Assembly: GCA_012845835.1 (NCBI GenBank)
Contig: JABAKD010000016.1
Coordinates: 2,040,359 to 2,104,358 of the forward strand
DNA from: Undaria pinnatifida
Taxonomy: Eukaryota; Sar; Phaeophyceae; Laminariales; Alariaceae
DNA: 64,000 nt
Reading direction: 5' to 3'
The notes beneath the pieces are model-generated. The model did not search any database. It worked only from the letters and a program-made list of their open reading frames with translations, and was not told the DNA's origin. This document shows positions 1 through 64,000 of the stretch, piece by piece; the stretch's first letter is position 1; each line of letters starts with the position of its first letter. The translations under genes and the position numbers were made by a program.

Positions 1-420
1 GAGCTCTGAGTCCCGACGTAGATAGTATTTTACAGAGCTGTGAATCCTGACATAGTTAACTTTTGAAAAGAGCTTTCAACCCTGGCATACACAGATCTGC
101 AGTCTGCCCATCACCAGCTACAACCCCAGCATCCAATATGGATCCGACCAGGCTTCTCCACTTCACCTCATCGGCCACACGTTAACCTCCTAAGAACTGC
201 ACCCGCGTTTTTGTCGGACGAATTACTTGGACCTAGAGTAGAAAGATAGTGCAATGGGAAAACATTAAGGGTCATATAATTTGGTCCATCATTAAGCTAC
301 TTGGAGCCAAACCCTTCCCATGAACGAAATACTTGGACTTAGTGTGGGAACGGGAAAAATGTTTCAATGTTAATTACACCCTGCCCATCGATCCAATTGT
401 TGACATCCACCTTTTTCCAG
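1..420 (+). other. intron sequence upstream of the first visible BBS7 exon
   Basis: No exon is recognisable here. The segment ends in a pyrimidine-rich tract and CAG acceptor at 418-420 that opens the first BBS7 exon. It is most simply the 3' part of a BBS7 intron, because the protein is missing its N-terminal portion, which must lie upstream of the window. Confidence 0.6.
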
Positions 421-3400
421 ACGACCAGCTGCGTGGCGCCTCTCAGCCCGGAAAACGGTGGAGGCGTGTGTGCGACCTACCGGTTCGAGGGCGGCGCTAC
501 CAAGCTCAGGGTCAGGGCCCGCACGACGGAGGGGGACTACGGGTACGTGCGGCTAACCGTCGTCGCCAAGATTCCGCCAAAGAAATCCGCTCAGGTACGA
601 CCCTTTTTTTACTGCGTCGAGGAAGCACGATGATGATACCTGGTAACGATAATGAGGATGGTATTGTTATTCACACAATAGCCCGTTTCCCTGATATCGA
701 TCCGGTGATCACAAATAAGGCTACAAAAGCATCCCGGCGTAAGGAAAAAACAGATACAAAATAGTACGTGCATAACATGGCGTGACTCTGTTTTTTGCTT
801 GTTTAGCGGTCGAGATGGTCGTTCAGGGGTTTCGTTTTGTGTAGTTTTTGTTTCGTTTTTTGCGCACGCTCCCGAGCCAAAAATTCGTCGCTGGAGCAAA
901 ACCTTGCGAGTTTCATGCAGGGTCTTGCATTATCCTACTTTTTCGACGTAAACCTATTCAATTGTCACCCGGAGAGGCCATGCACAGCAGCAGGAAAGCC
1001 AATTAACCCGTCCGACAAATCGTCCCGGCTTGATTGGTTGACGGCACCTTGACCAACGCGTCAACTAACTGGGAACGGCACCCACGGTGGTATAACGGAT
1101 AGTTTCAACAGTCATCCCACGGCAGGATCGCAGCGGAAATTTCTGGCCTCCTCACCCGAAAACACGACGCCGAAGACATTCGTTCGCGCAATTTCGACCA
1201 ACATTTCTGTTTTCCCCGGTCCTAAAACCAACATGCTCGTAAAAGTATCATGCTGACCGAAAGTGCCACGCTCGAGGAACTCAACCGACGGTCGGAAACG
1301 GCTGGACCAAAAAGTGCAATACCCACCGTGGGACGACCCGCAGCCAAACCCACCCCGTTGGACCTCCTGGCTTGATCGATTGACGGCAGACCTTTGCCTC
1401 GATCAGAGGTATACCGCTTTTTGTCGAAAATAAGTTCGGAGTGCCGCTGGTCGCCCCGGTGGTCTAGCGGTTACCCTCGAATACTACTAGCGCTGGTCCT
1501 TGAGTTCGATTCCCACCGTGGTCAGATTTGACTTTTTTTTCAGAAATGGTAAAAAAAAAAAGTTCAATTGCTGAGAGCGCCTGGCAGCGTGGGTAGGTAC
1601 AGTTCGACGCGAGTCGACGAGGGAAGAGAAGCTGAGTTATTCTCGCGATAAAAAAATGAAGGCACGTACCGTGGTGGGGAGGAGGGAGGAGGGCCCGCTG
1701 TGCAACCCCGGATCTGAGTTACTACTGGGAGGGAGGGCGAGAATAGTGCGAAGATAATAAATGGGATGGAAATAAAAAAAAAAAAAAATCGTCGGAAATA
1801 GGTCATATTTTTTTTGCAATATTCTTTTTATGTATATACCTAGGTCGTGGGATTGTTTGTTGATCGGGTTGCGACTGGTTCTACGATAGACCCCCCCCCC
1901 CCAAAAAAAAAAGGCGACTTTCTTTAACCTCTTTACAGCCCCAACATATCTCGCTATAACTTCAAGCAATTTGTCCCCCCGAAAAAACGGGTTTCCAGTG
2001 CTAAAGGCGTTAACGAACGTTTCATGGCTGCTCGACACGGGGACGGATGCTATGAAAAATGTGTCTTCAAAAAAGTTTTCTCTTAGTTTGCAAAATGACT
2101 ATCGATTGATGACGTCGCGTTGGCCAAGGGGCGCCGTATTTTCGGGAGATACGGCCGGGAGCTGACTGTCAAAACCGGCGATTTCGCAGAAGAAAAGTTC
2201 GGCGGGGGGGAAGGCTACCGCAGAACGACCGTTCAAATTTTCATTTTTTTTTTCACGGTCAGGATTTAGGTTAGGTACGGGGCACCTCAGGGTGTCAGGA
2301 GCGCGAGAAAAAAGACGGTGCACATCTACGGTGGCATCCGTCTGTAGCAGGCAACCAACCAAAACCCCCCGTTTGACCTCCTCCTCGTTTGATATGTCAG
2401 CGGAACCTTGCAGGCGGATACCTTTTTTTGTCGATAAGTCTACAGCCTTCCGGCCTTTGTTGATCGATTGATTGATCGCTCTTGCAGGTGATCCACTTCT
2501 CGATCAAGCCGCTGTCCTTGCACCGGAGGGTGCACAACATGCATCCCGACCTACAGGCCCGACCGATGAACGAGCTGCGTCTTCGAGGGTCTTTTACCAT
2601 GCAGGTCTTCCACGACTGGTTGGCCTGTTGCCTACCCGACTTGCCCCCCCGGTAAACAAGAAAAACAACTAACGCATAGTAGTTCGTATTAAGGGTTTTC
2701 GCGATTAATAAAGGGTTTTCGCGGGTCATGACCCGTCACGAGGGTCAAGTTAATCAGAGTTTTGCACAGTTTTATGATCCCGTCACGCGGGTCAGGTTTA
2801 TCAGTTGTTCGCGGGTCATGACCCGTCACGCGGGTCAGGTTAATGAGTTTTTTTCGAAGGTCATGACCCGTCACGTGGTTCATGTTAATCAGGAGATGTC
2901 GCGAGTCATGACCCGTCACGCGCGTCAGGTTAACCAGGGGTTGTAGGGGGTCATGACCCGTCACACGGGTCAGGTTAATCAGGAGTTTTCGCGGGCCATG
3001 ACCCCGTCCCTCGAGTCAGGTTAGTGAACGCTTTTAGCAGGTCATGACCTGTCACGTGGGTCAGAATAATCAGAAGTTGTCGCGAGTCATGACCCGTCAC
3101 GCGGGTCGAATTAATCAGGGCTTTTCGCGGGTCATGACCCGTCACGCGGGTCAGATTAATCAGGGCTTTTCGCGGATCATGACCCGTCACGCGGGTGAGA
3201 TTAATCATGGGTTGTCGCGAGTCATGACCCGTCACGCGGGTGAGATTAATCATGGATTGTCGCGAGTCATGAGCCGTCGCGCAGGTCAGTTTAATCAGGG
3301 TTTTTCACGGGTCATGACCCGTCCCGCGTGTCAGGTCGAGAGGTTTCCGACGTCTCGCGGGTTGGGTCGGGTCGGGTCGGGTTGAGTCGAGTCGGTTTGG

Positions 3401-6400
3401 ATGAGGAGGTTTCGAATCTTACGGGTCGGGCCGGATCACCCTGATCCCATCTAACCAGGGAGAAGTACTAGACCCGTAAAACGCGCTGGCATTAATAGTA
3501 CGAGACAAGGAGCATGTGTTTTATGTCCTTTCTTCGAACAAAACAACGTCCTGAGAAAAAAAGTTGTAGCTTGGAGAACAGTGCACGCAGCTGTGCTGTG
3601 TGGCACACTACGCTCCACTTTTCACAATATCACAAAATGCATCCCATCCGCCTACGCCGTGCTCGTAATCAACGAAGGGTGTCTGAAGGGGAGGAGGAAG
3701 CGACTCTCAACTTCGAGAACATCTTTACCGGGGGCATCATGATCGCTTCCTACAGAGCAGGGGCGGCCGTGCTGCGCTCGGACAGCGCGAGCACTCTGGC
3801 AATTGTGAAGGAGCTTGTAAGCAAGGAGGCCACGGCACGGCGGCTGAACATCACGGACTCCTTCAAGGTGAAAAATGTTGAACCGCCGTATCATAGCGGA
3901 CGACTCTGTCAAGGTGAAAAGACACCGGCCGATGTATCATACATAGCGTTTTCGTCTCGTGGAGGCGACAGAGTGCAGGGATGGCGGCGGTAGCGACATA
4001 AGACAACGACCTAGCATCAGCAGCAGCAGCAGCAGCAGAAAGAGTAGTAAGCAGCGTCACAGCGGCGGCACCAACAACAGCGGCAGAGAAAGGATAGCAG
4101 TAGTAGTAGACAACAGCAGCAGAGAGTTCGAACGGTTGACGGGTCGATGCTCACGCCACCGATGAATACGATATCGTATCGGGAGCACGTTTTGGGGTAT
4201 TTTTGTTTCGGAAGCTCAAGGTCACTGGCGCGAGGAGCTACCCTTACACTTCGATTTTACAAATTTCCTCAACTTTCGTGCTCTGTTATTTCGCGAAAAT
4301 AGGAAATCCGCCGCCACCGGATTGTTTGGCATGGGGGGTATACCCCCCTTACGGTGACTTTCCGATGAAGCGTGAAATGATAGGGGTAGCATGCTTTGTG
4401 CTAAAAATATTTTCCGAAATGACGGGAACTCCTTAAACCCAATTTTTCGTCGTAAAGTAATTATTTTTTCGCTATACCAGTCTGAGTCTAAAATATATAG
4501 GCCACTTTTCCCAACGATAAGCCGATGTAAACGTGGCTTGTATCTCGGGCCCAGGCTGGTATGTTTCTGTTCTACACCTGGTGTAGCAAGACCTTGGGTT
4601 TTAGTTCAGCGGGTCGCTTTGTCATTTTTTTTCATCGCCATTTTTCGGGTGAGGAGTCCGAAAAAAAACCCACCTCTATCGTACCGTGTTTCTGATCTTC
4701 TGCTCCCGTGAATGACGATGCAAGGTGCCATCTATCGTCTCCACAAGTGGTTGAGCTGTGTCCCTCGGGCGACACACGCTACGGTAACGAAAAAGATGCA
4801 ACCGTTTTGGTTTTTGTTTTCTGAGGCGCCTAACCTCTTGAGGGGGGATCTATGCCTCGCCCCAAAACAAATTTAGAGTAAACTTAACCCCCTTTAGAGC
4901 CCCCCTCCAAACAAGCCTCCGTGCATTAATCCCAAGTAAATTGTCCCCCAGAAAACGGGTTTTCAGTTGTGGAGGGGCTATTAAGTGCAGCCCGATGCAG
5001 GCCAAAGTCATGGCCCAGGTTTACCAAACATCCATATTAAAAAAAATGTCAGCATTGCGGTGATTTCCGGTTAAGGAGCGAAAAAGGGGTAAACCTTGAT
5101 ACCTTCATCGTGACACGCCCATCCCTCATAGACCCACGCTGCCTCTACGTGCGGATAGACGGTGCAAGGGGTTTGGTGGTGCTAAAGGCATTAAGCGCGC
5201 ATCCTGTCGACACCGACCTTGGCGGGCAGTGGTTTTGGAAGTAGTTTTACGTAAAGCGATTTGGAATAAAAAAGTCAGCGACATGTCTCTTTTAGCATGG
5301 GAGGTAAAGTGTGGGCGTGTCGTTTTTTTATTTTGGTACTTGACATGTGGGTCTTCAGCGGCGGCGCAAAAGCCACCTTAGTTCATCTTCATGGACACGT
5401 CGCGAGCGGTTGTGCGGTAAGGGGAGTAACCCCATTTTCAGTAACTGGCGCCAGGCCAGGTATAGCCAAAAAAATTGGGGCTGAAAAATGGTTTTCGGCA
5501 AATCGTAAAAAAAAACAGACACTTCCATTCTTGACGGAGACGGAAAGCGCAAGCCCCCATTATTACAACAAAATAGCGCGACCACTCGCGCGAGTAGCCC
5601 TTAAAACAACTGAAAAGGGAGTCACCCTTCGTGCGACTCGCCGAACACCTCACGGCGCTTCCAGCTTGGTGCGCGCGTTATGTGCTTGGTCGGTGGAAAC
5701 CTGACATGCTCCGTCCCGGTTTTGTAGGGATGCGAGGGTCATTGGTCTGACAGGCTACGGCTATGAATGAAATGAAATGAGTGCACACCCCCCCCCCCTA
5801 CCCTTGGTCCCACATAAAAAGGTGGCTACGGAAAGCCGATGCCTTTTTACACCTGTGAGGAGGCCTTGGTGTAGGTATCCTTTGGCTTGTGCATACGCTT
5901 AGAGGTCTAGGAGCGGGGGCTGGTTGTGGTGAAACGGCACACTGCTGCTTAGATGTGACGCTGACACTCCCCTATACGCTATCAACAGTGCATATTTTAT
6001 GAACCGCTACCCTACGGGTCGCGCGAGTGAGAAAAAAACGTTCCAATTGAAGTAATTATTCGTGTGGAAACTCTGTCTCTACAAGGAGAGATAATATCAC
6101 GTCTCCGATAACCACGAGGCCAATGTCATATTTGTGCCGAACAAAGCAAATTCCACTAACTTATGATTCCTCGTCCGTTCCTGCGTGATGGGACCATCAA
6201 CTTGTCGGCGCAACGTGGACGGAATTCCGGCGGAACGTGAGCAGGGAGAGCCGGAGTCGATTCCAGCGTTTCTGAAGTTGCTGGATCCCAAGCTAACCGC
6301 ACAGTTTGTGCTCGCCCATCAGGTAAATCGCCGCCCGGTCTTGTCTACGTGTAAGACTATGATTGCCTACGCATCATCCTTACGATCGTGCGTACACTGT

Positions 6401-9400
6401 ATAAGCGAGTTGGGCTGGAAGAACGGCAGAAGCTTCCAGATATAATCGGAGAACCGGGGGGGGGGGGCTCCACCTCACAGCCAATGGCAATTTCCCCAAC
6501 AGAAGCAAGAATATCCGATCGTTGCGTTGTACATGTTCGAAACGTTATTTTCCTGTGTGCGGCAGTCTCGATATTGCGTCCATCGGCGTAGGCAGACGAA
6601 TTTTTGGCAATTTTGAACCTCCTGTGAAGAGAAACCTATTTGAGGGTTTTGTTGGTGGCGCTACTACCCAAAATGGGCTAGTCTCACGCTAGCTAGGGGT
6701 GTGGCAGATTCTAAGAATTTTCTGGCCTCCCAACCTGAGGAGCTAGCTTGCTATTTCACCCGAAACATGACTTGGAAGGCATTCGTTCGTTCGCGCAACC
6801 CGACCCAAGATTTCTAGCCCTAAAAAAACGACATTCTCGTAAAATTATTGCACTAACAGATGGTTCCATGCTCGAGAAGCTCAGCCCAATCAGAAGGTCA
6901 GGAAACGTTTAACCCAAAATTTTCGACCTCCTATGGTGGGGTGATCTCCATCATAAGCCCCTCCCCACTCTTATCGAAGCAGTCTCCCGCGACAAGAATA
7001 ATAACACACAAAAAAAAGATGCCGAAATCTGCCTCGCGAGCGGTTTTTAGTAGGATGCAGCTCGCTGCTACTCGATGTGAAACTTGTCGAACACCTCATG
7101 GCGCTTCGCGCCTGATGCGAGCAATGCCCTGCCTGGTCGATGAAAAACCCGATTTTTCTTCGTCGCAGCATGGTAAGGGATGCGAGGGTCTTCGGTCCTA
7201 AGAACTACGTCCACGCGTTGTATAATTCCCCCAAGATGGATGCGATCCCAACAGACCCGCACCTTGACACTAGGATTAAAAAGTGTATTCTGATGAATGT
7301 GATTGGACCAAAGTTTGAGTATGCAGAGGAAGTATGGGGAGGGAACGCGAAGTTCGTAAAACAACTGGAAACAGTGCAGATGACAGCAGTTAAAATATGC
7401 TAGGATGCTCAAGTACGGCGAACAATACTGTATTAAGAGGAAAACTAGGAATGTACCCACTTAAAACAACGAGAGATGTGAGAAAGTTGAAATGGCAATA
7501 TAAAGTAAAGAATATGCCAGAAAAGAGGTTGCCAGCCATAGTTGATAGGGCTGTATGGGAGCAAATAACACAAGGACGAGCTGGAATAAGATGGGATAAC
7601 GTAACTGACAAAATATGGAAGGATTTAGGAGACCAAGAAGGGGTACTGTCTGTAGAGAAGTTAAACGGGTACAAGACTGAAGTACAAGAAAGAATTGAAG
7701 AAAGAGAAAGGCAAGCGCTAAGAAGTCAGGTGAATGAGGAGAAACACTTAGAGATATGCGGGGGGTTGAGGGAAGATATTGGGATGAAAGCGTATCTGCA
7801 CGGCCCAATGGACTACGCGAAAAAGCTGAAACTGTTATTTCGTGTAGGGGACCTGGACCTACCAGAATGAAGAAAGAGATATACCAGTAGTCGGGAGGAG
7901 GAGGACGTGGCTACAAATATGTGTCCGCGTGGCACAACATTAAGGAGTAGGATTCACATAGTAGGACAATGTAAAATATACAAGGAGGAACGGGATGCGT
8001 TAGAAGAGGGGATGAGGAAATTAGACGTACGTGACATGGAAGAGTTTGATAAACTAGAGAGTAACGAGAAAACGGTCGCTATCCTAGGAGATAGATGGTG
8101 ACCGCAGACGGCGAAACAGGACGGAGATAGGATAAGCCAACAGTTTCTATGTAGTATATGGTAGAAGCGTAACGAGCGCCCAAATGTTGGAGGTGCCTCT
8201 ATTAGGAGTAGGAACGGTTCTCCGTTTCGAAAGGGGCGCGTGGTCAATGCTCAAACGACCAAGGCAAGCGACCAATGAGCACGCCCCCCCCCAATACACC
8301 CTCCATTCGTACACGGATATGCCGGTACCTCTTGACCATTTTGAGGTCCATGAGCATAATCCAAAGTAGCATCTAGCGTGATGATATCAAGAGTCTAGGA
8401 AGAGCGGGAAGGAGCGCAGGCCATAGCATATTGTGCGCGTCTCGAACAGGTATTTACGTTGCAGGTCGGACCACCCCACCTCGTTCATTTTTACATTTTT
8501 TGGCAGGTGTATGACTTGCGTCAGCTATTCTTTCTACATTTACCACTCTTGGTTTGTTATGTTCTTCCCTGGGGTATTCTTCCACTCCATAGTGACTGGA
8601 GCCCGTCCTGTGACCACGGACTTGATGATGCGAGTTAATGTGAGAACAACAACAACAACAACACACACCCACCCCACGCCACCCTTCCCCACCCGGCCCG
8701 GCCCGGAATGCTTCGCGTGGGCGCTGTAGTCGTCCTGCATTTTCGACATGTTTTCTACCTGAAGCTCCAAAGGGATTGAGATCTCCGACCCCTCTTGTAC
8801 CCCGAAAAAAAAACGGCGCCTTTTGACAGCTCTGAACCCTATCGTGCACGGACCTACCGGTACCTCTTAAATGTCTCCGAAACAGGTTGAATTGATGGAC
8901 GCCGTGAAGGAGGTGTCCATCCAAGAGCCGGAAACGTCTTGGATGTTCGACGAGTACCGGTTGATCCTCGACAACGCCGACCGAATAAAGAAGGTTCGGC
9001 AACGTGTGAACGCTGCAATACGTACGATATAATATATTTTTAGATAGTATTTTTATAGTGATGGGGGAGATGCATGGACGTTGGTGTAGCCTACAGGAAA
9101 CGCCGAGCTTTCAAGCGCGATGGAGTCACCATGTATGATATGCCGTCGACGAGGAAGCAAGCTTAGTGTACGACGTAGCGCTCTTGCTTGTGTTTTCGTT
9201 GCCTGTGAGCGACCGCCATACTTCCAACTGTATCATCACCTTGTACCGCATGCCATCGACCCCCGATCACTTCGTTGCCGGATTTCTACCACCAAGCAGG
9301 AGTTTAAGGGTCGACCAAGAGCACTAGAATACCTATCGGGAATCATCACCGATCTTTACGTCGACTGGCACAAATTCAAAGGTAACCAAAACCTGGCGTG

Positions 9401-10360
9401 TATGCCTTTGTTCATGAGCGTTGACGTTGATGTGTATTTTATGTTGCTTTTGAGTCGTTCTACGGTAGCCCCCCCAACTTTTCTTTAACGAAATCGGCGG
9501 TTTCAAAACCAGCTCTCGATTGTTTCTCCTGAAATACGGTGTCCCTCGACCCCCCGACGTCATCGATCGAAAGACCTTTGCACACAAGAAAATGTGTGGA
9601 TAGTATGTTTTCGATAGTATCCTTCCTTGTGTCGAGCAGCCATGAAACGTTGGTTAAACAAAATCGCTGGTTTTGGGGGGGGCTATCGTAGAATCAGTCA
9701 GATTCTGAGCCAAAGCCCTTGTCACAGGTGTCGACCCCTCCCCTCCCAGGCACATGCCTTCATTTTACCGCGCAGATAGTTCAGCATTCCCACTGCTCGT
9801 CGACTTTTGTCGATTTTTGCCAACTCTGGCGCTTTTCGCGCCAATTTCCGTAGAAATCCCAATTCCCGAAGCTACAGAGCGCATCAGCATCAAGTTATAC
9901 TGTACTATAAACATAACGTAGTACACCGCATAGTTAACCGGAAGCGGTGCAATCTGTAGATTGTTTAGACATGATATAATTTGGGGTTGTTGTTCCATGA
10001 TCTGATATATACCTGGTATATGACAAGCTAGTACACCACGTTTTGAGGTGATTACTGCGTGTGGAGACTTGCGCAGCCAGGCCGGCCCATGTCCCGTCAA
10101 GGCACATTGATGCTGACTCTACTATAGAAGGTCGATCTTTGCGCGCCTTCAGTTAAGACGCAGAGAGGTTTCGTTCACCCGCATACGACTGACTGTAACC
10201 TCATGCTCTCAACACCGTTGCCATGTACCGCCTGTAACCCGCCGTTTTATGGGAAAAAATTACAGGTGACGATGCCCGGCATCGCATTCCAGAGCTGGAG
10301 AATCTTCTGACCCAATACGACTACGACGCGCTTGTAGCTTTCTTCTTGGATCATCTGTGA
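421..10360 (+). CDS. BBS7: BBSome subunit BBS7, C-terminal 296 residues (seven exons)
   Basis: BBS7 is a core subunit of the BBSome, the coat that carries membrane proteins along cilia and flagella with intraflagellar transport. Exons: 421-594, 2488-2651, 3678-3867, 6245-6322, 8886-8993, 9300-9381, 10266-10360 (stop TGA). Together they are 891 nt, all phases agree, and they give 296 residues against about 715 for the human protein, so the N-terminal beta-propeller lies upstream. The product follows the human C-terminus nearly without gaps, as I recall it: TTEGDYG in exon 1, IKPLSLHRR and RPMNELRL in exon 2, ELVSKEATARRLN in exon 3, LKLLDPKL in exon 4, DAVKEV in exon 5, GIITDLYVD in exon 6 and YDALVAFF near the stop. 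These correspond to the appendage, platform and C-terminal helical parts. The exon 5 donor is unsure: 8993 (weak GTTCGG, best alignment length) or 9005. Confidence 0.94.
1111..1336 (+). mobile_element. short TIR element (family A), BBS7 intron copy
   Basis: The segment begins GTCATCCCACGG and ends CCGTGGGACGAC, which are imperfect inverted repeats. Inside are blocks shared with other copies in this window: 'ttcgttcgcgcaa', 'ggtcctaaaaccaac', 'ctcgtaaaagtatcatgctg' and 'gaggaactcaaccg'. It has no coding capacity, so a MITE-like non-autonomous DNA transposon fits. The parent superfamily is not identifiable. Confidence 0.6.
1454..1521 (+). pseudogene. degenerate tRNA-like unit with A-box and B-box
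   Basis: A tRNA-Glu-like head (GGTGGTCTAGCGGTTA) carries an A-box type TGGTCTAGCGG, and GAGTTCGATTCC 40 nt later matches a B-box. The ends CCCCGGT and ACCGTGG can pair at six of seven positions, and a T run follows at 1532-1539. The T-stem pairs poorly and no clean anticodon stem is visible. It is probably a decayed tRNA or the head of a tRNA-derived SINE rather than a working tRNA. Confidence 0.4.
1640..2060 (+). repeat. two dispersed repeat families side by side in a BBS7 intron
   Basis: Positions 1640-1760 resemble, in reverse, sequence at 9745-9800, 17800-17850, 22180-22240 and 51735-51790 (shared core: 'tgccttcatttttatcgc' followed by 'ttcagcatt'), and a same-strand copy lies at 16505-16560. 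Positions 1955-2045 carry 'aatttgtccccccgaaaa' and 'gggtttccagtgctaaag', seen again near 4940-4990 and 26210-26260. No open frame of interest is present. These look like old non-autonomous transposon copies. Confidence 0.45.
2711..3489 (+). mobile_element. hAT-like non-autonomous element filled with a 45-bp satellite (family B)
   Basis: The element opens AAGGGTTTTCGCGGGTC and closes GACCCGTAAAACGCGCTGG, imperfect inverted ends. It is flanked by gATTAATA on the left (2703-2710) and cATTAATA on the right (3490-3497), a 7-of-8 match as expected for a hAT 8-bp target duplication. The interior is the 45-bp array plus a short GGGTC-rich tail (3350-3440). No transposase frame is present. Three related copies lie at 18054, 31013 and 53762. 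It sits in BBS7 introns 2 and is removed by splicing. Confidence 0.6.
2716..3345 (+). repeat. 45-bp tandem array, about 14 copies
   Basis: Each unit contains the perfect palindrome GGGTCATGACCC followed by GTCACGCGGGTC and a spacer near GGTTAATCAGGG. Two successive units start at 3126 and 3171, giving the 45-bp period. Because 45 is a multiple of three, both strands stay open and encode 15-residue repeats (plus strand VMTRHAGQINQGFSR, minus strand LINLTRVTGHDPRKA). These frames lie inside an intron and a transposon, so I do not treat them as genes. Confidence 0.85.
3868..6244 (+). other. BBS7 intron between exons 3 and 4
   Basis: This 2.4-kb stretch has no exon. It holds a CAG-rich run near 4018-4038, a decayed copy of the 'aaattgtcccccagaaaacgg' repeat at about 4940-4990, and the dispersed repeat described at 5621-5800. 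I see nothing else that can be named. Confidence 0.6.
5621..5800 (+). repeat. dispersed repeat, copy 1 of 3
   Basis: The segment shares 'cgactcgccgaacacctcac', 'cttggtgc' and 'gggatgcgagggtc' with 7062-7205 and 51005-51180, in the same order. All three are short and lack inverted ends. The middle copy lies directly upstream of the LINE tail at 7200, so this may be part of a LINE or a SINE mobilised by it. That link is inference. Confidence 0.5.
6681..6943 (+). mobile_element. short TIR element (family A), second BBS7 intron copy
   Basis: It starts near GTCTCACGCTAGCTAGGGG and holds the family blocks 'attctaagaattttctggcc', 'ttcgttcgcgcaacccgacc' and 'ctcgagaagctcag'. It ends near 'ctatggtggggtg'. 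It is longer and more diverged than the copy at 1111 and non-coding. Confidence 0.55.
7062..7205 (+). repeat. dispersed repeat, copy 2 of 3, abutting a LINE tail
   Basis: Related to 5621-5800 and 51005-51180 through 'cgaacacctcatggcgcttc' and 'gggatgcgagggtc'. It runs straight into the LINE-derived frame that begins near 7200. Confidence 0.5.
7206..8101 (+). mobile_element. LINE (non-LTR retrotransposon) remnant: 3' end of the reverse transcriptase ORF
   Basis: The translated pieces read like the C-terminal tail of a LINE ORF2: HLDTRIKKCILMNVIGPKFEY, a QLETVQ...AVKICLGCS segment typical of the region after the RT thumb, GKLGMYPLKTTRDVRKLKWQY, then an acidic helical tail and a decayed Cys-containing end (NMCPRGTTLRSRIHIVGQC). 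The frame shifts once near 7400 and has an in-frame TGA at 7868-7870, after which the same frame continues to 8101. The catalytic RT core and endonuclease are absent, so this is a 5'-truncated dead copy. It lies in a BBS7 intron. Base composition is richer in A than its surroundings. Confidence 0.75.
8165..8330 (+). repeat. repeat shared in inverted orientation with 29450-29625; possible LINE 3' UTR
   Basis: The order 'gcgcccaaatgttggag', 'aggagtaggaac', 'cgaaaggggcgcgtggtca' and 'aggcaagcgaccaatgagca' reappears on the opposite strand between 29625 and 29450. It follows the LINE frame by about 60 bp, so a LINE 3' untranslated region is a reasonable reading. Confidence 0.5.
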
Positions 10361-12342
10361 CAGCGCTTTATCGCTGGGGAGACGAGTTTTGGTTTCGTAG
10401 AGGAAGTAGTATGATCAAAGAATGATAGGCTCCACCCATTTTGTTTTTTTTGTAAAGTACGCGTTACTTGGCGGGACAGTCTAAAACACCGGACCGGTAT
10501 ACTCTCTAGGATGCCCCCGGTGGAGTTTAAGCACGTTCCAAGCAATCTCTTTCCTTCTTCTTTTACCTGATCACAATGGTTGTTTACGGGCACTCGATGC
10601 CACCTCTGCACCTCGTATGACAGAGACAGAACCTCGGCACACTTGGTAATTTCAGGTTATGAGCCTCGATCTTTGATCTACACTTCGGTACCACGTCTGC
10701 ATCTCGTGTCACAGAGACAGGGAGCCTCGACACGCATCATTACTTCATCCCGCGATTATTTGGGTTATTTTATCTTCTCTTGTGTGATCCCGTCGTGCTG
10801 TGGACCTATACCGCCCCCGAAAACAAGTGGTGATGGTTGGTTCCTATACTTATCATGGAAGGAGTCTTACAAGCGATCGGGACTATAAGTCTGTCTCGCA
10901 GTTGCACGCGGCTGCATCATGGATATTTCTTATTATAGAGCTCTAGCATGCACCCATGCGTTCTATACACGCATATACCTTCATGTGGAATACCCCCATG
11001 CACATGCGGAGTATACAACCGACCAGGTATCTTTTGTAGAATTTGCGTTGTATTTCGGGCGAAAAGTTAGAGCAGATTTTCGCTAATCTAAGACTAGCAC
11101 ATCGTGTCAAGGGAAGGAACATGCTGCTAAATAACGAGATAACATCACGATGTCACGATCGTCGATTTCAGCCGCAGACAATGTTGAGTCAATCACCGAT
11201 AAACAGTTTGTACTGCTAATTTGATTCATGTGTGCGCAACAGGGTACTCTTGGGTTCTTCTCCCCTCGCAGTCTATTGTTAGTGGGTTGAGGGTTTTCAA
11301 TCTCTCGCCCGGGATAGAGGATAGAACAGCATTTTTTTTGCCGTTACAACCTTTCGTGGACGGGGAATCCTGTAAGAAACTTACCGCGCTAAGCCCGGGC
11401 TCAGAGCGGAAGTATATCCCAGGAGAGGGGCCATCAGTTGGAACAGGAGTCCTCAACTACAAGAAAAGAAAACGATACGTGAAGGCGCAAACGAGCACAG
11501 CATCAACGTTGATTAACCGCATTATTATGATTGTGTGGCATCCTGAAAAAGTGATGTCCGTGGCTGTGAATGCATCTGTTCATCGAGCGAACACTGCTGA
11601 CGGTTGTATGGCGAGCAGCGATTCAGCGTGGTGACAACGCCTTCCCCTGTTGGGTTCTTTCACCGGGTACCATGATCGATAAAGTCATTTTGCTGCCCCC
11701 TCTTCCGAGGGTACGCAATCAGTAGTTTAGTGTATACCACAACAAGTCATCACGCACCGTCAGATCAATCGGCGGTTGTTTTTCGCTCTCCCTTGCAGCT
11801 TGTACCACGAGACACATGCTGCGCGGTAGAAGTACCCTCTTTCTTTCCCAAAGCTTCTCACATGAAGAGCTCCAACACCCCACCCAAAAACTGATTTTGG
11901 TTGAAAAAAAATGAAAAGTCTACCCGATGAATAATCCCATCTGGCCTGTGCATTATAAAATGCCACACTTTTGCGAAACAACACAATGGAATATGGACGG
12001 TTTTGGGTTAAATAGCCCCGTGATTCAGAAACACAACCCTCATAAAGTGTGTATACCTTTAGCGTGGCCATTCCTTGTCTAAAATATCCCACCCCCCAAA
12101 ACAAAAATCGAGGAAAATGAACGCGAAACCCGATGCATTATTTCATGGCCTAGGCATGCAAAAACAAAAATAGAAACACCAAAACAGGAATAACCAATTT
12201 CCGACAATTTGGGGTCAAGGACCTCCGTCATTCGGAAAATTACGTTAGCCGAAAAATGCTACCTCTGAACTCCGCTCACGTCGCTTACGTCTCGTACACC
12301 TGTACACGTAAATATAAATGCTCAGGTTCCCCACGATGAGAG

Positions 12343-12820
12343 CTGAGTCACCCCTCGCTAGGGGAAGGGCGCAGCATATTGTAAGAATTTTCTGAGCTCC
12401 CAACATGAAGAAGAGCTCGATATAATCCATCATCCATCATCACCCGGAGAAACATTACTTCGAAGGCACTCGTTCGCGCAATCCGACCAGCACTTACTTC
12501 TATGCGATACTCGTAGGACGCGTGCTGCGAAAGAGGTGGCACTTTCGTGTGAAACGCCTTCTAAATGACAGGACTCTTCAATCCCAAATCGTCGTCGGAA
12601 ACCGTACAGCAGTACTTCAATTTGTTTTTGCACGATTCTCGTTGTGTACCTCTAGAGGCCTTGGGTTAAGAAGGGCATGTCTTAAGATCCCAAACTGAGG
12701 ATTAAACCTCACAAAAAAAGTAGTGCACCTCTATCGTAACGCGTCCTAGTCCTAAACCAGCTATTGTTATAGTCAGTCGCGAAAGTATCCCACTAACCGG
12801 TAGTTCCTGACTTAGGGAGA
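12343..12820 (+). mobile_element. short TIR element (family A), copy split by an insertion
   Basis: The left part (12343-12525) has GAGTCACCCCTCGCTAGGGG, 'agaattttctgagctcccaa' and 'cactcgttcgcgcaatccga'. The right part (about 12745-12820) has 'cctagtcctaaaccagctat' and 'cccactaaccggtagttcc', which in other copies follow directly. About 220 bp of unrelated sequence separates the halves, so a second insertion into this copy is likely. Confidence 0.45.
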
Positions 12821-13987
12821 GCCCTAAAAAAAAACAAAAACATTCAAGCTGTGTGCATGTAAGCTGTGTGTTGTTTGTTAAGATACGGTGCCGTAGAGCC
12901 TTTCCTGCCCTCCCCCGCCACACCGGCAGTATGGGGCAGGTTCTAGAGCCTTTTCTGCCCCCCCCCGCCACACCGGCGGTACGCGGCAGGTTTTTGATGG
13001 GTGGCTTTTGCCTTGTTGTAGGGTCTGCGCTTTCTTCAACTGCTTTTCATCGCGTGTTCCTGGCTCCATAGCCAGACCGTTAGAGGTGTGGGAGTGGGTT
13101 TTGAGGAGCCGCATCTTCGACTCATGGTCCAGTTCGTAGAACCGGAGTTTCCTCGAATCTCCCATATTTCTGCATATATATGCGGCTCATCAGGGCGGGC
13201 TAGTGTTAAGATACGGCCTCAAAAGGCCTGTAATTATCCGAATTGAGATCATTTGGATGGGTTTCGTATGATAAGGTTGGCGTTTTATATTCGGGATAGT
13301 CAGGAAATAGATCGGAGGCACGTGCTCGGATCTCAGAAGCCATCCGGGGCTCTGGTGGAGTCGAATAAAGCTTCGTCTCTGCTAAGGCTAAGAAATTGAG
13401 TACTCTCCGAGGACCTGCTCAATTGGCACACCTGCAGGGGACACTCTGTCTGTGTCCCCGCCCAATACACTTACATGTTGGTGTTGCGTACTTGAAGGGC
13501 TCTGCCCCTGTTGACTCTAGTATTATATCGACTTAGAAAAAAAACATTTTAGGTTAGACTACAGTAGTAGTAGTGCACAGCAGTAGTAGTATCTCCTTCC
13601 GCTCACAGCCTATAACACACTCACCGCTAATTTCTTCTTGCTGCTGATTTTGGTATCCGCAGCCAAAGGAATTATATCATGCGGCCATACACCCACTGCT
13701 GTTACAAAGCTAGACACCTAGGGAAAAGCCGACAAACGATATTATTGGCGCTGCAGGACAGTTAATACACCCATCCCTCCATAAAGCAGGCTGCTGATAT
13801 ATATATACATACTTGCAGCCAGTATCACCATTTTATTGTGTTTTTTGGGCCATATTTTACACGCCTCTTGCTATTATTATGTCTGCCGGTACGTACCCAG
13901 CACGTGTTTTTTCATAATACGTACAGCAGTATCATGCATGCGTAAGATTCAATAGTCCCGAAAAACAGTTCGTACTAATACCAGAGA

Positions 13988-14148
13988 ATTGACGCTCGTA
14001 TCTATGATACACTCGTCAAGTCGGTGGTGTTGTGACCGTCGTTCATTCTGGGATCTTTTACCAGGTAATTGACGCTCGTATCTATAATAATATACACTTA
14101 CTTGTCAAGTCGGTGGTGTTGTGGCCGTCGTTCATTCTGGGATCTTTG
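13988..14148 (+). repeat. 80-bp tandem duplication
   Basis: The string ATTGACGCTCGTATCTAT occurs at 13988 and 14068, and the following 'caagtcggtggtgttgtg' and 'cgtcgttcattctgggatct' are repeated at the same spacing. Two copies with small indels. No coding signal. Confidence 0.75.
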
Positions 14149-15089
14149 CCGAGTGTTTTTTGTGCATGTAGTACAAGCAGCAAGCACAGCAGCACACATA
14201 CATATCCCCTGCTGCACTGTACGTACTTTTGTGCTAGCTACTGCACCTGGTTTTAGCGCATTAACATCAAATTCTAGACTATTAATAGTGCCTTTACTTG
14301 GCCACGAACACTGCATCAGGGCGACAGTGAGTAAATGCGCGAAACATCGTACGGGCTCTCACACAAAACATTATTCATTCGTAATTAATGCGCGAAACTC
14401 AGCAGTGCGAACGCACATACAGCGCATACAAGTATTTCCACGTCAACAAAACATAAAAATGCGGCGAGATTTTTACCCCAGGGGGTGGTCCGCAAAATCA
14501 CTGTACGATCGTATGCTAGCTGGGACAGTTCGAAACCCCCCGGAGATTCGGGAGCTCGCGCGGGATCAGCACGTCGACTCGCTGCTAGTGCTGCTGCTGT
14601 TCACGTCGAGCTGCTGATGGATGTCGGTGTTTTTGAGGTAAGGATTGGTCCATCGTAGCACATATAGATCGGTCCCGTTCAAAGGAAAAGGCAGACAGAT
14701 CAGCGGCTTTCCTGTGGCTAACTGCTGTGTTCCGGATAGCGAAGAGGGACGAAGAATCTTGCGGGTATGATATGTACGATACGATAGCACAACAACCTGG
14801 TGCACGCACAGCAGTACCGCAATATCCTGAGTGGTTGTATGCGCAGAGACGTCCCATATGATACGCAGGACGACACGGAGCCGCCAGCATACGGCTGGGG
14901 TGCTAGCACCCGGGCAGTGCATGGGTGCATCTATCTTGGAACAGAGAGAAGGACGCACGCTGTTCCAAGCAGTCATTTAGATTGTTGCGAGAAGAACGCA
15001 GAAGAACAATAATACGTAGCTTGCTGATAAAATGTTGCCCTCGGCTCACTTTGCCCTTGTACGTATGATACGGAGACCTACAGCAGCAC

Positions 15090-15830
15090 ACACCCTTGAC
15101 TCAACAGCCAAGCGCGCTGGATTGCGAGAGAAGGACACATAATAAAAGCAACTCAACTCACTCGCGTTCCCTGGCTTCAGTGTTGTCCCAGGTTCCACAT
15201 TAGACTACCAGGTATAGTCTAATCGGCTGGTTTGAAACAACAGCAGGCTGGAACATCTTTTCCCGACTACAGTACGTACAAAAGCAAGCATTCCACCTCG
15301 TCCCCTGGCTCATTTTCCCTCCCTTCCCTTGCAGGCCCACAGCAGTGCGCACGCTTGGTTCAAGCAGGGTAGGTTGCGAGAACAGCACAGAAGAACAGCA
15401 ACTCAATCGCTTACACCGGGCTAAACAATCTCCCTGCTGCTAATGGCTCTGCTCCTGATGTTTGTATCGGACGCAAAAAAACAGCTTGGCTGGGAGCACG
15501 TGTTACGGCCACAAAAAAAAAACAACTCCACTCATCAGCTTGTGTTACCGTCGGCTCACATTTCCTTTTCACGTACTAGTCTAGACTATAGACCTATACA
15601 TACATCCACAGCAGCAGGGCGCACGCTTGATGCAAGCAGGCTGGATGGCGAGAACAAAACCTCACTCGCCTGCCCCACCCTCGGCTCGCTCTTGTCCCTT
15701 GTTCTTCTGTTTCAATATCTATCGTATCGTAACAAAAAAAGCAGCATGGCTGGGAGCATCTCCCCGACTACAAAAGCAACCAGTCCAACTCCACTTTGGA
15801 GGGGGGGGGCTCACAGATCACGCTATCCCC
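15090..15830 (+). repeat. tandem array of roughly 265-bp units ending at an exon
   Basis: A motif of the type 'cttg(g/a)ttcaagcaggntgg...tgcgagaac' recurs near 15090, 15353 and 15623, and 'gctggnagca' with downstream 'cgactacaaaagcaa' recurs near 15240, 15490 and 15750. The spacing is about 260-300 bp. A more distant copy lies around 14950. The array ends where the exon at 15817 begins, so its last unit may supply the acceptor tract. Confidence 0.5.
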
Positions 15831-18800
15831 AAGCCTCCAATCCTACCTCAACGTAGCCAGCAACAGCAACACCAATCCATCCTGGACCGGCGGCGGCTCA
15901 GCCTTTTCGCCGTACCGACAACCAAACCCGACCAGCATTCGCCACATCGACATCGCTCGAACAGCCAGACGCCGTGGCTCGTCTTGGACAAGGAATACAT
16001 TGCGCGGCGGCAGCAGCAGCAGCGGCAGTCTGCTGTACCACGAAGGGGGCACAAGCGTGGAGCACTCTGCGCATGCTGTACCGGGGGCGTACGGACGGTC
16101 GATCAGCGATGTAAAATCTGCTAAAAACAACCTTTACTTCAGAAGGCCGTTGCCGGTAAATGCTCAGTACAAGGACATTTTGGAGCGGGGATGGGATGGG
16201 CGGATGGCGCTGGGCAGGCGCACCGGAGCGGAACGTCGCTTGCTCGCGGCGCACCTCTCCACGTCTACAAGGTACGTACAGCACGGGCCCTTTAATTTAT
16301 TTATATATATATATATATATATTTTTTCAATTAAAAAGCCTAGGCGCGTTTGGTCCAAATTTGGCGTAGGAAACGGCGCTCAAATTCTCGAGAGATACAT
16401 GAAAAAGGCGGAATAAGAAGCGTGCGCCCTGGTACCGCCGTTAGCGCGAGAGCGTGAGCTACCAAACCGCGATGAAAATCGACAAGCATAGATATAAAGC
16501 TGAAAAGCGGGAATGCTGAACCCTATGTGCGATAAAAATGAAGGCAAGGACCGGGGAGAAGAGAAGACACCTGTGACCACTTGATGGCTGCAGTTACCTC
16601 TCTACTACCCGTAAACGTAAGGGGTCGATTTTTTATTAACGCTAGTACCTGACGGTCCTAGCATTTACCTCCGTAGTTGTTGTGGTACATGTGTTTCGAT
16701 TATTGCACACATCCGACAGATCATCGATCCACACCTGATGATCTAGATCTTTTTTTAAAGATCTGTGACCATGGTCTGGCTCATTTTGCCGGGTGGGAGT
16801 CTTGCGATCTGCATGGTCTAGCTCGTGTTTACTGGGTTTGATCTGTGATTCTTATAAACAGATATGTGCGTCGTGGGTACGAATCTCGGCGGCGTCTAAG
16901 CATTGGTCTCAGCGGACCTACCCTTTTGCCATCAGACGAGTATATAGGAGGAGTATACTATCATAATAACCATTCGTAAGATTCTCCGGCGCGCACGCTC
17001 GAAACTAGTAAATGCGAAATCGTTGAGATGTCCTGAGTCGCTTGGTATATGCGCAACAGCAGTGCGAGTGATTGATTTCTACTCCACGCAAACGGGCTCT
17101 ACGCACAACCTCCCCCCCGCCTTGGTTTTGCTGTGTGTCTTGCCAAAGTAGTAGACTAAACCTACACCACTTTTAGCTGTTTTCTGCCAAACCACAACAC
17201 AATCAAAGCCAAATCAAAACCCCCTTTTTTATTGTTGTTTTTCGGCCGAACCGCATATATTTATGTCGCGTTTTGTCTTCTCCCGCGCTCCCGCCAAACA
17301 CGTATTTTGTTTCCTGGTGACCTCTATCAATATTAGCAGCGCTCCTCATTTTGAGGAGAGACAGCAGCCATACCTGTCTGCGCCGAAGAGCTGGGATAAC
17401 CCACGGATGGTGCGGGGGAACGACAGGTCCGCAGCGCCCTTGAGGACTCGAGGTTCAATAATTTTGACGGACAATGGTGCAATTTTTCCGGATCCGGATC
17501 GATCGGGGAGAGATGCGGGCCAAAATGGGGATGCTTTCAGCTTCCGGAGCGCGGGGGTTCGGGTGAGTGGAGTGTGCCGACAAATCGTCCCCATCGAAGG
17601 TAGAAATTAATCAATTAATTAACTATCGCACTTCAACTACTTGATTTACCTACCAGGTCGTGCTAGTTTTTGTTCCTTTGCTCGTCCCTTCGATTATCTT
17701 CGCGCTTATTATTTCTCCTTCTCCCTCCCTAGACGGAACCCCGATCCGGGATCACAAAAAAATTCCCCCCCCCCCCCCCCCCCCCCCCCGCCGACGGTAG
17801 ACGCCTTCCATATTATCGGGAGAATAGTTCAGCATTTCCTTCCCCCTTTGTGTTGCCTTGTCTTGTGGCGTCTTACCATGTACACCCATCCCTGTTTTCG
17901 CGTAGAACACACCCAGCAAGCAAAAAAAAAAACGCACCCGTCAAGCCGCAACGTTATCCAGACGCAAAACGAACTGCGAAAAACCCGTCCCTCCACAAAC
18001 ACGCAGGGGCTTTCATCTTCACCCGTTTAGAGCTGACCCCTCTCTGTTTTTTGCAGGGGCGTTCACGGACCAAGAACCATCCCGTGGGACGGGGCGGGGG
18101 GTTTTCAAAATATCGAGGGGCGAGTCGGGTCGGGTCAGGCAATGTTGGAAATTTCGCAGGACGGGTCGGCTCGGGTCGGGTCACAAGATTTTGAATCTCA
18201 CGAGTCGAGTCGGGTCGGGTCGGATGAGCAGGTTTTGAAATCTCACGGGTCGGCTCGAGTCGGGTCAGCAGGTTTTGAAATCTCACGGGTCGGGTCAGTT
18301 CGGGTCGGGTCGGAAGTCGGGTCGGGTCGGGTCGGGTCGGGTCGGGTCGGGTCGGGTCGGGTCGGGTCGGGTCGGGTCGGGTCGGGTCGGGTCGGGTCGG
18401 GTCGGGTCGGGTCGGGTCGGGTCGGGTCGGGTCGGGTCGGGTCGGGTCGGGTCGGGTCGGGTCGGGTCGGGTCGGGTCGGGTTGTTCTGACCCAACCGGA
18501 CCCGCGACCAAGTGATTTGACCCATGAAAAGCGCTAAATTTTTGGTGGAAATGACTTGAAAATAGAGTAGGAGCATGGTTTTGCAGTAAGTAACAAGGAT
18601 TCATCGTTTTTTTTTCCCATTTCTTCCGTAAAAATCCACCCCGCATGTGCAGAGCCGAAGACCTCGGACAGCCCCCGGTCTGCACCCTCCTCGACTGAGC
18701 TCATCTGGAACAGGAGGACGAACGAGGGCGCTTTCACGACCTTTTAGTGGCCCGCAGTCTGGCACGATGGGCATGCAATATGCAGGGGGGGAGGGGTTCG

Positions 18801-21800
18801 CCAGTGTATCGCGATCGGGTGTCGCAGAAGGTATGACAGGCGTTTTTATGCAGGGAGAGCGGGGGTTCGCTGGCATGTCGCGGTCGAGCATTGTGTCACG
18901 GGTTTTACTATGAAAAAGAAGCCTAACATCAGCCGTCGACTTGAAGACCCCCCGGCTGATTATTTCTTCCCGGATCGCGCCCACAATAAAAACACCAGCC
19001 ACCGAATCTCGGTTACAGTAGGAAACTAACCCCCCGGCAACTAATCCAGGTTTAACATACAAGAAGAAACATCCTATTAACCTCTTGGGCTGAACTACAT
19101 CCATCCTTGGTTACGCGTGACGTATGCCGGGGATTATGACGCCCGGTGCGGGACAGGCTTTCTTGCGCCGCAAGATAGCATAGCTGCCGCTATTAACGGG
19201 AACTCGTGCAGCAGGATATTTGTGACTGTTGTCAACATGTATGTAGGCGTTTTGGTTTTTCGATCGGTGACGACGCAGGACGTATATAGTCTGCCTTCAG
19301 CGATCTCGAAACTCGCATTCACTCGTGATAATATAGCAAAAACAGGCCGACCGGAGTATCACGCAGCTTGCAAAGATGAGCATCGACCCTTAAATTGACC
19401 GAACTTGCAGCTGACGTATTTGAAACATTTCTAGATACACCAGGTACAAAGGTATATGTTTTGAGTCCGACTTGTGCAGGATATTCTCTCTATTGCCCGG
19501 AGTGAACATGTTTGTGCCTTAAGGGAAAGTGCCAGCGTTTTTTTGTCTCCGTCGTTGACATAGAAATACATACCTCGAGGGACTTTTTGTGACACGCCGC
19601 CACGCGTTGCCGTTTGTTTTTTGTCGCTACGTCGTACACTCCCACCCCTATGCCTGTATCCCCCTACTATCTGTCGTCGTCGTCATCGTCTGGTCTTGTC
19701 AGAACACGCGCCGGAGCTTTCGCGATCGCTCAGCTCCTCGCCGCAGAAAAACAGGCACCTGCCTCCTTTTGCATCTTCTTTCTCTTTCGGATCGAGCCGT
19801 CACGTGGAAGAAAAACGGCAGACGCGCTTAGTCACTGTGCGGGCGCTTTCACTCCTCCCGAGTGGTAGCATTGGCCAAGAGGTGAGCAGCATTCTTGAGG
19901 GCGGAGGGGGGGTGGGGGGCGGGGGTGGGGGTGGGGGACGAACTCAATTGTTGCTTGCCTTATAGCCATTTAAAAATTGGCCACGCATCCCTTCCGAGAC
20001 GGAGTATTCTCTTCTTGGGAGGGGGTTGCGGTCCTTGCGATATTCCGCCGTAAAAATGATCATCACTAGCCTCTTTGCGATCTTTATTCGGGCAGTAGTG
20101 CTCGGAATAAAATGTAAAAAAATAGTTAATTCGAACTATTAATAGTTGCCAAGACATTGTTTACTTCCCACCTTCGAGAGAAGCGACATCCGCTTTTACA
20201 CGAGCACCGCTGTAAGTATAGAGGACATTCTGTTATCTCTCGATCACCCGACAGGCCCACGGCCCACAAGGTCGTTTTTTTGGTCCGGCGATTGTTGAAC
20301 CCAGAACGGGTGGCGATACGCGCGGTACATTGCGTGACCCTTCGACGGTGTCCAGACCGTTCTTCTTTTAAAGCGTGGGATAGCATCACGGTTCGGTATC
20401 TCTCCCTTTCCTCCCGCGCCCCCCCCGGACCGGGAAACAAGGTGGTTCAACTCCACTCGCACCCTCTCTGGGAGAAGGTCCCGGCCTTGAAATATTCAGG
20501 CCTGGGCGCATGCTGCGGTAGCCGTGCAGTGTCACTTTTCTGGTGTAGTACTAAAGCCGACGGACGTGACGCCTCAACTGGCAGGCAATCAATGCACTGG
20601 GTACCCCGATTTTAAGAGCGCCCAGGATAAGAGCTTTCGAGATTCAACGCGTTTACAACTGGAAACCCTTTCATGGGCGCAATTTTACTTGAATTTAGTA
20701 TAGGGAGGGATTTCGGGGCTCTAAAAGGGGTTAGATCGGCATGTCCCGCCTGCATTAAAAGCTATACATTTTCCACTCTTGATACAGTTAAGAGCACTGT
20801 GTAAGTTAAGAGCGCTTGTTTTCGGCTTGTTGCGGGGCACTCTTAAACCGGAGTGCCCAATGTAGCCAATTGAGAAACTGTAAAACATGGACGCATCTCA
20901 CGCTAGGGGTGCAGCATATTCTAAGAAATTCCTGAGCTCCTACCACGAGTTGCTCAATATTTCACCCCCTACCTAAACATGCCTTCGAAGACACTCGTTC
21001 GCGCAACCCGACCGACGTTTCTATGCGCTAGTCCTAAAATCAACCATTGTACTCGTAAAGCTGTCATACTAACCGGGAGTTCCAACCTTCAAGGGGCTCA
21101 ACCGGTCAGAAAACATTTGGCCTCAAAAAGTGCAAACCCTGCCGTGGAATGACTCTGGATAGTCACTAAGATATCGTTCGTTCAAATGTCATTCGCGCGT
21201 AAACAAACGTTTTTTTTTGCGTGAAATTGTATACCAAGACTATTTAGGGGATCGTTCGTTCATCCGGTGAAGAAGCGTGCAAAGTTTTACTTATGTACGT
21301 TGCACAGATCATCTATCCCCACTTAATGGTCTAGATATTTCAGGGAAGATCTGTATGATCTGTATGATCTGTATGGTCTAGCTCATGTTGCTGGGTGGTA
21401 GCCGTGCGATCTTCATGATCTGGCAAATGCTTCCAACGTTGGATCTGTACTCCACATATCCAGATCCTGCAGAACATCTCACAACGGCAGCTATATGATC
21501 TACTGGTACATGATCTATATCGTGATCTGGCCGATGGGTGTAGATGATCTAGATCGTCATCTGTCCGAGGTGTGTAGATGATCTAGATCGTCATCTGTCC
21601 GATGGGTGTTCATGATCTAGATCGTCATCTGGCCGAGGTGTGTAGATGATCTAGATCGTCATCTGTCCGAGGTGTGTAGATGATCTAGATCGTCATCTGT
21701 CCGATGGGTGTACATGATCTAGATCGTCATCTGTCCGAGCTGTGTAGATGATCTAGATCGTGATCTGGCCGATGTGCGTAGATGACCTAGATTGTGATCT

Positions 21801-24800
21801 GGCCGAGGTGTGTAGATGATCTAGATCGTCATCTGACCGAGGTGTGTAGATGATCTAGATCGTGATCTGTCCGAGGTGTGTAGATGATCTAGATCGTGAT
21901 ATGTCCCGAGGTGTGAAAGTTTATCAACATTCAGTTTATGTTTTCAGGTGTTGCAGAAGAGCGCTCTCACAAAAATGTGGGCGCACACCATATTCCTGTG
22001 TAACCTGCGTCGTTGAGGGGTGCGAAGTGCTTGCAGATGGGGCATGGTTCATTTATTTTCTTGCTTTTTTCCTTTTTGTTATAATCGCTTTTGCTCTCCA
22101 GCTCAAATCGTAAGAGGAATTACCCTCACAGCGACCTTCTGAACAAGCCGGGATCACAGAAGTCTTTCCTTCTCCCGCCCGGTACATGCCTTCGCTTTCA
22201 TCGCACAGAGGGTTCAGCATTCTCACTCTTCAGCTTTTTATGCTCGTCGGTTTGCGTCGATTCTCTCTATATGTGATGCCGAGGCTTGGCGAATAGCCTT
22301 TGCCGACGCAAAGGTCGGGGCGGCCAAGGTCAGTTGCCCGTCTCGGTAGCCGACGACGAGACCGGTCGAGCTAGGGACTTTTCGAACCAACAACACAGAA
22401 ATTTCCTGTAAAAACAAATTTGACCAACTTGGAACCTGCAGGCAGAAAACACGTTTCTTCTCGCTAATCTCACGTTTACCCGTTTTTCATCTTGACCCGC
22501 TTCATGTGTACCAGGTGTCTGCCGTGGGGATGTCACCGTTCAACAGCGTACGCTCCCTCCGAACCGCGATCCTCGCCGACATTGATCGCAAACCGCGTCC
22601 CAGTGTCGACGTGCGAGGCGGCGGCGGCAGCGGCGGCGGCGACAACAGCGGCACTCCCCCAGCATTCCTCTTCTCTTACGCGGACGGTGTGCCAATAGAC
22701 CGAGGGCAGGAGGACAGGCTAAGCGTACAAGACATTGCCATCGCATCATCGCCTTGTTCGAGAGCAACGAATAGCGTTATTCGTAGGGGGGGAGGGGAGG
22801 ACAGAGGGCGTTCGGGCGAAGCTTGCGTGTTTCTGCGAGCTTGCTCGTATCAGGACGACGAGCTGGAGACAGGAGATGGCCTGCACGAGGGCGGTGTGTT
22901 GAGCCGCTGGGGGAGCCTGCGCGGAGGGTCTTGTGAAAGCGAGGTAGGTTTCATCGTGCTTGTGGTGGTATCATGACGATACTGACGAAGCTACAGAAGC
23001 ACCATGAACATCATCCAATAGCTTCGCTAGGAAGCACGCGTTGCGCTCATTTTAATTTTTTGTTGGCGAAGAAGCGACCGTACGTACGCATTAGACGTAG
23101 GCCAGCCATAAGGGGTGCATCCACGTTCCCAAGGACCCCCCCCCCCCCCCCCCAAAGAAACACGGCTGCTAAAAAAACGAAAAAAACTCACGACTCCCGA
23201 CATTTTCAACAAAATCTGAAACTTTTGGCACGTTTTCAAAACATAACATTCACGCTTTCTATCATTAAAAATCCTGACATGTAGTTTTTTCTTAGAGAGA
23301 AACGTAAAATAAACTTACTACTCAAAAGTCCGGAACATCCTAACAAAAAGTCACGATCCCTCTCGCGAAAACTGTCACGTGCTTTTTTGTCACGGTTCCT
23401 AACCCTTTTTGTTTCGGTATTAGGAACGACCCCAAGCCCCCACTTGGGGACTCTCTCTCTACTCGCATATATATCGGAGTATCACACACACAGCTTGCAA
23501 AGATGAGTTTCGACGAAATCTTCATCTCACAGCTGGAGTGTATTTTTAATTCTTAAAATGTACCTGGTATCTAATTCGCCCCCCCCCCCCAAAAAAAAAA
23601 AAATCTTTTAAAGAAAGAAACACTTCACACATATTATAGAACGACGTCAAAGCTTATTTCTAGTAGTAGATGTATGGCCACAAGCCACGAAACGGGTAAT
23701 AAAGCATGAAGGTGGTTCCAACGGTGTTGGCGCAACCCGTTGTGGACGAAGGAAAATTAAAATTTTTGACCCATCCCGCGGCAAGGGTGTAGCAGAAGTT
23801 TCCAGGAGTTTTCTTCGGCTCCTACACGTGAGAATCTTGCTGTCTCACCCACCCGATACATGACTTCGAAGGCGTTTTTCTGTTGGCGCAACCCGTTTCA
23901 ACATTTTCTGTGCGTTAGTCCGTAAAACGAAGGGTGCTCGTAAAAGTTATCATGCTGACCGGTAGTTTCACACCTACTTGATGAGGAGCTCAATCGGCCA
24001 GAAGGTCAGAAACGTTGTACCCCTAAATTTTTAACCCCTAAGTATCCCTATCGCGACGCGCGTCGCCAGCTTTTAACACGGATGGTGCCCGAACGCCAGC
24101 CAAGGTGTATGGCCGATTGCTACAACAACGGTATGGCACCTGCTTGAAATAAAAGCTCTCTCGTAATAAGTCGAGCCGAAAATCTGGCACCTGCTTCAAG
24201 CTTCGACCAAAATGAATCCCTCATGTCTCATCTACAGGCTGGTTCACGTTAAACAACCCAAATTTACTCTCCGGCGAAATGCCCACGCCGTTTTTTCGAT
24301 TCAGACCGTGAAAAATTTGCGCACGTCTTCTATGTGCTGAAGACCTCACCTGATCTTTTTGTTGGTATGTTTGTTTGTTTTTTGCCTGATTTTTTGTCAG
24401 TTTAAGACTTTTCGGAAAATGTGGACCGCCCTAGCCCACACACTTTCCGCGAGAAAAACACAAAAATGAAAACCCGGAGGTCAGGCGTCGGGATGGGCAT
24501 GTAGAACACTTGTGCAAAATTTCAGGGTTTATCTCTCAAAAAACGGCGTGGACACTTGGACTTTTGTACGTAAAAATGAATAAGATACGTTATTTCCTTC
24601 AAATGGCTTGGTTTTAGCGTAGGATCCAGTTTTTTCGCTAGGTTATGCTCAATGTTGAACACAGGCAGGTCAGATCTTCGACTTACTGCGCGAATTTTTT
24701 CGACAGACATGCCTTGGGGTACGTCCAACCGGATCGTGCAAAATGCGGCGCAATTTTTCTTTCGCCCCCGCTTGGAAAAGGCCTGAACATTATTGAACAA

Positions 24801-25464
24801 ATCGAAGGCCTGTCGTTGGTCGATACCAGTTTCGCTCCTCCTAGCGACAGCCCAAGGCCGAAGCAAAAAAACTGGCTATGTCACCCTCTTCCTTACACTG
24901 GTCATGGGGGTCACTATGATACCAAACATTCACTCTTTGTCTAGGTATTGCGAGCGGCATTCGTGGGGGGGGGGGGGGGGATTTGTTTTTTTTTATTTGA
25001 GCCAGCCTGTAGAGTACATAATAAGTGCACCACGCCTCCTCCAACCTATCGCGAACATACCCCAATCCAGCCCGACGAGCAATCCCGTGACCTAGGCATA
25101 CAATGGCATACTTCGAAGTACAATCCTAGCACTAACGCTAACCCTCACCCTGACCCTAGCACTAACGCTAATTCCCATTTGAACGCGACTTCCGCAGGCG
25201 TTTCCCTTGGACGATTCTGCCGGTGGTAACCAGGACTATTTACTTGCGAGTGGCCAAGGCAGCCTATCCCCCCCCTTCAAGCATGCCAACTCGTATTTTC
25301 ACGTTGGAAGCGAAGATATGCACTGGTCGGGCGACGGGCGCGGTAGCCCGATTGCTCTCGGGACCGGTGGCTTGAACGTCTGGAGCCCGCAGCGAGCACG
25401 GAGGAGAATGTCCGTCAGCTTTGACGAGACGAAGGCCGCACGACGTCAGAGAATCCTTGAACAG
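15817..25464 (+). CDS. 5' exons of the giant IQ/acidic-repeat protein gene
   Basis: Four candidate exons chain in phase: 15817-16271 (ends phase 2, donor GTACGT), 17361-17562 (donor GTGAGT), 22515-22943 (donor GTAGGT) and 25198-25464 (donor GTGTGT). Acceptors are TCACAG, GAGAG (weak; 17365 is out of phase unless an exon is missing), ACCAG and CCGCAG. Together they give about 451 residues: a Ser/Gly/Arg-rich, basic, disordered-looking N-terminus with a Gly-rich patch in the third exon and a charged stretch (FDETKAARRQRILEQ) at the end that leads into the IQ region. No domain is recognised. The initiating ATG was not found; the first exon opens in phase 0 behind an acceptor, so one more 5' exon is expected. 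Individual exon edges are predictions. Confidence 0.55.
16711..16860 (+). repeat. AGATCT/GATCTAGATC-rich dispersed repeat, related to 21300-21480
   Basis: Shares with 21300-21480 the order 'agatcatc...ccacac/cccact', 'ggtctagctcatgtt' type strings, 'gccgggtgggag' type strings and 'gatctgtga'. Both lie in introns of the large gene. The second copy borders the 34-bp array at 21505, which probably grew from this element. Confidence 0.5.
17764..17790 (+). repeat. long poly-C run
   Basis: An uninterrupted C run of about 25 bases within a copy of the 'ccgggatcac...ttcagcatt' repeat. Similar C or G runs occur at 1890, 23139, 24965, 25584, 27216, 50731, 51329 and 51707, so homopolymer C/G tracts are a feature of this genome's repeats. 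Confidence 0.8.
18054..18536 (+). mobile_element. hAT-like non-autonomous element carrying a (GGGTC)n array (family B)
   Basis: It begins CAGGGGCGTTCACGG, a typical hAT-type terminus, and ends in ACCCATGAAAAGCGCTA, a weaker inverted match. Flanks are gttttttg and aatttttg, a 6-of-8 match to a target duplication. The interior repeats 'gggtcag(c)aggttttgaaatctcacgggtcgg' and then a pure (GGGTC)n tract at about 18296-18483. No transposase. It lies in an intron of the large gene. Confidence 0.6.
18296..18483 (+). repeat. (GGGTC)n microsatellite, about 36 units
   Basis: An essentially perfect pentanucleotide tract, which keeps several frames open on both strands (for example RVGSG on the plus strand and DPTRP on the minus strand). 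Those frames are by-products of the repeat. Confidence 0.95.
18770..18900 (+). repeat. 66-bp direct duplication inside an intron
   Basis: Two diverged copies of 'gcaggg(a/g)g...ggttcgc(c/t)(a/g)g(t/c)(a/g)t(a/g)tcgcg(a/g)tcg' lie about 66 bp apart. The plus frame encodes GFA(S/G)(V/M)SRS twice. There is no supported exon boundary, so I leave it as a repeat. Confidence 0.45.
19325..19445 (+). repeat. dispersed coding-like fragment of the 'KMSIDP' family, copy 1
   Basis: The text 'cgcagcttgcaaagatgag' followed by 'atcgaccc', 'gctgacgt' and 'ttgaaacatttct' matches, with a few changes, the minus-strand copy at 63724-63830. Shorter pieces lie at 23484-23530 and 57369-57405. Here the frame is broken after MSIDP. 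The gene or element of origin is unknown to me. Confidence 0.55.
20892..21155 (+). mobile_element. short TIR element (family A), intronic copy
   Basis: The order is CATCTCACGCTAGGGGTGCA, 'attctaagaaattcctgagc', 'cactcgttcgcgcaacccga', 'ctagtcctaaaatcaacc', 'ctcgtaaagctgtcatacta', 'aggggctcaaccggtcagaa' and GCCGTGGAATGAC. It is one of the most complete copies and serves as the reference for the family. Confidence 0.65.
21505..21920 (+). repeat. 34-bp minisatellite with a GATCTAGATC palindrome, about 12 copies
   Basis: The unit is close to GATGATCTAGATCGTCATCT followed by GTCCGAGGTGTGTA; variants change GTC to GTG before ATCT and AGG to ATGG. The GATCTAGATC core is a perfect palindrome inside a longer imperfect dyad. 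The array is preceded by a related non-array element at 21300-21500. It lies in an intron of the large gene. Confidence 0.9.
23484..23530 (+). repeat. short fragment of the 'KMSIDP' family
   Basis: The text 'cggagtatcac...acagcttgcaaagatgag' is shared with 19355-19385. The copy diverges after MSFD. Confidence 0.4.
23770..24062 (+). mobile_element. short TIR element (family A), diverged intronic copy
   Basis: It starts CCATCCCGCGGCAAGGGTG and contains 'ggcgcaacccgtttcaacat', 'cgtaaaagttatcatgctga' and 'gaggagctcaatcggccag'. The right end near 24060 has the decayed 'ctatcgcgacgcg'. Confidence 0.5.
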
Positions 25465-25750
25465 GTGTGTGTGTCGTGCTTTTCGTTGACTTTACACCGT
25501 CAACAACTTGCGGGTTATGATGCTCCTCCCCTGCATATTGCACGTCTGAATTTTTCGCTGCACTTCTAATAAAGCGCGAATTATGATGCCCCCCCCCCCC
25601 CCCCTGCTTATTGTATGTCTGTATTTTTTGCTGCACTTCCACTAACTTTGCGACTTATGATGCCCCCCCCCTCCTGTGTATTTTATGTCTGATTTTTTCC
25701 TGTGACTTTTGTTGTTGTTCTAAATGTTGCCGCAATGCCTGCCAATGCAG

Positions 25751-28700
25751 GTGGAGCGCTTGACGGCATCGAAAGCCACGGCCATCGCCAAGGTAAGCAT
25801 TTGGCCCGCCTTGGCACCCATCGATGCCTCTTCAAGCTTTGTTTTGTTCACGTTTCACGCGTAATTTGTTTTTCACCCTCTTAATTAAGCACGCCCAAAA
25901 ATTCAGACATGCACCCCCTCCCTGAAGCAGAAGCAAGGGGACCTCCCCTCTTTCGCTGAGACACTTTCTACTATAGAGTATAGAGCCAGGTAGCACGTTT
26001 TTTGACGGAAATGTTTTTCTGGGTGACACGGCTCCCTTTAACCAGAACCGTCGTGATTCCATCACCTTTTCTTTTCCATTTCCAATGTTTTTCGCTGGAT
26101 ACCTGCAGCAGTAGGCCATGGAATCTTTGCAGCTGAAACGTTTTCAGAATGGAGGGGGCTTTTTCGGACCCCGCCCCCAAAATCCCTCCCTATACTAGCT
26201 TCAAAGTAAAACAAATTGTCCCCTAAAAAGGGTTTCCAGTAGTAAAAGCGTTAATCCGGCATCGTCGGAACTTTGTCTTTTTTTTTTCTTCCATTTTCCT
26301 ATGTTTTTCCATGTATATCTAGGCCATGGGATTTTCTTTTTTCATCGGGGCAGCACTCTTGTTTTTTCCCAAAATCGGATTTTGGGCGAGGAATACAGTA
26401 CGAAGAACTCCAGAAAAAATAAACGGCGCGGCTCCACCGCCGCATGGGTCGTTTTTTTTTCGTTTTCGCTTTTTTTACTCAAGACACGTGCTACATATAA
26501 ACGATAGGATTTTTTTTTTCGTCGTTTTTTTTTCGATTTTTTTACTCAAGACACGTGCTGCACGATATAGAGTTTTTTTCAACACTTTTTTTTTTCACCA
26601 AATGTTTATTTTTGGCTGGGGATCCTATCCTCCTTGGCTAATGGCCACACTACCCAAATTTCTGGAAAATTCCGTTTTTACTTTTATTTGCAATAGTTAT
26701 GGCTATGCAAGGTTCAAGGTTCGCCTCTGCGGGATATGGTTAGCTTGAAATCTAGGCGGGAGGGGGAAGTCGCGCAAGCCGCAAGTTAAAAATGGGAGCG
26801 GGGGGAAACACTAAAGAAACCTAAAGGGAGGAAATCTTATTAGCCACCGCGAATTTACCCGGCAAGTGGTCAACACCGACACACCCAAACGAGTGTATAG
26901 CGTGTGCCTGGTAGTCTATACATAGCAAAATACCATTGGGGTTGCACGTTCACTTTCTCCCCCAAAAAGTTGGCTTCTTTGGGGCAGGAGGAATAGAGCT
27001 CCGCAAACGAGGAGCCCGGAGCCCCAAAAAACTAATTTTCTGAACGACGGCGCTCCTTAACCCAAAATCGACGAAATGTCATTTTTTCACTCATTTTTTG
27101 CAATAATTATTATTATTTTTTTTTCTTGTATAATACTTAGGCTATGTCATTGTGCATCCATAAGGCTGTTGGGCTTTCATTTTTCTCAAAAACCGTTTTT
27201 TTTTTTTTTTTCGGGGGGGGGGGGTATAGAACCCCTCATGTCATGCGACGAGCCTCGCTCAGATGAAAAAGGCGTGTTCCTCTATCGTTGCACCTGTGTC
27301 GCGAGTTACCAATAGAATATACTTGTCCAAAATACTGGCCGGTCATAACAAAAAACCGCCCCGAACTTTTCGCAGAGTGGGCTATGCCCCGCCCGCCCGC
27401 CCGCTTCCAAGGGATTTGTGGTGCAGACCTACTGAAGGTATCGTGAGTTACTAATGGAAGATACTTGTCCAAAATACTGGCCCGTCATAACAAAAAACCG
27501 CCCCGAACTTTTCGCAGAGTGCGCTATGCCCCGCCCGCCCGCCCGCTTCCAAGGGCTTTGCGGTGCAGACCTACCGAATGAAGGAGATATTTCTCCCTAC
27601 ACCAGTACAGCTTTAAAACAAAAACGCACCAAGTTTTTCACAGCCTGGGGGCTGTAATTATCTATCGTCTCCGTCTTACCATGAAAAGTAAGTGCTGTCT
27701 CGAAACAGAGTGCGAATTCAGTGATTTTCACCCCACCCCTATATATCTCGTCGACATCTACCATCAAAATAATGAGTGACTTAGAAATAGGATGACCTCA
27801 TTATTTTTCACACACACCCCCGTTTATATTATACTGAATATAATAATTCTGATTTATTTGTGCCGTCTATTTCGAAAATATAAATTCGCAATGAACCATT
27901 CCACACAAAAAACTATCCCAAGTTTTCACAGCGCGCGCTTTGGTACGTATCGCCTTCTCTCGCTAGGATAGGTGTGTAGGGGGCACCAGGCGAGGGTGCT
28001 TTTCAGAGGGCTCCTTGATCGGCACCAGAAGGCGTTGACGATTCAGCTGTGCGTGCGTCGGTGGGCCGCTTGGCTCGAGCTTAAACATCGTGCGCGACGC
28101 AGGTGAGCCAAGCCGTATATACTAACCTCGGCACCCGAGCTTACTTATTGTGAAGCTGTTGTCGGCTAGAAATTTCTAATAAAGTTGAGCTGCTACTACT
28201 GCAGTAGACAGAAACTCTGTCAGCTGAAGTAGTCTAACGAGTAGAGCCTTTCTAACCAACAATTGTGTGGCACTTGGTTTTGGATCAAACTTTTGGCGTG
28301 ACACTACAGTAGGAGGTGATTGTGCCCCCAAAAAAATAAAGAAAAAAAAGAAACGGCTCCTCTAAGCTACACATTCACAAACGATTTCGTCTCTTAACCC
28401 AGCCTTATTCCCCCGGTTAGAATGTACCCCCATTTTTCACTACGGGGGCTGAGCTATCGTACCATACCATGCCATACCATACCATACCATACCATACCAT
28501 ACCATACCATACCATACCATACCATACCATACCATACCATACCATACCATGCCATACCATACCATACCATGCCATACCACGCCACACCATACCATACCAT
28601 ACCATACCATACCATACCATACCATACCATACATACCATACCATACCATACCATACCATACCATACCATACCATACCATACCATACCATACCATACCATA

Positions 28701-30890
28701 CCATACCATACCATACCATACCATACCATACCATACCATACCATACCATACCATACCATACCATACCATACCATACCATACCATACCATACCATACCATA
28801 CCATACCATGCCATACCATACCATACCATGCCATACCATGCCACACCATACCATACCATACCATACCATACCATACCATACCATACATACCATACCATAC
28901 CATACCATACCATACCATACCATACCATACCATACCATACCATGCCATACATACCATACCATACCATACCATACCATACCATACCATACCATACCATACC
29001 ATGCCATACCATACCATACCATGCCATACCACGCCACACCATACCATACCATACCATACCATACCATACCATACCATACCATACCATACCATACCATACC
29101 ATACCATACCATACCATACCATACCATACTCGCGCGAGTGACTCTGTACCTCAGACACACTGACAAAAACGCGTTCGGGGATTTTTTTTTTGGTGCAGCG
29201 TGGGGCTAGCCATCCCTTTTCGCATCAATAATCGAGAATGTTCAACAGCACGAAAACCTGTGGCCGCAAGGAAAGGGAGAGGTCACCCTTGCGCGAGTGA
29301 CACCGAGCCACCGAAAAAAGAGTGCCCAAAAGGGGGTAATAACAACATAACCCCACTGCCCTACGATTGGTCTTCACCCTACCGGCAAAATATTGCTTTT
29401 TAGTGTCAGGCTTATGATATATGTGCACTGTAAATCGGACAGTCACTCCCTGCTACGGATTCATAGCATGGGGGGTACGGTGTGATAGATGGGCGGGGAG
29501 CGTGCTCGTTTGTCGCTTGCCTTACGACAGTAATCGTGTGAAGGTTGACCACGCCTCCCTTTCGAGACGGGGCCATTGTTCCTACTCCTCGTCGAGACAT
29601 CTCCAACATTTTGGGCGCTCTCATTACGTTTCTTCCATTTCTTCCATATATAAAAAAAACATTTATCTTGTATCCTGCCCCATTTCTTACATTACAAGAA
29701 AAACTTCATGCTATATCCTGCCCCTTGGGTATGATACGGAGATAGATACTACTGTAGTCTATTTTACGGCCGCTTGTTTCAGACTGCTAGGGTCACTCTC
29801 GTGCGAGTGACTCCCTGGGGGAGCGCAAAAAAGAGAGAAAACTAATCGGGGCGGTGTGATTTCTGTGCGAATCGAGAAAATGGCGTTTTTTTTCAACTTT
29901 TTTTCACGTGGTGGTTGTAGTAACCTCCCCCCCCCACCCACCCACCCCTGCCTGGCTCACCTCAAAAAGAAAAAGGTGTGGGTAAGAGTTTGTTTTTTTG
30001 GTTCGTTAGTGCTCCTCTGGTCTGCCCTATACGATTGTTTGAAAGCCATAAGCGTTAGCGTTTTTGTTTTGTTTTCTGCGTCCGCGTTTTCGAGCAAAGC
30101 AGAGGGGGCGTCCGCCCGCGCTACTCGTACTATTTATAGTAGCTTAACATTCCTCAGTGACGATGGGGTCGTAATATAACTACAACACCGTAGCCAGGGT
30201 CCATTCCAATTATTATTTTGCGTTGAAACTCTTAGGGGTTAGAGCTGTGAGTCGGCACGACTTAAGTCACTAGCTAGTTATTAGCCGGACTGATGGATAG
30301 TCGGTTCCTGCAGGTGCCGACTATCCGACTTATTGGATTTCCACACTTGCGGGAAGGATTGTCTAATAGGGGATGCATGTTTTTTTTTCCTTTTTGAGCG
30401 GGGCCCCCTCGGCCGGTGGGAGCTGACTTGGCTCGCTTCGCTCGCTTGACATAAGTCAGCAAGTCAGCCGGACATCAGTTGGGTTCACCAGCCGACTTGC
30501 CCACTAAAGTCAGCTAGCTGACAAGCGGCAGCTACCAACTACCAGAAGTTATTAGTCGTGAAATCCCGGCCGACTCACAGCTCTAGTAAACGTCCCTCTT
30601 TTCTGCGTATCGTTATCACGGTACCGCGCATGCAGGGATGGAGCCGTGAAAATACAGGCGCTGGTGCGTTCATATATTTCGCGGCGAAAAACGTCTCTTC
30701 TTCTGCGAGAAGCGTATCTTCGCTGCGAACGTCAGGATGCCGCGCGGCGCATCCAATGCAACGCAAGAAAAATGGCCGCTCGGCTAGAGTTTCAGTCCAG
30801 GTGGCAGCTGCGGAAGGCGGCGGTTGTGTTGCAGTGCTGGGCGAGACTCAAGGCTGCAAAAACAAAAGCTTGTCGTCAGGCGCAACGCAG
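25751..30890 (+). CDS. IQ-motif exons of the giant protein gene (calmodulin-binding region)
   Basis: Three exons join in phase: 25751-25792, 27972-28102 and 30636-30890 (acceptors GCAG, GATAG, GCAG; donors GTAAGC, GTGAGC, GTATTT). The join at 25792/27972 restores an IQ-type motif across the intron, IAKVCRGHQARVLF, which strongly supports it. Then follow IQLCVRRWAAWL (partial), IQALVRSYISRR, IQCNARKMAARLEF and LQCWARLKAAKTK, mostly 26 residues apart. Such arrays bind calmodulin or related EF-hand proteins as one long helix. No myosin motor or kinesin head is visible in the upstream exons, so this is not evidently a myosin. The last exon ends in phase 2, which fits the acceptor of the giant exon. 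The introns contain repeats, including a 670-bp ATACC satellite. Confidence 0.8.
27303..27585 (+). repeat. 142-bp tandem duplication
   Basis: The string starting GAGTTAC at 27303 recurs at 27445, and the sequence through 'ttgtccaaaatactgg', 'aaccgccccgaacttttcgc' and 'ccgcccgcccgcccgcttcc' is nearly identical in both. It is recent, given the few differences. Intronic. Confidence 0.85.
28459..29129 (+). repeat. ATACC pentanucleotide satellite, about 134 units, with higher-order pattern
   Basis: The tract is almost pure (CCATA)n with scattered CCATG and CCACG variants. A variant signature, CATGCC, then CATGCC 20 bp on, then a CACGCCACACC or CATGCCACACC pair, occurs at 28548, 28807 and 29000, so blocks of about 260 and 193 bp were copied as units. 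All six frames stay open because only Met, Val, Trp, Tyr, Gly and similar codons are possible; none is a gene. It lies in the intron before the main IQ exon. Confidence 0.95.
29450..29625 (-). repeat. inverted copy of the 8165-8330 repeat (possible LINE 3' end)
   Basis: Read on the minus strand from 29625 it gives 'gcgcccaaaatgttggagat', 'aggagtaggaac', 'cgaaagggaggcgtggtca' and 'ggcaagcgacaaacgagca', matching 8170-8290. No LINE coding sequence is attached here. Confidence 0.55.
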
Positions 30891-31012
30891 GTATTTTTGG
30901 GGGGTTGAATGAAACCGCCCCATCATAGCCAACCGTTACAGCCGGTGGTATTGCGGGGGAACATGTCCTAGGAATCAGGGCCAAATTGGGTAGTAATCGC
31001 AGGAAAAATTAC

Positions 31013-31226
31013 CAGGGCGTTTTTTTTTCCGGTCACGGCGCGGCCCGCGGGTCGGGTCAGGAGGTTTTCAAAGATATCGCGGGTCAAGTCGGGTCGGGTC
31101 AGGAAGTTTCCGATATGTGTCATTGGTTGAGTTGGGTCGGGTCAGAAGTATGACACGTCGGGCCGGGCCGGGTCATCCTGACCCGATCCGACCCGCGAGA
31201 AGTCATCCGAGCCGTGAACACCCCTG
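31013..31226 (+). mobile_element. compact hAT-like non-autonomous element with GGGTC repeats (family B)
   Basis: Starts CAGGGCGTT and ends GCCGTGAACACCCCTG, matching the CAGGGGTGTTCACGGC type of hAT ends. It is flanked by aAAATTAC on the left and gAAATTAC on the right, an 8-bp target duplication with one mismatch. The interior has 'gcgggtcgggtcaggaggtt' type repeats and 'cctgacccgatccgaccc'. At 214 bp it is the smallest and clearest member. It lies in the intron just upstream of the giant exon. Confidence 0.75.
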
Positions 31227-31721
31227 GAAATTACGATGTTTGGCGTCCATCGTGGATTCTGATTGTTATGGCTCCCCGGAAGTAAGTATTCCCTACGAGC
31301 GAGGCAAGTTTACACGACGCCTACATTTTAGGGGGTTCGTTTTGAGCTGGGTGGAGCCGGAGATTTAAAAGCTGGTTCTCTCCTAAAAACAAGGAGCATT
31401 TTTTTTTGCGGCTTTGACCATCGCTGACACACACAGTTGACGATAGTTGTTACAAATACCCACCAGGGCAAGTTATTTTACGAGAGCTACCCTATCTTAA
31501 CAGAGAGGTAACAGAGCACATAACACCCTGCAATCTGCTTTCTTAAAGCTGGGCAATCTCACTCGAGGCTCTCCTCGTGTGGTGCGGACAGAGCGGCGTG
31601 GGTTACGATTACTATCACCTTGTATGTGTTGACGTGTGTGGCGGCCTCATTTCAACACTGTGTCCAACAACTTTCCGTCCTTCTTCGTCGCATGCGTTCA
31701 CGGATGCAACTTGAATCGTAG

Positions 31722-34700
31722 TGCTGCTCTGAGCCTGGAAACCACCATGGATCCGACTTCCGTGGCAAACGTGGAAAACCAGCAATCTTCGGTTGTGGGC
31801 GAGGCATCTGCAGCTGAGCCGCGGGCCGCTGAAACAACCACTCACGCAGCGGTGGCCCCCTCTGCGCATGGGCCCGTCGTCGAAATGGAGGAGGATCGAG
31901 GTTGGGCAGAGGGCGAACCGGATTCCGATCTAGCAGTGATGGCGCACGAAGCAACTGCTCACGAGGTGGCTCCGGCGTCTCAAGGGCCTGGCGAGAAAAT
32001 GGAGGAGGATGGAGCCTCAACAGTGGGCGAACCGGATGCAGATGTAGTAGTGCCGGACGACGAAGCACCTGCTCACAAGGTGGCCCCATCGTCTCAAGGG
32101 CGCGGCAACGAAATAGAGGATAGAGCTTCGATGGCCGATAAACCAAATGCAGATTTAGTATTGCCGAGCAACGAAGCAACCACTCACGCGGCGATGATCC
32201 CTTCTTCGCAAACGTCCGTGGTCGAAATGGAGGAGGGTGGAGCTTCGATGGCCGACAAACCGGATGCAGACGTAGTAGTGCCGGCCGACGAAGCAACTGC
32301 TCACGCGGCGGTTCCCTCGTCTCAAGGGTCAGGCAATGAAATGGAAGAGGATGGGGCTTCGACAGCGGGTGAACCAGATGCAGACGTAGTAGTGCTGGTC
32401 GACGAAGCAAATGCTCACGAGGTGGCTCCGTCGTCTCAAGGGCCCCGCGACGAAATGGCGGAGAATGGAGCTTTGGCAGTGGGCGAATCGGATGCAGATG
32501 TAGCAGTGACGGCCGACGAAGCAACCACGCACCCGGCGGTGGTACCTTCTGCGCAAGGGCCCGTGGTCGAAACGGAGGAGGGTGGAGCTTCGATGTCCGG
32601 GCAACCGGATGCAGATGTAGAAATTCCGGCCGACGAAGAAAGTGCTCACGGGGTGGTTCCGTTGTCTCAAGTGCCCGGCGACGAAATGGAGGAGGATGGG
32701 ACTCCGGCAGTGGGTGCACCGGATGCAGATGTAGTAGTGCCGGCCGGCGAAGCATCCTCTCGCGAAGTGGTTCCGTCATCTCAAGGGTCCGGCGACGAAA
32801 GGGAGAAGAATGGAGCTTCGGCAGCGGGCGAACCGGATGCAGATGTAGTAGTGCTGGCCGACGAAGAAACTGCTCACGAGGTGGCTCTGTCGTCTCAAGG
32901 GCCTGTGGCCGAGATGGAGAAGGATGGAGCTTCGGCAGAGGGCGAACCGGATGCAGATGTGGTAGGGCCGATCGGCGAAGCAGCTGCTCGCGAAGTTGCT
33001 CCATCGTCTCAAGGGCCCGGCGGCGAAATAGAGGAGGATGGAGCTTCGGCAGCGGGCGAGCCAGATGCAGATGTAATAGTGCCGGCCGACGAAGCAACTG
33101 CTCACGAGGTGGCTCCGTCGTCTCAAGGACCCAGTGACGAAATGGAGGGGAATGTAGCTTCGACAGCGCGCAAGCCGGATGCAGATGTAACAGTGCCGGC
33201 CGACGAAGCAACTGCTCACGAGGTGACTTCGTCGTCCCAAGGACCCGGCGACGACCGGGAGGAGGACCGAGCTTTGGCAGCAGGCGATCCGAATGCAGGT
33301 GTAGTAGTGCCGGCCGACGAAGCAACCACTCACGCGACGGTCGCCTCTTCTGCGCAAGGGCCCGTGGCCGAAAAGGAGAAGGATGGAGCTTCGGCAGTGG
33401 GCGAACCAGAAGTAGATGTAGTAGTGGCGGCCGACGAAGCAACTGCTCGCGAGGCTGCTCCGCCGTCTCAAGGGCCTGGCGATGAAATGGAAGAGTATAG
33501 AGGTTTGGCGGCGGGCGAACTGGACGCAGACATGGTAGTGCTGGCCGACAAAGCAACCACTCATGCTGCGGTAGCAGATGTACTAGTGCTGGTCGACGAA
33601 GCAACTGCTCACGGGGTGGTTCCGTCGTCTCAAGGGCCCCGCGACGAAATGGCGGAGAATGGAGCTTTGGCAGTGGGCGAATCGGATGCAGATGTAGCAG
33701 TGACGGCCGACGAAGCAACCACGCACCCGGTGGTGGTACCTTCTGCGCAAGGGTCCGCGGTCGGAACGGAGGAGGGTGGAGCTTCGATGTCCGAGCAACC
33801 GGATGCGGATGTGGAAATTCCGGCCGACGAAGAAAGTGCTCATGGGGTGGTTCCGTCGTCTCAAGTGCCCGGCGACGAAATGGAGGAGGATGGAGCTTCG
33901 ATATCCGGGCAACCGGATACACTTGTAGTAGTGCCGGCCGACGAAGAAAGCGCTCACGGGGTGGTTCCGTTGTCTCAAGTGCCCGGCGACGAAATGGAGG
34001 AGGATGGGACTTCGGCAGTGGGTGCACCGGATGCAGATGTAGTAGTGCCGGCCGGCGAAGCATCCTCTCGCGAAGTGGTTCCGTCATCTCAAGGGTCCGG
34101 CGACGAAAGGGAGAAGAATGGAGCTTCGGCAGCGGGCGAACCGGATGCAGATGTAGTAGTGCTGGCCGACGAAGAAACTGCTCACGAGGTGGCTCTGTCG
34201 TCTCAAGGGCCTGTGGCCGAGATGGAGAAGGATGGAGCTTCGGCAGAGGGCGAACCGGATGCAGATGTGGTAGGGCCGGTCGGCGAAGCAGCTGCTCGCG
34301 AAGTTGCTCCATCGTCTCAAGGGCCCGGCGGCGAAATAGAGGAGGATGGAGCTTCGGCAGCGGGCGAGCCAGATGCAGATGTAATAGTGCCGGCCGACGA
34401 AGCAACTGCTCACGAGGTGGCTCCGTCGTTTCAAGGACCCAGTGACGAAATGAAGGGAAATGTAGCTTCGACAGCGCGCGAGCCAGATGCAGATGTAACA
34501 GTGCCGGCCGACGAAGCAACTGCTCACGAGGTGACTCCGTCGTCCCAAGGACCCGGCGACGACCGGGAGGAGGACCGAGCTTTGGCAGCGGGCGATCCGG
34601 ATGCAGGTGTAGTAGTGCCGGCCGACGAAGCAACCACTCACGCGACGGTCGCCTCTTCTGCGCAAGGGCCCGTGGCCGAAAAGGAGAAGGATGGAGCTTC

Positions 34701-37700
34701 GGCAGCGGGCGAACCAGAAGTAGATGTAGTAGTGGCGGCCGACGAAGCAACTGCTCGCGAGGCTGCTCCGCCGTCTCAAGGGCCTGGCGATGAAATGGAA
34801 GAGTATAGAGGTTTGGCGGCGGGCGAACTGGACGCAGACATGGTAGTGCTGGCCGACAAAGCAACCACTCATGCTGCGATGGCTTCTGCGCAAGGGTTTA
34901 TTGAAATGGAGGAGGGTGGAGCTTCGATGGCCGACAAACCGGATGCAGGTGTAGTAGTGCCGGCTGACGAAGCAATTGCTCACGGGGTGGTTCCGTCATC
35001 TCAAGGGCCCCGCGACGAAATGGAGGAGGATGAGGCTTCGCCAGCGGGTGCACCGGATGCAGATGTAGTAGTGCTGGCCAGTGAAGCAACCTCTCGCGAA
35101 GTGGCTCCGTTGTCTCAAGGGCCCGGCGACGAAATGGAGGAGACTGTAGCTTCGGCAGCGGGGGGACCGGATGCAGATGTAGTAGTGGCGATCGACGACG
35201 CAGCTGCTCACGAGGTGGCTTCGTCGTTTCAAGGGCCCGACCACGAAATAGAGAAGGATGGAGCTTCGGCAGTGGGCGAACCGGATGCAGATGTAGTAAT
35301 GCCCGCTGACCAAGCGACTGCTCCCGAAGTTAGTCCATCGTCTCAAGGATCCGGCGACGAAAGGGAAGATGATAGAGCTTCGGCAGCGGGCGAGCCAGAT
35401 GCAGATGTAGTAGTGCTGGTCGACGAAGCAACTGCTCACGAGGTGGCTCCGTCATCAGAAGGGCCCCATCCCGAAGTGGCGGACGGCGAACCTCCGGTGG
35501 CCGACAATGTACGGATGTACGCTGAAGCAACTGATCACGAGGTGGCTCCGACCTCGCCAGGATTCCAGTCCAAAATCCCGACGGCCTCTGCTGAAGAGTT
35601 GGGGGTTCTACGGCAAAGGGCTGCTAACGAGAAGGAACTATCAGCTGCAACCGTGGATCCATTGGACACTGTTCCTGTGGGCACAGAGGAGTCACATCTT
35701 GATGGTGTGTGGGGGGGCGTTTCCGAGCCTGAACGTGTGACTTCTGCGTGCTCAACGGCGGCAGGTAATATTGCAACTCTTGGAGCCGAGGGGCGAGCGG
35801 CTGTCTGTGACGATGAGCACCTTGATGGTGAGGCGACAACAAACACTGAAGGCATGCCCTCTACCTCAAACGAGAACGTACCCTCGTATCAGGGAGGGGC
35901 GGTGGTTTCCTCCCCGGATGCTGCGGTTCCCGTTGGCGATGAGCCTGTTGTTGAAGAAAACCTCGCTGACGCCGCGCAGTCGATAATGGTGGCTACGGAA
36001 GAGATGTCCGCGACTGCGATAAAAGGCAATGATCCATGCGCCACCCCGGATGGCGAGCCTATCCGTGATGTCGATTTATTTAATCTTAAACCTGAGCTTG
36101 AGGGCGAGCCGGTTGGTTCTGCCGTCTGTTCGAATCTTCAACCCGAGCGTGAAACTTGGACGGACCAGAATGACTGTGTAAACTCTAGATGTTTGGGCGA
36201 TCTTGCTCTGTCAGCCGCGGATATTGTCGGAGTGACCAAGGATGTCGATAGCGCTGCACGGCTTCCCCCGGGGCTAAAGCAGGATATCACCCCAATAAGC
36301 GTTAAGGACGAGGCATGGATGGGCGAGCCTAATCCGGAGAAAGTTGCATCGGGAGATTCTAGCATGACGGTCGAGACATCTTTCGTCGTTTCTGCATCAG
36401 ACGACCCTCCGATGTCAATCACGAAGCCTGTAAAAAACGCGGAGGAAACCGAAGCATCGCAGCCCATACCCGTCGCTACGCAGGAAACGCTGCAGCAGAC
36501 AGCGGTCAAGCGAAATTCCGCGATCATCGCCGAGGACGGGGCATCGGCTGATGGGTCCAAGTTGTTAAAGGATGTTGCGCCGGGACAGCCTACTACAACA
36601 GCTGAGAATTTTGTTGTCGTTCCAGCGTCAGACAATTCGCCGTGGTCGGCCGCAGAAGTCGTGGGAGATGTGGAGGACGCTGAACAACCACCGCCTAAAT
36701 CTGCAGCTTCGAGAGATAGGGCAGTGACTGCAATCAAGGACAACACCCCTACTGATACTCTGGGTGGGGCATCGGTTGAGCAGTCTGTCTCCGAGATCGC
36801 TGTGCAGGAGTCCATATCCCCGGTGGTCGCGGAGTGCGCTGTTGGTCCAGTATCCTGCGGCAGTACCGGGCGAACGAGAACGGTGACGAATGCTGACGTC
36901 GAATTTCCCACTCCTGAGGCTGGAAACGAAACCTCAGTGGCCGCGATCGAGACCAGCGCCCCTAACGTCGTTCCGGGTGGAGCATCGAATGATGAGCCCG
37001 CTTCAAATACCCTTTTCGTGGAGCGCATGACCCCCGCAGCCGAGGAATCGGTCACCCACCTAGTATCGGACGGCCTCATCTCCTCACCTGACGAGACGCC
37101 GACGGTGGAGACTGGTGACACTGATCACGCGTCTGTGAAAACGGAGGACTCCCCGGTGGTTGCTATGGAGGAAAATGCTTATGTCGCCGTTCGAGACGAG
37201 GGGTCTGCTGGTGAACCCGCTCTTACTACCCCTGCGCCGGATCGGATCGCTCCCGTACCCGAGAAGCGCATTTCCCGCAAGATGTTGGAAAATCCTACTT
37301 CTGTAGGTGGGGAGGATTCGGAGACAGTGGAGGGTCCTGAAATCCCACAACCTACTTCCGTGTTTTCTGAGATGTTGGTTGCCATGACCGAGGATAGTAC
37401 AGGCATCAACACGACAGACGCAGTGACTACTGAAGCGCCCGCGTGTATGATCCCTACGCCAGAGGACATGACGCCTGGAGACGAAGAGCCTGTGACCGTC
37501 TCGGGCACGGCTGGTCGTGCCTTGGCGAGCGCGGGGATTCCGAGTACGATCGATGATACTGGCGTCGAACCGCACACCCTTGAGGCTGGGGAGGAGATGC
37601 TAGCGACCGCTAACAACCAGGTTAGTGCCTCTAACGCAACGGATGGCGCATTGCCTGAACAGCTTACTTCGAAGACTGCTGCACCGGAGCGCAGTGCAAT

Positions 37701-40700
37701 GGCTCCTGCCGAGGAAGTGGACATTTCGAGCACGATCGATCCTACTTTGTCAGCCACGGAGCCCCTGGGAATCGTGGAGAATGCCGATGTTGAGCAGTCC
37801 TCCTTTGCGGGTGCTGAGAAAGATGTTGCTGGTGCTGAAGAAGAGCATGCTTCCACCGTCTCCTTGGGAGAAGAAGCTACCGGTAAGCCCTCTCTTGTTT
37901 CCTCTCCGCTCGAGCACGTTACACGCTCGGTCGAGAGATCTGTTGATGTCCCGGCGACGGGTGAGCCTCCTTCAGTGTTGACGGATACCTCAGGATTGTC
38001 TGAAGTGGCTGGGTTCCAACAACCCACCTCTTTGGTTGGAGAGGAGAACAATATGACTGCGAGGCAGATTCATACCACTTCCGACGCTACAGATGGTGTA
38101 TCGGCTGAACCCCCTGGTTTGGAACCTACCTCACTGAAGTATAGTGCAAGGGATACCGAAGAGAACCTCGCCTCTCTGGTCACGGACGATCTTGCTGTGT
38201 CGGCTACAGGGGGCCTGGAGATCGCCGCGAGGGATGCCGACATAAAACAGCCCCTACCTGTGGATACGGAGGTACCGTTTGAGGGTGGCGTAGACGTTAA
38301 CACACGCACCAACATCCCGGATCAGGCGTGGGCTGATGAGCCTACATACCTCAACCAATCGTTGGCGCACGCTACCCCGGCAGTCGAAGATTCGGTTGCC
38401 GTTGCGGTCACGGGTGACTCTCCCTTGGTACCTGAAGGAGCCCTCTTGCGGATGGAGGAGGATATTGACATCGAACATCCCATCGAACAGCCCACTACCG
38501 AGGAAAGGGAGGACACGCCATCTTTGGCGGTCGAGGATAGTGTTCCTCACAACGTTCCAGACCAGACGCCCGCTGATGAGCAGCCCGCCTTGATCGTACC
38601 TTCCCCGGAGGGTGTCGCCACTGCGTCTGATGGGAATGCCGCCGTTCAGGGTTTGGAGGACCGGGACTTTTCGGCTGCAGGCGTCCTGAGAGCAGAAGAA
38701 GCTGCGGACCTTGACCGTAGTGCCCCTATCGCCGGGGAGGAGTCGCTAGTGGGTTCAGTCGAGATAACCACCCCTTCTGACGCCATTGATGGGCCCCCCT
38801 CTGCTTTGGAGTACACCTCCACTATGACCGAAAAACAGGTCGCCGCCCCAATCATCGACGATCCTGAGTTGTCAGCCGCGAAGGTCTTGGGGGTGGCGAG
38901 GGATGACGGCAGTGCACAAGATAACCCTGTGAGGGCGGAGGAAGCGCTTGCAGGCGCGATAGAGACTGGAGATCGCCCCACGGTCCTCTCGAACGAGGCT
39001 TCTGGTGCTGAACCTGACCACATCCCTCGTGCGCTAGCGCACGTAGGAGCAATACCCGAGGGGTCTGTCGCCGTCTCTGTCACAGATGAGTCTATATCGC
39101 CGGTCAAGAAATCTCCGAGAGAAGCGAACGAGACTGACACCGAGCGGTCCGCTCCTGAAGCTGTCGAGGAAACGCTCGAGGCTGCCGTATTGGAAAATAT
39201 CTCCGCTATCGTCCCGAATTTGGCGTCCGCTGATGAGTATGCCTCGGATATCGATACACTGGAACGTGTAACCACTGTAGCCGAGGTGTCTGCCAAGGTT
39301 TCGGATTTGTGTGATCCTATTCCGTTCACCGCAGAGATGCCGGGAATGGAGGAAAGTGACGACGATGTCGAACAACCTATCCATGCGGGCGGGGGGGGGA
39401 AACTTGCGGGAGCGGTAGGTGACGACGTCGCCACGGTCGTCGTTAGCGGGGTGCTTGTTGACGAGCCTATAGACACAACTCCGCCCCCGGAGGATGTTAC
39501 CTCCGCAGCTACGGTGTCAGTCGCCGTCCCGGTAACGGTCGATCCCCTGTTGGCCAAGGAGACCCCGGAAACGGAGGACAATGCTGGCAACGAGAATTCC
39601 AACCTCGCGGTTAGTGAGGGGACACTCGTGACGACGATTCAGGTTGATGGTGCCCCCACTAACGCTGCAGACCCCGCGTTGTATGAACCACCTGCTCTGG
39701 AGATCGTCATGCCCGAAGATCGTACCAATACAGACGATTTGCAAGTCGCCGCCTCCACCACGGACGATTTGTTATTGTCAGCAACGGAAACACCTGACAA
39801 GGATGAGGGTAGCGATGCTGGACGAGGTACCCCTCTGGCTGGTAAAATGCTGGTGTCTTTTGAAAATACTAGTTTCGCCGCTAATACTGCGGACGACACG
39901 TCGACCGAAGAGCCCGCATTCGAGGCATCGACGCCGCGGCACATTACCCACATAGCTGAGGAACTCGTGTCCGCTCTTTCCGCGGGCGAATCAGCAATGC
40001 CGCCCGTGGGCGTCCTAGGAATGGTGGAAGGTGCTGACTTCGAACACCCCAGCCCTATTGCCGACAGGCCCATTGCCGAAGAACCTATTGCCCCGAGACC
40101 GAACTCTGTGGCTGCGACGGAAGAAAATGCCGTTCTTACTGACCCCGACTCGGAGTTGACTCAACAGCCCGACTCCCTGACTTCCGCGCTGGGGTACGAA
40201 CCTCCCGAAACCGAGAAACCTGTTCCCAGTCCGGGCATTGGCGATCTCATCTTGCCAGAAACAGCGACATTCGGAGTGGAGGAAGGTGCTACTGGAGCGG
40301 TGATATCTGGAATGAAGGGGGATGTTGACTTTAAAGATCGCATTCCTGTGACTCAGGGGGCGATAGCTGAAGCTTCGGCGGAGGAACGTGTTCCCACCAG
40401 TGATACAGGCGAGTGGTGGGCAAAAGAACAGTACGCTGTGACCACTGCTACAGTGGAGCACGTTTCAACGACGCCCGAGGAAGGAATTGACGCATCGGCC
40501 AACAGCGATCCCATTTCTTCAGCCGCGGAGGCTCTAGGAGCTGTGGGGAATGCTGGAATCGAACAGCCCACCTCTGTGGGTGCCGAAGAAAAGCTGGCGG
40601 GTCTGATAGAGAAGGGTGTGACAGAAGAAACCGCACCCACAATTGTCCAGGATGGGGCGTTTGTCGCCGCTACATCGGAAGGTGTACCCGCGGTAGCCGA

Positions 40701-43700
40701 GGAAGACATGGTTGCGCCAATAATTGATAGGCCCACCTTGGCAGATGAAGATAATGTGGAAACGGCGAAGAGTTCTGAGGTCGATCAACAAGTCGCTGTG
40801 CCCGAGCAGGCGATGTTGGGGGCTGCGATTGATCAAAGTCCGCCAACGGCTGTCCTCGATGGGGTATTCGACGAAATTTCACCTTCTACCCTATCTTCTC
40901 CAATGTGTGTAGCCCCTGCAGTACCTGGCACATCCCCGGCAGAGGCTGCCTCTGTCGTTGCTTACGTCGCGGGCAGTCCTGTCTTGTTAGCCGCGGAGAT
41001 ACCTGGAGCAGCGGGGGGTAGCGACATTGAGCAGCCTACCCCTGTGGCTGGAGAATCAGCGCCAATGGCAGCGATCGAGGGTAGCAGTGATACAGCCGTC
41101 GTGCGAAAGGAAGAATTGGCTGAACACATTACGTTCGGAGTGGCTTTGCCGAAGCACGTATTCATGTCAGCCGAGCAGCCTGTAGCTGTGCTCGAGTCGA
41201 GCGATTCTAGCTTGTCGGCCGAGGACGTGCGGGCAATGACAGAGGGTGTCGATATCGTAACACCTCCTCGTGCTGTTATGGGGGAGACGGTGACCGTAAA
41301 TAAGGACTTTGATGTCCCGAATGGGGCGTCGACTGAGAATGCTGTTTCCAAGCTCACTGCATCGGAGTATGGCACATCGGTGGCAGCCGAGGACATTGTC
41401 AATGGCCAGAAAGATGGCGAGTACACCGCGTCAGCCGCAGAGGATGTAGGACAAGCGGCGAACGACGACGTTGAACAATCCACCAACGACCTTACAGAAG
41501 CACTCGGAGCTGCGACCGAAGATCACGCCTCCACCAGCGTATTGAACGCAGCATCCACCGGGAATGTCAATTATATGTCCGCTACACCGGAGTCCGAAGC
41601 CTCGGCAAAAGAAGAACCCACCAATAATCTCGATGATTTAACCTCGTCTGCCCGCGGGGTGGTGGGGATGGTAGAGGATGCTGAGGTTGCACAACCCGCC
41701 CCCGAGGCTGGGAAGGAGTCCCTGGCGGCTACGGTTGAGGGCGTTGCCCCAGACGTTGTCCTAGACGCGGCTTTGACTGAAGAGGACACCACTATGACCT
41801 CTGCACCAGAGCATGTAGCCCCAGCAGCCAAGGATGTTGTCGCTGTTTCGGTGTCGGGCGATCCTACATCGTCGGCTAAGACGCTAGGGATAGCAGAGGA
41901 TGCTGAGGCCGAAAAGCCTGCCGTCGTGGCCGGGAAGGAGAAGTTGGTGGCTGAAATCGAATCTTCAGGAATACCAGATGTCCGCGACGGAGTGGTTACT
42001 GAAGACCCCGATCCCACAGTTTATGTGGATGTGTCGGGAGATCCGGCAACCGAGAGCTCTCTGACCGGCCAAGAGTTAGGTACTTGCACTTCGTCGATAG
42101 GTGAGCCATCTAACCGTATCGCTGACAACGCTCTTCAGGCGCCCGCAGATGAAGCTTCTGTGGCAATAGCGGACGATGCAGAGGTTCAGAAAAATGTTGC
42201 TGAGACTTCAGAAAGTCAACAAGTCGAGGCGATTACTCCGGAGGTAGTTGCGGAGACACAAGTGATGGAAGAGGGCACTCAGGTTGGAAAAGAACACCCC
42301 ATAACCGGAGAGCAAGCACCAATTACTACTATTGGGGACGGTGAACCTGCCGCCACCCTTAAGCCACTTATGCCTGCGGAGCCCACTCTAGATTCAGCTG
42401 CGAAGATAGAAGGAATTTCGGGAAACGGGGAAACTGTTGCAGTTGCCCTTGCTGTCGACGGTGGTGCTAAAGTGTATACGGATACGTCTCTGCAATCAAC
42501 GATGAGGAGCGGTGAGAGAGAGGAAGCTGTCGCCGGTAACGCTGCAGTCCTGTCGGCGGACGCGCTGTCTATGGATGTAACCGAAGGCTCATCGGTTACG
42601 GCGGATGGCGCTGAAAATATACAGCGTTTGTCTGGGACTGGGGGTCAGAAGCTAGAGGATCCGGTCGATGGCATGGACTCAACCGTTGCAGTCGATGAAG
42701 CGACCCCTGAAGGACTATGTTCCATTGCTCCTCCGGAACCGACGAGCAAAGGACTTTTCGCTTCACCAGAAACGGGTGGCCCTATCTCGTCGGTGTTTGA
42801 TTCGCCATCGTTGGCTGTTGATGGTGCCATTGAAAAATCCGAGGAGCACCCTCGCGCGAGTACGACGGAGGATGCTGAGGTCCATCACATTGTTGACGGT
42901 ACCGTCGAGGGCGATACGGCGGAGGTGTCCACGCCCTTGACACCCACAGAGGTATCGGGAACGGCAGAGGGCGCGCAAAGCGGGCTCTCTCCACTCATGG
43001 CAAAGGAGGAAAACCAGGCATTGTTCTCTGGCGGAGACCCCGCTGAGAACGCCGCTTCCATGGCATATATGGAGGACGAAGCGACAGCCAGACAACCCCC
43101 CGTCGAGACAACTGCGATGGTGAATGACGACTCGGCAGCCGAGGAATATATCGCGGACCAGGCAATGGGCGACCCTGTGTTGTTGGTAGACGAAAAATCT
43201 GCTTCGGCTGTCGATAACGCCGTTAACGGTTCCGTGGACAAGGAATCAGTTAAACTTATTGACGAGCTAGCAGCCCACGAGGCTGGCGCTCAGAATGCGG
43301 AAGCCAAGCGGGATAAGGCCTCCATTCCAAAGGATAACCATCAGCCATCGGGGATGGCAGGTGAACTTGAAATCACACCGCCCGTCCCTGTCGGTGACGA
43401 GGGAGTGTCGGAAACCACTACCACAGTACCCGGGTTCGTGAGTGCTACGGAGGGCGAATCCATCGCAGTAGCCAAAGACCCTCTTGTCGGCGCCGGTTTG
43501 GGTGGTCCCACCTTGCCGATGAACAAATCGTCCGTTTTTAGGACTGACTCGAACGGTGATGTGTCTGTGGACCAGGCGTCTGTAGCAAACGTGCAAGAGG
43601 ATGAGCTCCGTGAAGTTGCTTCCGTTAGTACCCAGGACACACCAGCGGAAGTGTTTAATGCCGAGCAGCCCGCTCTTATGGCTATTAAAAACGAGACAGT

Positions 43701-46700
43701 GGGTGACACTGCGGGAAACGCTGCGAGCGAGGGAGCAGCGCCAAAGGATCCCGGCTCTGAATCTCACGAGACGGAAGACAACTCTTCGGCAATCGAAGAG
43801 CCTCACACGCAGCCTGCACCATATGCCCCTGCCTCGTCTGCTGATGCCGCATCCACTCTCGACATCGACGGTTCCATCGGGATGGTTGTGACCGTAGCCG
43901 CAAATGGCAACGTGGAGGTTTCGCAAGCTGCAGCTGACAGTGTTGAGGACAGGTCTGTGGGGGTTGCTACTCCGGAGGTGGTCGAGATTACGCCGGAGAT
44001 GTCTTCGACTTCAGCACAGGAGAAAGGTCCGGCTGACAAGGAGCCTCCGACCGACGCATTGGTTGTCAATAGCGCGCCTGCAACCTCAAGGGATTCGAAG
44101 GTCGAAATAGGTTACCCTGCAATCGGGGAGGAGACGGTCGTGGCTGACGCAGAAAGTACAGCACCGATTATCCAAGATGGAAGTATCATCGACGAACCTT
44201 CTTCAGTGAGCGTCACACCAGCTGAAGGAGCCCAAACTTCCCTTGAGCCGCTTGCCGATGGCTTCCTGGCTGCTTCTGTGGCGCCGGTGAACGACGATTC
44301 TGGTCTGTTTGTCGCGCACGATGTTGACGGATCTGCCAATAATGCTCCGGAAGAAATAATCGAGGGGGGTGAGATTCGCCAGGGTTCTACCGATGGATCC
44401 CAGGACAGAGCTATAAGGGGGGCTGCTTCCGAGGTGACGACAGAGGCCCCTGAAATGACGCCGGACCCCGAGGTAGAGAAGGGCTCGCCTATGGTTGGGG
44501 AAGAGACCCCGGTGGCTACCATTCGGGACGGTATGGAGCCTGCGGTTAACGACGTGTCAGCAATGGCCGAGAAGAACAGGGAGGAGGGCAAGACACAGCA
44601 CCCTGACGTAGTCCTTGCCGAAAGCGGACCGGCCGAGGTTGTCGATCCCGAGGCAGATAAGGAGAGTCGGAAGGCGGGACATTCAGAAGGGGATACTGAG
44701 GTCGTGACACATGTCAATGTAGTTGGGGAGGAAGCACCACCTGCTACGAGCGAGGAGAGTAGGCCGATTGCCGGTTTAGACAAACCTAGCACGGACTTTG
44801 AAAGATCGACCGTCGTTGGTAACGGGGCATTCACTGCCGAAACCGCGACACTTGCTGTGGCGAACGAAGATGCAATTCCACCAGCCGAGGAGACGTGCGC
44901 CAGAGGAGTCGTCCCCGGAGACCCTACCTCCCTTCTCGATGTCGGATGTTTAGCCACGTCCGGTGCTATTGGTGAATCGGTGGACAAAACCGCGGAGGAA
45001 GTATCCACGATCGTAGGCGAGTCGGATGAAGGTAAACAGATTGTCACCGAGGTGCCGGAAAGCGTACAGGCGGATACGCTCGTTCCAGATAAAGATGGTC
45101 ACGAAATGGCACTGGCGAAGGATACAGAGCCCAAGCAGACCATCCCTGCAGAGTCCACATCGTCCCCTGCGGCTGATAAAGAAGAATCAACGCCGTGTGC
45201 CGAGGATCTCATCACCGATGTGGTGCCGCGCGGCTCTACTTCGTTGAATGACGGAATACATGTTAGCGCTGGAGTCGAAACTGCTGAGGTATCCGAGAAG
45301 ACACCGTTGACAACCACTACCGAGGATGTTGAAGGGCGACAGGCTGCAATCGGTGCTGCCGAGAGCGGACTTGCTGAGGTGCTCACCTCGGAGGATTCTG
45401 CGAGTGTGAACGCGGCTGCGGGCACAGAGATCGATATCTCAGCTCTTTTGGCCGGGGAGGAAACGCCGGTGGATGATGTAGGGGAAGAAGTGCCGGCTGC
45501 CGCAGCTAATGATGGAACGGTCGTTGACGAAACCTCTTATGCTGCCACTGTTGAGGAGCAAGACGTACCGATGACCGAGACTACTATCCCTACCGCCACC
45601 CAGAACGGGACCCATGCAGGAGTAGAGCATCCCTCCTTGGGTGCTGCAGAGGAGCAAGAAGCTCCCCGAAACGAAGAGTCCCCTGCCGATGATGTTGTGT
45701 CGGGCAATACTCCCTTGTTGCTGAGCGAGGCGTCAACACCAATACTAGCCGTTAGTGATGTTGGGGACACTGACTCTGTACCAGCCGCCCACGAGCCAGT
45801 CGCCGAGCAGCCTATTTCCTTGGTTTCCGTGCAGGACATTGCACCAACCGTTCCAGCAGCTGAGGAGTCTATCACGGACATTGATGTGTCGGGGTGTTCG
45901 CCTGATTTTTCCCTCGGCAATGTATATGAAGCATCCCGGGACGTGCCAGTGGGAGACACGGTGAATACGCAGGAGGCTCAGAAGGTTCTAGATGAGGCGA
46001 CGGAGCGTGGGCAAGAGAAAGTGCTCATTGCCCAGGCAGCCGAGGAGGCATCGATGGCGGAGAAAAGAGACGGTGTTGAATCCGCCCCTGTAGGAGGGGA
46101 GGCGCTTGTTTCTACGTACAAGTGCAGCGTACCGAGTGTAATCCCTGGCGAAGGGACAGCTGACAATCACGCCTGCTTCAACACGCAAGAGGAGGAAGAG
46201 GCAGCTGCTCCGACGGCCAAAGAGCATGTTGTTAACGCAGTGGTTGGCGGTTCTGCCACGGCCGATGACGAAGCACCAGTCCTTGCGGAGGACGACACCA
46301 TGGGCATGCTCCAGCACAAGGCGCGTGGAAACTCGACTGCCGGTGGTAACATGGACAAGCTGGCAAAAGAACCAGCTCCAGAGCTGAATGTGGAAGCTTC
46401 AGTGCGCGAGGACAATGTTGAGGGCGACACTCATTCGGTTCCTGACTTGGATGAAAATCCGGGCCATAGCTATGCAGAGGACAACCAGTCCACCACTCTG
46501 GGTGAAAGGGACGCCATGGGACTTGAAGATGGGGCAGTCGATCAACAAGCAATCCATGAAGCTGAGAGGGTATCTACAGGCGTGATCGAAACCACGACTG
46601 AGCATACAGCCCCCATGCATAGCAGCGAATCCGCGGTCGCCATTGAAGGTAGACAGATTTCTGAAGAGATCGTTTCAGTAGCTGTTGTGGAAGAGGCTGG

Positions 46701-49700
46701 CGATGCTTCGAAGGCAACCCCACAAGCAGGAGTAGGGTCGGGTGGTCCTGACTCGGCTGTGAACGAGCCGTCCGTATTTATCAGTGATCGCGCCGACGAC
46801 TTATCCGCCGAAGAAGTGCGGGGGAATGTGGCCGAGGATGATGTAAACGTTCAGCGAGAAGTTGCTTTCCCTAGAGACGACAAACCGGTAGCGAGTGTGG
46901 AGAAGGCCGTGCGCAGTACGGAGAGGGGTGAGAAGGAACACGTTGTCGAGGCTGCGGAAGAGGGGGCGGAAAACGTGTTTCAGGGTGTGGAAGGGGTTTT
47001 AGAGCCCGTAGGCAAAACTGCCGAGAGAGATGCGCAACCCGTCGAATTCGAGGAAGAAACAGCCGTGGAAGAACTTCAAGCAGCCAATGGATGCGACGTT
47101 TGTGGGGAAAGAGCGCGGGACGAATATGCCGCAAATGGGGTTCCCGTCGATGGCGCTGTTAATGTGACTGAGGAGCAGGAGGGGAAAGGGGCTGTTCACG
47201 AGAAAGCTCAGGCAGCCAACGTGCTCGCTGGTGATCTACCTGGCGAGGCATTACCGCTGGATGCTAATCCGTGTGTAATAAGCGCCGCGCAGCCCACCGA
47301 TGGAGCGGTTGAGCAGCCGGCCGTGAGTTCCGTGGGTGACGGTGACGTGGAACGCATCATCGCTTGTGATGCCGAGGGTACAACGACAAATAATCGCACC
47401 CTGAACGCAGCCGAGGATCCAGGAAACCCAGCCGTCAACGATCCCGTTCAAGAAAATTCTGGGAAAGAAGAAAAAACTCCGCCACCCGAGGAAAACCTCG
47501 TTCATAGTACACAAGTCGAGCTTGTTCCACCGGAAGACGGGAAAGTATCTCCCGCCGTCGTCGACCCTATTGAGGATTCCGAGAAGGCGGCAACTGCAGC
47601 CGGGTTATCTCTCTCAGAAGACAACCAGATGATTGCCCCAGGAAAAATCCTCCCCGAGGTTAACGAAAACGAGTCCAATGACACAGTTACCGAAGCGGCA
47701 GCCGAGAAAACCGATGCCCAGCAGCTTGTCCGTGAAACTGAGGAGGATGAGATTGTGAATTTGCCAACTCCGGAGGAAGAGAAGGTCGAGGAGGAAATCG
47801 ATGACGCCGGAGAAGGAACTCCAATAAGCACGATCAAAGACAGCGTGCCAAATACTGCCTTGGACTCTGAGGGGGCGATTGTTGACGTGCCTCCTGGCAC
47901 GACCGCATCGGAAGCAGAAGCAGTCCCGGCAGAAACCGAGCAGACCCTCACCTGTGCGACGCTGGGTGATACCCCCCACTCGCCAGTAGAACCGGAAGAA
48001 GCAGTTTACCACACTGTGGATGAAGCTGCAGAGACATCCCCGGCCGAACGTACGCCGGAGGTGATGGATGAGGGCGAACTTCCACAGGCGATGGCTACCG
48101 TCGGGGAGGATAGCCCAGTTGCAACTATGAACTCAACCGACAACGCGACGGTGGGCATGGAAAAGGGATTTCTCGCGGACGGGGCTGGATCCGTTATTCA
48201 GAGTGTAGATGAGACTACCGACGGGGAAGCGGCGGGGGAAGAGCGTGTCACGGTTTCGGCCAAAACGGAGGCTGAACATCCCCCTTCCCTCGCAAGCGAG
48301 GGGGCTCTTGGTAACAAGGGGGTGTCGACGATTTCTTCTGCTCAGGAGAAGCGAGCTTCCGTCGACGAGAGCAGTGATGTTGGAGAAGAGCACGATTTTA
48401 AGGTTGGGGAAGAAAACGAGGTCAAAGTTGAAGAAGAGCAGAACGTTAAGGTTGGAGAGCCTATAGCTGACGCGGAAGGTCTACGACCAGCCTCGGCGAA
48501 CGACATGGTCACCGCCGACCACGTCGAGGACAACCCGGACTATGTACCTGAGGCGGAAGCAGGGGGTCATTATGAAGAGCCCACGTCTGCACGTTCGGGA
48601 GAGGGATTGATGGCAGGGAGCAAAGATAATCCGGTCGTCTCACCCCCCCTAGAGGAGGTTCAAGCTACAGACGATACGCTTAATGGCGATGAGGAGATGC
48701 GTTCATCGAAGGCAGCGTTAATTGGTTCTGCAATTGAGGCCAATGTTGTGGACCCAGCTTCGGATTTATTGGAGGGGCGACAGAAAACCGAGCCCGTTCC
48801 TGTCACGGAAGAAGCTACTTCTCCCAGGGAAGCCGAGGTATGCGTGCCGACCGCGGGCGAGTCAGGTGACGAAGCGGTCGAGCAGACAGCAGAGGCACCA
48901 AAAGAACATGCTGAAGAAGGCGTTCAGCCTAACTTCGTAGCTGTTGAAGGTCCGGCAGATAAACTTCCAGTGGCTGTCAACGCTACCATGGAGCAAGAGG
49001 GCTTCGCGACACCTGTTCATGAGTATCGCCCTGAAGACCCCGTAGACAACAGTGAAGCAGAAACACCTGTTATTGCAAATGATGCAGACCAATTTGGATC
49101 CGTTGCTGCTGATGACGGTGTGGCGCGGGAAGACAGGGGGAACGCTGCCGAAGATGCAAAAGAGATACTCGAGGATCCCCTCGTGGAGCCAGTCGATAAA
49201 CCCCTAGAGAAGACGCCGGCGTCCCCTCAAATAGCAGTGTTGGCTGTCGGAGGGCGTGATACTTTAACAGCGGTGAACGAACCGGCGGCAAGAGACGAAG
49301 AGGGTTCAACCGCCACCGCCACAATGGGAGAGGCCAAGGTCTTGACCGAGGCTCCGGTAATTGAGCCCACACCCGAGTCTGTCGAGGCCGGGGGGGCCGA
49401 TTTTGCTGCGCTTGAAGGAGCGGCCGTCTCCGAGCCGAAATGTTCGTTGGATACTGACGTCGGAGAGTCGATAGGGGACGAAATATCTGTTGAACTACCG
49501 GCGGCGGATGCAGGAACGGATGTACTGTTAGCGCCCGACAGCGTGACAGTTCACAGCGAGAAAACGTCAGCCGATGGTCAAGAGAAGCTTCCGGTTCACG
49601 AGACCATTGACGATGCGGATAAGCTGGGAGTCGGGGTAAAGCAGTCCATCCTGGTGACAACAGAGGATGCGACGACCGCAGTGTTTGATGACGGTGTTCG

Positions 49701-49953
49701 TTCGAACGAAATACACCGTGAGAGTGTTCCGCCTAGCACGGCGACATTAACATCGCCGGCGGAGGAAAAACATCAGATTGTGGCCCGTGACACGCCGGTG
49801 GTGGCTTCGGGTGTTGGCGATGATGCCGATCAACTCGTGGTCGCGACCGTCGGAGACGGACGTACGTCGAAGGACAAGAAACTGTGTTCCACCTCCTTGC
49901 AGTTGACAGCGGGGGAGAAAGAATCGACTTCTTCCACTTTGTTGGAGTTGTAA
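31722..49953 (+). CDS. giant acidic tandem-repeat exon, more than 6,000 codons in one frame
   Basis: A single frame runs without a stop to TAA at 49951-49953. Acceptors TCGTAG (exon from 31722) and CTGAG (from 31734) both match the phase-2 donor of the IQ exon at 30890, so the exon can continue the IQ protein. Alternatively translation could start at ATG 31747, which has a strong ACCATGG context and gives 6,068 residues. The product is rich in Ala, Glu, Asp, Val, Pro, Ser and Thr, strongly acidic and poor in Cys and Trp, so it should be disordered. Three zones: 38-residue repeats (to about 35580), diverged repeats of about 75 residues (about 36300-42060), and longer, weaker repeats. No enzyme domain, signal peptide or membrane segment is seen. 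With the IQ array a scaffold or entropic-spring role is conceivable, but that is inference. Confidence 0.82.
32380..33573 (+). repeat. first copy of a 1,194-bp in-frame tandem block duplication
   Basis: About ten 38-residue units starting with 'gcagacgtagtagtgctggtc' are repeated nearly base for base from 33574. The shared order of unusual units (TTHPAV, ESAHGVV, ASSREVV, AAAREVA, EEYRGLA) identifies the block. Confidence 0.92.
33574..34877 (+). repeat. second copy of the 1,194-bp block, plus one extra 114-bp unit
   Basis: It matches 32380-33573 with few base changes but contains one additional unit (ASISGQPDTLVVV) around 33889-34002. The block was copied once and then gained a unit, all in multiples of 114 bp. 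Confidence 0.92.
36300..42060 (+). repeat. coding repeats of about 75 residues, roughly two dozen diverged copies
   Basis: Recurring landmarks in each unit are a DGA(x)xDEP segment, a PE-(H/R)-V-TPAAE segment, a (V/T)-x-D-P-x-LSA-x-E-x-LG segment and DADVEQPTPVAGEE(x)LA. Divergence is much higher than in the 38-residue zone, so this zone is older. Confidence 0.75.
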
Positions 49954-50445
49954 ACGGGAGACAGAGAAGCGGGGTTGGTCAGTGGCGATGAGCTTCGTGA
50001 GAGTGCAGAAGTGGTGCTAGACCCGGCGAAGATGGTTCACTTCGGAAATCCTTCTTCGTCTGAGGATATTGAAGGAGGGAAAACTGCACCGATTGAGCAA
50101 GCTACCGCCCTTGCAACCTCGGAGCCTGCACCAAACTCCCCGACCCCAGGAGAGGTGGCGTCGTTAGCCGTAGAGGGTACCGGCATCCTTGATTTGGACA
50201 CATCTTCTCCGGTGCCTGTCGACGGAAACATAGGCGTCGCGATAGCCGATCAACCACAACAACAAGCAGCGACGTCTGCTCCCAACGAGCAGCCTCTCGC
50301 AAGAACCAGCAGCAAAGCAGAGCCTGGAGGGCCATTGGGTACAGACGTCGCCTTGGAGGATGACGCTGTCACAAAAGAAGTACCACGCGCGCCGACGGAA
50401 AAAGAGGAGGAGAGTGTGCACAAGCTATCAAACGCAGTCATCGAG
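49954..50445 (+). CDS. in-frame continuation of the giant exon after a TAA, ending in a splice donor
   Basis: Directly after the TAA the same frame stays open for 164 codons with the same Ala/Glu/Pro/Ser-rich acidic style (for example EVASLAVEGTG and EVPRAPTEKEEESVHK) and ends GTCATCGAG with donor GTAAGA at 50446, phase 0. This is exactly what the 3' end of the giant exon should look like if the TAA were absent. It could reflect a sequencing error, a nonsense allele that removes the C-terminus, stop readthrough, or an intron I cannot see; a GTAAAC does overlap the stop at 49950, but no phase-fitting acceptor of normal distance was found. Confidence 0.6.
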
Positions 50446-51004
50446 GTAAGAAGTTCCGCCAATAAAAGTTATGATACAATTTCATGATGTGTGGCAGCAC
50501 CGGAAGGTTCACGTAAACTGATTTTCGCGTGATTTAGCGTTTATGCTTCGACGTAGCTATTAATACAGCTCGGCATGAATATAACACCATCCTCCTTCTT
50601 GCTGTTTAACCATTGTATCACTGCAAAAACGGGTAGACCTCGAAATGAGAGTGAAAGAGGTCTATAAAGGGTTTGACGTTTCTGGTATCATAGTGCAGCA
50701 TCATTCTCTGACCCAAAATCACATGATAGCCCCCCCCCCCCACCCCCTGACCACCATGATGGTTATCGAGTTAGATCATATTGTGCGGGGTGGAGAACCC
50801 TAACTACGAACAAGGGGAATGATCGCATTACGTAGTGTGAATATGGCAAGGCCCCCACGAGGCAGTTGCATAGTAATACCCATTGCTGTCTCTGGAGTGG
50901 CCACACCAGAAAACAAAGTAACTTCTTGGCGCTGTCATCCATAAGCAAGAAAGTAGGCACAGGATGCATAATTCCGTCTTACGAGCGGTTCTTGCAAAGA
51001 TACA

Positions 51005-51180
51005 GTTCACCCTTCATGCGACTCGCCGAACACCTCACGGAGCTTCGCGCTTGGTGCAAGCAACGTCTGCCTGGTTGGTGAAAACCCGACGTGCTCCGTC
51101 TCGTCATAGTAGGGATGCGAGGGTCTATGGTCATACGACTACGGCCATGCACAAACTGAGTACACTCCCTCCCCCCCAAT
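51005..51180 (+). repeat. dispersed repeat, copy 3 of 3
   Basis: Shares 'ttcacccttcatgcgactcg', 'gaacacctcacgg', 'gcgcttggtgc' and 'agggatgcgagggtctatgg' with 5621-5800, and more weakly with 7062-7205. This copy and the first are close, suggesting recent activity. Confidence 0.6.
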
Positions 51181-52010
51181 GACCCATCCCGGGTCTCGCG
51201 TGGATTGGTTTAATAGCATACTCGGTCCAATATTCCGTGACTGGCAACGAATGGTGTTTGCTCGCGTTGAGACAATCTCCTCGCCGTAGTTTATCGATGT
51301 CGGTCTCAGCCTCGATAGTCACGCGCCATCCCCCCCCCCCCCCATCGCATCTAGCACAATATTAATGATTTTGACGCATGCCGCGGTAGAGGCGCATCAA
51401 TTGTTTTCTGAGTTCTCTTAGCTGAAGGAGCTCTGCACATGTGCCAAAACTGCTTCTTCTTTTTCTTTTGGGAGAGGGGGGGATAAACGCGGTACTCGAT
51501 GAACACTCTCACGGTCTAGGTATACAACGAAAAATGTTGCAACACGATCACCAATTTCCGAAGATTTTGGGTTAAGGAACCCCGTCATGCAGAAAACGTT
51601 TCAGCCAACACGTGCTACCTCTGTTCTAGCACGCGTCTCCTTGTGCATATTCCCCAGTCTCCTCCTCTTTCGTAACTCAAATCCGGGCTCACACAGATCA
51701 GGCATCCCCCCCCCCCCCCAATCCCCACTACCATCGCTTGCCTTTCATTTTTATCGCTAGAAAGGTTCAGCAGTTTCTTCCCTGTTCCACTCATACTTCG
51801 AAGTATCCTGGGAAAACAGACCCCATGACAGCGCGGTTTCAAACCCAAGACCAATCGTTACAAAGTGATTAGTGGTTCATCGTGGACCTTTTATGCCGGG
51901 GTGTACGGCAGCGGTATCGGGCGTGAACAGGGAACATTGCTTGTTAACCCGTTCAGACCTGCACCCACGTTCTTGAGGATAAAATGGTTGTACTCAACAT
52001 TGTACTTCAC

Positions 52011-52270
52011 TCATCCCACGGTAGGGTTAGTGTGTTTTTGAGCCAAGCGTTTCTGACCGGTTGAGCTGCTCAAGCCTCACATCATCTATCAGCATGAGAA
52101 TCTTAAGAGTATCTTTGCTTCAGGACTAGCGCACATCAAAATGTTGGTCGGGTTGCGCGAACGAGTGCCTTGGAAGTCATGTTTCTTCGGGTGAGATATT
52201 CACATCCTCATGTTAGGAGCTCAGAAAGTTCTTAGAATCTGATGTTGCACCCCTATAGCGTGGGATGACT
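52011..52270 (-). mobile_element. short TIR element (family A), inverted copy with clear ends
   Basis: Ends are TCATCCCACGGTAGGG on the left and CCCCTATAGCGTGGGATGA on the right, which are inverted repeats with small differences. Internal blocks are the reverse complements of those at 20892-21155. It defines the family's terminal sequence best. Confidence 0.7.
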
Positions 52271-52359
52271 CACGTAGCGTGGAAAACTTCAACCATGCTG
52301 TAAAAGAGTTTAGAAGGTCCATGGCGGGGTCGTCACGCCGTTCGCGTGTTTCCGTGGGA

Positions 52360-52640
52360 CTTGACCCCGTCGATCAAAGCATGCGCGATCGATTTTTTTT
52401 TGTAAGTGGTAACCAAGTTGGACCCAATTAGACCGAATGTTGGCTTTCGGAGTTTTTTTTATTTCCCCTTCGATCAAAGCATGCGATCGATTTGTAAGCG
52501 CTAACCAAGTTGGACCCAATCAGACCGAATGTTGTCTCTCGGAGTTTTTCTTTTTTCTCCTTGGAGCTGACGCTGTCCATCATTCTATGCAATCGCTTTA
52601 TAAGGTCTACGACTTATCAACTTGGATCCATAAAAATCGA
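52360..52640 (+). repeat. three diverged tandem units of about 100 bp
   Basis: The order 'gatcaaagcatgc(gc)gatcg', 'taaccaagttggacccaat', 'agaccgaatgttg' and 'cggagtttttt' occurs at 52372 and 52470, with a weaker third copy from about 52570 ('ctatgcaatcgctttataag'). Confidence 0.75.
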
Positions 52641-53761
52641 ACGTTGCCATCAGGGGTTTCACTTGAGGTTGGCTTTGTCGATAGATCTGTGCGATCGCTA
52701 AGTGCTGACTTGTACCCATCTACTACGAACGGTTGTCTCGCCAGGAGGGGCATGAGGGGCTTCCGGCAGACGAGGCCGCTAAGGGGGTCGTTGTGGATTA
52801 GGCTTCATTTCAGTCCAAGGCGAGGTGAGAATCACAAGCCAAGTCGGACAAGGTTTGCGGATTGCGCAATGGGAGGTCTGACGGAGCACGCGGCTGAAAC
52901 ATGAGCGCATCTCGCTATATACCCTGTCCCGTTTGAACGACGAAAAACCAATTACAGCAGTGATGGCGAAGCGAACCCTTTCGAGAACTTCAAAATATTA
53001 TCCAACAGTAATTCCTAGTCAATTGTCCCAAAACAAGGTGGACGCAGTTCTAAACGAGTCGTTTATGGAAGACAAAGAGCGTTTTACCGACGAACTTCAT
53101 TCACCCTTACGCCATGGCAGGGTTCATGTTGAGCAAAACGCATTTCGGACAGCATTACGAAGGCTGTTGTTTTTCGCCCCTTACGGTGTCAGCTTTTCGC
53201 TCAAACGTTTGACAACTCCTGCATGCAAAAGCACGTCCCGACTACGCAAGGCCAGGCAGATCGGCAAAGTAGAGCTACTGTAGAACTTTCCGATAACAAA
53301 ATCACACGCCAGCCTTGCAAAATAATTATTTTCTTGTAAAATAGCACCCAACATCGCTATCTCGGCAGATCCCGCACGCGCTTCAACTCGATCGAGAAAG
53401 GTGTTTTCCTGAGGCAATTCCTCGTTTTGGACTTTCTACCCGGTCGACGTCAAACCTCGAAATTCTACCTCTCTTCATGGGAGTCCCGGGGGGGGGCAGC
53501 ACGAGTGTTCCCAATTTTCCAGAGCAAAAGACAAGCGGCGACGCCGGGTGGGGTTTTCTGCTGGATGGGCTTTCTGTGCAAACCGCTGATCTCCTTCAGG
53601 AGCACATGCCAGTCAATGGAAGCGGCGGGCTGGATGGGTTTCCTGTGCATGATGCCCTCAATTTAAAGGGGCATGAGGCAGTTCATGTTGAGTACGGAAA
53701 GCCAAAAACTTGACCTGATCGGGGCTGCGTAGAAAAAGTGCGCAGGAGGCGGCAATTTTGT

Positions 53762-53985
53762 AGGGCGTTTCACGGGTAATGACCTGACCTACCTGTACGG
53801 GTCGGGCCAAGAGCTTTTTAAAAAACTCGCGGGTCGGGTCGGGTCGGGTCGGGTCGGGTCGGGTCGGGTCGGGTCGGGTCGGGTCGGGTCGGGTCGGGTC
53901 AGGAGCTGTTCTTATCTCACGGGTCGATTCGGGTCACCCTGACCCGACATGACTCTCGGGAAGCGAACCGGCCCGTGAAAGGACC
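53762..53985 (+). mobile_element. hAT-like non-autonomous element with (GGGTC)n (family B)
   Basis: Starts TAGGGCGTTTCACGGGT and ends GGCCCGTGAAAGGACCCG. The flanks are cAATTTTG on the left and gAATTTTG on the right, a 7-of-8 target duplication. The interior contains a (GGGTC)n tract at about 53828-53900 and 'tcaccctgacccgacatga'. No coding capacity. Confidence 0.7.
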
Positions 53986-55089
53986 CGGAATTTTGGAGCA
54001 AGAGGAGAGAAAACACGATGTTGAGTAAAGTGTGTGTCTATGGCAAGCTTTAGTTCCAGAATAACTGCCGCAAAACATTACCCAAGGCGGAGCCCGGATA
54101 CTGGCCGGATTTTGGTTTGTAACAGCCGTTTTCTTTACGGTTGGGCGCGCTATTGATAGCGTTGCGATGTTCCGTTCCGTGAACGCACTAGAGGGGTTCG
54201 CGTGCGAGTGCAGGAGGTGTAGCTCGTTTGGTTGGACCTGACGAATGGTAGAAGCTCATAGAAGAGTCGACCCAATAGGGCATGTGGGCACGCGAAAAGC
54301 AGGATTCGGTACAGTAGGTAGGCAAAGCTCTTGGTGTGGATATTTCGGCTTCGTGTCGGGTCACGAGGACGGTGCGCAACGGGTCAGATTTAGCGGGGAA
54401 AGTGGAAACTGCAGCCAAACGCCCATGTGTGTGGAACATATGCGCGCACTCCACTCACGACTGGAGCGGGCGGAAATTGATCCGAGCTTTTTTTTCGCAC
54501 CTTGCGCCGAACCTTAGCGCACACAATATTAACATAATACGTAGGTGATTTCGAGACCGAGACAAACTGGTCAACAAATAATGGGGTATAATTTGTGAGG
54601 GGTTGTGTGGGAGCTGCGAATGCTCGAGGTATTGGGTCCTCGGAGCAATTGAAGCGCGTGGCTGCAGCTAGAGATGTGTGCGGGAGACAGGGGAAGCAGT
54701 GGCAGGTTTTGGCGCCCACCCGTTCGAGCAAGGTGCTGCGCCACACGTAACATACAACAAAGGAAATCGATGTCGCGTCTTCACAGGTTTCGTCTGTTTC
54801 GTATTCGTCCACTTCTTGGTGGGCAAACTAGACTCGGTCTGCACGTTCCCCATTGGCCGGAAATTGCCGTCCAGCGAACAAGATCGGTTGAATCTGAGGC
54901 AAAGCTGTACCATAAAAGAGCCCACGCCGCCACTGCACCAAAGGCAAGGTACCGAAAGGCAGTGACTTATGTACGACATAACTATGTACGACGGACCACC
55001 TCCCGTTAAACTATGACAACACGATCACGTGTATTAAAACCAGCCTCCTAAAACTAGCCTCCTTTATCCGGATCTATCGATATCCGCAG

Positions 55090-55284
55090 CTCAAGGTGGC
55101 GGACAACATGGCCGCCCTGGACGTGGTCAGCAACACTATCAAGACGGCGCGTTCTCGCGTCTCACACTCCCATGACAGCGTGCCCCAGCAAAATCCCAAC
55201 GACCCCCTGCCTTTTTCTGGAAGCTCTCTTGGCCGCGAATGTAAGCCCTCTGCCTTTTCTAGAAGCCCTTTCGCCCGCGTATAA
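55090..55284 (+). CDS. candidate 3' exon of the giant gene
   Basis: An acceptor CCGCAG at 55084-55089 opens a frame in phase 0, matching the phase-0 donor at 50445. It reads LKVADNMAALDVVSNTIK, then a Ser/Arg/His-rich stretch, and either splices at 55240 (donor GTAAGC, phase 1) or runs to TAA at 55282-55284. This segment is more globular-looking than the repeats. If the TAA at 49951 is real, the exon would be reached only by readthrough. It could also belong to a separate small gene. Confidence 0.45.
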   Translation, partial: LKVADNMAALDVVSNTIKTARSRVSHSHDSVPQQNPNDPLPFSGSSLGRECKPSAFSRSPFARV

Positions 55285-57625
55285 ACTCCCTAGAAGCCCC
55301 CTTGCCCCTGCCTAGAAGCCCAGGAATGAGAGCGGGCTTCCGTACCTAAAAAAAGGCGAAGAGTCGGTAGGAACGGCATGTTAGCGACGTCAGATATGAA
55401 ATGCATGGACGACGGTAGACACATCTCGTCGATTTAAAGAAAAGAACATTCCATTGATTTTTAACCATGCCGTCGAAAACAGTTTGTGCTCACTTGGACG
55501 AGCTTTCTTTGATCCATTGCTGTGTTTCAGCTCCACTCGCTGCAGCTACTACGCTCGGCGGCATTCTGTGCAAGCCGCGGTTACACGTGTCTGTCCCTAT
55601 CCCCGCCCCGCCCCCCCCTTGGTGCGTGCCTCGGTTTCAATCGAGCGTACAGCTCAGCATGCTACAGCTCGTTGAATTTCATCGAAATTTGCAATGTGTA
55701 ACAACATTCCCTTGTAAACAACTACCCCAGGTATGTGTGTAAATGCAATGTGTAGCACAGCGTCCAAAGACAGTAGAAGTAAATGCGACCGTAGTGAAAG
55801 CAGGCACCAGTATGAGTGCCCGGTATTCGGCACAGCAACATGCCGGATGATGAACAAGAGCAAAAACAGCAACTCGCAGGGGATACAGACGAGCAAAACC
55901 AGCAACATACCGTATGATACACAAGAGCCAAAAACAGCAACATCCCAGATGATACACTTGAAAAAATAACCCGCAACGTATCGGATGATGCACAAGAACA
56001 AAAAACAGAAACATAACAGACGATACACACTTTTCAAAAACAGCAACTCACCGGATGATGCACACGAGCAAAAAAAGCACCTTCCTAAGCTTCCTGCCAA
56101 GCCCTTGAGCTGTAATTCTCACAGCAGCAGCAGTTTCTGCCAGCCGGTTACCAACTAGCTCCTGTACTCTGCCGTATGTTTCGCTTCTCTAGTACGAGGT
56201 ACCTATTCAATAGTACCCGTCGTGTCCTTGTTCTCTCCTGAGTGCAAGATCAACCTAACACGCACTTGATCTATCACACACGCAGATGCCCCCGAACCAA
56301 CACGCCTTGCATATATTAAAATTCAATACCGTTCCACACACCCCAGGCTTCCTGCGTTCGATGCTCCACACTCAGACTCACCGGATGATGATTGGCTCGA
56401 TAAAGAAGACGCTGTACCCGGCAAGCTCCAAGGCGACCACGCTCACGACAGTGAATAGGAACCTGCCGGTTACATCGGGGAAAGCAATGTGCACTCAATC
56501 AGCAGTCAGAGTACAGTCGGCAATCAGACATCAGCTATGCTCTTCTGCAGAGGGTGCCCTCCGCTGGCTTCGAGAAGGTATACTGCTGTATGACAGCTGT
56601 ATCGACAAGAGATAGGCGCGAGTGTTGCTGTCCTCTTTTTCCATCGTCAGGATTTTTAGATTGGCTTTTCCTTGCCCACCTCCGTCAAAACAGAACTATC
56701 GCTGACACCAGGTGCATGCCAAACAGGATCTACAGCCGTGCTTTCGTAAAACCAAAGACATACCTCAGCCGCGAAACCGAGACTTTCGTCGAAACTCAAA
56801 TTTGCCAGCAGCGTGTGATACTTCGATCGCGCGTGCTACGGAGTTCGTAGACTGCTGTGTCGTTTCCTACGACGCAATAGGCTCACACAAAACGCCGACG
56901 TATTACGGAAATGTCCACTTCGTACACGTGAAAAAACACATACGCTACGGTCTTGGATTGCTACCCTATTTTACCATTGACAACCGAGCGCAAGACACAA
57001 ACTGTTTGAATCAAATAACCGAATCAAGGCAAAACATTCGAAGCACTCAATCCAATAAGCGTCCCATAGGACGCGAAGCAACTCACAGCAATCGTCCCAC
57101 GAGCAGGCCCTGTTCAAAGCCCTTCACGCTGAACGTGTTGTCCTTGCGCCAATTCTCAAGCTGGTTCTCCACCTTAAACCTGGCACACGCCCCACGAGAA
57201 ATGGGCGGTACGTACATGCGGTGAGAATTGGGATGGTCCATTGTGGCACCCTGTTTTCGAAACGCCTATGATATGCCGCAAACAAGGCACAATAGCTGCA
57301 TAAGAAAGAATCGAAAACCTTTCCCGAAACGCCTGTATGCCGTGAACAGGAAACAGGAAACAATAACTGAAATTCGTCAAACTCACGGCTGACGTCCTTG
57401 AAAATTAGTTATAAAATAACTTCACAAGAGAAAATGGTTAAAATAATCCGAAACGAGTCAATATGCCCCAAACAAGACGAACATAACTAGATCACGAAAC
57501 AAAACGAAAACGCCATCGTGGAACTTCAGGCTTCACCCGAAAGGGGTCTACCGAAAAGATTTAGAAAAAGTAACGAGGACGACAAGAACTACAAGAAGAA
57601 CAACAACAACACCACCAACACCAAC

Positions 57626-57657
<32 letters not shown>

Positions 57658-57667
57658 CAACAACAAT
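55285..57667. other. intergenic region between convergent genes
   Basis: No exon supported. It contains a 35-bp minisatellite (55846-56095), a fragment of the KMSIDP family at 57369-57405 ('gaaattcgtcaaactcacgg' and 'ctgacgtccttgaaaa'), and an AAC/ACC-rich run at 57595-57665 just beyond the stop of the minus-strand gene. Confidence 0.5.
55846..56095 (+). repeat. 35-bp minisatellite, about seven copies
   Basis: The unit is near AGCAACATACCGGATGATAC followed by ACAAGAGCAAAAAC. Copies differ by scattered substitutions. The minus strand stays open through the array (repeats of the type CIIRYVA), which is a side effect of its composition. Confidence 0.8.
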
Positions 57668-60600
57668 CTATACCGCAAGCTTCACGCAGCCTCCACTCCG
57701 TTTGCCATCCCACCTATCGGCGACGATGGACAGTGGGCTACCAACAAAGCTGTCGAATACCGCGTCCATCGCGCTGTCCGAGAGCTCACGCTTGGCCATG
57801 GTTCGTGTCACCGCCTTTACATCGCCACCAAAAGCTTCCTCAACAGCGGGTTGCCCATCGGGACCCTTCGGCCACCCTTTGAACTTTGCTCGCCGGATAC
57901 TTTCCTGTGCCAGGGAGCCAACAGCGATGCAATTGGGGGGGGATAACACGGGCATTGACTGCAGATACGTGGGTAACCGAGGAACTGAAAGCAGAGACTT
58001 TGATAACAGACAGACTGACAACAGAGGTGTTGACGGCCGAGACTCTGATAGCAGACATGTTCATGACGGACACGGTAAAACAGGGTCGTTGACGTCGTTA
58101 GGCCCAAAGCCTTTTCATTTGTGAGTCCCCTCTGCCTCTCGGAACGGAAATGTAAGGACCCCTTGGTATTCATTAAAAATCCCAACGCTCCTTAAGTTTC
58201 TGTCCAGAGTGGAATCGCAGCACTTTTGCAGCTACTGCTGTAGTGGGAGGCTACGCGACCCGGCGCAGACCACCGTGAACTAAATACGAAAAACATGCCG
58301 ATGAAATAGAAAAAGACACCTCCCGTGTTCAAGACGTAGGCGCTATGCGGGTAGACTTAACTTTTAAAGTCGATTCAAACTATTGGATGGCACAGATAAA
58401 CCATTGTTTCAGTTGCCAGCGTCGGCCGAACTAGGAACGCCGAAAAGAACGAACCTATCCACGACATCTGCGCCGCCGAGCAAAAGCGGAAACTCGGCGC
58501 AAAGCTCTTTCACACAACCGCGCGGGGTCACTATCTAACGCTCTCGGTATCAAACCGTATTGAAACACTCGAATCTTGCAGGAATTTTCCAGGAATTTTC
58601 TCGCCTTGAAAGTTTCTCGGAAGAGGAAGTCGCTCAGGACGCCCGACTCCTTCTTGCTCGTCTGCACGTCGTCGAAACTGGCGAGAAAAGCACAAAAATA
58701 CATATCAGGGAGCTAAGGAGCCACGCGAAAAAGCAGTAAGACATTATGTTGCCGGGACGCTTTGCTGGGTGCGTATGGCAGGGTTTCGGCGGGACAGCTC
58801 ATCCCACACTGGCTTCGACCTAAAAAACATCGCATTGCTTGCAGGACACCAAACCCGATGGCAGTACAGTAGTAGTCCCTCTATAGACTACATTAGTACC
58901 GGTATGTGCGACAATAGCGGCAAGCGGCGCTACTCCGCATATTGCCCCTACTGATTGTTCCCATCCGTGCCAAGCGCTTTCACAGGAAGTATACCGGGAA
59001 AGAAACCCTGCTCAACTGGCGCTATAGAGGAACCACTAGTGAAAGGTCCACTACAGTGTTCCGTTTCCTACGCCGCGCGAACGAAGCAAAGGGCCGCAGT
59101 AATATGACAAAGAGCCGCGGTAATGTGTCAAAGAGTCGCGGCAATTAGCCGCGGCAACGTGGCTTCTCGCGCCATCTCGGTTCCCTTCTAGTCCGGCGAC
59201 CGTGATTCCGACACGATCACCGTTAGTCGTAGACATTCGGCAGAATGCTGCGATGAGTACAGGAATCAACAACTGTAAACAGCGTGCTCGCACTGCGAGA
59301 CTACTCACTGGGCACCAGGCATGCACGGGTGGCAATGGAGAAACAGGCATGATATAAAATACTGCTCAGCATCGTGATATCATCGTGTTATACTAACATG
59401 GTTCACTGTGCGTTCGAGGCATCCCGAGTAGCACACATCGGCCGGACAATTATTGCAGTCGTGGGGCGCCGGGATCATGTCGAAAAGCTCCACAAATTTC
59501 CAATCGAAAAGCTCGACGGGATGAAGGATGACGGCAGTAGCGGGGTGTGAATTAGCCAACACACTTCCCTCGGTCAACATAAGCACGGGAAATACGAGCT
59601 ACGTTGTCAAGCTCATGGTGGTTTTTGCCGGCGACTAAGAAAAACCCACCCATACTTTATATATCGTCTCGTAAAAAAGGTCCAACAGTCAACTATTTCA
59701 TCCCTACCAGGGTAGCTATTGTCACGGCAGTATTTGTTGTATTTCATGTTTTTGCAGCACGCACCCCGAGCATTCGCGGAATGTATTCGTTTCTCCTCCA
59801 CCAGATACGAGCTACTCGTACGACTGGCTTGAAGACTTGGACACAAGACTAAAAAAAAAAAGACAAGCAATATGTCACCCTGCGGCTTTTCGACCCAACG
59901 AGGATAGCGGCAAAAGCCGCCTACGCGGAGCTTGGCGCACTCACGTCTGGAAGCGGCCGACAATGTTGACGATGTCGATAAGCTTGATGGGATCCTTGTA
60001 GAGCAGCAGGGACTGGTTCGATATCGTGGCGTCTTCCCCCTTCGACACTGTCGGCAGAGCCTTCACGGTCACGACTTCGCCGAGAACATTCTGCGAACCG
60101 TTCCGTTTCGCACAACAAAAAATACGCAGTATGAACACGAGCACGACGGTGTTGTTTGTGCACGCGTGCTCTCGAAAAGTGCTACAAAGGTAGAAATGCC
60201 TACTGGTAGAGAAGATATGTATCGCGAGCGTTTGCCTTCCGTGACGTCGTGTCACGCCAAGCACGCGGTTAGCGCGTGAGTGCGCGTGAAACGTGCCGGT
60301 TCATCGATGAGACGCTACGGTTTGCTCGTATAATTTACGAGCGAATGCAGCTTTATACTTTATCACGCGCTAAAATATTGGGACCCGTGTCGAGATGGCG
60401 GAAAACCGTGGTTGTGTCCGGCGCCGATCGAGCTTCATCTATGCGACTCTCCAAGGCACACAAGATTATGACAGGTGCAAACATCCTGTTGCGCGAGTTC
60501 CTAGCGACTAGCGGCAGTTATACGGCTAATGTTACAGTGCTACCGCCCGTATCCACCTTGGCGGCAAGGATTGTGTAGGGGATAATGCCGCTCCACACCA

Positions 60601-60670
60601 ACGTCCATCCAATTATGTACGCTCGGAAGTCGTCCTCAGAGCAAGTGGCGAACTCCTGGCCCGCCAACAT
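57668..60670 (-). CDS. uncharacterised 201-residue protein with one hydrophobic segment (four exons)
   Basis: Minus-strand exons: 60670-60557 (ATG), 60090-59945, 58677-58569 and 57904-57668 (stop TAG). Lengths 114, 146, 109 and 237 sum to 606 nt and every junction keeps phase. Donors are GTGGAT, GTGAGT and GTGTTT; acceptors are TTCGCAG, TCGCCAG and GGCACAG. The product starts MLAGQEFATC, has a hydrophobic stretch GWTLVWSGIIPYTILAA (residues 21-37) that could be a membrane anchor, then a region with VVTVKALPTV and DPIKLIDIVNIVGRF, a charged helix-like part (ESGVLSDFLFRETFKARKF), and a basic C-terminus (ESIRRAKFKGWPKGPDGQP). I recognise no family. The last donor is weak, and a further 5' exon is possible. 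A Cys-rich frame at 59586-59400 (DCNNCPADVCYSGC) does not fit the phase and is left out. Confidence 0.5.
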
Positions 60671-62967
60671 GCGAGCCCCCGCGGCACCCCTCCTTCGCGT
60701 CGAGACAACATGACCCCGTGGCTCCAGTCCAGTGCGTGCAGCAACGGAGGCCTGTGGTGCGCATGCGAGTTGTTGGTCGCATGAAAGAAAAAATTAGGCT
60801 TCGCAGGTGAGGTGTTAGCTGCACAAAAATTAGACCTTATGTAGGGTCCGTATGGTGCTTTTGCTCGAGACCGCATGGTGCTTGTACCATCCCTTGTGCG
60901 TTATGTGCGGCCGATGTCCTTGACACCACGCGTCATAGTGACTGCCTCTTCCACCACCAGCTACTGTACGTACTTCTTCACATTAAAACATTACTTATAC
61001 CCGTCGACATCCAGCACATCCAGTGTCCATGCCGATCCTTAATCCTAGAGATACAAACTCCGTGGTCACAGCCTACGACACAGATATATACATCGCAAAC
61101 ACCGCAGAAAGAACTCGCCATGCAATGCCAAACGGAGTGAATACGAAAAGGTACCGACAATATCTAGCCACCGACATTTCATTCTCAGGGGATAAGTTCT
61201 CACCACAGGCATGCCAGAAAAGGCACCGCGGGTCGGGGCAAGGCGTGCCATGCCAACCGGGGCGAACGCCTGCACTGATCGACCTCCGCCCATGGCCAGT
61301 ACGACGCCAACGAGGCTCCTGCAAGAATCGGGCGTGCGGGACGTTTACATTTAAAAGGCGAGCTCGAAAAAACTCGTACGAGTGAACGTTAAATAAACGA
61401 CAGGAGTATGCAAATTCGAATACTATCCTCGAGCGTCGAGACTTCAAGACCTGCAGCACTTCCAACCTCCTTTGCGACAAAAGCTCTATGAATAGTCTAG
61501 ATTATAGAGCTATCGCTACAATTACAGAGCTGCGCTCGAAGCCATCGAAGTGCTCGTGTATTGTTGGTATCAAAGCTATTAATACTTGTTGAACCTTTTC
61601 CCATAGAAGCAGCAATTTATGATGGGCAGTCTCCGGGCGTTTTCTCGCTTTTCAATATGTTGTGGTCCGGCTATTCTACTGCTGCTGCTGTCAAATGTCT
61701 GCGGAGAATCGACGTTGCGCAATCATCATCCTCGCACGCTCGTACGGTCCGTGTCTCCTGAAGGCGGCCTGCGCTTGGTAGTCGGGTGCCCGGATACAGT
61801 CATACGACTATGTCTGCCTGTAATGAGCGCCTGGTGCTCTCAGCAAAGAGCGAGGTTTTCAAGAGGCTACGTACAGATGCAGGCGTGCACACAAAAGGTC
61901 ATTGCGGAGTTGTCGTGCTTGCAACTCCAGTGTGCAACTTTTCAGTCTACATCTCACACACGCCCAAAAATCGTCCGACGGCGGCCATACACGAGTGCAC
62001 CTGGACAGCAGGGCGTAGAGTGTACAGCAGGGCGCAACGCAGGATGCAGAGAGTACAGTAGCTGTACGTAAAGTGAGATCGGAGATCGGTGCGCAAGTAC
62101 CGCCCGACCTGCTTACGAATTCCCGATTTCCTGTCACAAACAACATAGTCTATGGATCGAGTACGGCAGCACGGCTAGTCTATAGAAGTGCTGAGTAGTT
62201 GCCACTCCACCTCGACGTTGTTGCTGGCGTTTGGCCTACTCTTGTGGCTCTCAACACGTGAACACAAACACCATTCGTAGGTTATCAATGCTGCTGCACT
62301 CAATAAATCTGCTGATGCACTCAATACGTCGACCGAACGCGTGATGACCATGACCCATGACCATGACCAATGGCTGCCATTATAGCACGTTTGAAACACT
62401 ACACTACACTGCCGTAAGAAGGCGTAAGAACATGTCACATGTCGAAACATGTCTGACTGTCTGCCACGGGACTGTCGGATGTTTTGAACACACAGCAAGC
62501 ACTCAGCCGCTCGCTGTGCTCTTGCTACCTTCCATTCCATGGCCTTCGACCTGAGAAAGGAACGTTCCACTACAGCCGCTCACCTTGCGGCAGTCATCAT
62601 CATGCTGAGGCTGGGATACGCACGCAAGACGAGCAGCGATTGCCGGAGTGGCACACCCTGCGGCGGCTGGACACATGAACGTGGCGCCATCCCCGGAATT
62701 CCGAGAAGGTAACACTATCGGTTCTGTTCGGAAACCCCTAGATTTTTGCCACTCTCTTCTAGCGTGCAGTTTGTTCAACGTGCGATATGTGCTCCACTTC
62801 AGCTTAGCGCCATTAGGCCTGTCGCAGGGTGCAATAGATGAGAACGAAAGGTTAACTTGTCTCGGACAAGCCTCGATCTGTACGTGTCGTTTCTTTCAGC
62901 ACCTGAGAGCTGCGGCGAGAGACACACCGATCCAAAGTGCGTCCCAAAATAGACAAAAGTGTGGACG
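60671..62967. other. region between the divergent minus-strand gene and PEX14
   Basis: About 2.3 kb without a supported exon. It would contain the promoters of both genes if the two starts are right. I see no clear TATA-type or initiator element that I could defend. Short duplicated text such as 'gatgcactcaataaatctgct' and 'gatgcactcaatacgtcg' occurs near 62290-62340. Confidence 0.4.
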
Positions 62968-63102
62968 ATGTCGAGCACAGCAGCAGCGATACGGCCTGAG
63001 ATGGTGAAGAGAGCGGTGGTGTTCTTACGCCATCCCAAGGTCAAGGGGGCGCCGCAGGAGAAGCAAATGGCCTTCCTCAAGGAAAAGTCTCTCACCGATT
63101 CG
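62968..63102 (+). CDS. PEX14: peroxin 14, first coding exon (N-terminal PEX5/PEX19-binding domain)
   Basis: PEX14 is the peroxisomal membrane docking protein for the cargo receptor PEX5. From ATG at 62968 the exon reads MSSTAAAIRPEMVKRAVVFL, then RHPKVKGAPQEKQMAFLKEK and SLTDS, and ends at 63102 with donor GTAAGA, phase 0. This matches the Pex14 N-terminal helical domain as I recall it: RxE(L/M)VxxAVxFLxxPxVxxxP, then K(x)xFLxxKGLT. Only the first 45 residues are here, so the coiled coil and C-terminal part must lie in later exons, probably outside the window. The start is the first in-frame ATG and leaves the usual short leader before the domain. The call rests on a short but characteristic motif. 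Confidence 0.78.
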
Positions 63103-64000
63103 GTAAGAAGGTTGGGGTCGGGGTTGGGTTGGGGATCAGAGTTGGCGTTGTGCTTTTGGACTTTTGGACCAGTTCGTCGTACTGCAGTCGGGCCAAGCAT
63201 CGAAGACACCTTGTGGCCTGCTGGTCATGCTTCGTACCCGTGGTACCAGGCGGTGTACCTGGTACCAGGCAGTGCATGAAACAACGAATCACTAGCTGTT
63301 CATTGCTAGGTAGCTGGTACAGCAGCTGTGCCAGTAACGTGCCCGAACAAAAACTTGGATGCATGGGGTGTTTGGCGCGACATATTAGGCGCACGATGCG
63401 CGATTCGCGATTCGGCACTGCCATTGCCACCGCCTGTGATAGGCTGGTTTCCTGCCGCCTGCGCAGGCTCAAAACAACCTCGTGTTTCTTCACTTTTTGC
63501 TCTTGGGCTTGCACTTTGCACTTTTGCCCGAATAGATAAACTAGTCGTTATTAATAGTCTAGACCATTAACTCGTCTGGGCTGGTCGGTGTTGCTTGCCG
63601 ATTTATTTGCGCGATGGCGGTGGCTAATATTTTTCTCAAGTTTTCAAGTCCCCCCCCTCCCCCGTGTCAACTTGCAACATCCCCCGGATTTCACGCCAAC
63701 CACACCCCGAAATGGAAGCTTTTTTATACAAATGTTTCAAGGACGTCGGCCATGAGTTCGACGAATTTCGGGTCAATACTCATCTTTGCAAGCTGCGTTG
63801 TTGGTACTTGTAACATACTACGTGGGTAAGTTTTTTCTCTGTACATAGCTATAATGTCAACAATACCAAGGGCAGGACAATAGCCGGCAGCTGTTAACCT
63901 TTTGCATAACAAATTCCACACTTGCGCAACCTCCCTGCTGTCCTACATAATAATGTTGTTCTGCAGCGCGATACAAGCACATCCTGAAGCCACACAACAG
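63103..64000 (+). other. PEX14 intron 1 sequence to the window end
   Basis: No second PEX14 exon is evident. A minus-strand copy of the KMSIDP family lies at 63830-63724. A poly-C/T tract occurs at about 63648-63664, and a short self-repeating stretch ('taccaggcggtgtacctggt') lies near 63243-63272. Confidence 0.5.
63724..63830 (-). repeat. dispersed coding-like fragment of the 'KMSIDP' family, longest open copy
   Basis: On the minus strand it reads QLAKMSIDPKFVELMADV then LETFV and a stop, behind a possible acceptor in 'caacaacgcag'. The same text in decayed form is on the plus strand at 19325-19445, 23484-23530 and 57369-57405. The repeated placement of an acceptor-like CAG before CTTGCAAAGATGAG suggests a first or last exon of a multicopy gene or element. 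Confidence 0.5.

Follow-up and report, generated by a model that had tools for sequence, protein, structure and literature searches.

Neurofilament tails, the projection domains of MAPs and the PEVK region of titin are disordered proteins acting as side-arms or spacers. Tandem IQ motifs are a feature of myosins and ASPM. The nearest known kind to the locus described here would be AHNAK and AHNAK2, and the likeness is at most one of architecture, not of membership. According to passages of PMC10682155, a giant exon (about 17.6 kb in AHNAK2) lies between small exons and encodes proteins of about 600–700 kDa with a short PDZ head and tandem repeats of about 128 residues (AHNAK) or 165 residues (AHNAK2). 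Our window is a stretch of 64,000 nucleotides from the kelp Undaria pinnatifida (assembly GCA_012845835.1, contig JABAKD010000016.1, positions 2,040,359 to 2,104,358 of the forward strand), and all coordinates below are counted within it. As far as those passages describe AHNAK and AHNAK2, the kelp locus shares with them a giant exon of the 17–18 kb class, small flanking exons, a short head, tandem repeats and a similar mass. It differs in its repeats of 38, 75 and irregular longer lengths, although some spacings in the third repeat zone are near 128, and in a head with IQ motifs and no PDZ match. PDZ was looked for in the joined head, the giant exon and the plus-strand frames of 3001–31601, where an intron-cut domain could escape.

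The tandem IQ motifs of the kelp head are common to myosins and ASPM, whereas the acidic, repetitive tail sets the locus apart from these proteins. Neither a myosin head nor a calponin-homology domain was matched in the three plus-strand frames of 3001–31601, in which a finely intron-cut domain could escape; the only PDB myosin match of the IQ exon, Myosin-5A, was not significant (E 0.085). Head frames score above the cut-off of the IQ profile PF00612, and membership of the giant exon in an IQ protein would follow from a proposed splice between 30890 and 31722. Like neurofilament tails, MAP projection domains and PEVK, the kelp tail is long, charged, poor in aromatic residues and built of repeats, but it comprises about 6,000 residues from one exon, and no Pfam cytoskeletal domain was matched in giant exon or head. 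Among the matches listed from open-licence papers, no title or abstract opening describes such a protein. The initial annotation had placed the product in no known family. This applies to the giant exon alone, which had no Pfam match and, by sequence comparison of its tail (residues 1–4426 and the remaining 1650, of 6076) with PDB sequences, no match at E 0.1; the locus as a whole is not family-less because the upstream exons bear IQ motifs.

The giant exon and its repeats

The giant exon is a real coding exon, acidic in composition and built of repeats. Its main features are:

31722..50445, plus strand: giant exon, 6076 codons up to the TAA at 49951, then 164 more of like kind to a strong donor; its length is 18.2 kb as far as the TAA and 18.7 kb as far as the donor at 50445
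31912..35502, plus strand: zone 1, with 31 repeat units, each about 38 residues long; their consensus is GEPDADVVVPADEATAHEVAPSSQGPGDEMEEDGASAA
32713..34875, plus strand: young block duplication within zone 1, its copies offset by 1308 bp and differing at 10 sites over 855 bp
35899..42003, plus strand: zone 2, with 26 repeat units, each about 75 residues long
42013..48171, plus strand: zone 3, diverged and irregular units that grow fainter in the 3' direction
49861..49950, plus strand: the 30 codons preceding the TAA, not tail-like (−0.20 bits/residue, under the 1st percentile for tail windows of 30 residues)
49951..49953, plus strand: single in-frame TAA, with tail-like coding sequence beyond

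The uninterrupted frame of more than 6,000 residues from about 31722 to 49950, claimed by the initial annotation, was borne out: on the plus strand, 6106 codons (31633–49950) are free of stops up to the TAA at 49951–49953, while the remaining two plus-strand frames of the same interval contain 231 and 328 stops. Continuation of the frame to 50445 stood in part, as it is open as far as 49950 and one in-frame TAA precedes 50445. The longest frame without a stop reached 379 aa in 70 kb sampled from seven other sites in this genome. The GC content of 2-kb bins was 56–60 % in 32–50 kb versus 44–55 % in the bins outside 30–50 kb; the 70-kb sample had 49.9 %. A non-coding repeat array, open through chance or homogenisation, is a very improbable explanation and is largely refuted. 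In its favour, the tandem array of zone 1 is young, and the minus strand there is likewise open over 1081 codons (31652–34897). However, the diverged zones 2 and 3 (4806 codons; zone 2 units have 23 % identity) hold no stop versus 183 predicted by a first-order Markov model (minimum 157 in 50 runs), and all 31 units of zone 1 hold one reading frame despite lengths of 37 (2 units), 38 (23 units), 39 (5 units) and 54 codons (1 unit). The antisense opening is probably a by-product of the repeat composition.

Autocorrelation and unit search agreed on periods of 38 and 75 residues in the tail. Within zone 1, the 10 differences of the block duplication comprised 3 synonymous and 7 nonsynonymous changes; from so few differences in 855 bp a recent growth of zone 1 follows. 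Zone 2 has the consensus EHVTPAAEESVAVSVTDDPALSAAEVVGMAEDADVEQPTPVAGEETLVAAIEDSAPTAVPDGASAD and a unit spacing near 75 residues (67 to 94, with one gap of 173); its count uses 26 of 34 profile hits, the other eight lying in zone 3. In zone 3, with 12 profile hits, six of the 11 spacings measured 104–149 residues and autocorrelation revealed no clear period. Shuffled sequences returned the seed alone, except that one of three shuffles of zones 2 and 3 gave a second hit. Thus the description of three repeat zones with 38-residue, about 75-residue and longer units was largely confirmed, with the reservation that zone 3 is irregular. The further claim, that the zones are one repeat at increasing age, is not demonstrated, since homology between the units of zones 1 and 2 failed two tests: hhalign gave 8.9 versus a mean of 8.4 (sd 1.6) in 40 column-shuffled controls, and a permutation test gave P=0.36. 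The strings DADV...P and DGASA, shared by zones 1 and 2, look good by eye, yet failed both tests.

The tail (6076 residues, 31723–49950) contains 14.6 % A, 12.3 % E, 8.3 % D, 10.6 % V, 2.5 % K and 2.3 % R. In total, D+E account for 20.6 %, K+R for 4.8 % and F+W+Y+C for 1.9 %; the net charge is −958 and the pI 4.05. Over its whole length the tail falls on the disordered side of the charge-hydropathy line, but only 79 of 120 windows of 100 residues do so; the tail is probably disordered. Raw counts of short motifs (SP/TP 86, CK2-like 195, others) presented nothing striking.

Selection appears to guard the frame strongly and the residues at most weakly. Twenty-three of the 31 zone 1 units, those of exactly 38 residues (we set the length of the last unit in the zone), were compared with their consensus (Nei-Gojobori) and had a dN/dS of 0.70; pooled over pairs the value was 0.69, for 14 units outside the duplicated block 0.67, and for the young duplication 0.81. 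Neutral simulation with the observed mutation spectrum yielded 0.84 (2.5–97.5 %: 0.65–1.06), with P=0.077 for a value as low as the one observed. In contrast, these 23 units contained no stops versus 6.5 expected, and none of 1000 neutral runs was stop-free; under a simpler simulation, 6.1 stops were expected and a fraction of 0.003 of the 2000 runs had none. As the units of zone 1 are not independent, these P values are approximate. Zone 2 units had a pN of 0.50 and a pS of 0.645, compared with 0.66–0.72 and 0.74–0.78 when aligned out of register; the excess of third-position changes is partly compositional because all five out-of-register controls also show more third- than first-position change. 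The statement of the initial annotation that selection has kept the exon coding is therefore supported by the lack of stops and has to be restricted to the frame, the residue constraint in zone 1 being at most weak. Synonymous codon bias was discarded as a coding test: it is too weak in this genome, with about 0 bits for the IQ exon and −20.6 bits for zone 1.

Beyond the TAA the frame is open again to 50484. The 164 codons between the TAA and the donor at 50445 (score 6.2) attained a tail-likeness of 0.362 bits/residue, inside the tail's own range, versus a maximum of 0.074 in 364 non-coding frames and −0.69 and −0.65 in the other two frames of the stretch; the first 18 of these codons had 0.35 bits/residue. 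Tail-like scores and a strong donor together indicate that tail-like coding sequence extends to 50445. The TAA itself may be a true stop, an assembly error, a site of read-through or the content of a small intron; all four are possible. According to passages of PMC7058681, the U. pinnatifida M23 assembly was built from PacBio reads and corrected with Arrow and Pilon, thus a single wrong base is possible. The un-tail-like stretch of 30 codons ahead of the TAA is what either a small intron or a specialised C terminus would explain. An intron spanning the TAA gains no support from the splice scores, as the best in-frame donor/acceptor pair scored 1.3, a value matched or beaten at 79 % of 199 control positions in the exon. 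It is unlikely that the gene is decaying, with the TAA as a genuine nonsense mutation by which an earlier C terminus was lost and with a tail on its way to disappearing. Such decay would account for the tail composition of the 164 codons up to the donor and for the weak residue constraint, but 6076 codons are without any other stop, the TAA may also be a wrong base of the assembly or sit in a small intron, and the 30 codons preceding it are not tail-like.

The IQ head and its probable connection to the giant exon

Upstream exons were chosen by eye and then by translation; a single phase match has a chance of 1 in 3 to arise by luck. The six proposed junctions have AG/GT borders and yield a single open frame. 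Together with a candidate last exon, the gene model comprises, besides the giant exon:

22234..22328, plus strand: candidate upstream exon of 95 nt, AG/GT borders, in frame with the next; coding or 5' untranslated
22515..22943, plus strand: exon with the first in-frame ATG at 22530 (MSPFNSVRSL...), AG/GT borders
25198..25464, plus strand: exon, part of the open chain
25751..25792, plus strand: exon of 42 nt, start of the degenerate IQ motif 1 (by eye)
27972..28102, plus strand: exon with the remainder of IQ motif 1 and IQ motif 2
30636..30890, plus strand: exon with IQ motifs 3–5; its phase fits the acceptor at 31722
55090..55284, plus strand: candidate last exon, in phase with the donor at 50445, stop at 55282–55284; we infer it from outside the listed scan candidates

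The small exons expected around the giant exon were found, the six proposed upstream exons measuring 42–429 nt, and the boundaries 30636, 50445 and 55284 of the initial annotation each fall on a usable splice or stop site. Introns of the model are between 186 and 2533 nt long; if the candidate last exon is correct, the one that follows the donor at 50445 has 4644 nt. No convincing candidate for additional 5' exons was obtained between 10.4 and 22.2 kb. Just 5' of the first proposed exon lies a 34-base tandem repeat of twelve copies (21506–21915), and in an intron of the proposed gene the 5-base unit TACCA is repeated about 134 times (28460–29129).

About 370 residues are encoded by the upstream exons, the last part of them forming a tandem IQ array. 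PF00612 matched the frame 30562–30906 with an E value of 1.6e-5 and 24.7 bits (cut-off 20.3) in three stretches, and the joined head with 3e-6 and 27.0 bits in four stretches; inside a whole-frame scan of 4533 residues the score was 14.7 bits, under the cut-off of 20.3. By eye five motifs are recognised at spacings of 26, 26, 33 and 26 residues, the first of them degenerate and split by an intron. The final 135 residues of the head have a net charge of +29. CCDC66 (E 0.33) and the other sub-threshold Pfam names were taken as chance matches. From the ATG at 22530 to the TAA the model protein has 6446 residues and about 660 kDa.

Exon 30636–30890 is probably spliced to 31722, in which case the giant exon would encode the tail of an IQ protein no shorter than 6,446 residues. 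The phases of donor 30890 and acceptor 31722 agree. The acceptor is weak, with a score of −3.4 versus 1.0 to 2.2 for the other six, and the giant frame has a possible start of its own:

31747..31749, plus strand: possible start ATG in the Kozak-like context ACCACCATGG (31741–31750), 6068 aa if the giant frame is its own gene

The Kozak-like context means that the giant frame could be its own gene. Two genes would then adjoin: an IQ protein whose frame continues past 30890 and stops at 30910, and a giant acidic one-exon protein of 6068 codons from the ATG at 31747. We regard this arrangement as the less probable one, to be kept in mind on account of its start context, the weak acceptor, the early stop of the IQ frame after a modest donor (score 2.6) and the 0.8 kb in between, which is partly CGGGT-rich. 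Against it, donor and acceptor agree in phase, and the IQ protein would finish right behind its last IQ motif.

A possible role for head and tail

We assign a probability of roughly 0.5 to the reading that the giant exon encodes the tail of a kelp protein whose head, encoded upstream, ends in a tandem IQ array, so that the protein would combine a Ca2+-sensing head with a polyanionic spacer tail. The basic head (+29 over 135 residues) could bind calmodulin or centrin, and via the bound EF-hand protein it may anchor the molecule or sense Ca2+. The disordered tail, with a charge of about −958, would be a charged polymer brush or a spacer, setting a distance and binding or buffering cations; perhaps it folds back on the basic head until calmodulin displaces it. 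Such a tail would require length, charge and an open frame, and few exact residues. Repeat expansion by unequal exchange might provide a continued supply of length beside the head. A role of the brush or spacer type predicts weak constraint on residues and strong constraint on the frame, as found; the same pattern would also fit a tail of little function beyond being harmless.

A wider proposal, which we put forward tentatively, is that of a brown-algal giant polyelectrolyte of AHNAK-independent origin, with an IQ/calmodulin head and an acidic tail of 6,000 residues. Selection would see frame, length and charge and hardly the residues, new 38-residue units would arise beside the head, and older zones would fade distally. 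If this is true, the brown-algal giant could serve as a Ca2+-switched brush in cells of ion-rich seawater. The locus presents a natural test of the demands of selection on a very long disordered polyanion, the three repeat lengths within one exon being internal replicates in which frame, charge and residue constraint are measurable separately. With the IQ head joined, it would represent a calcium-linked giant protein, of which to our knowledge few are known in the brown-algal lineage. The giant exon would also be among the largest single coding exons of any alga known to us.

Relatives and genomic neighbours

Paralogues were sought in the genome of 511,146,479 bases on 68 contigs, only the best candidates being scored: zone 1 DNA, the IQ head, zone 2, the N-terminal head and zone 3 each matched this locus alone. 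For zone 1, pattern matches were obtained in IMG/VR (35) and in GTDB genomes (209), none of them confirmed by tblastn.

Upstream on the same strand, BBS7 domains were identified within 3688–10345 (plus strand): the platform with an E value of 8.1e-12, the hairpin with 6e-14 and, below cut-off, 0.0019. On these profile matches the interval is assigned to a gene for BBS7, a subunit of the ciliary BBSome. The next recognised gene downstream carries a PEX14 (peroxin) N-terminal domain at 62992–63099 (plus strand, E 6.3e-10), thus the gene of the giant exon sits between BBS7 and PEX14. Frames at 7116–7867 (plus strand), between the BBS7 domain matches, had no Pfam match; they resemble what we take to be the end of a non-LTR retrotransposon reverse transcriptase. 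Arrays of CGGGT occur at 18286–18482 and 53830–53900, and a degenerate CGGGT-rich stretch at about 31040–31200; these sequences, located in introns and flanks, seemingly belong to a dispersed element.
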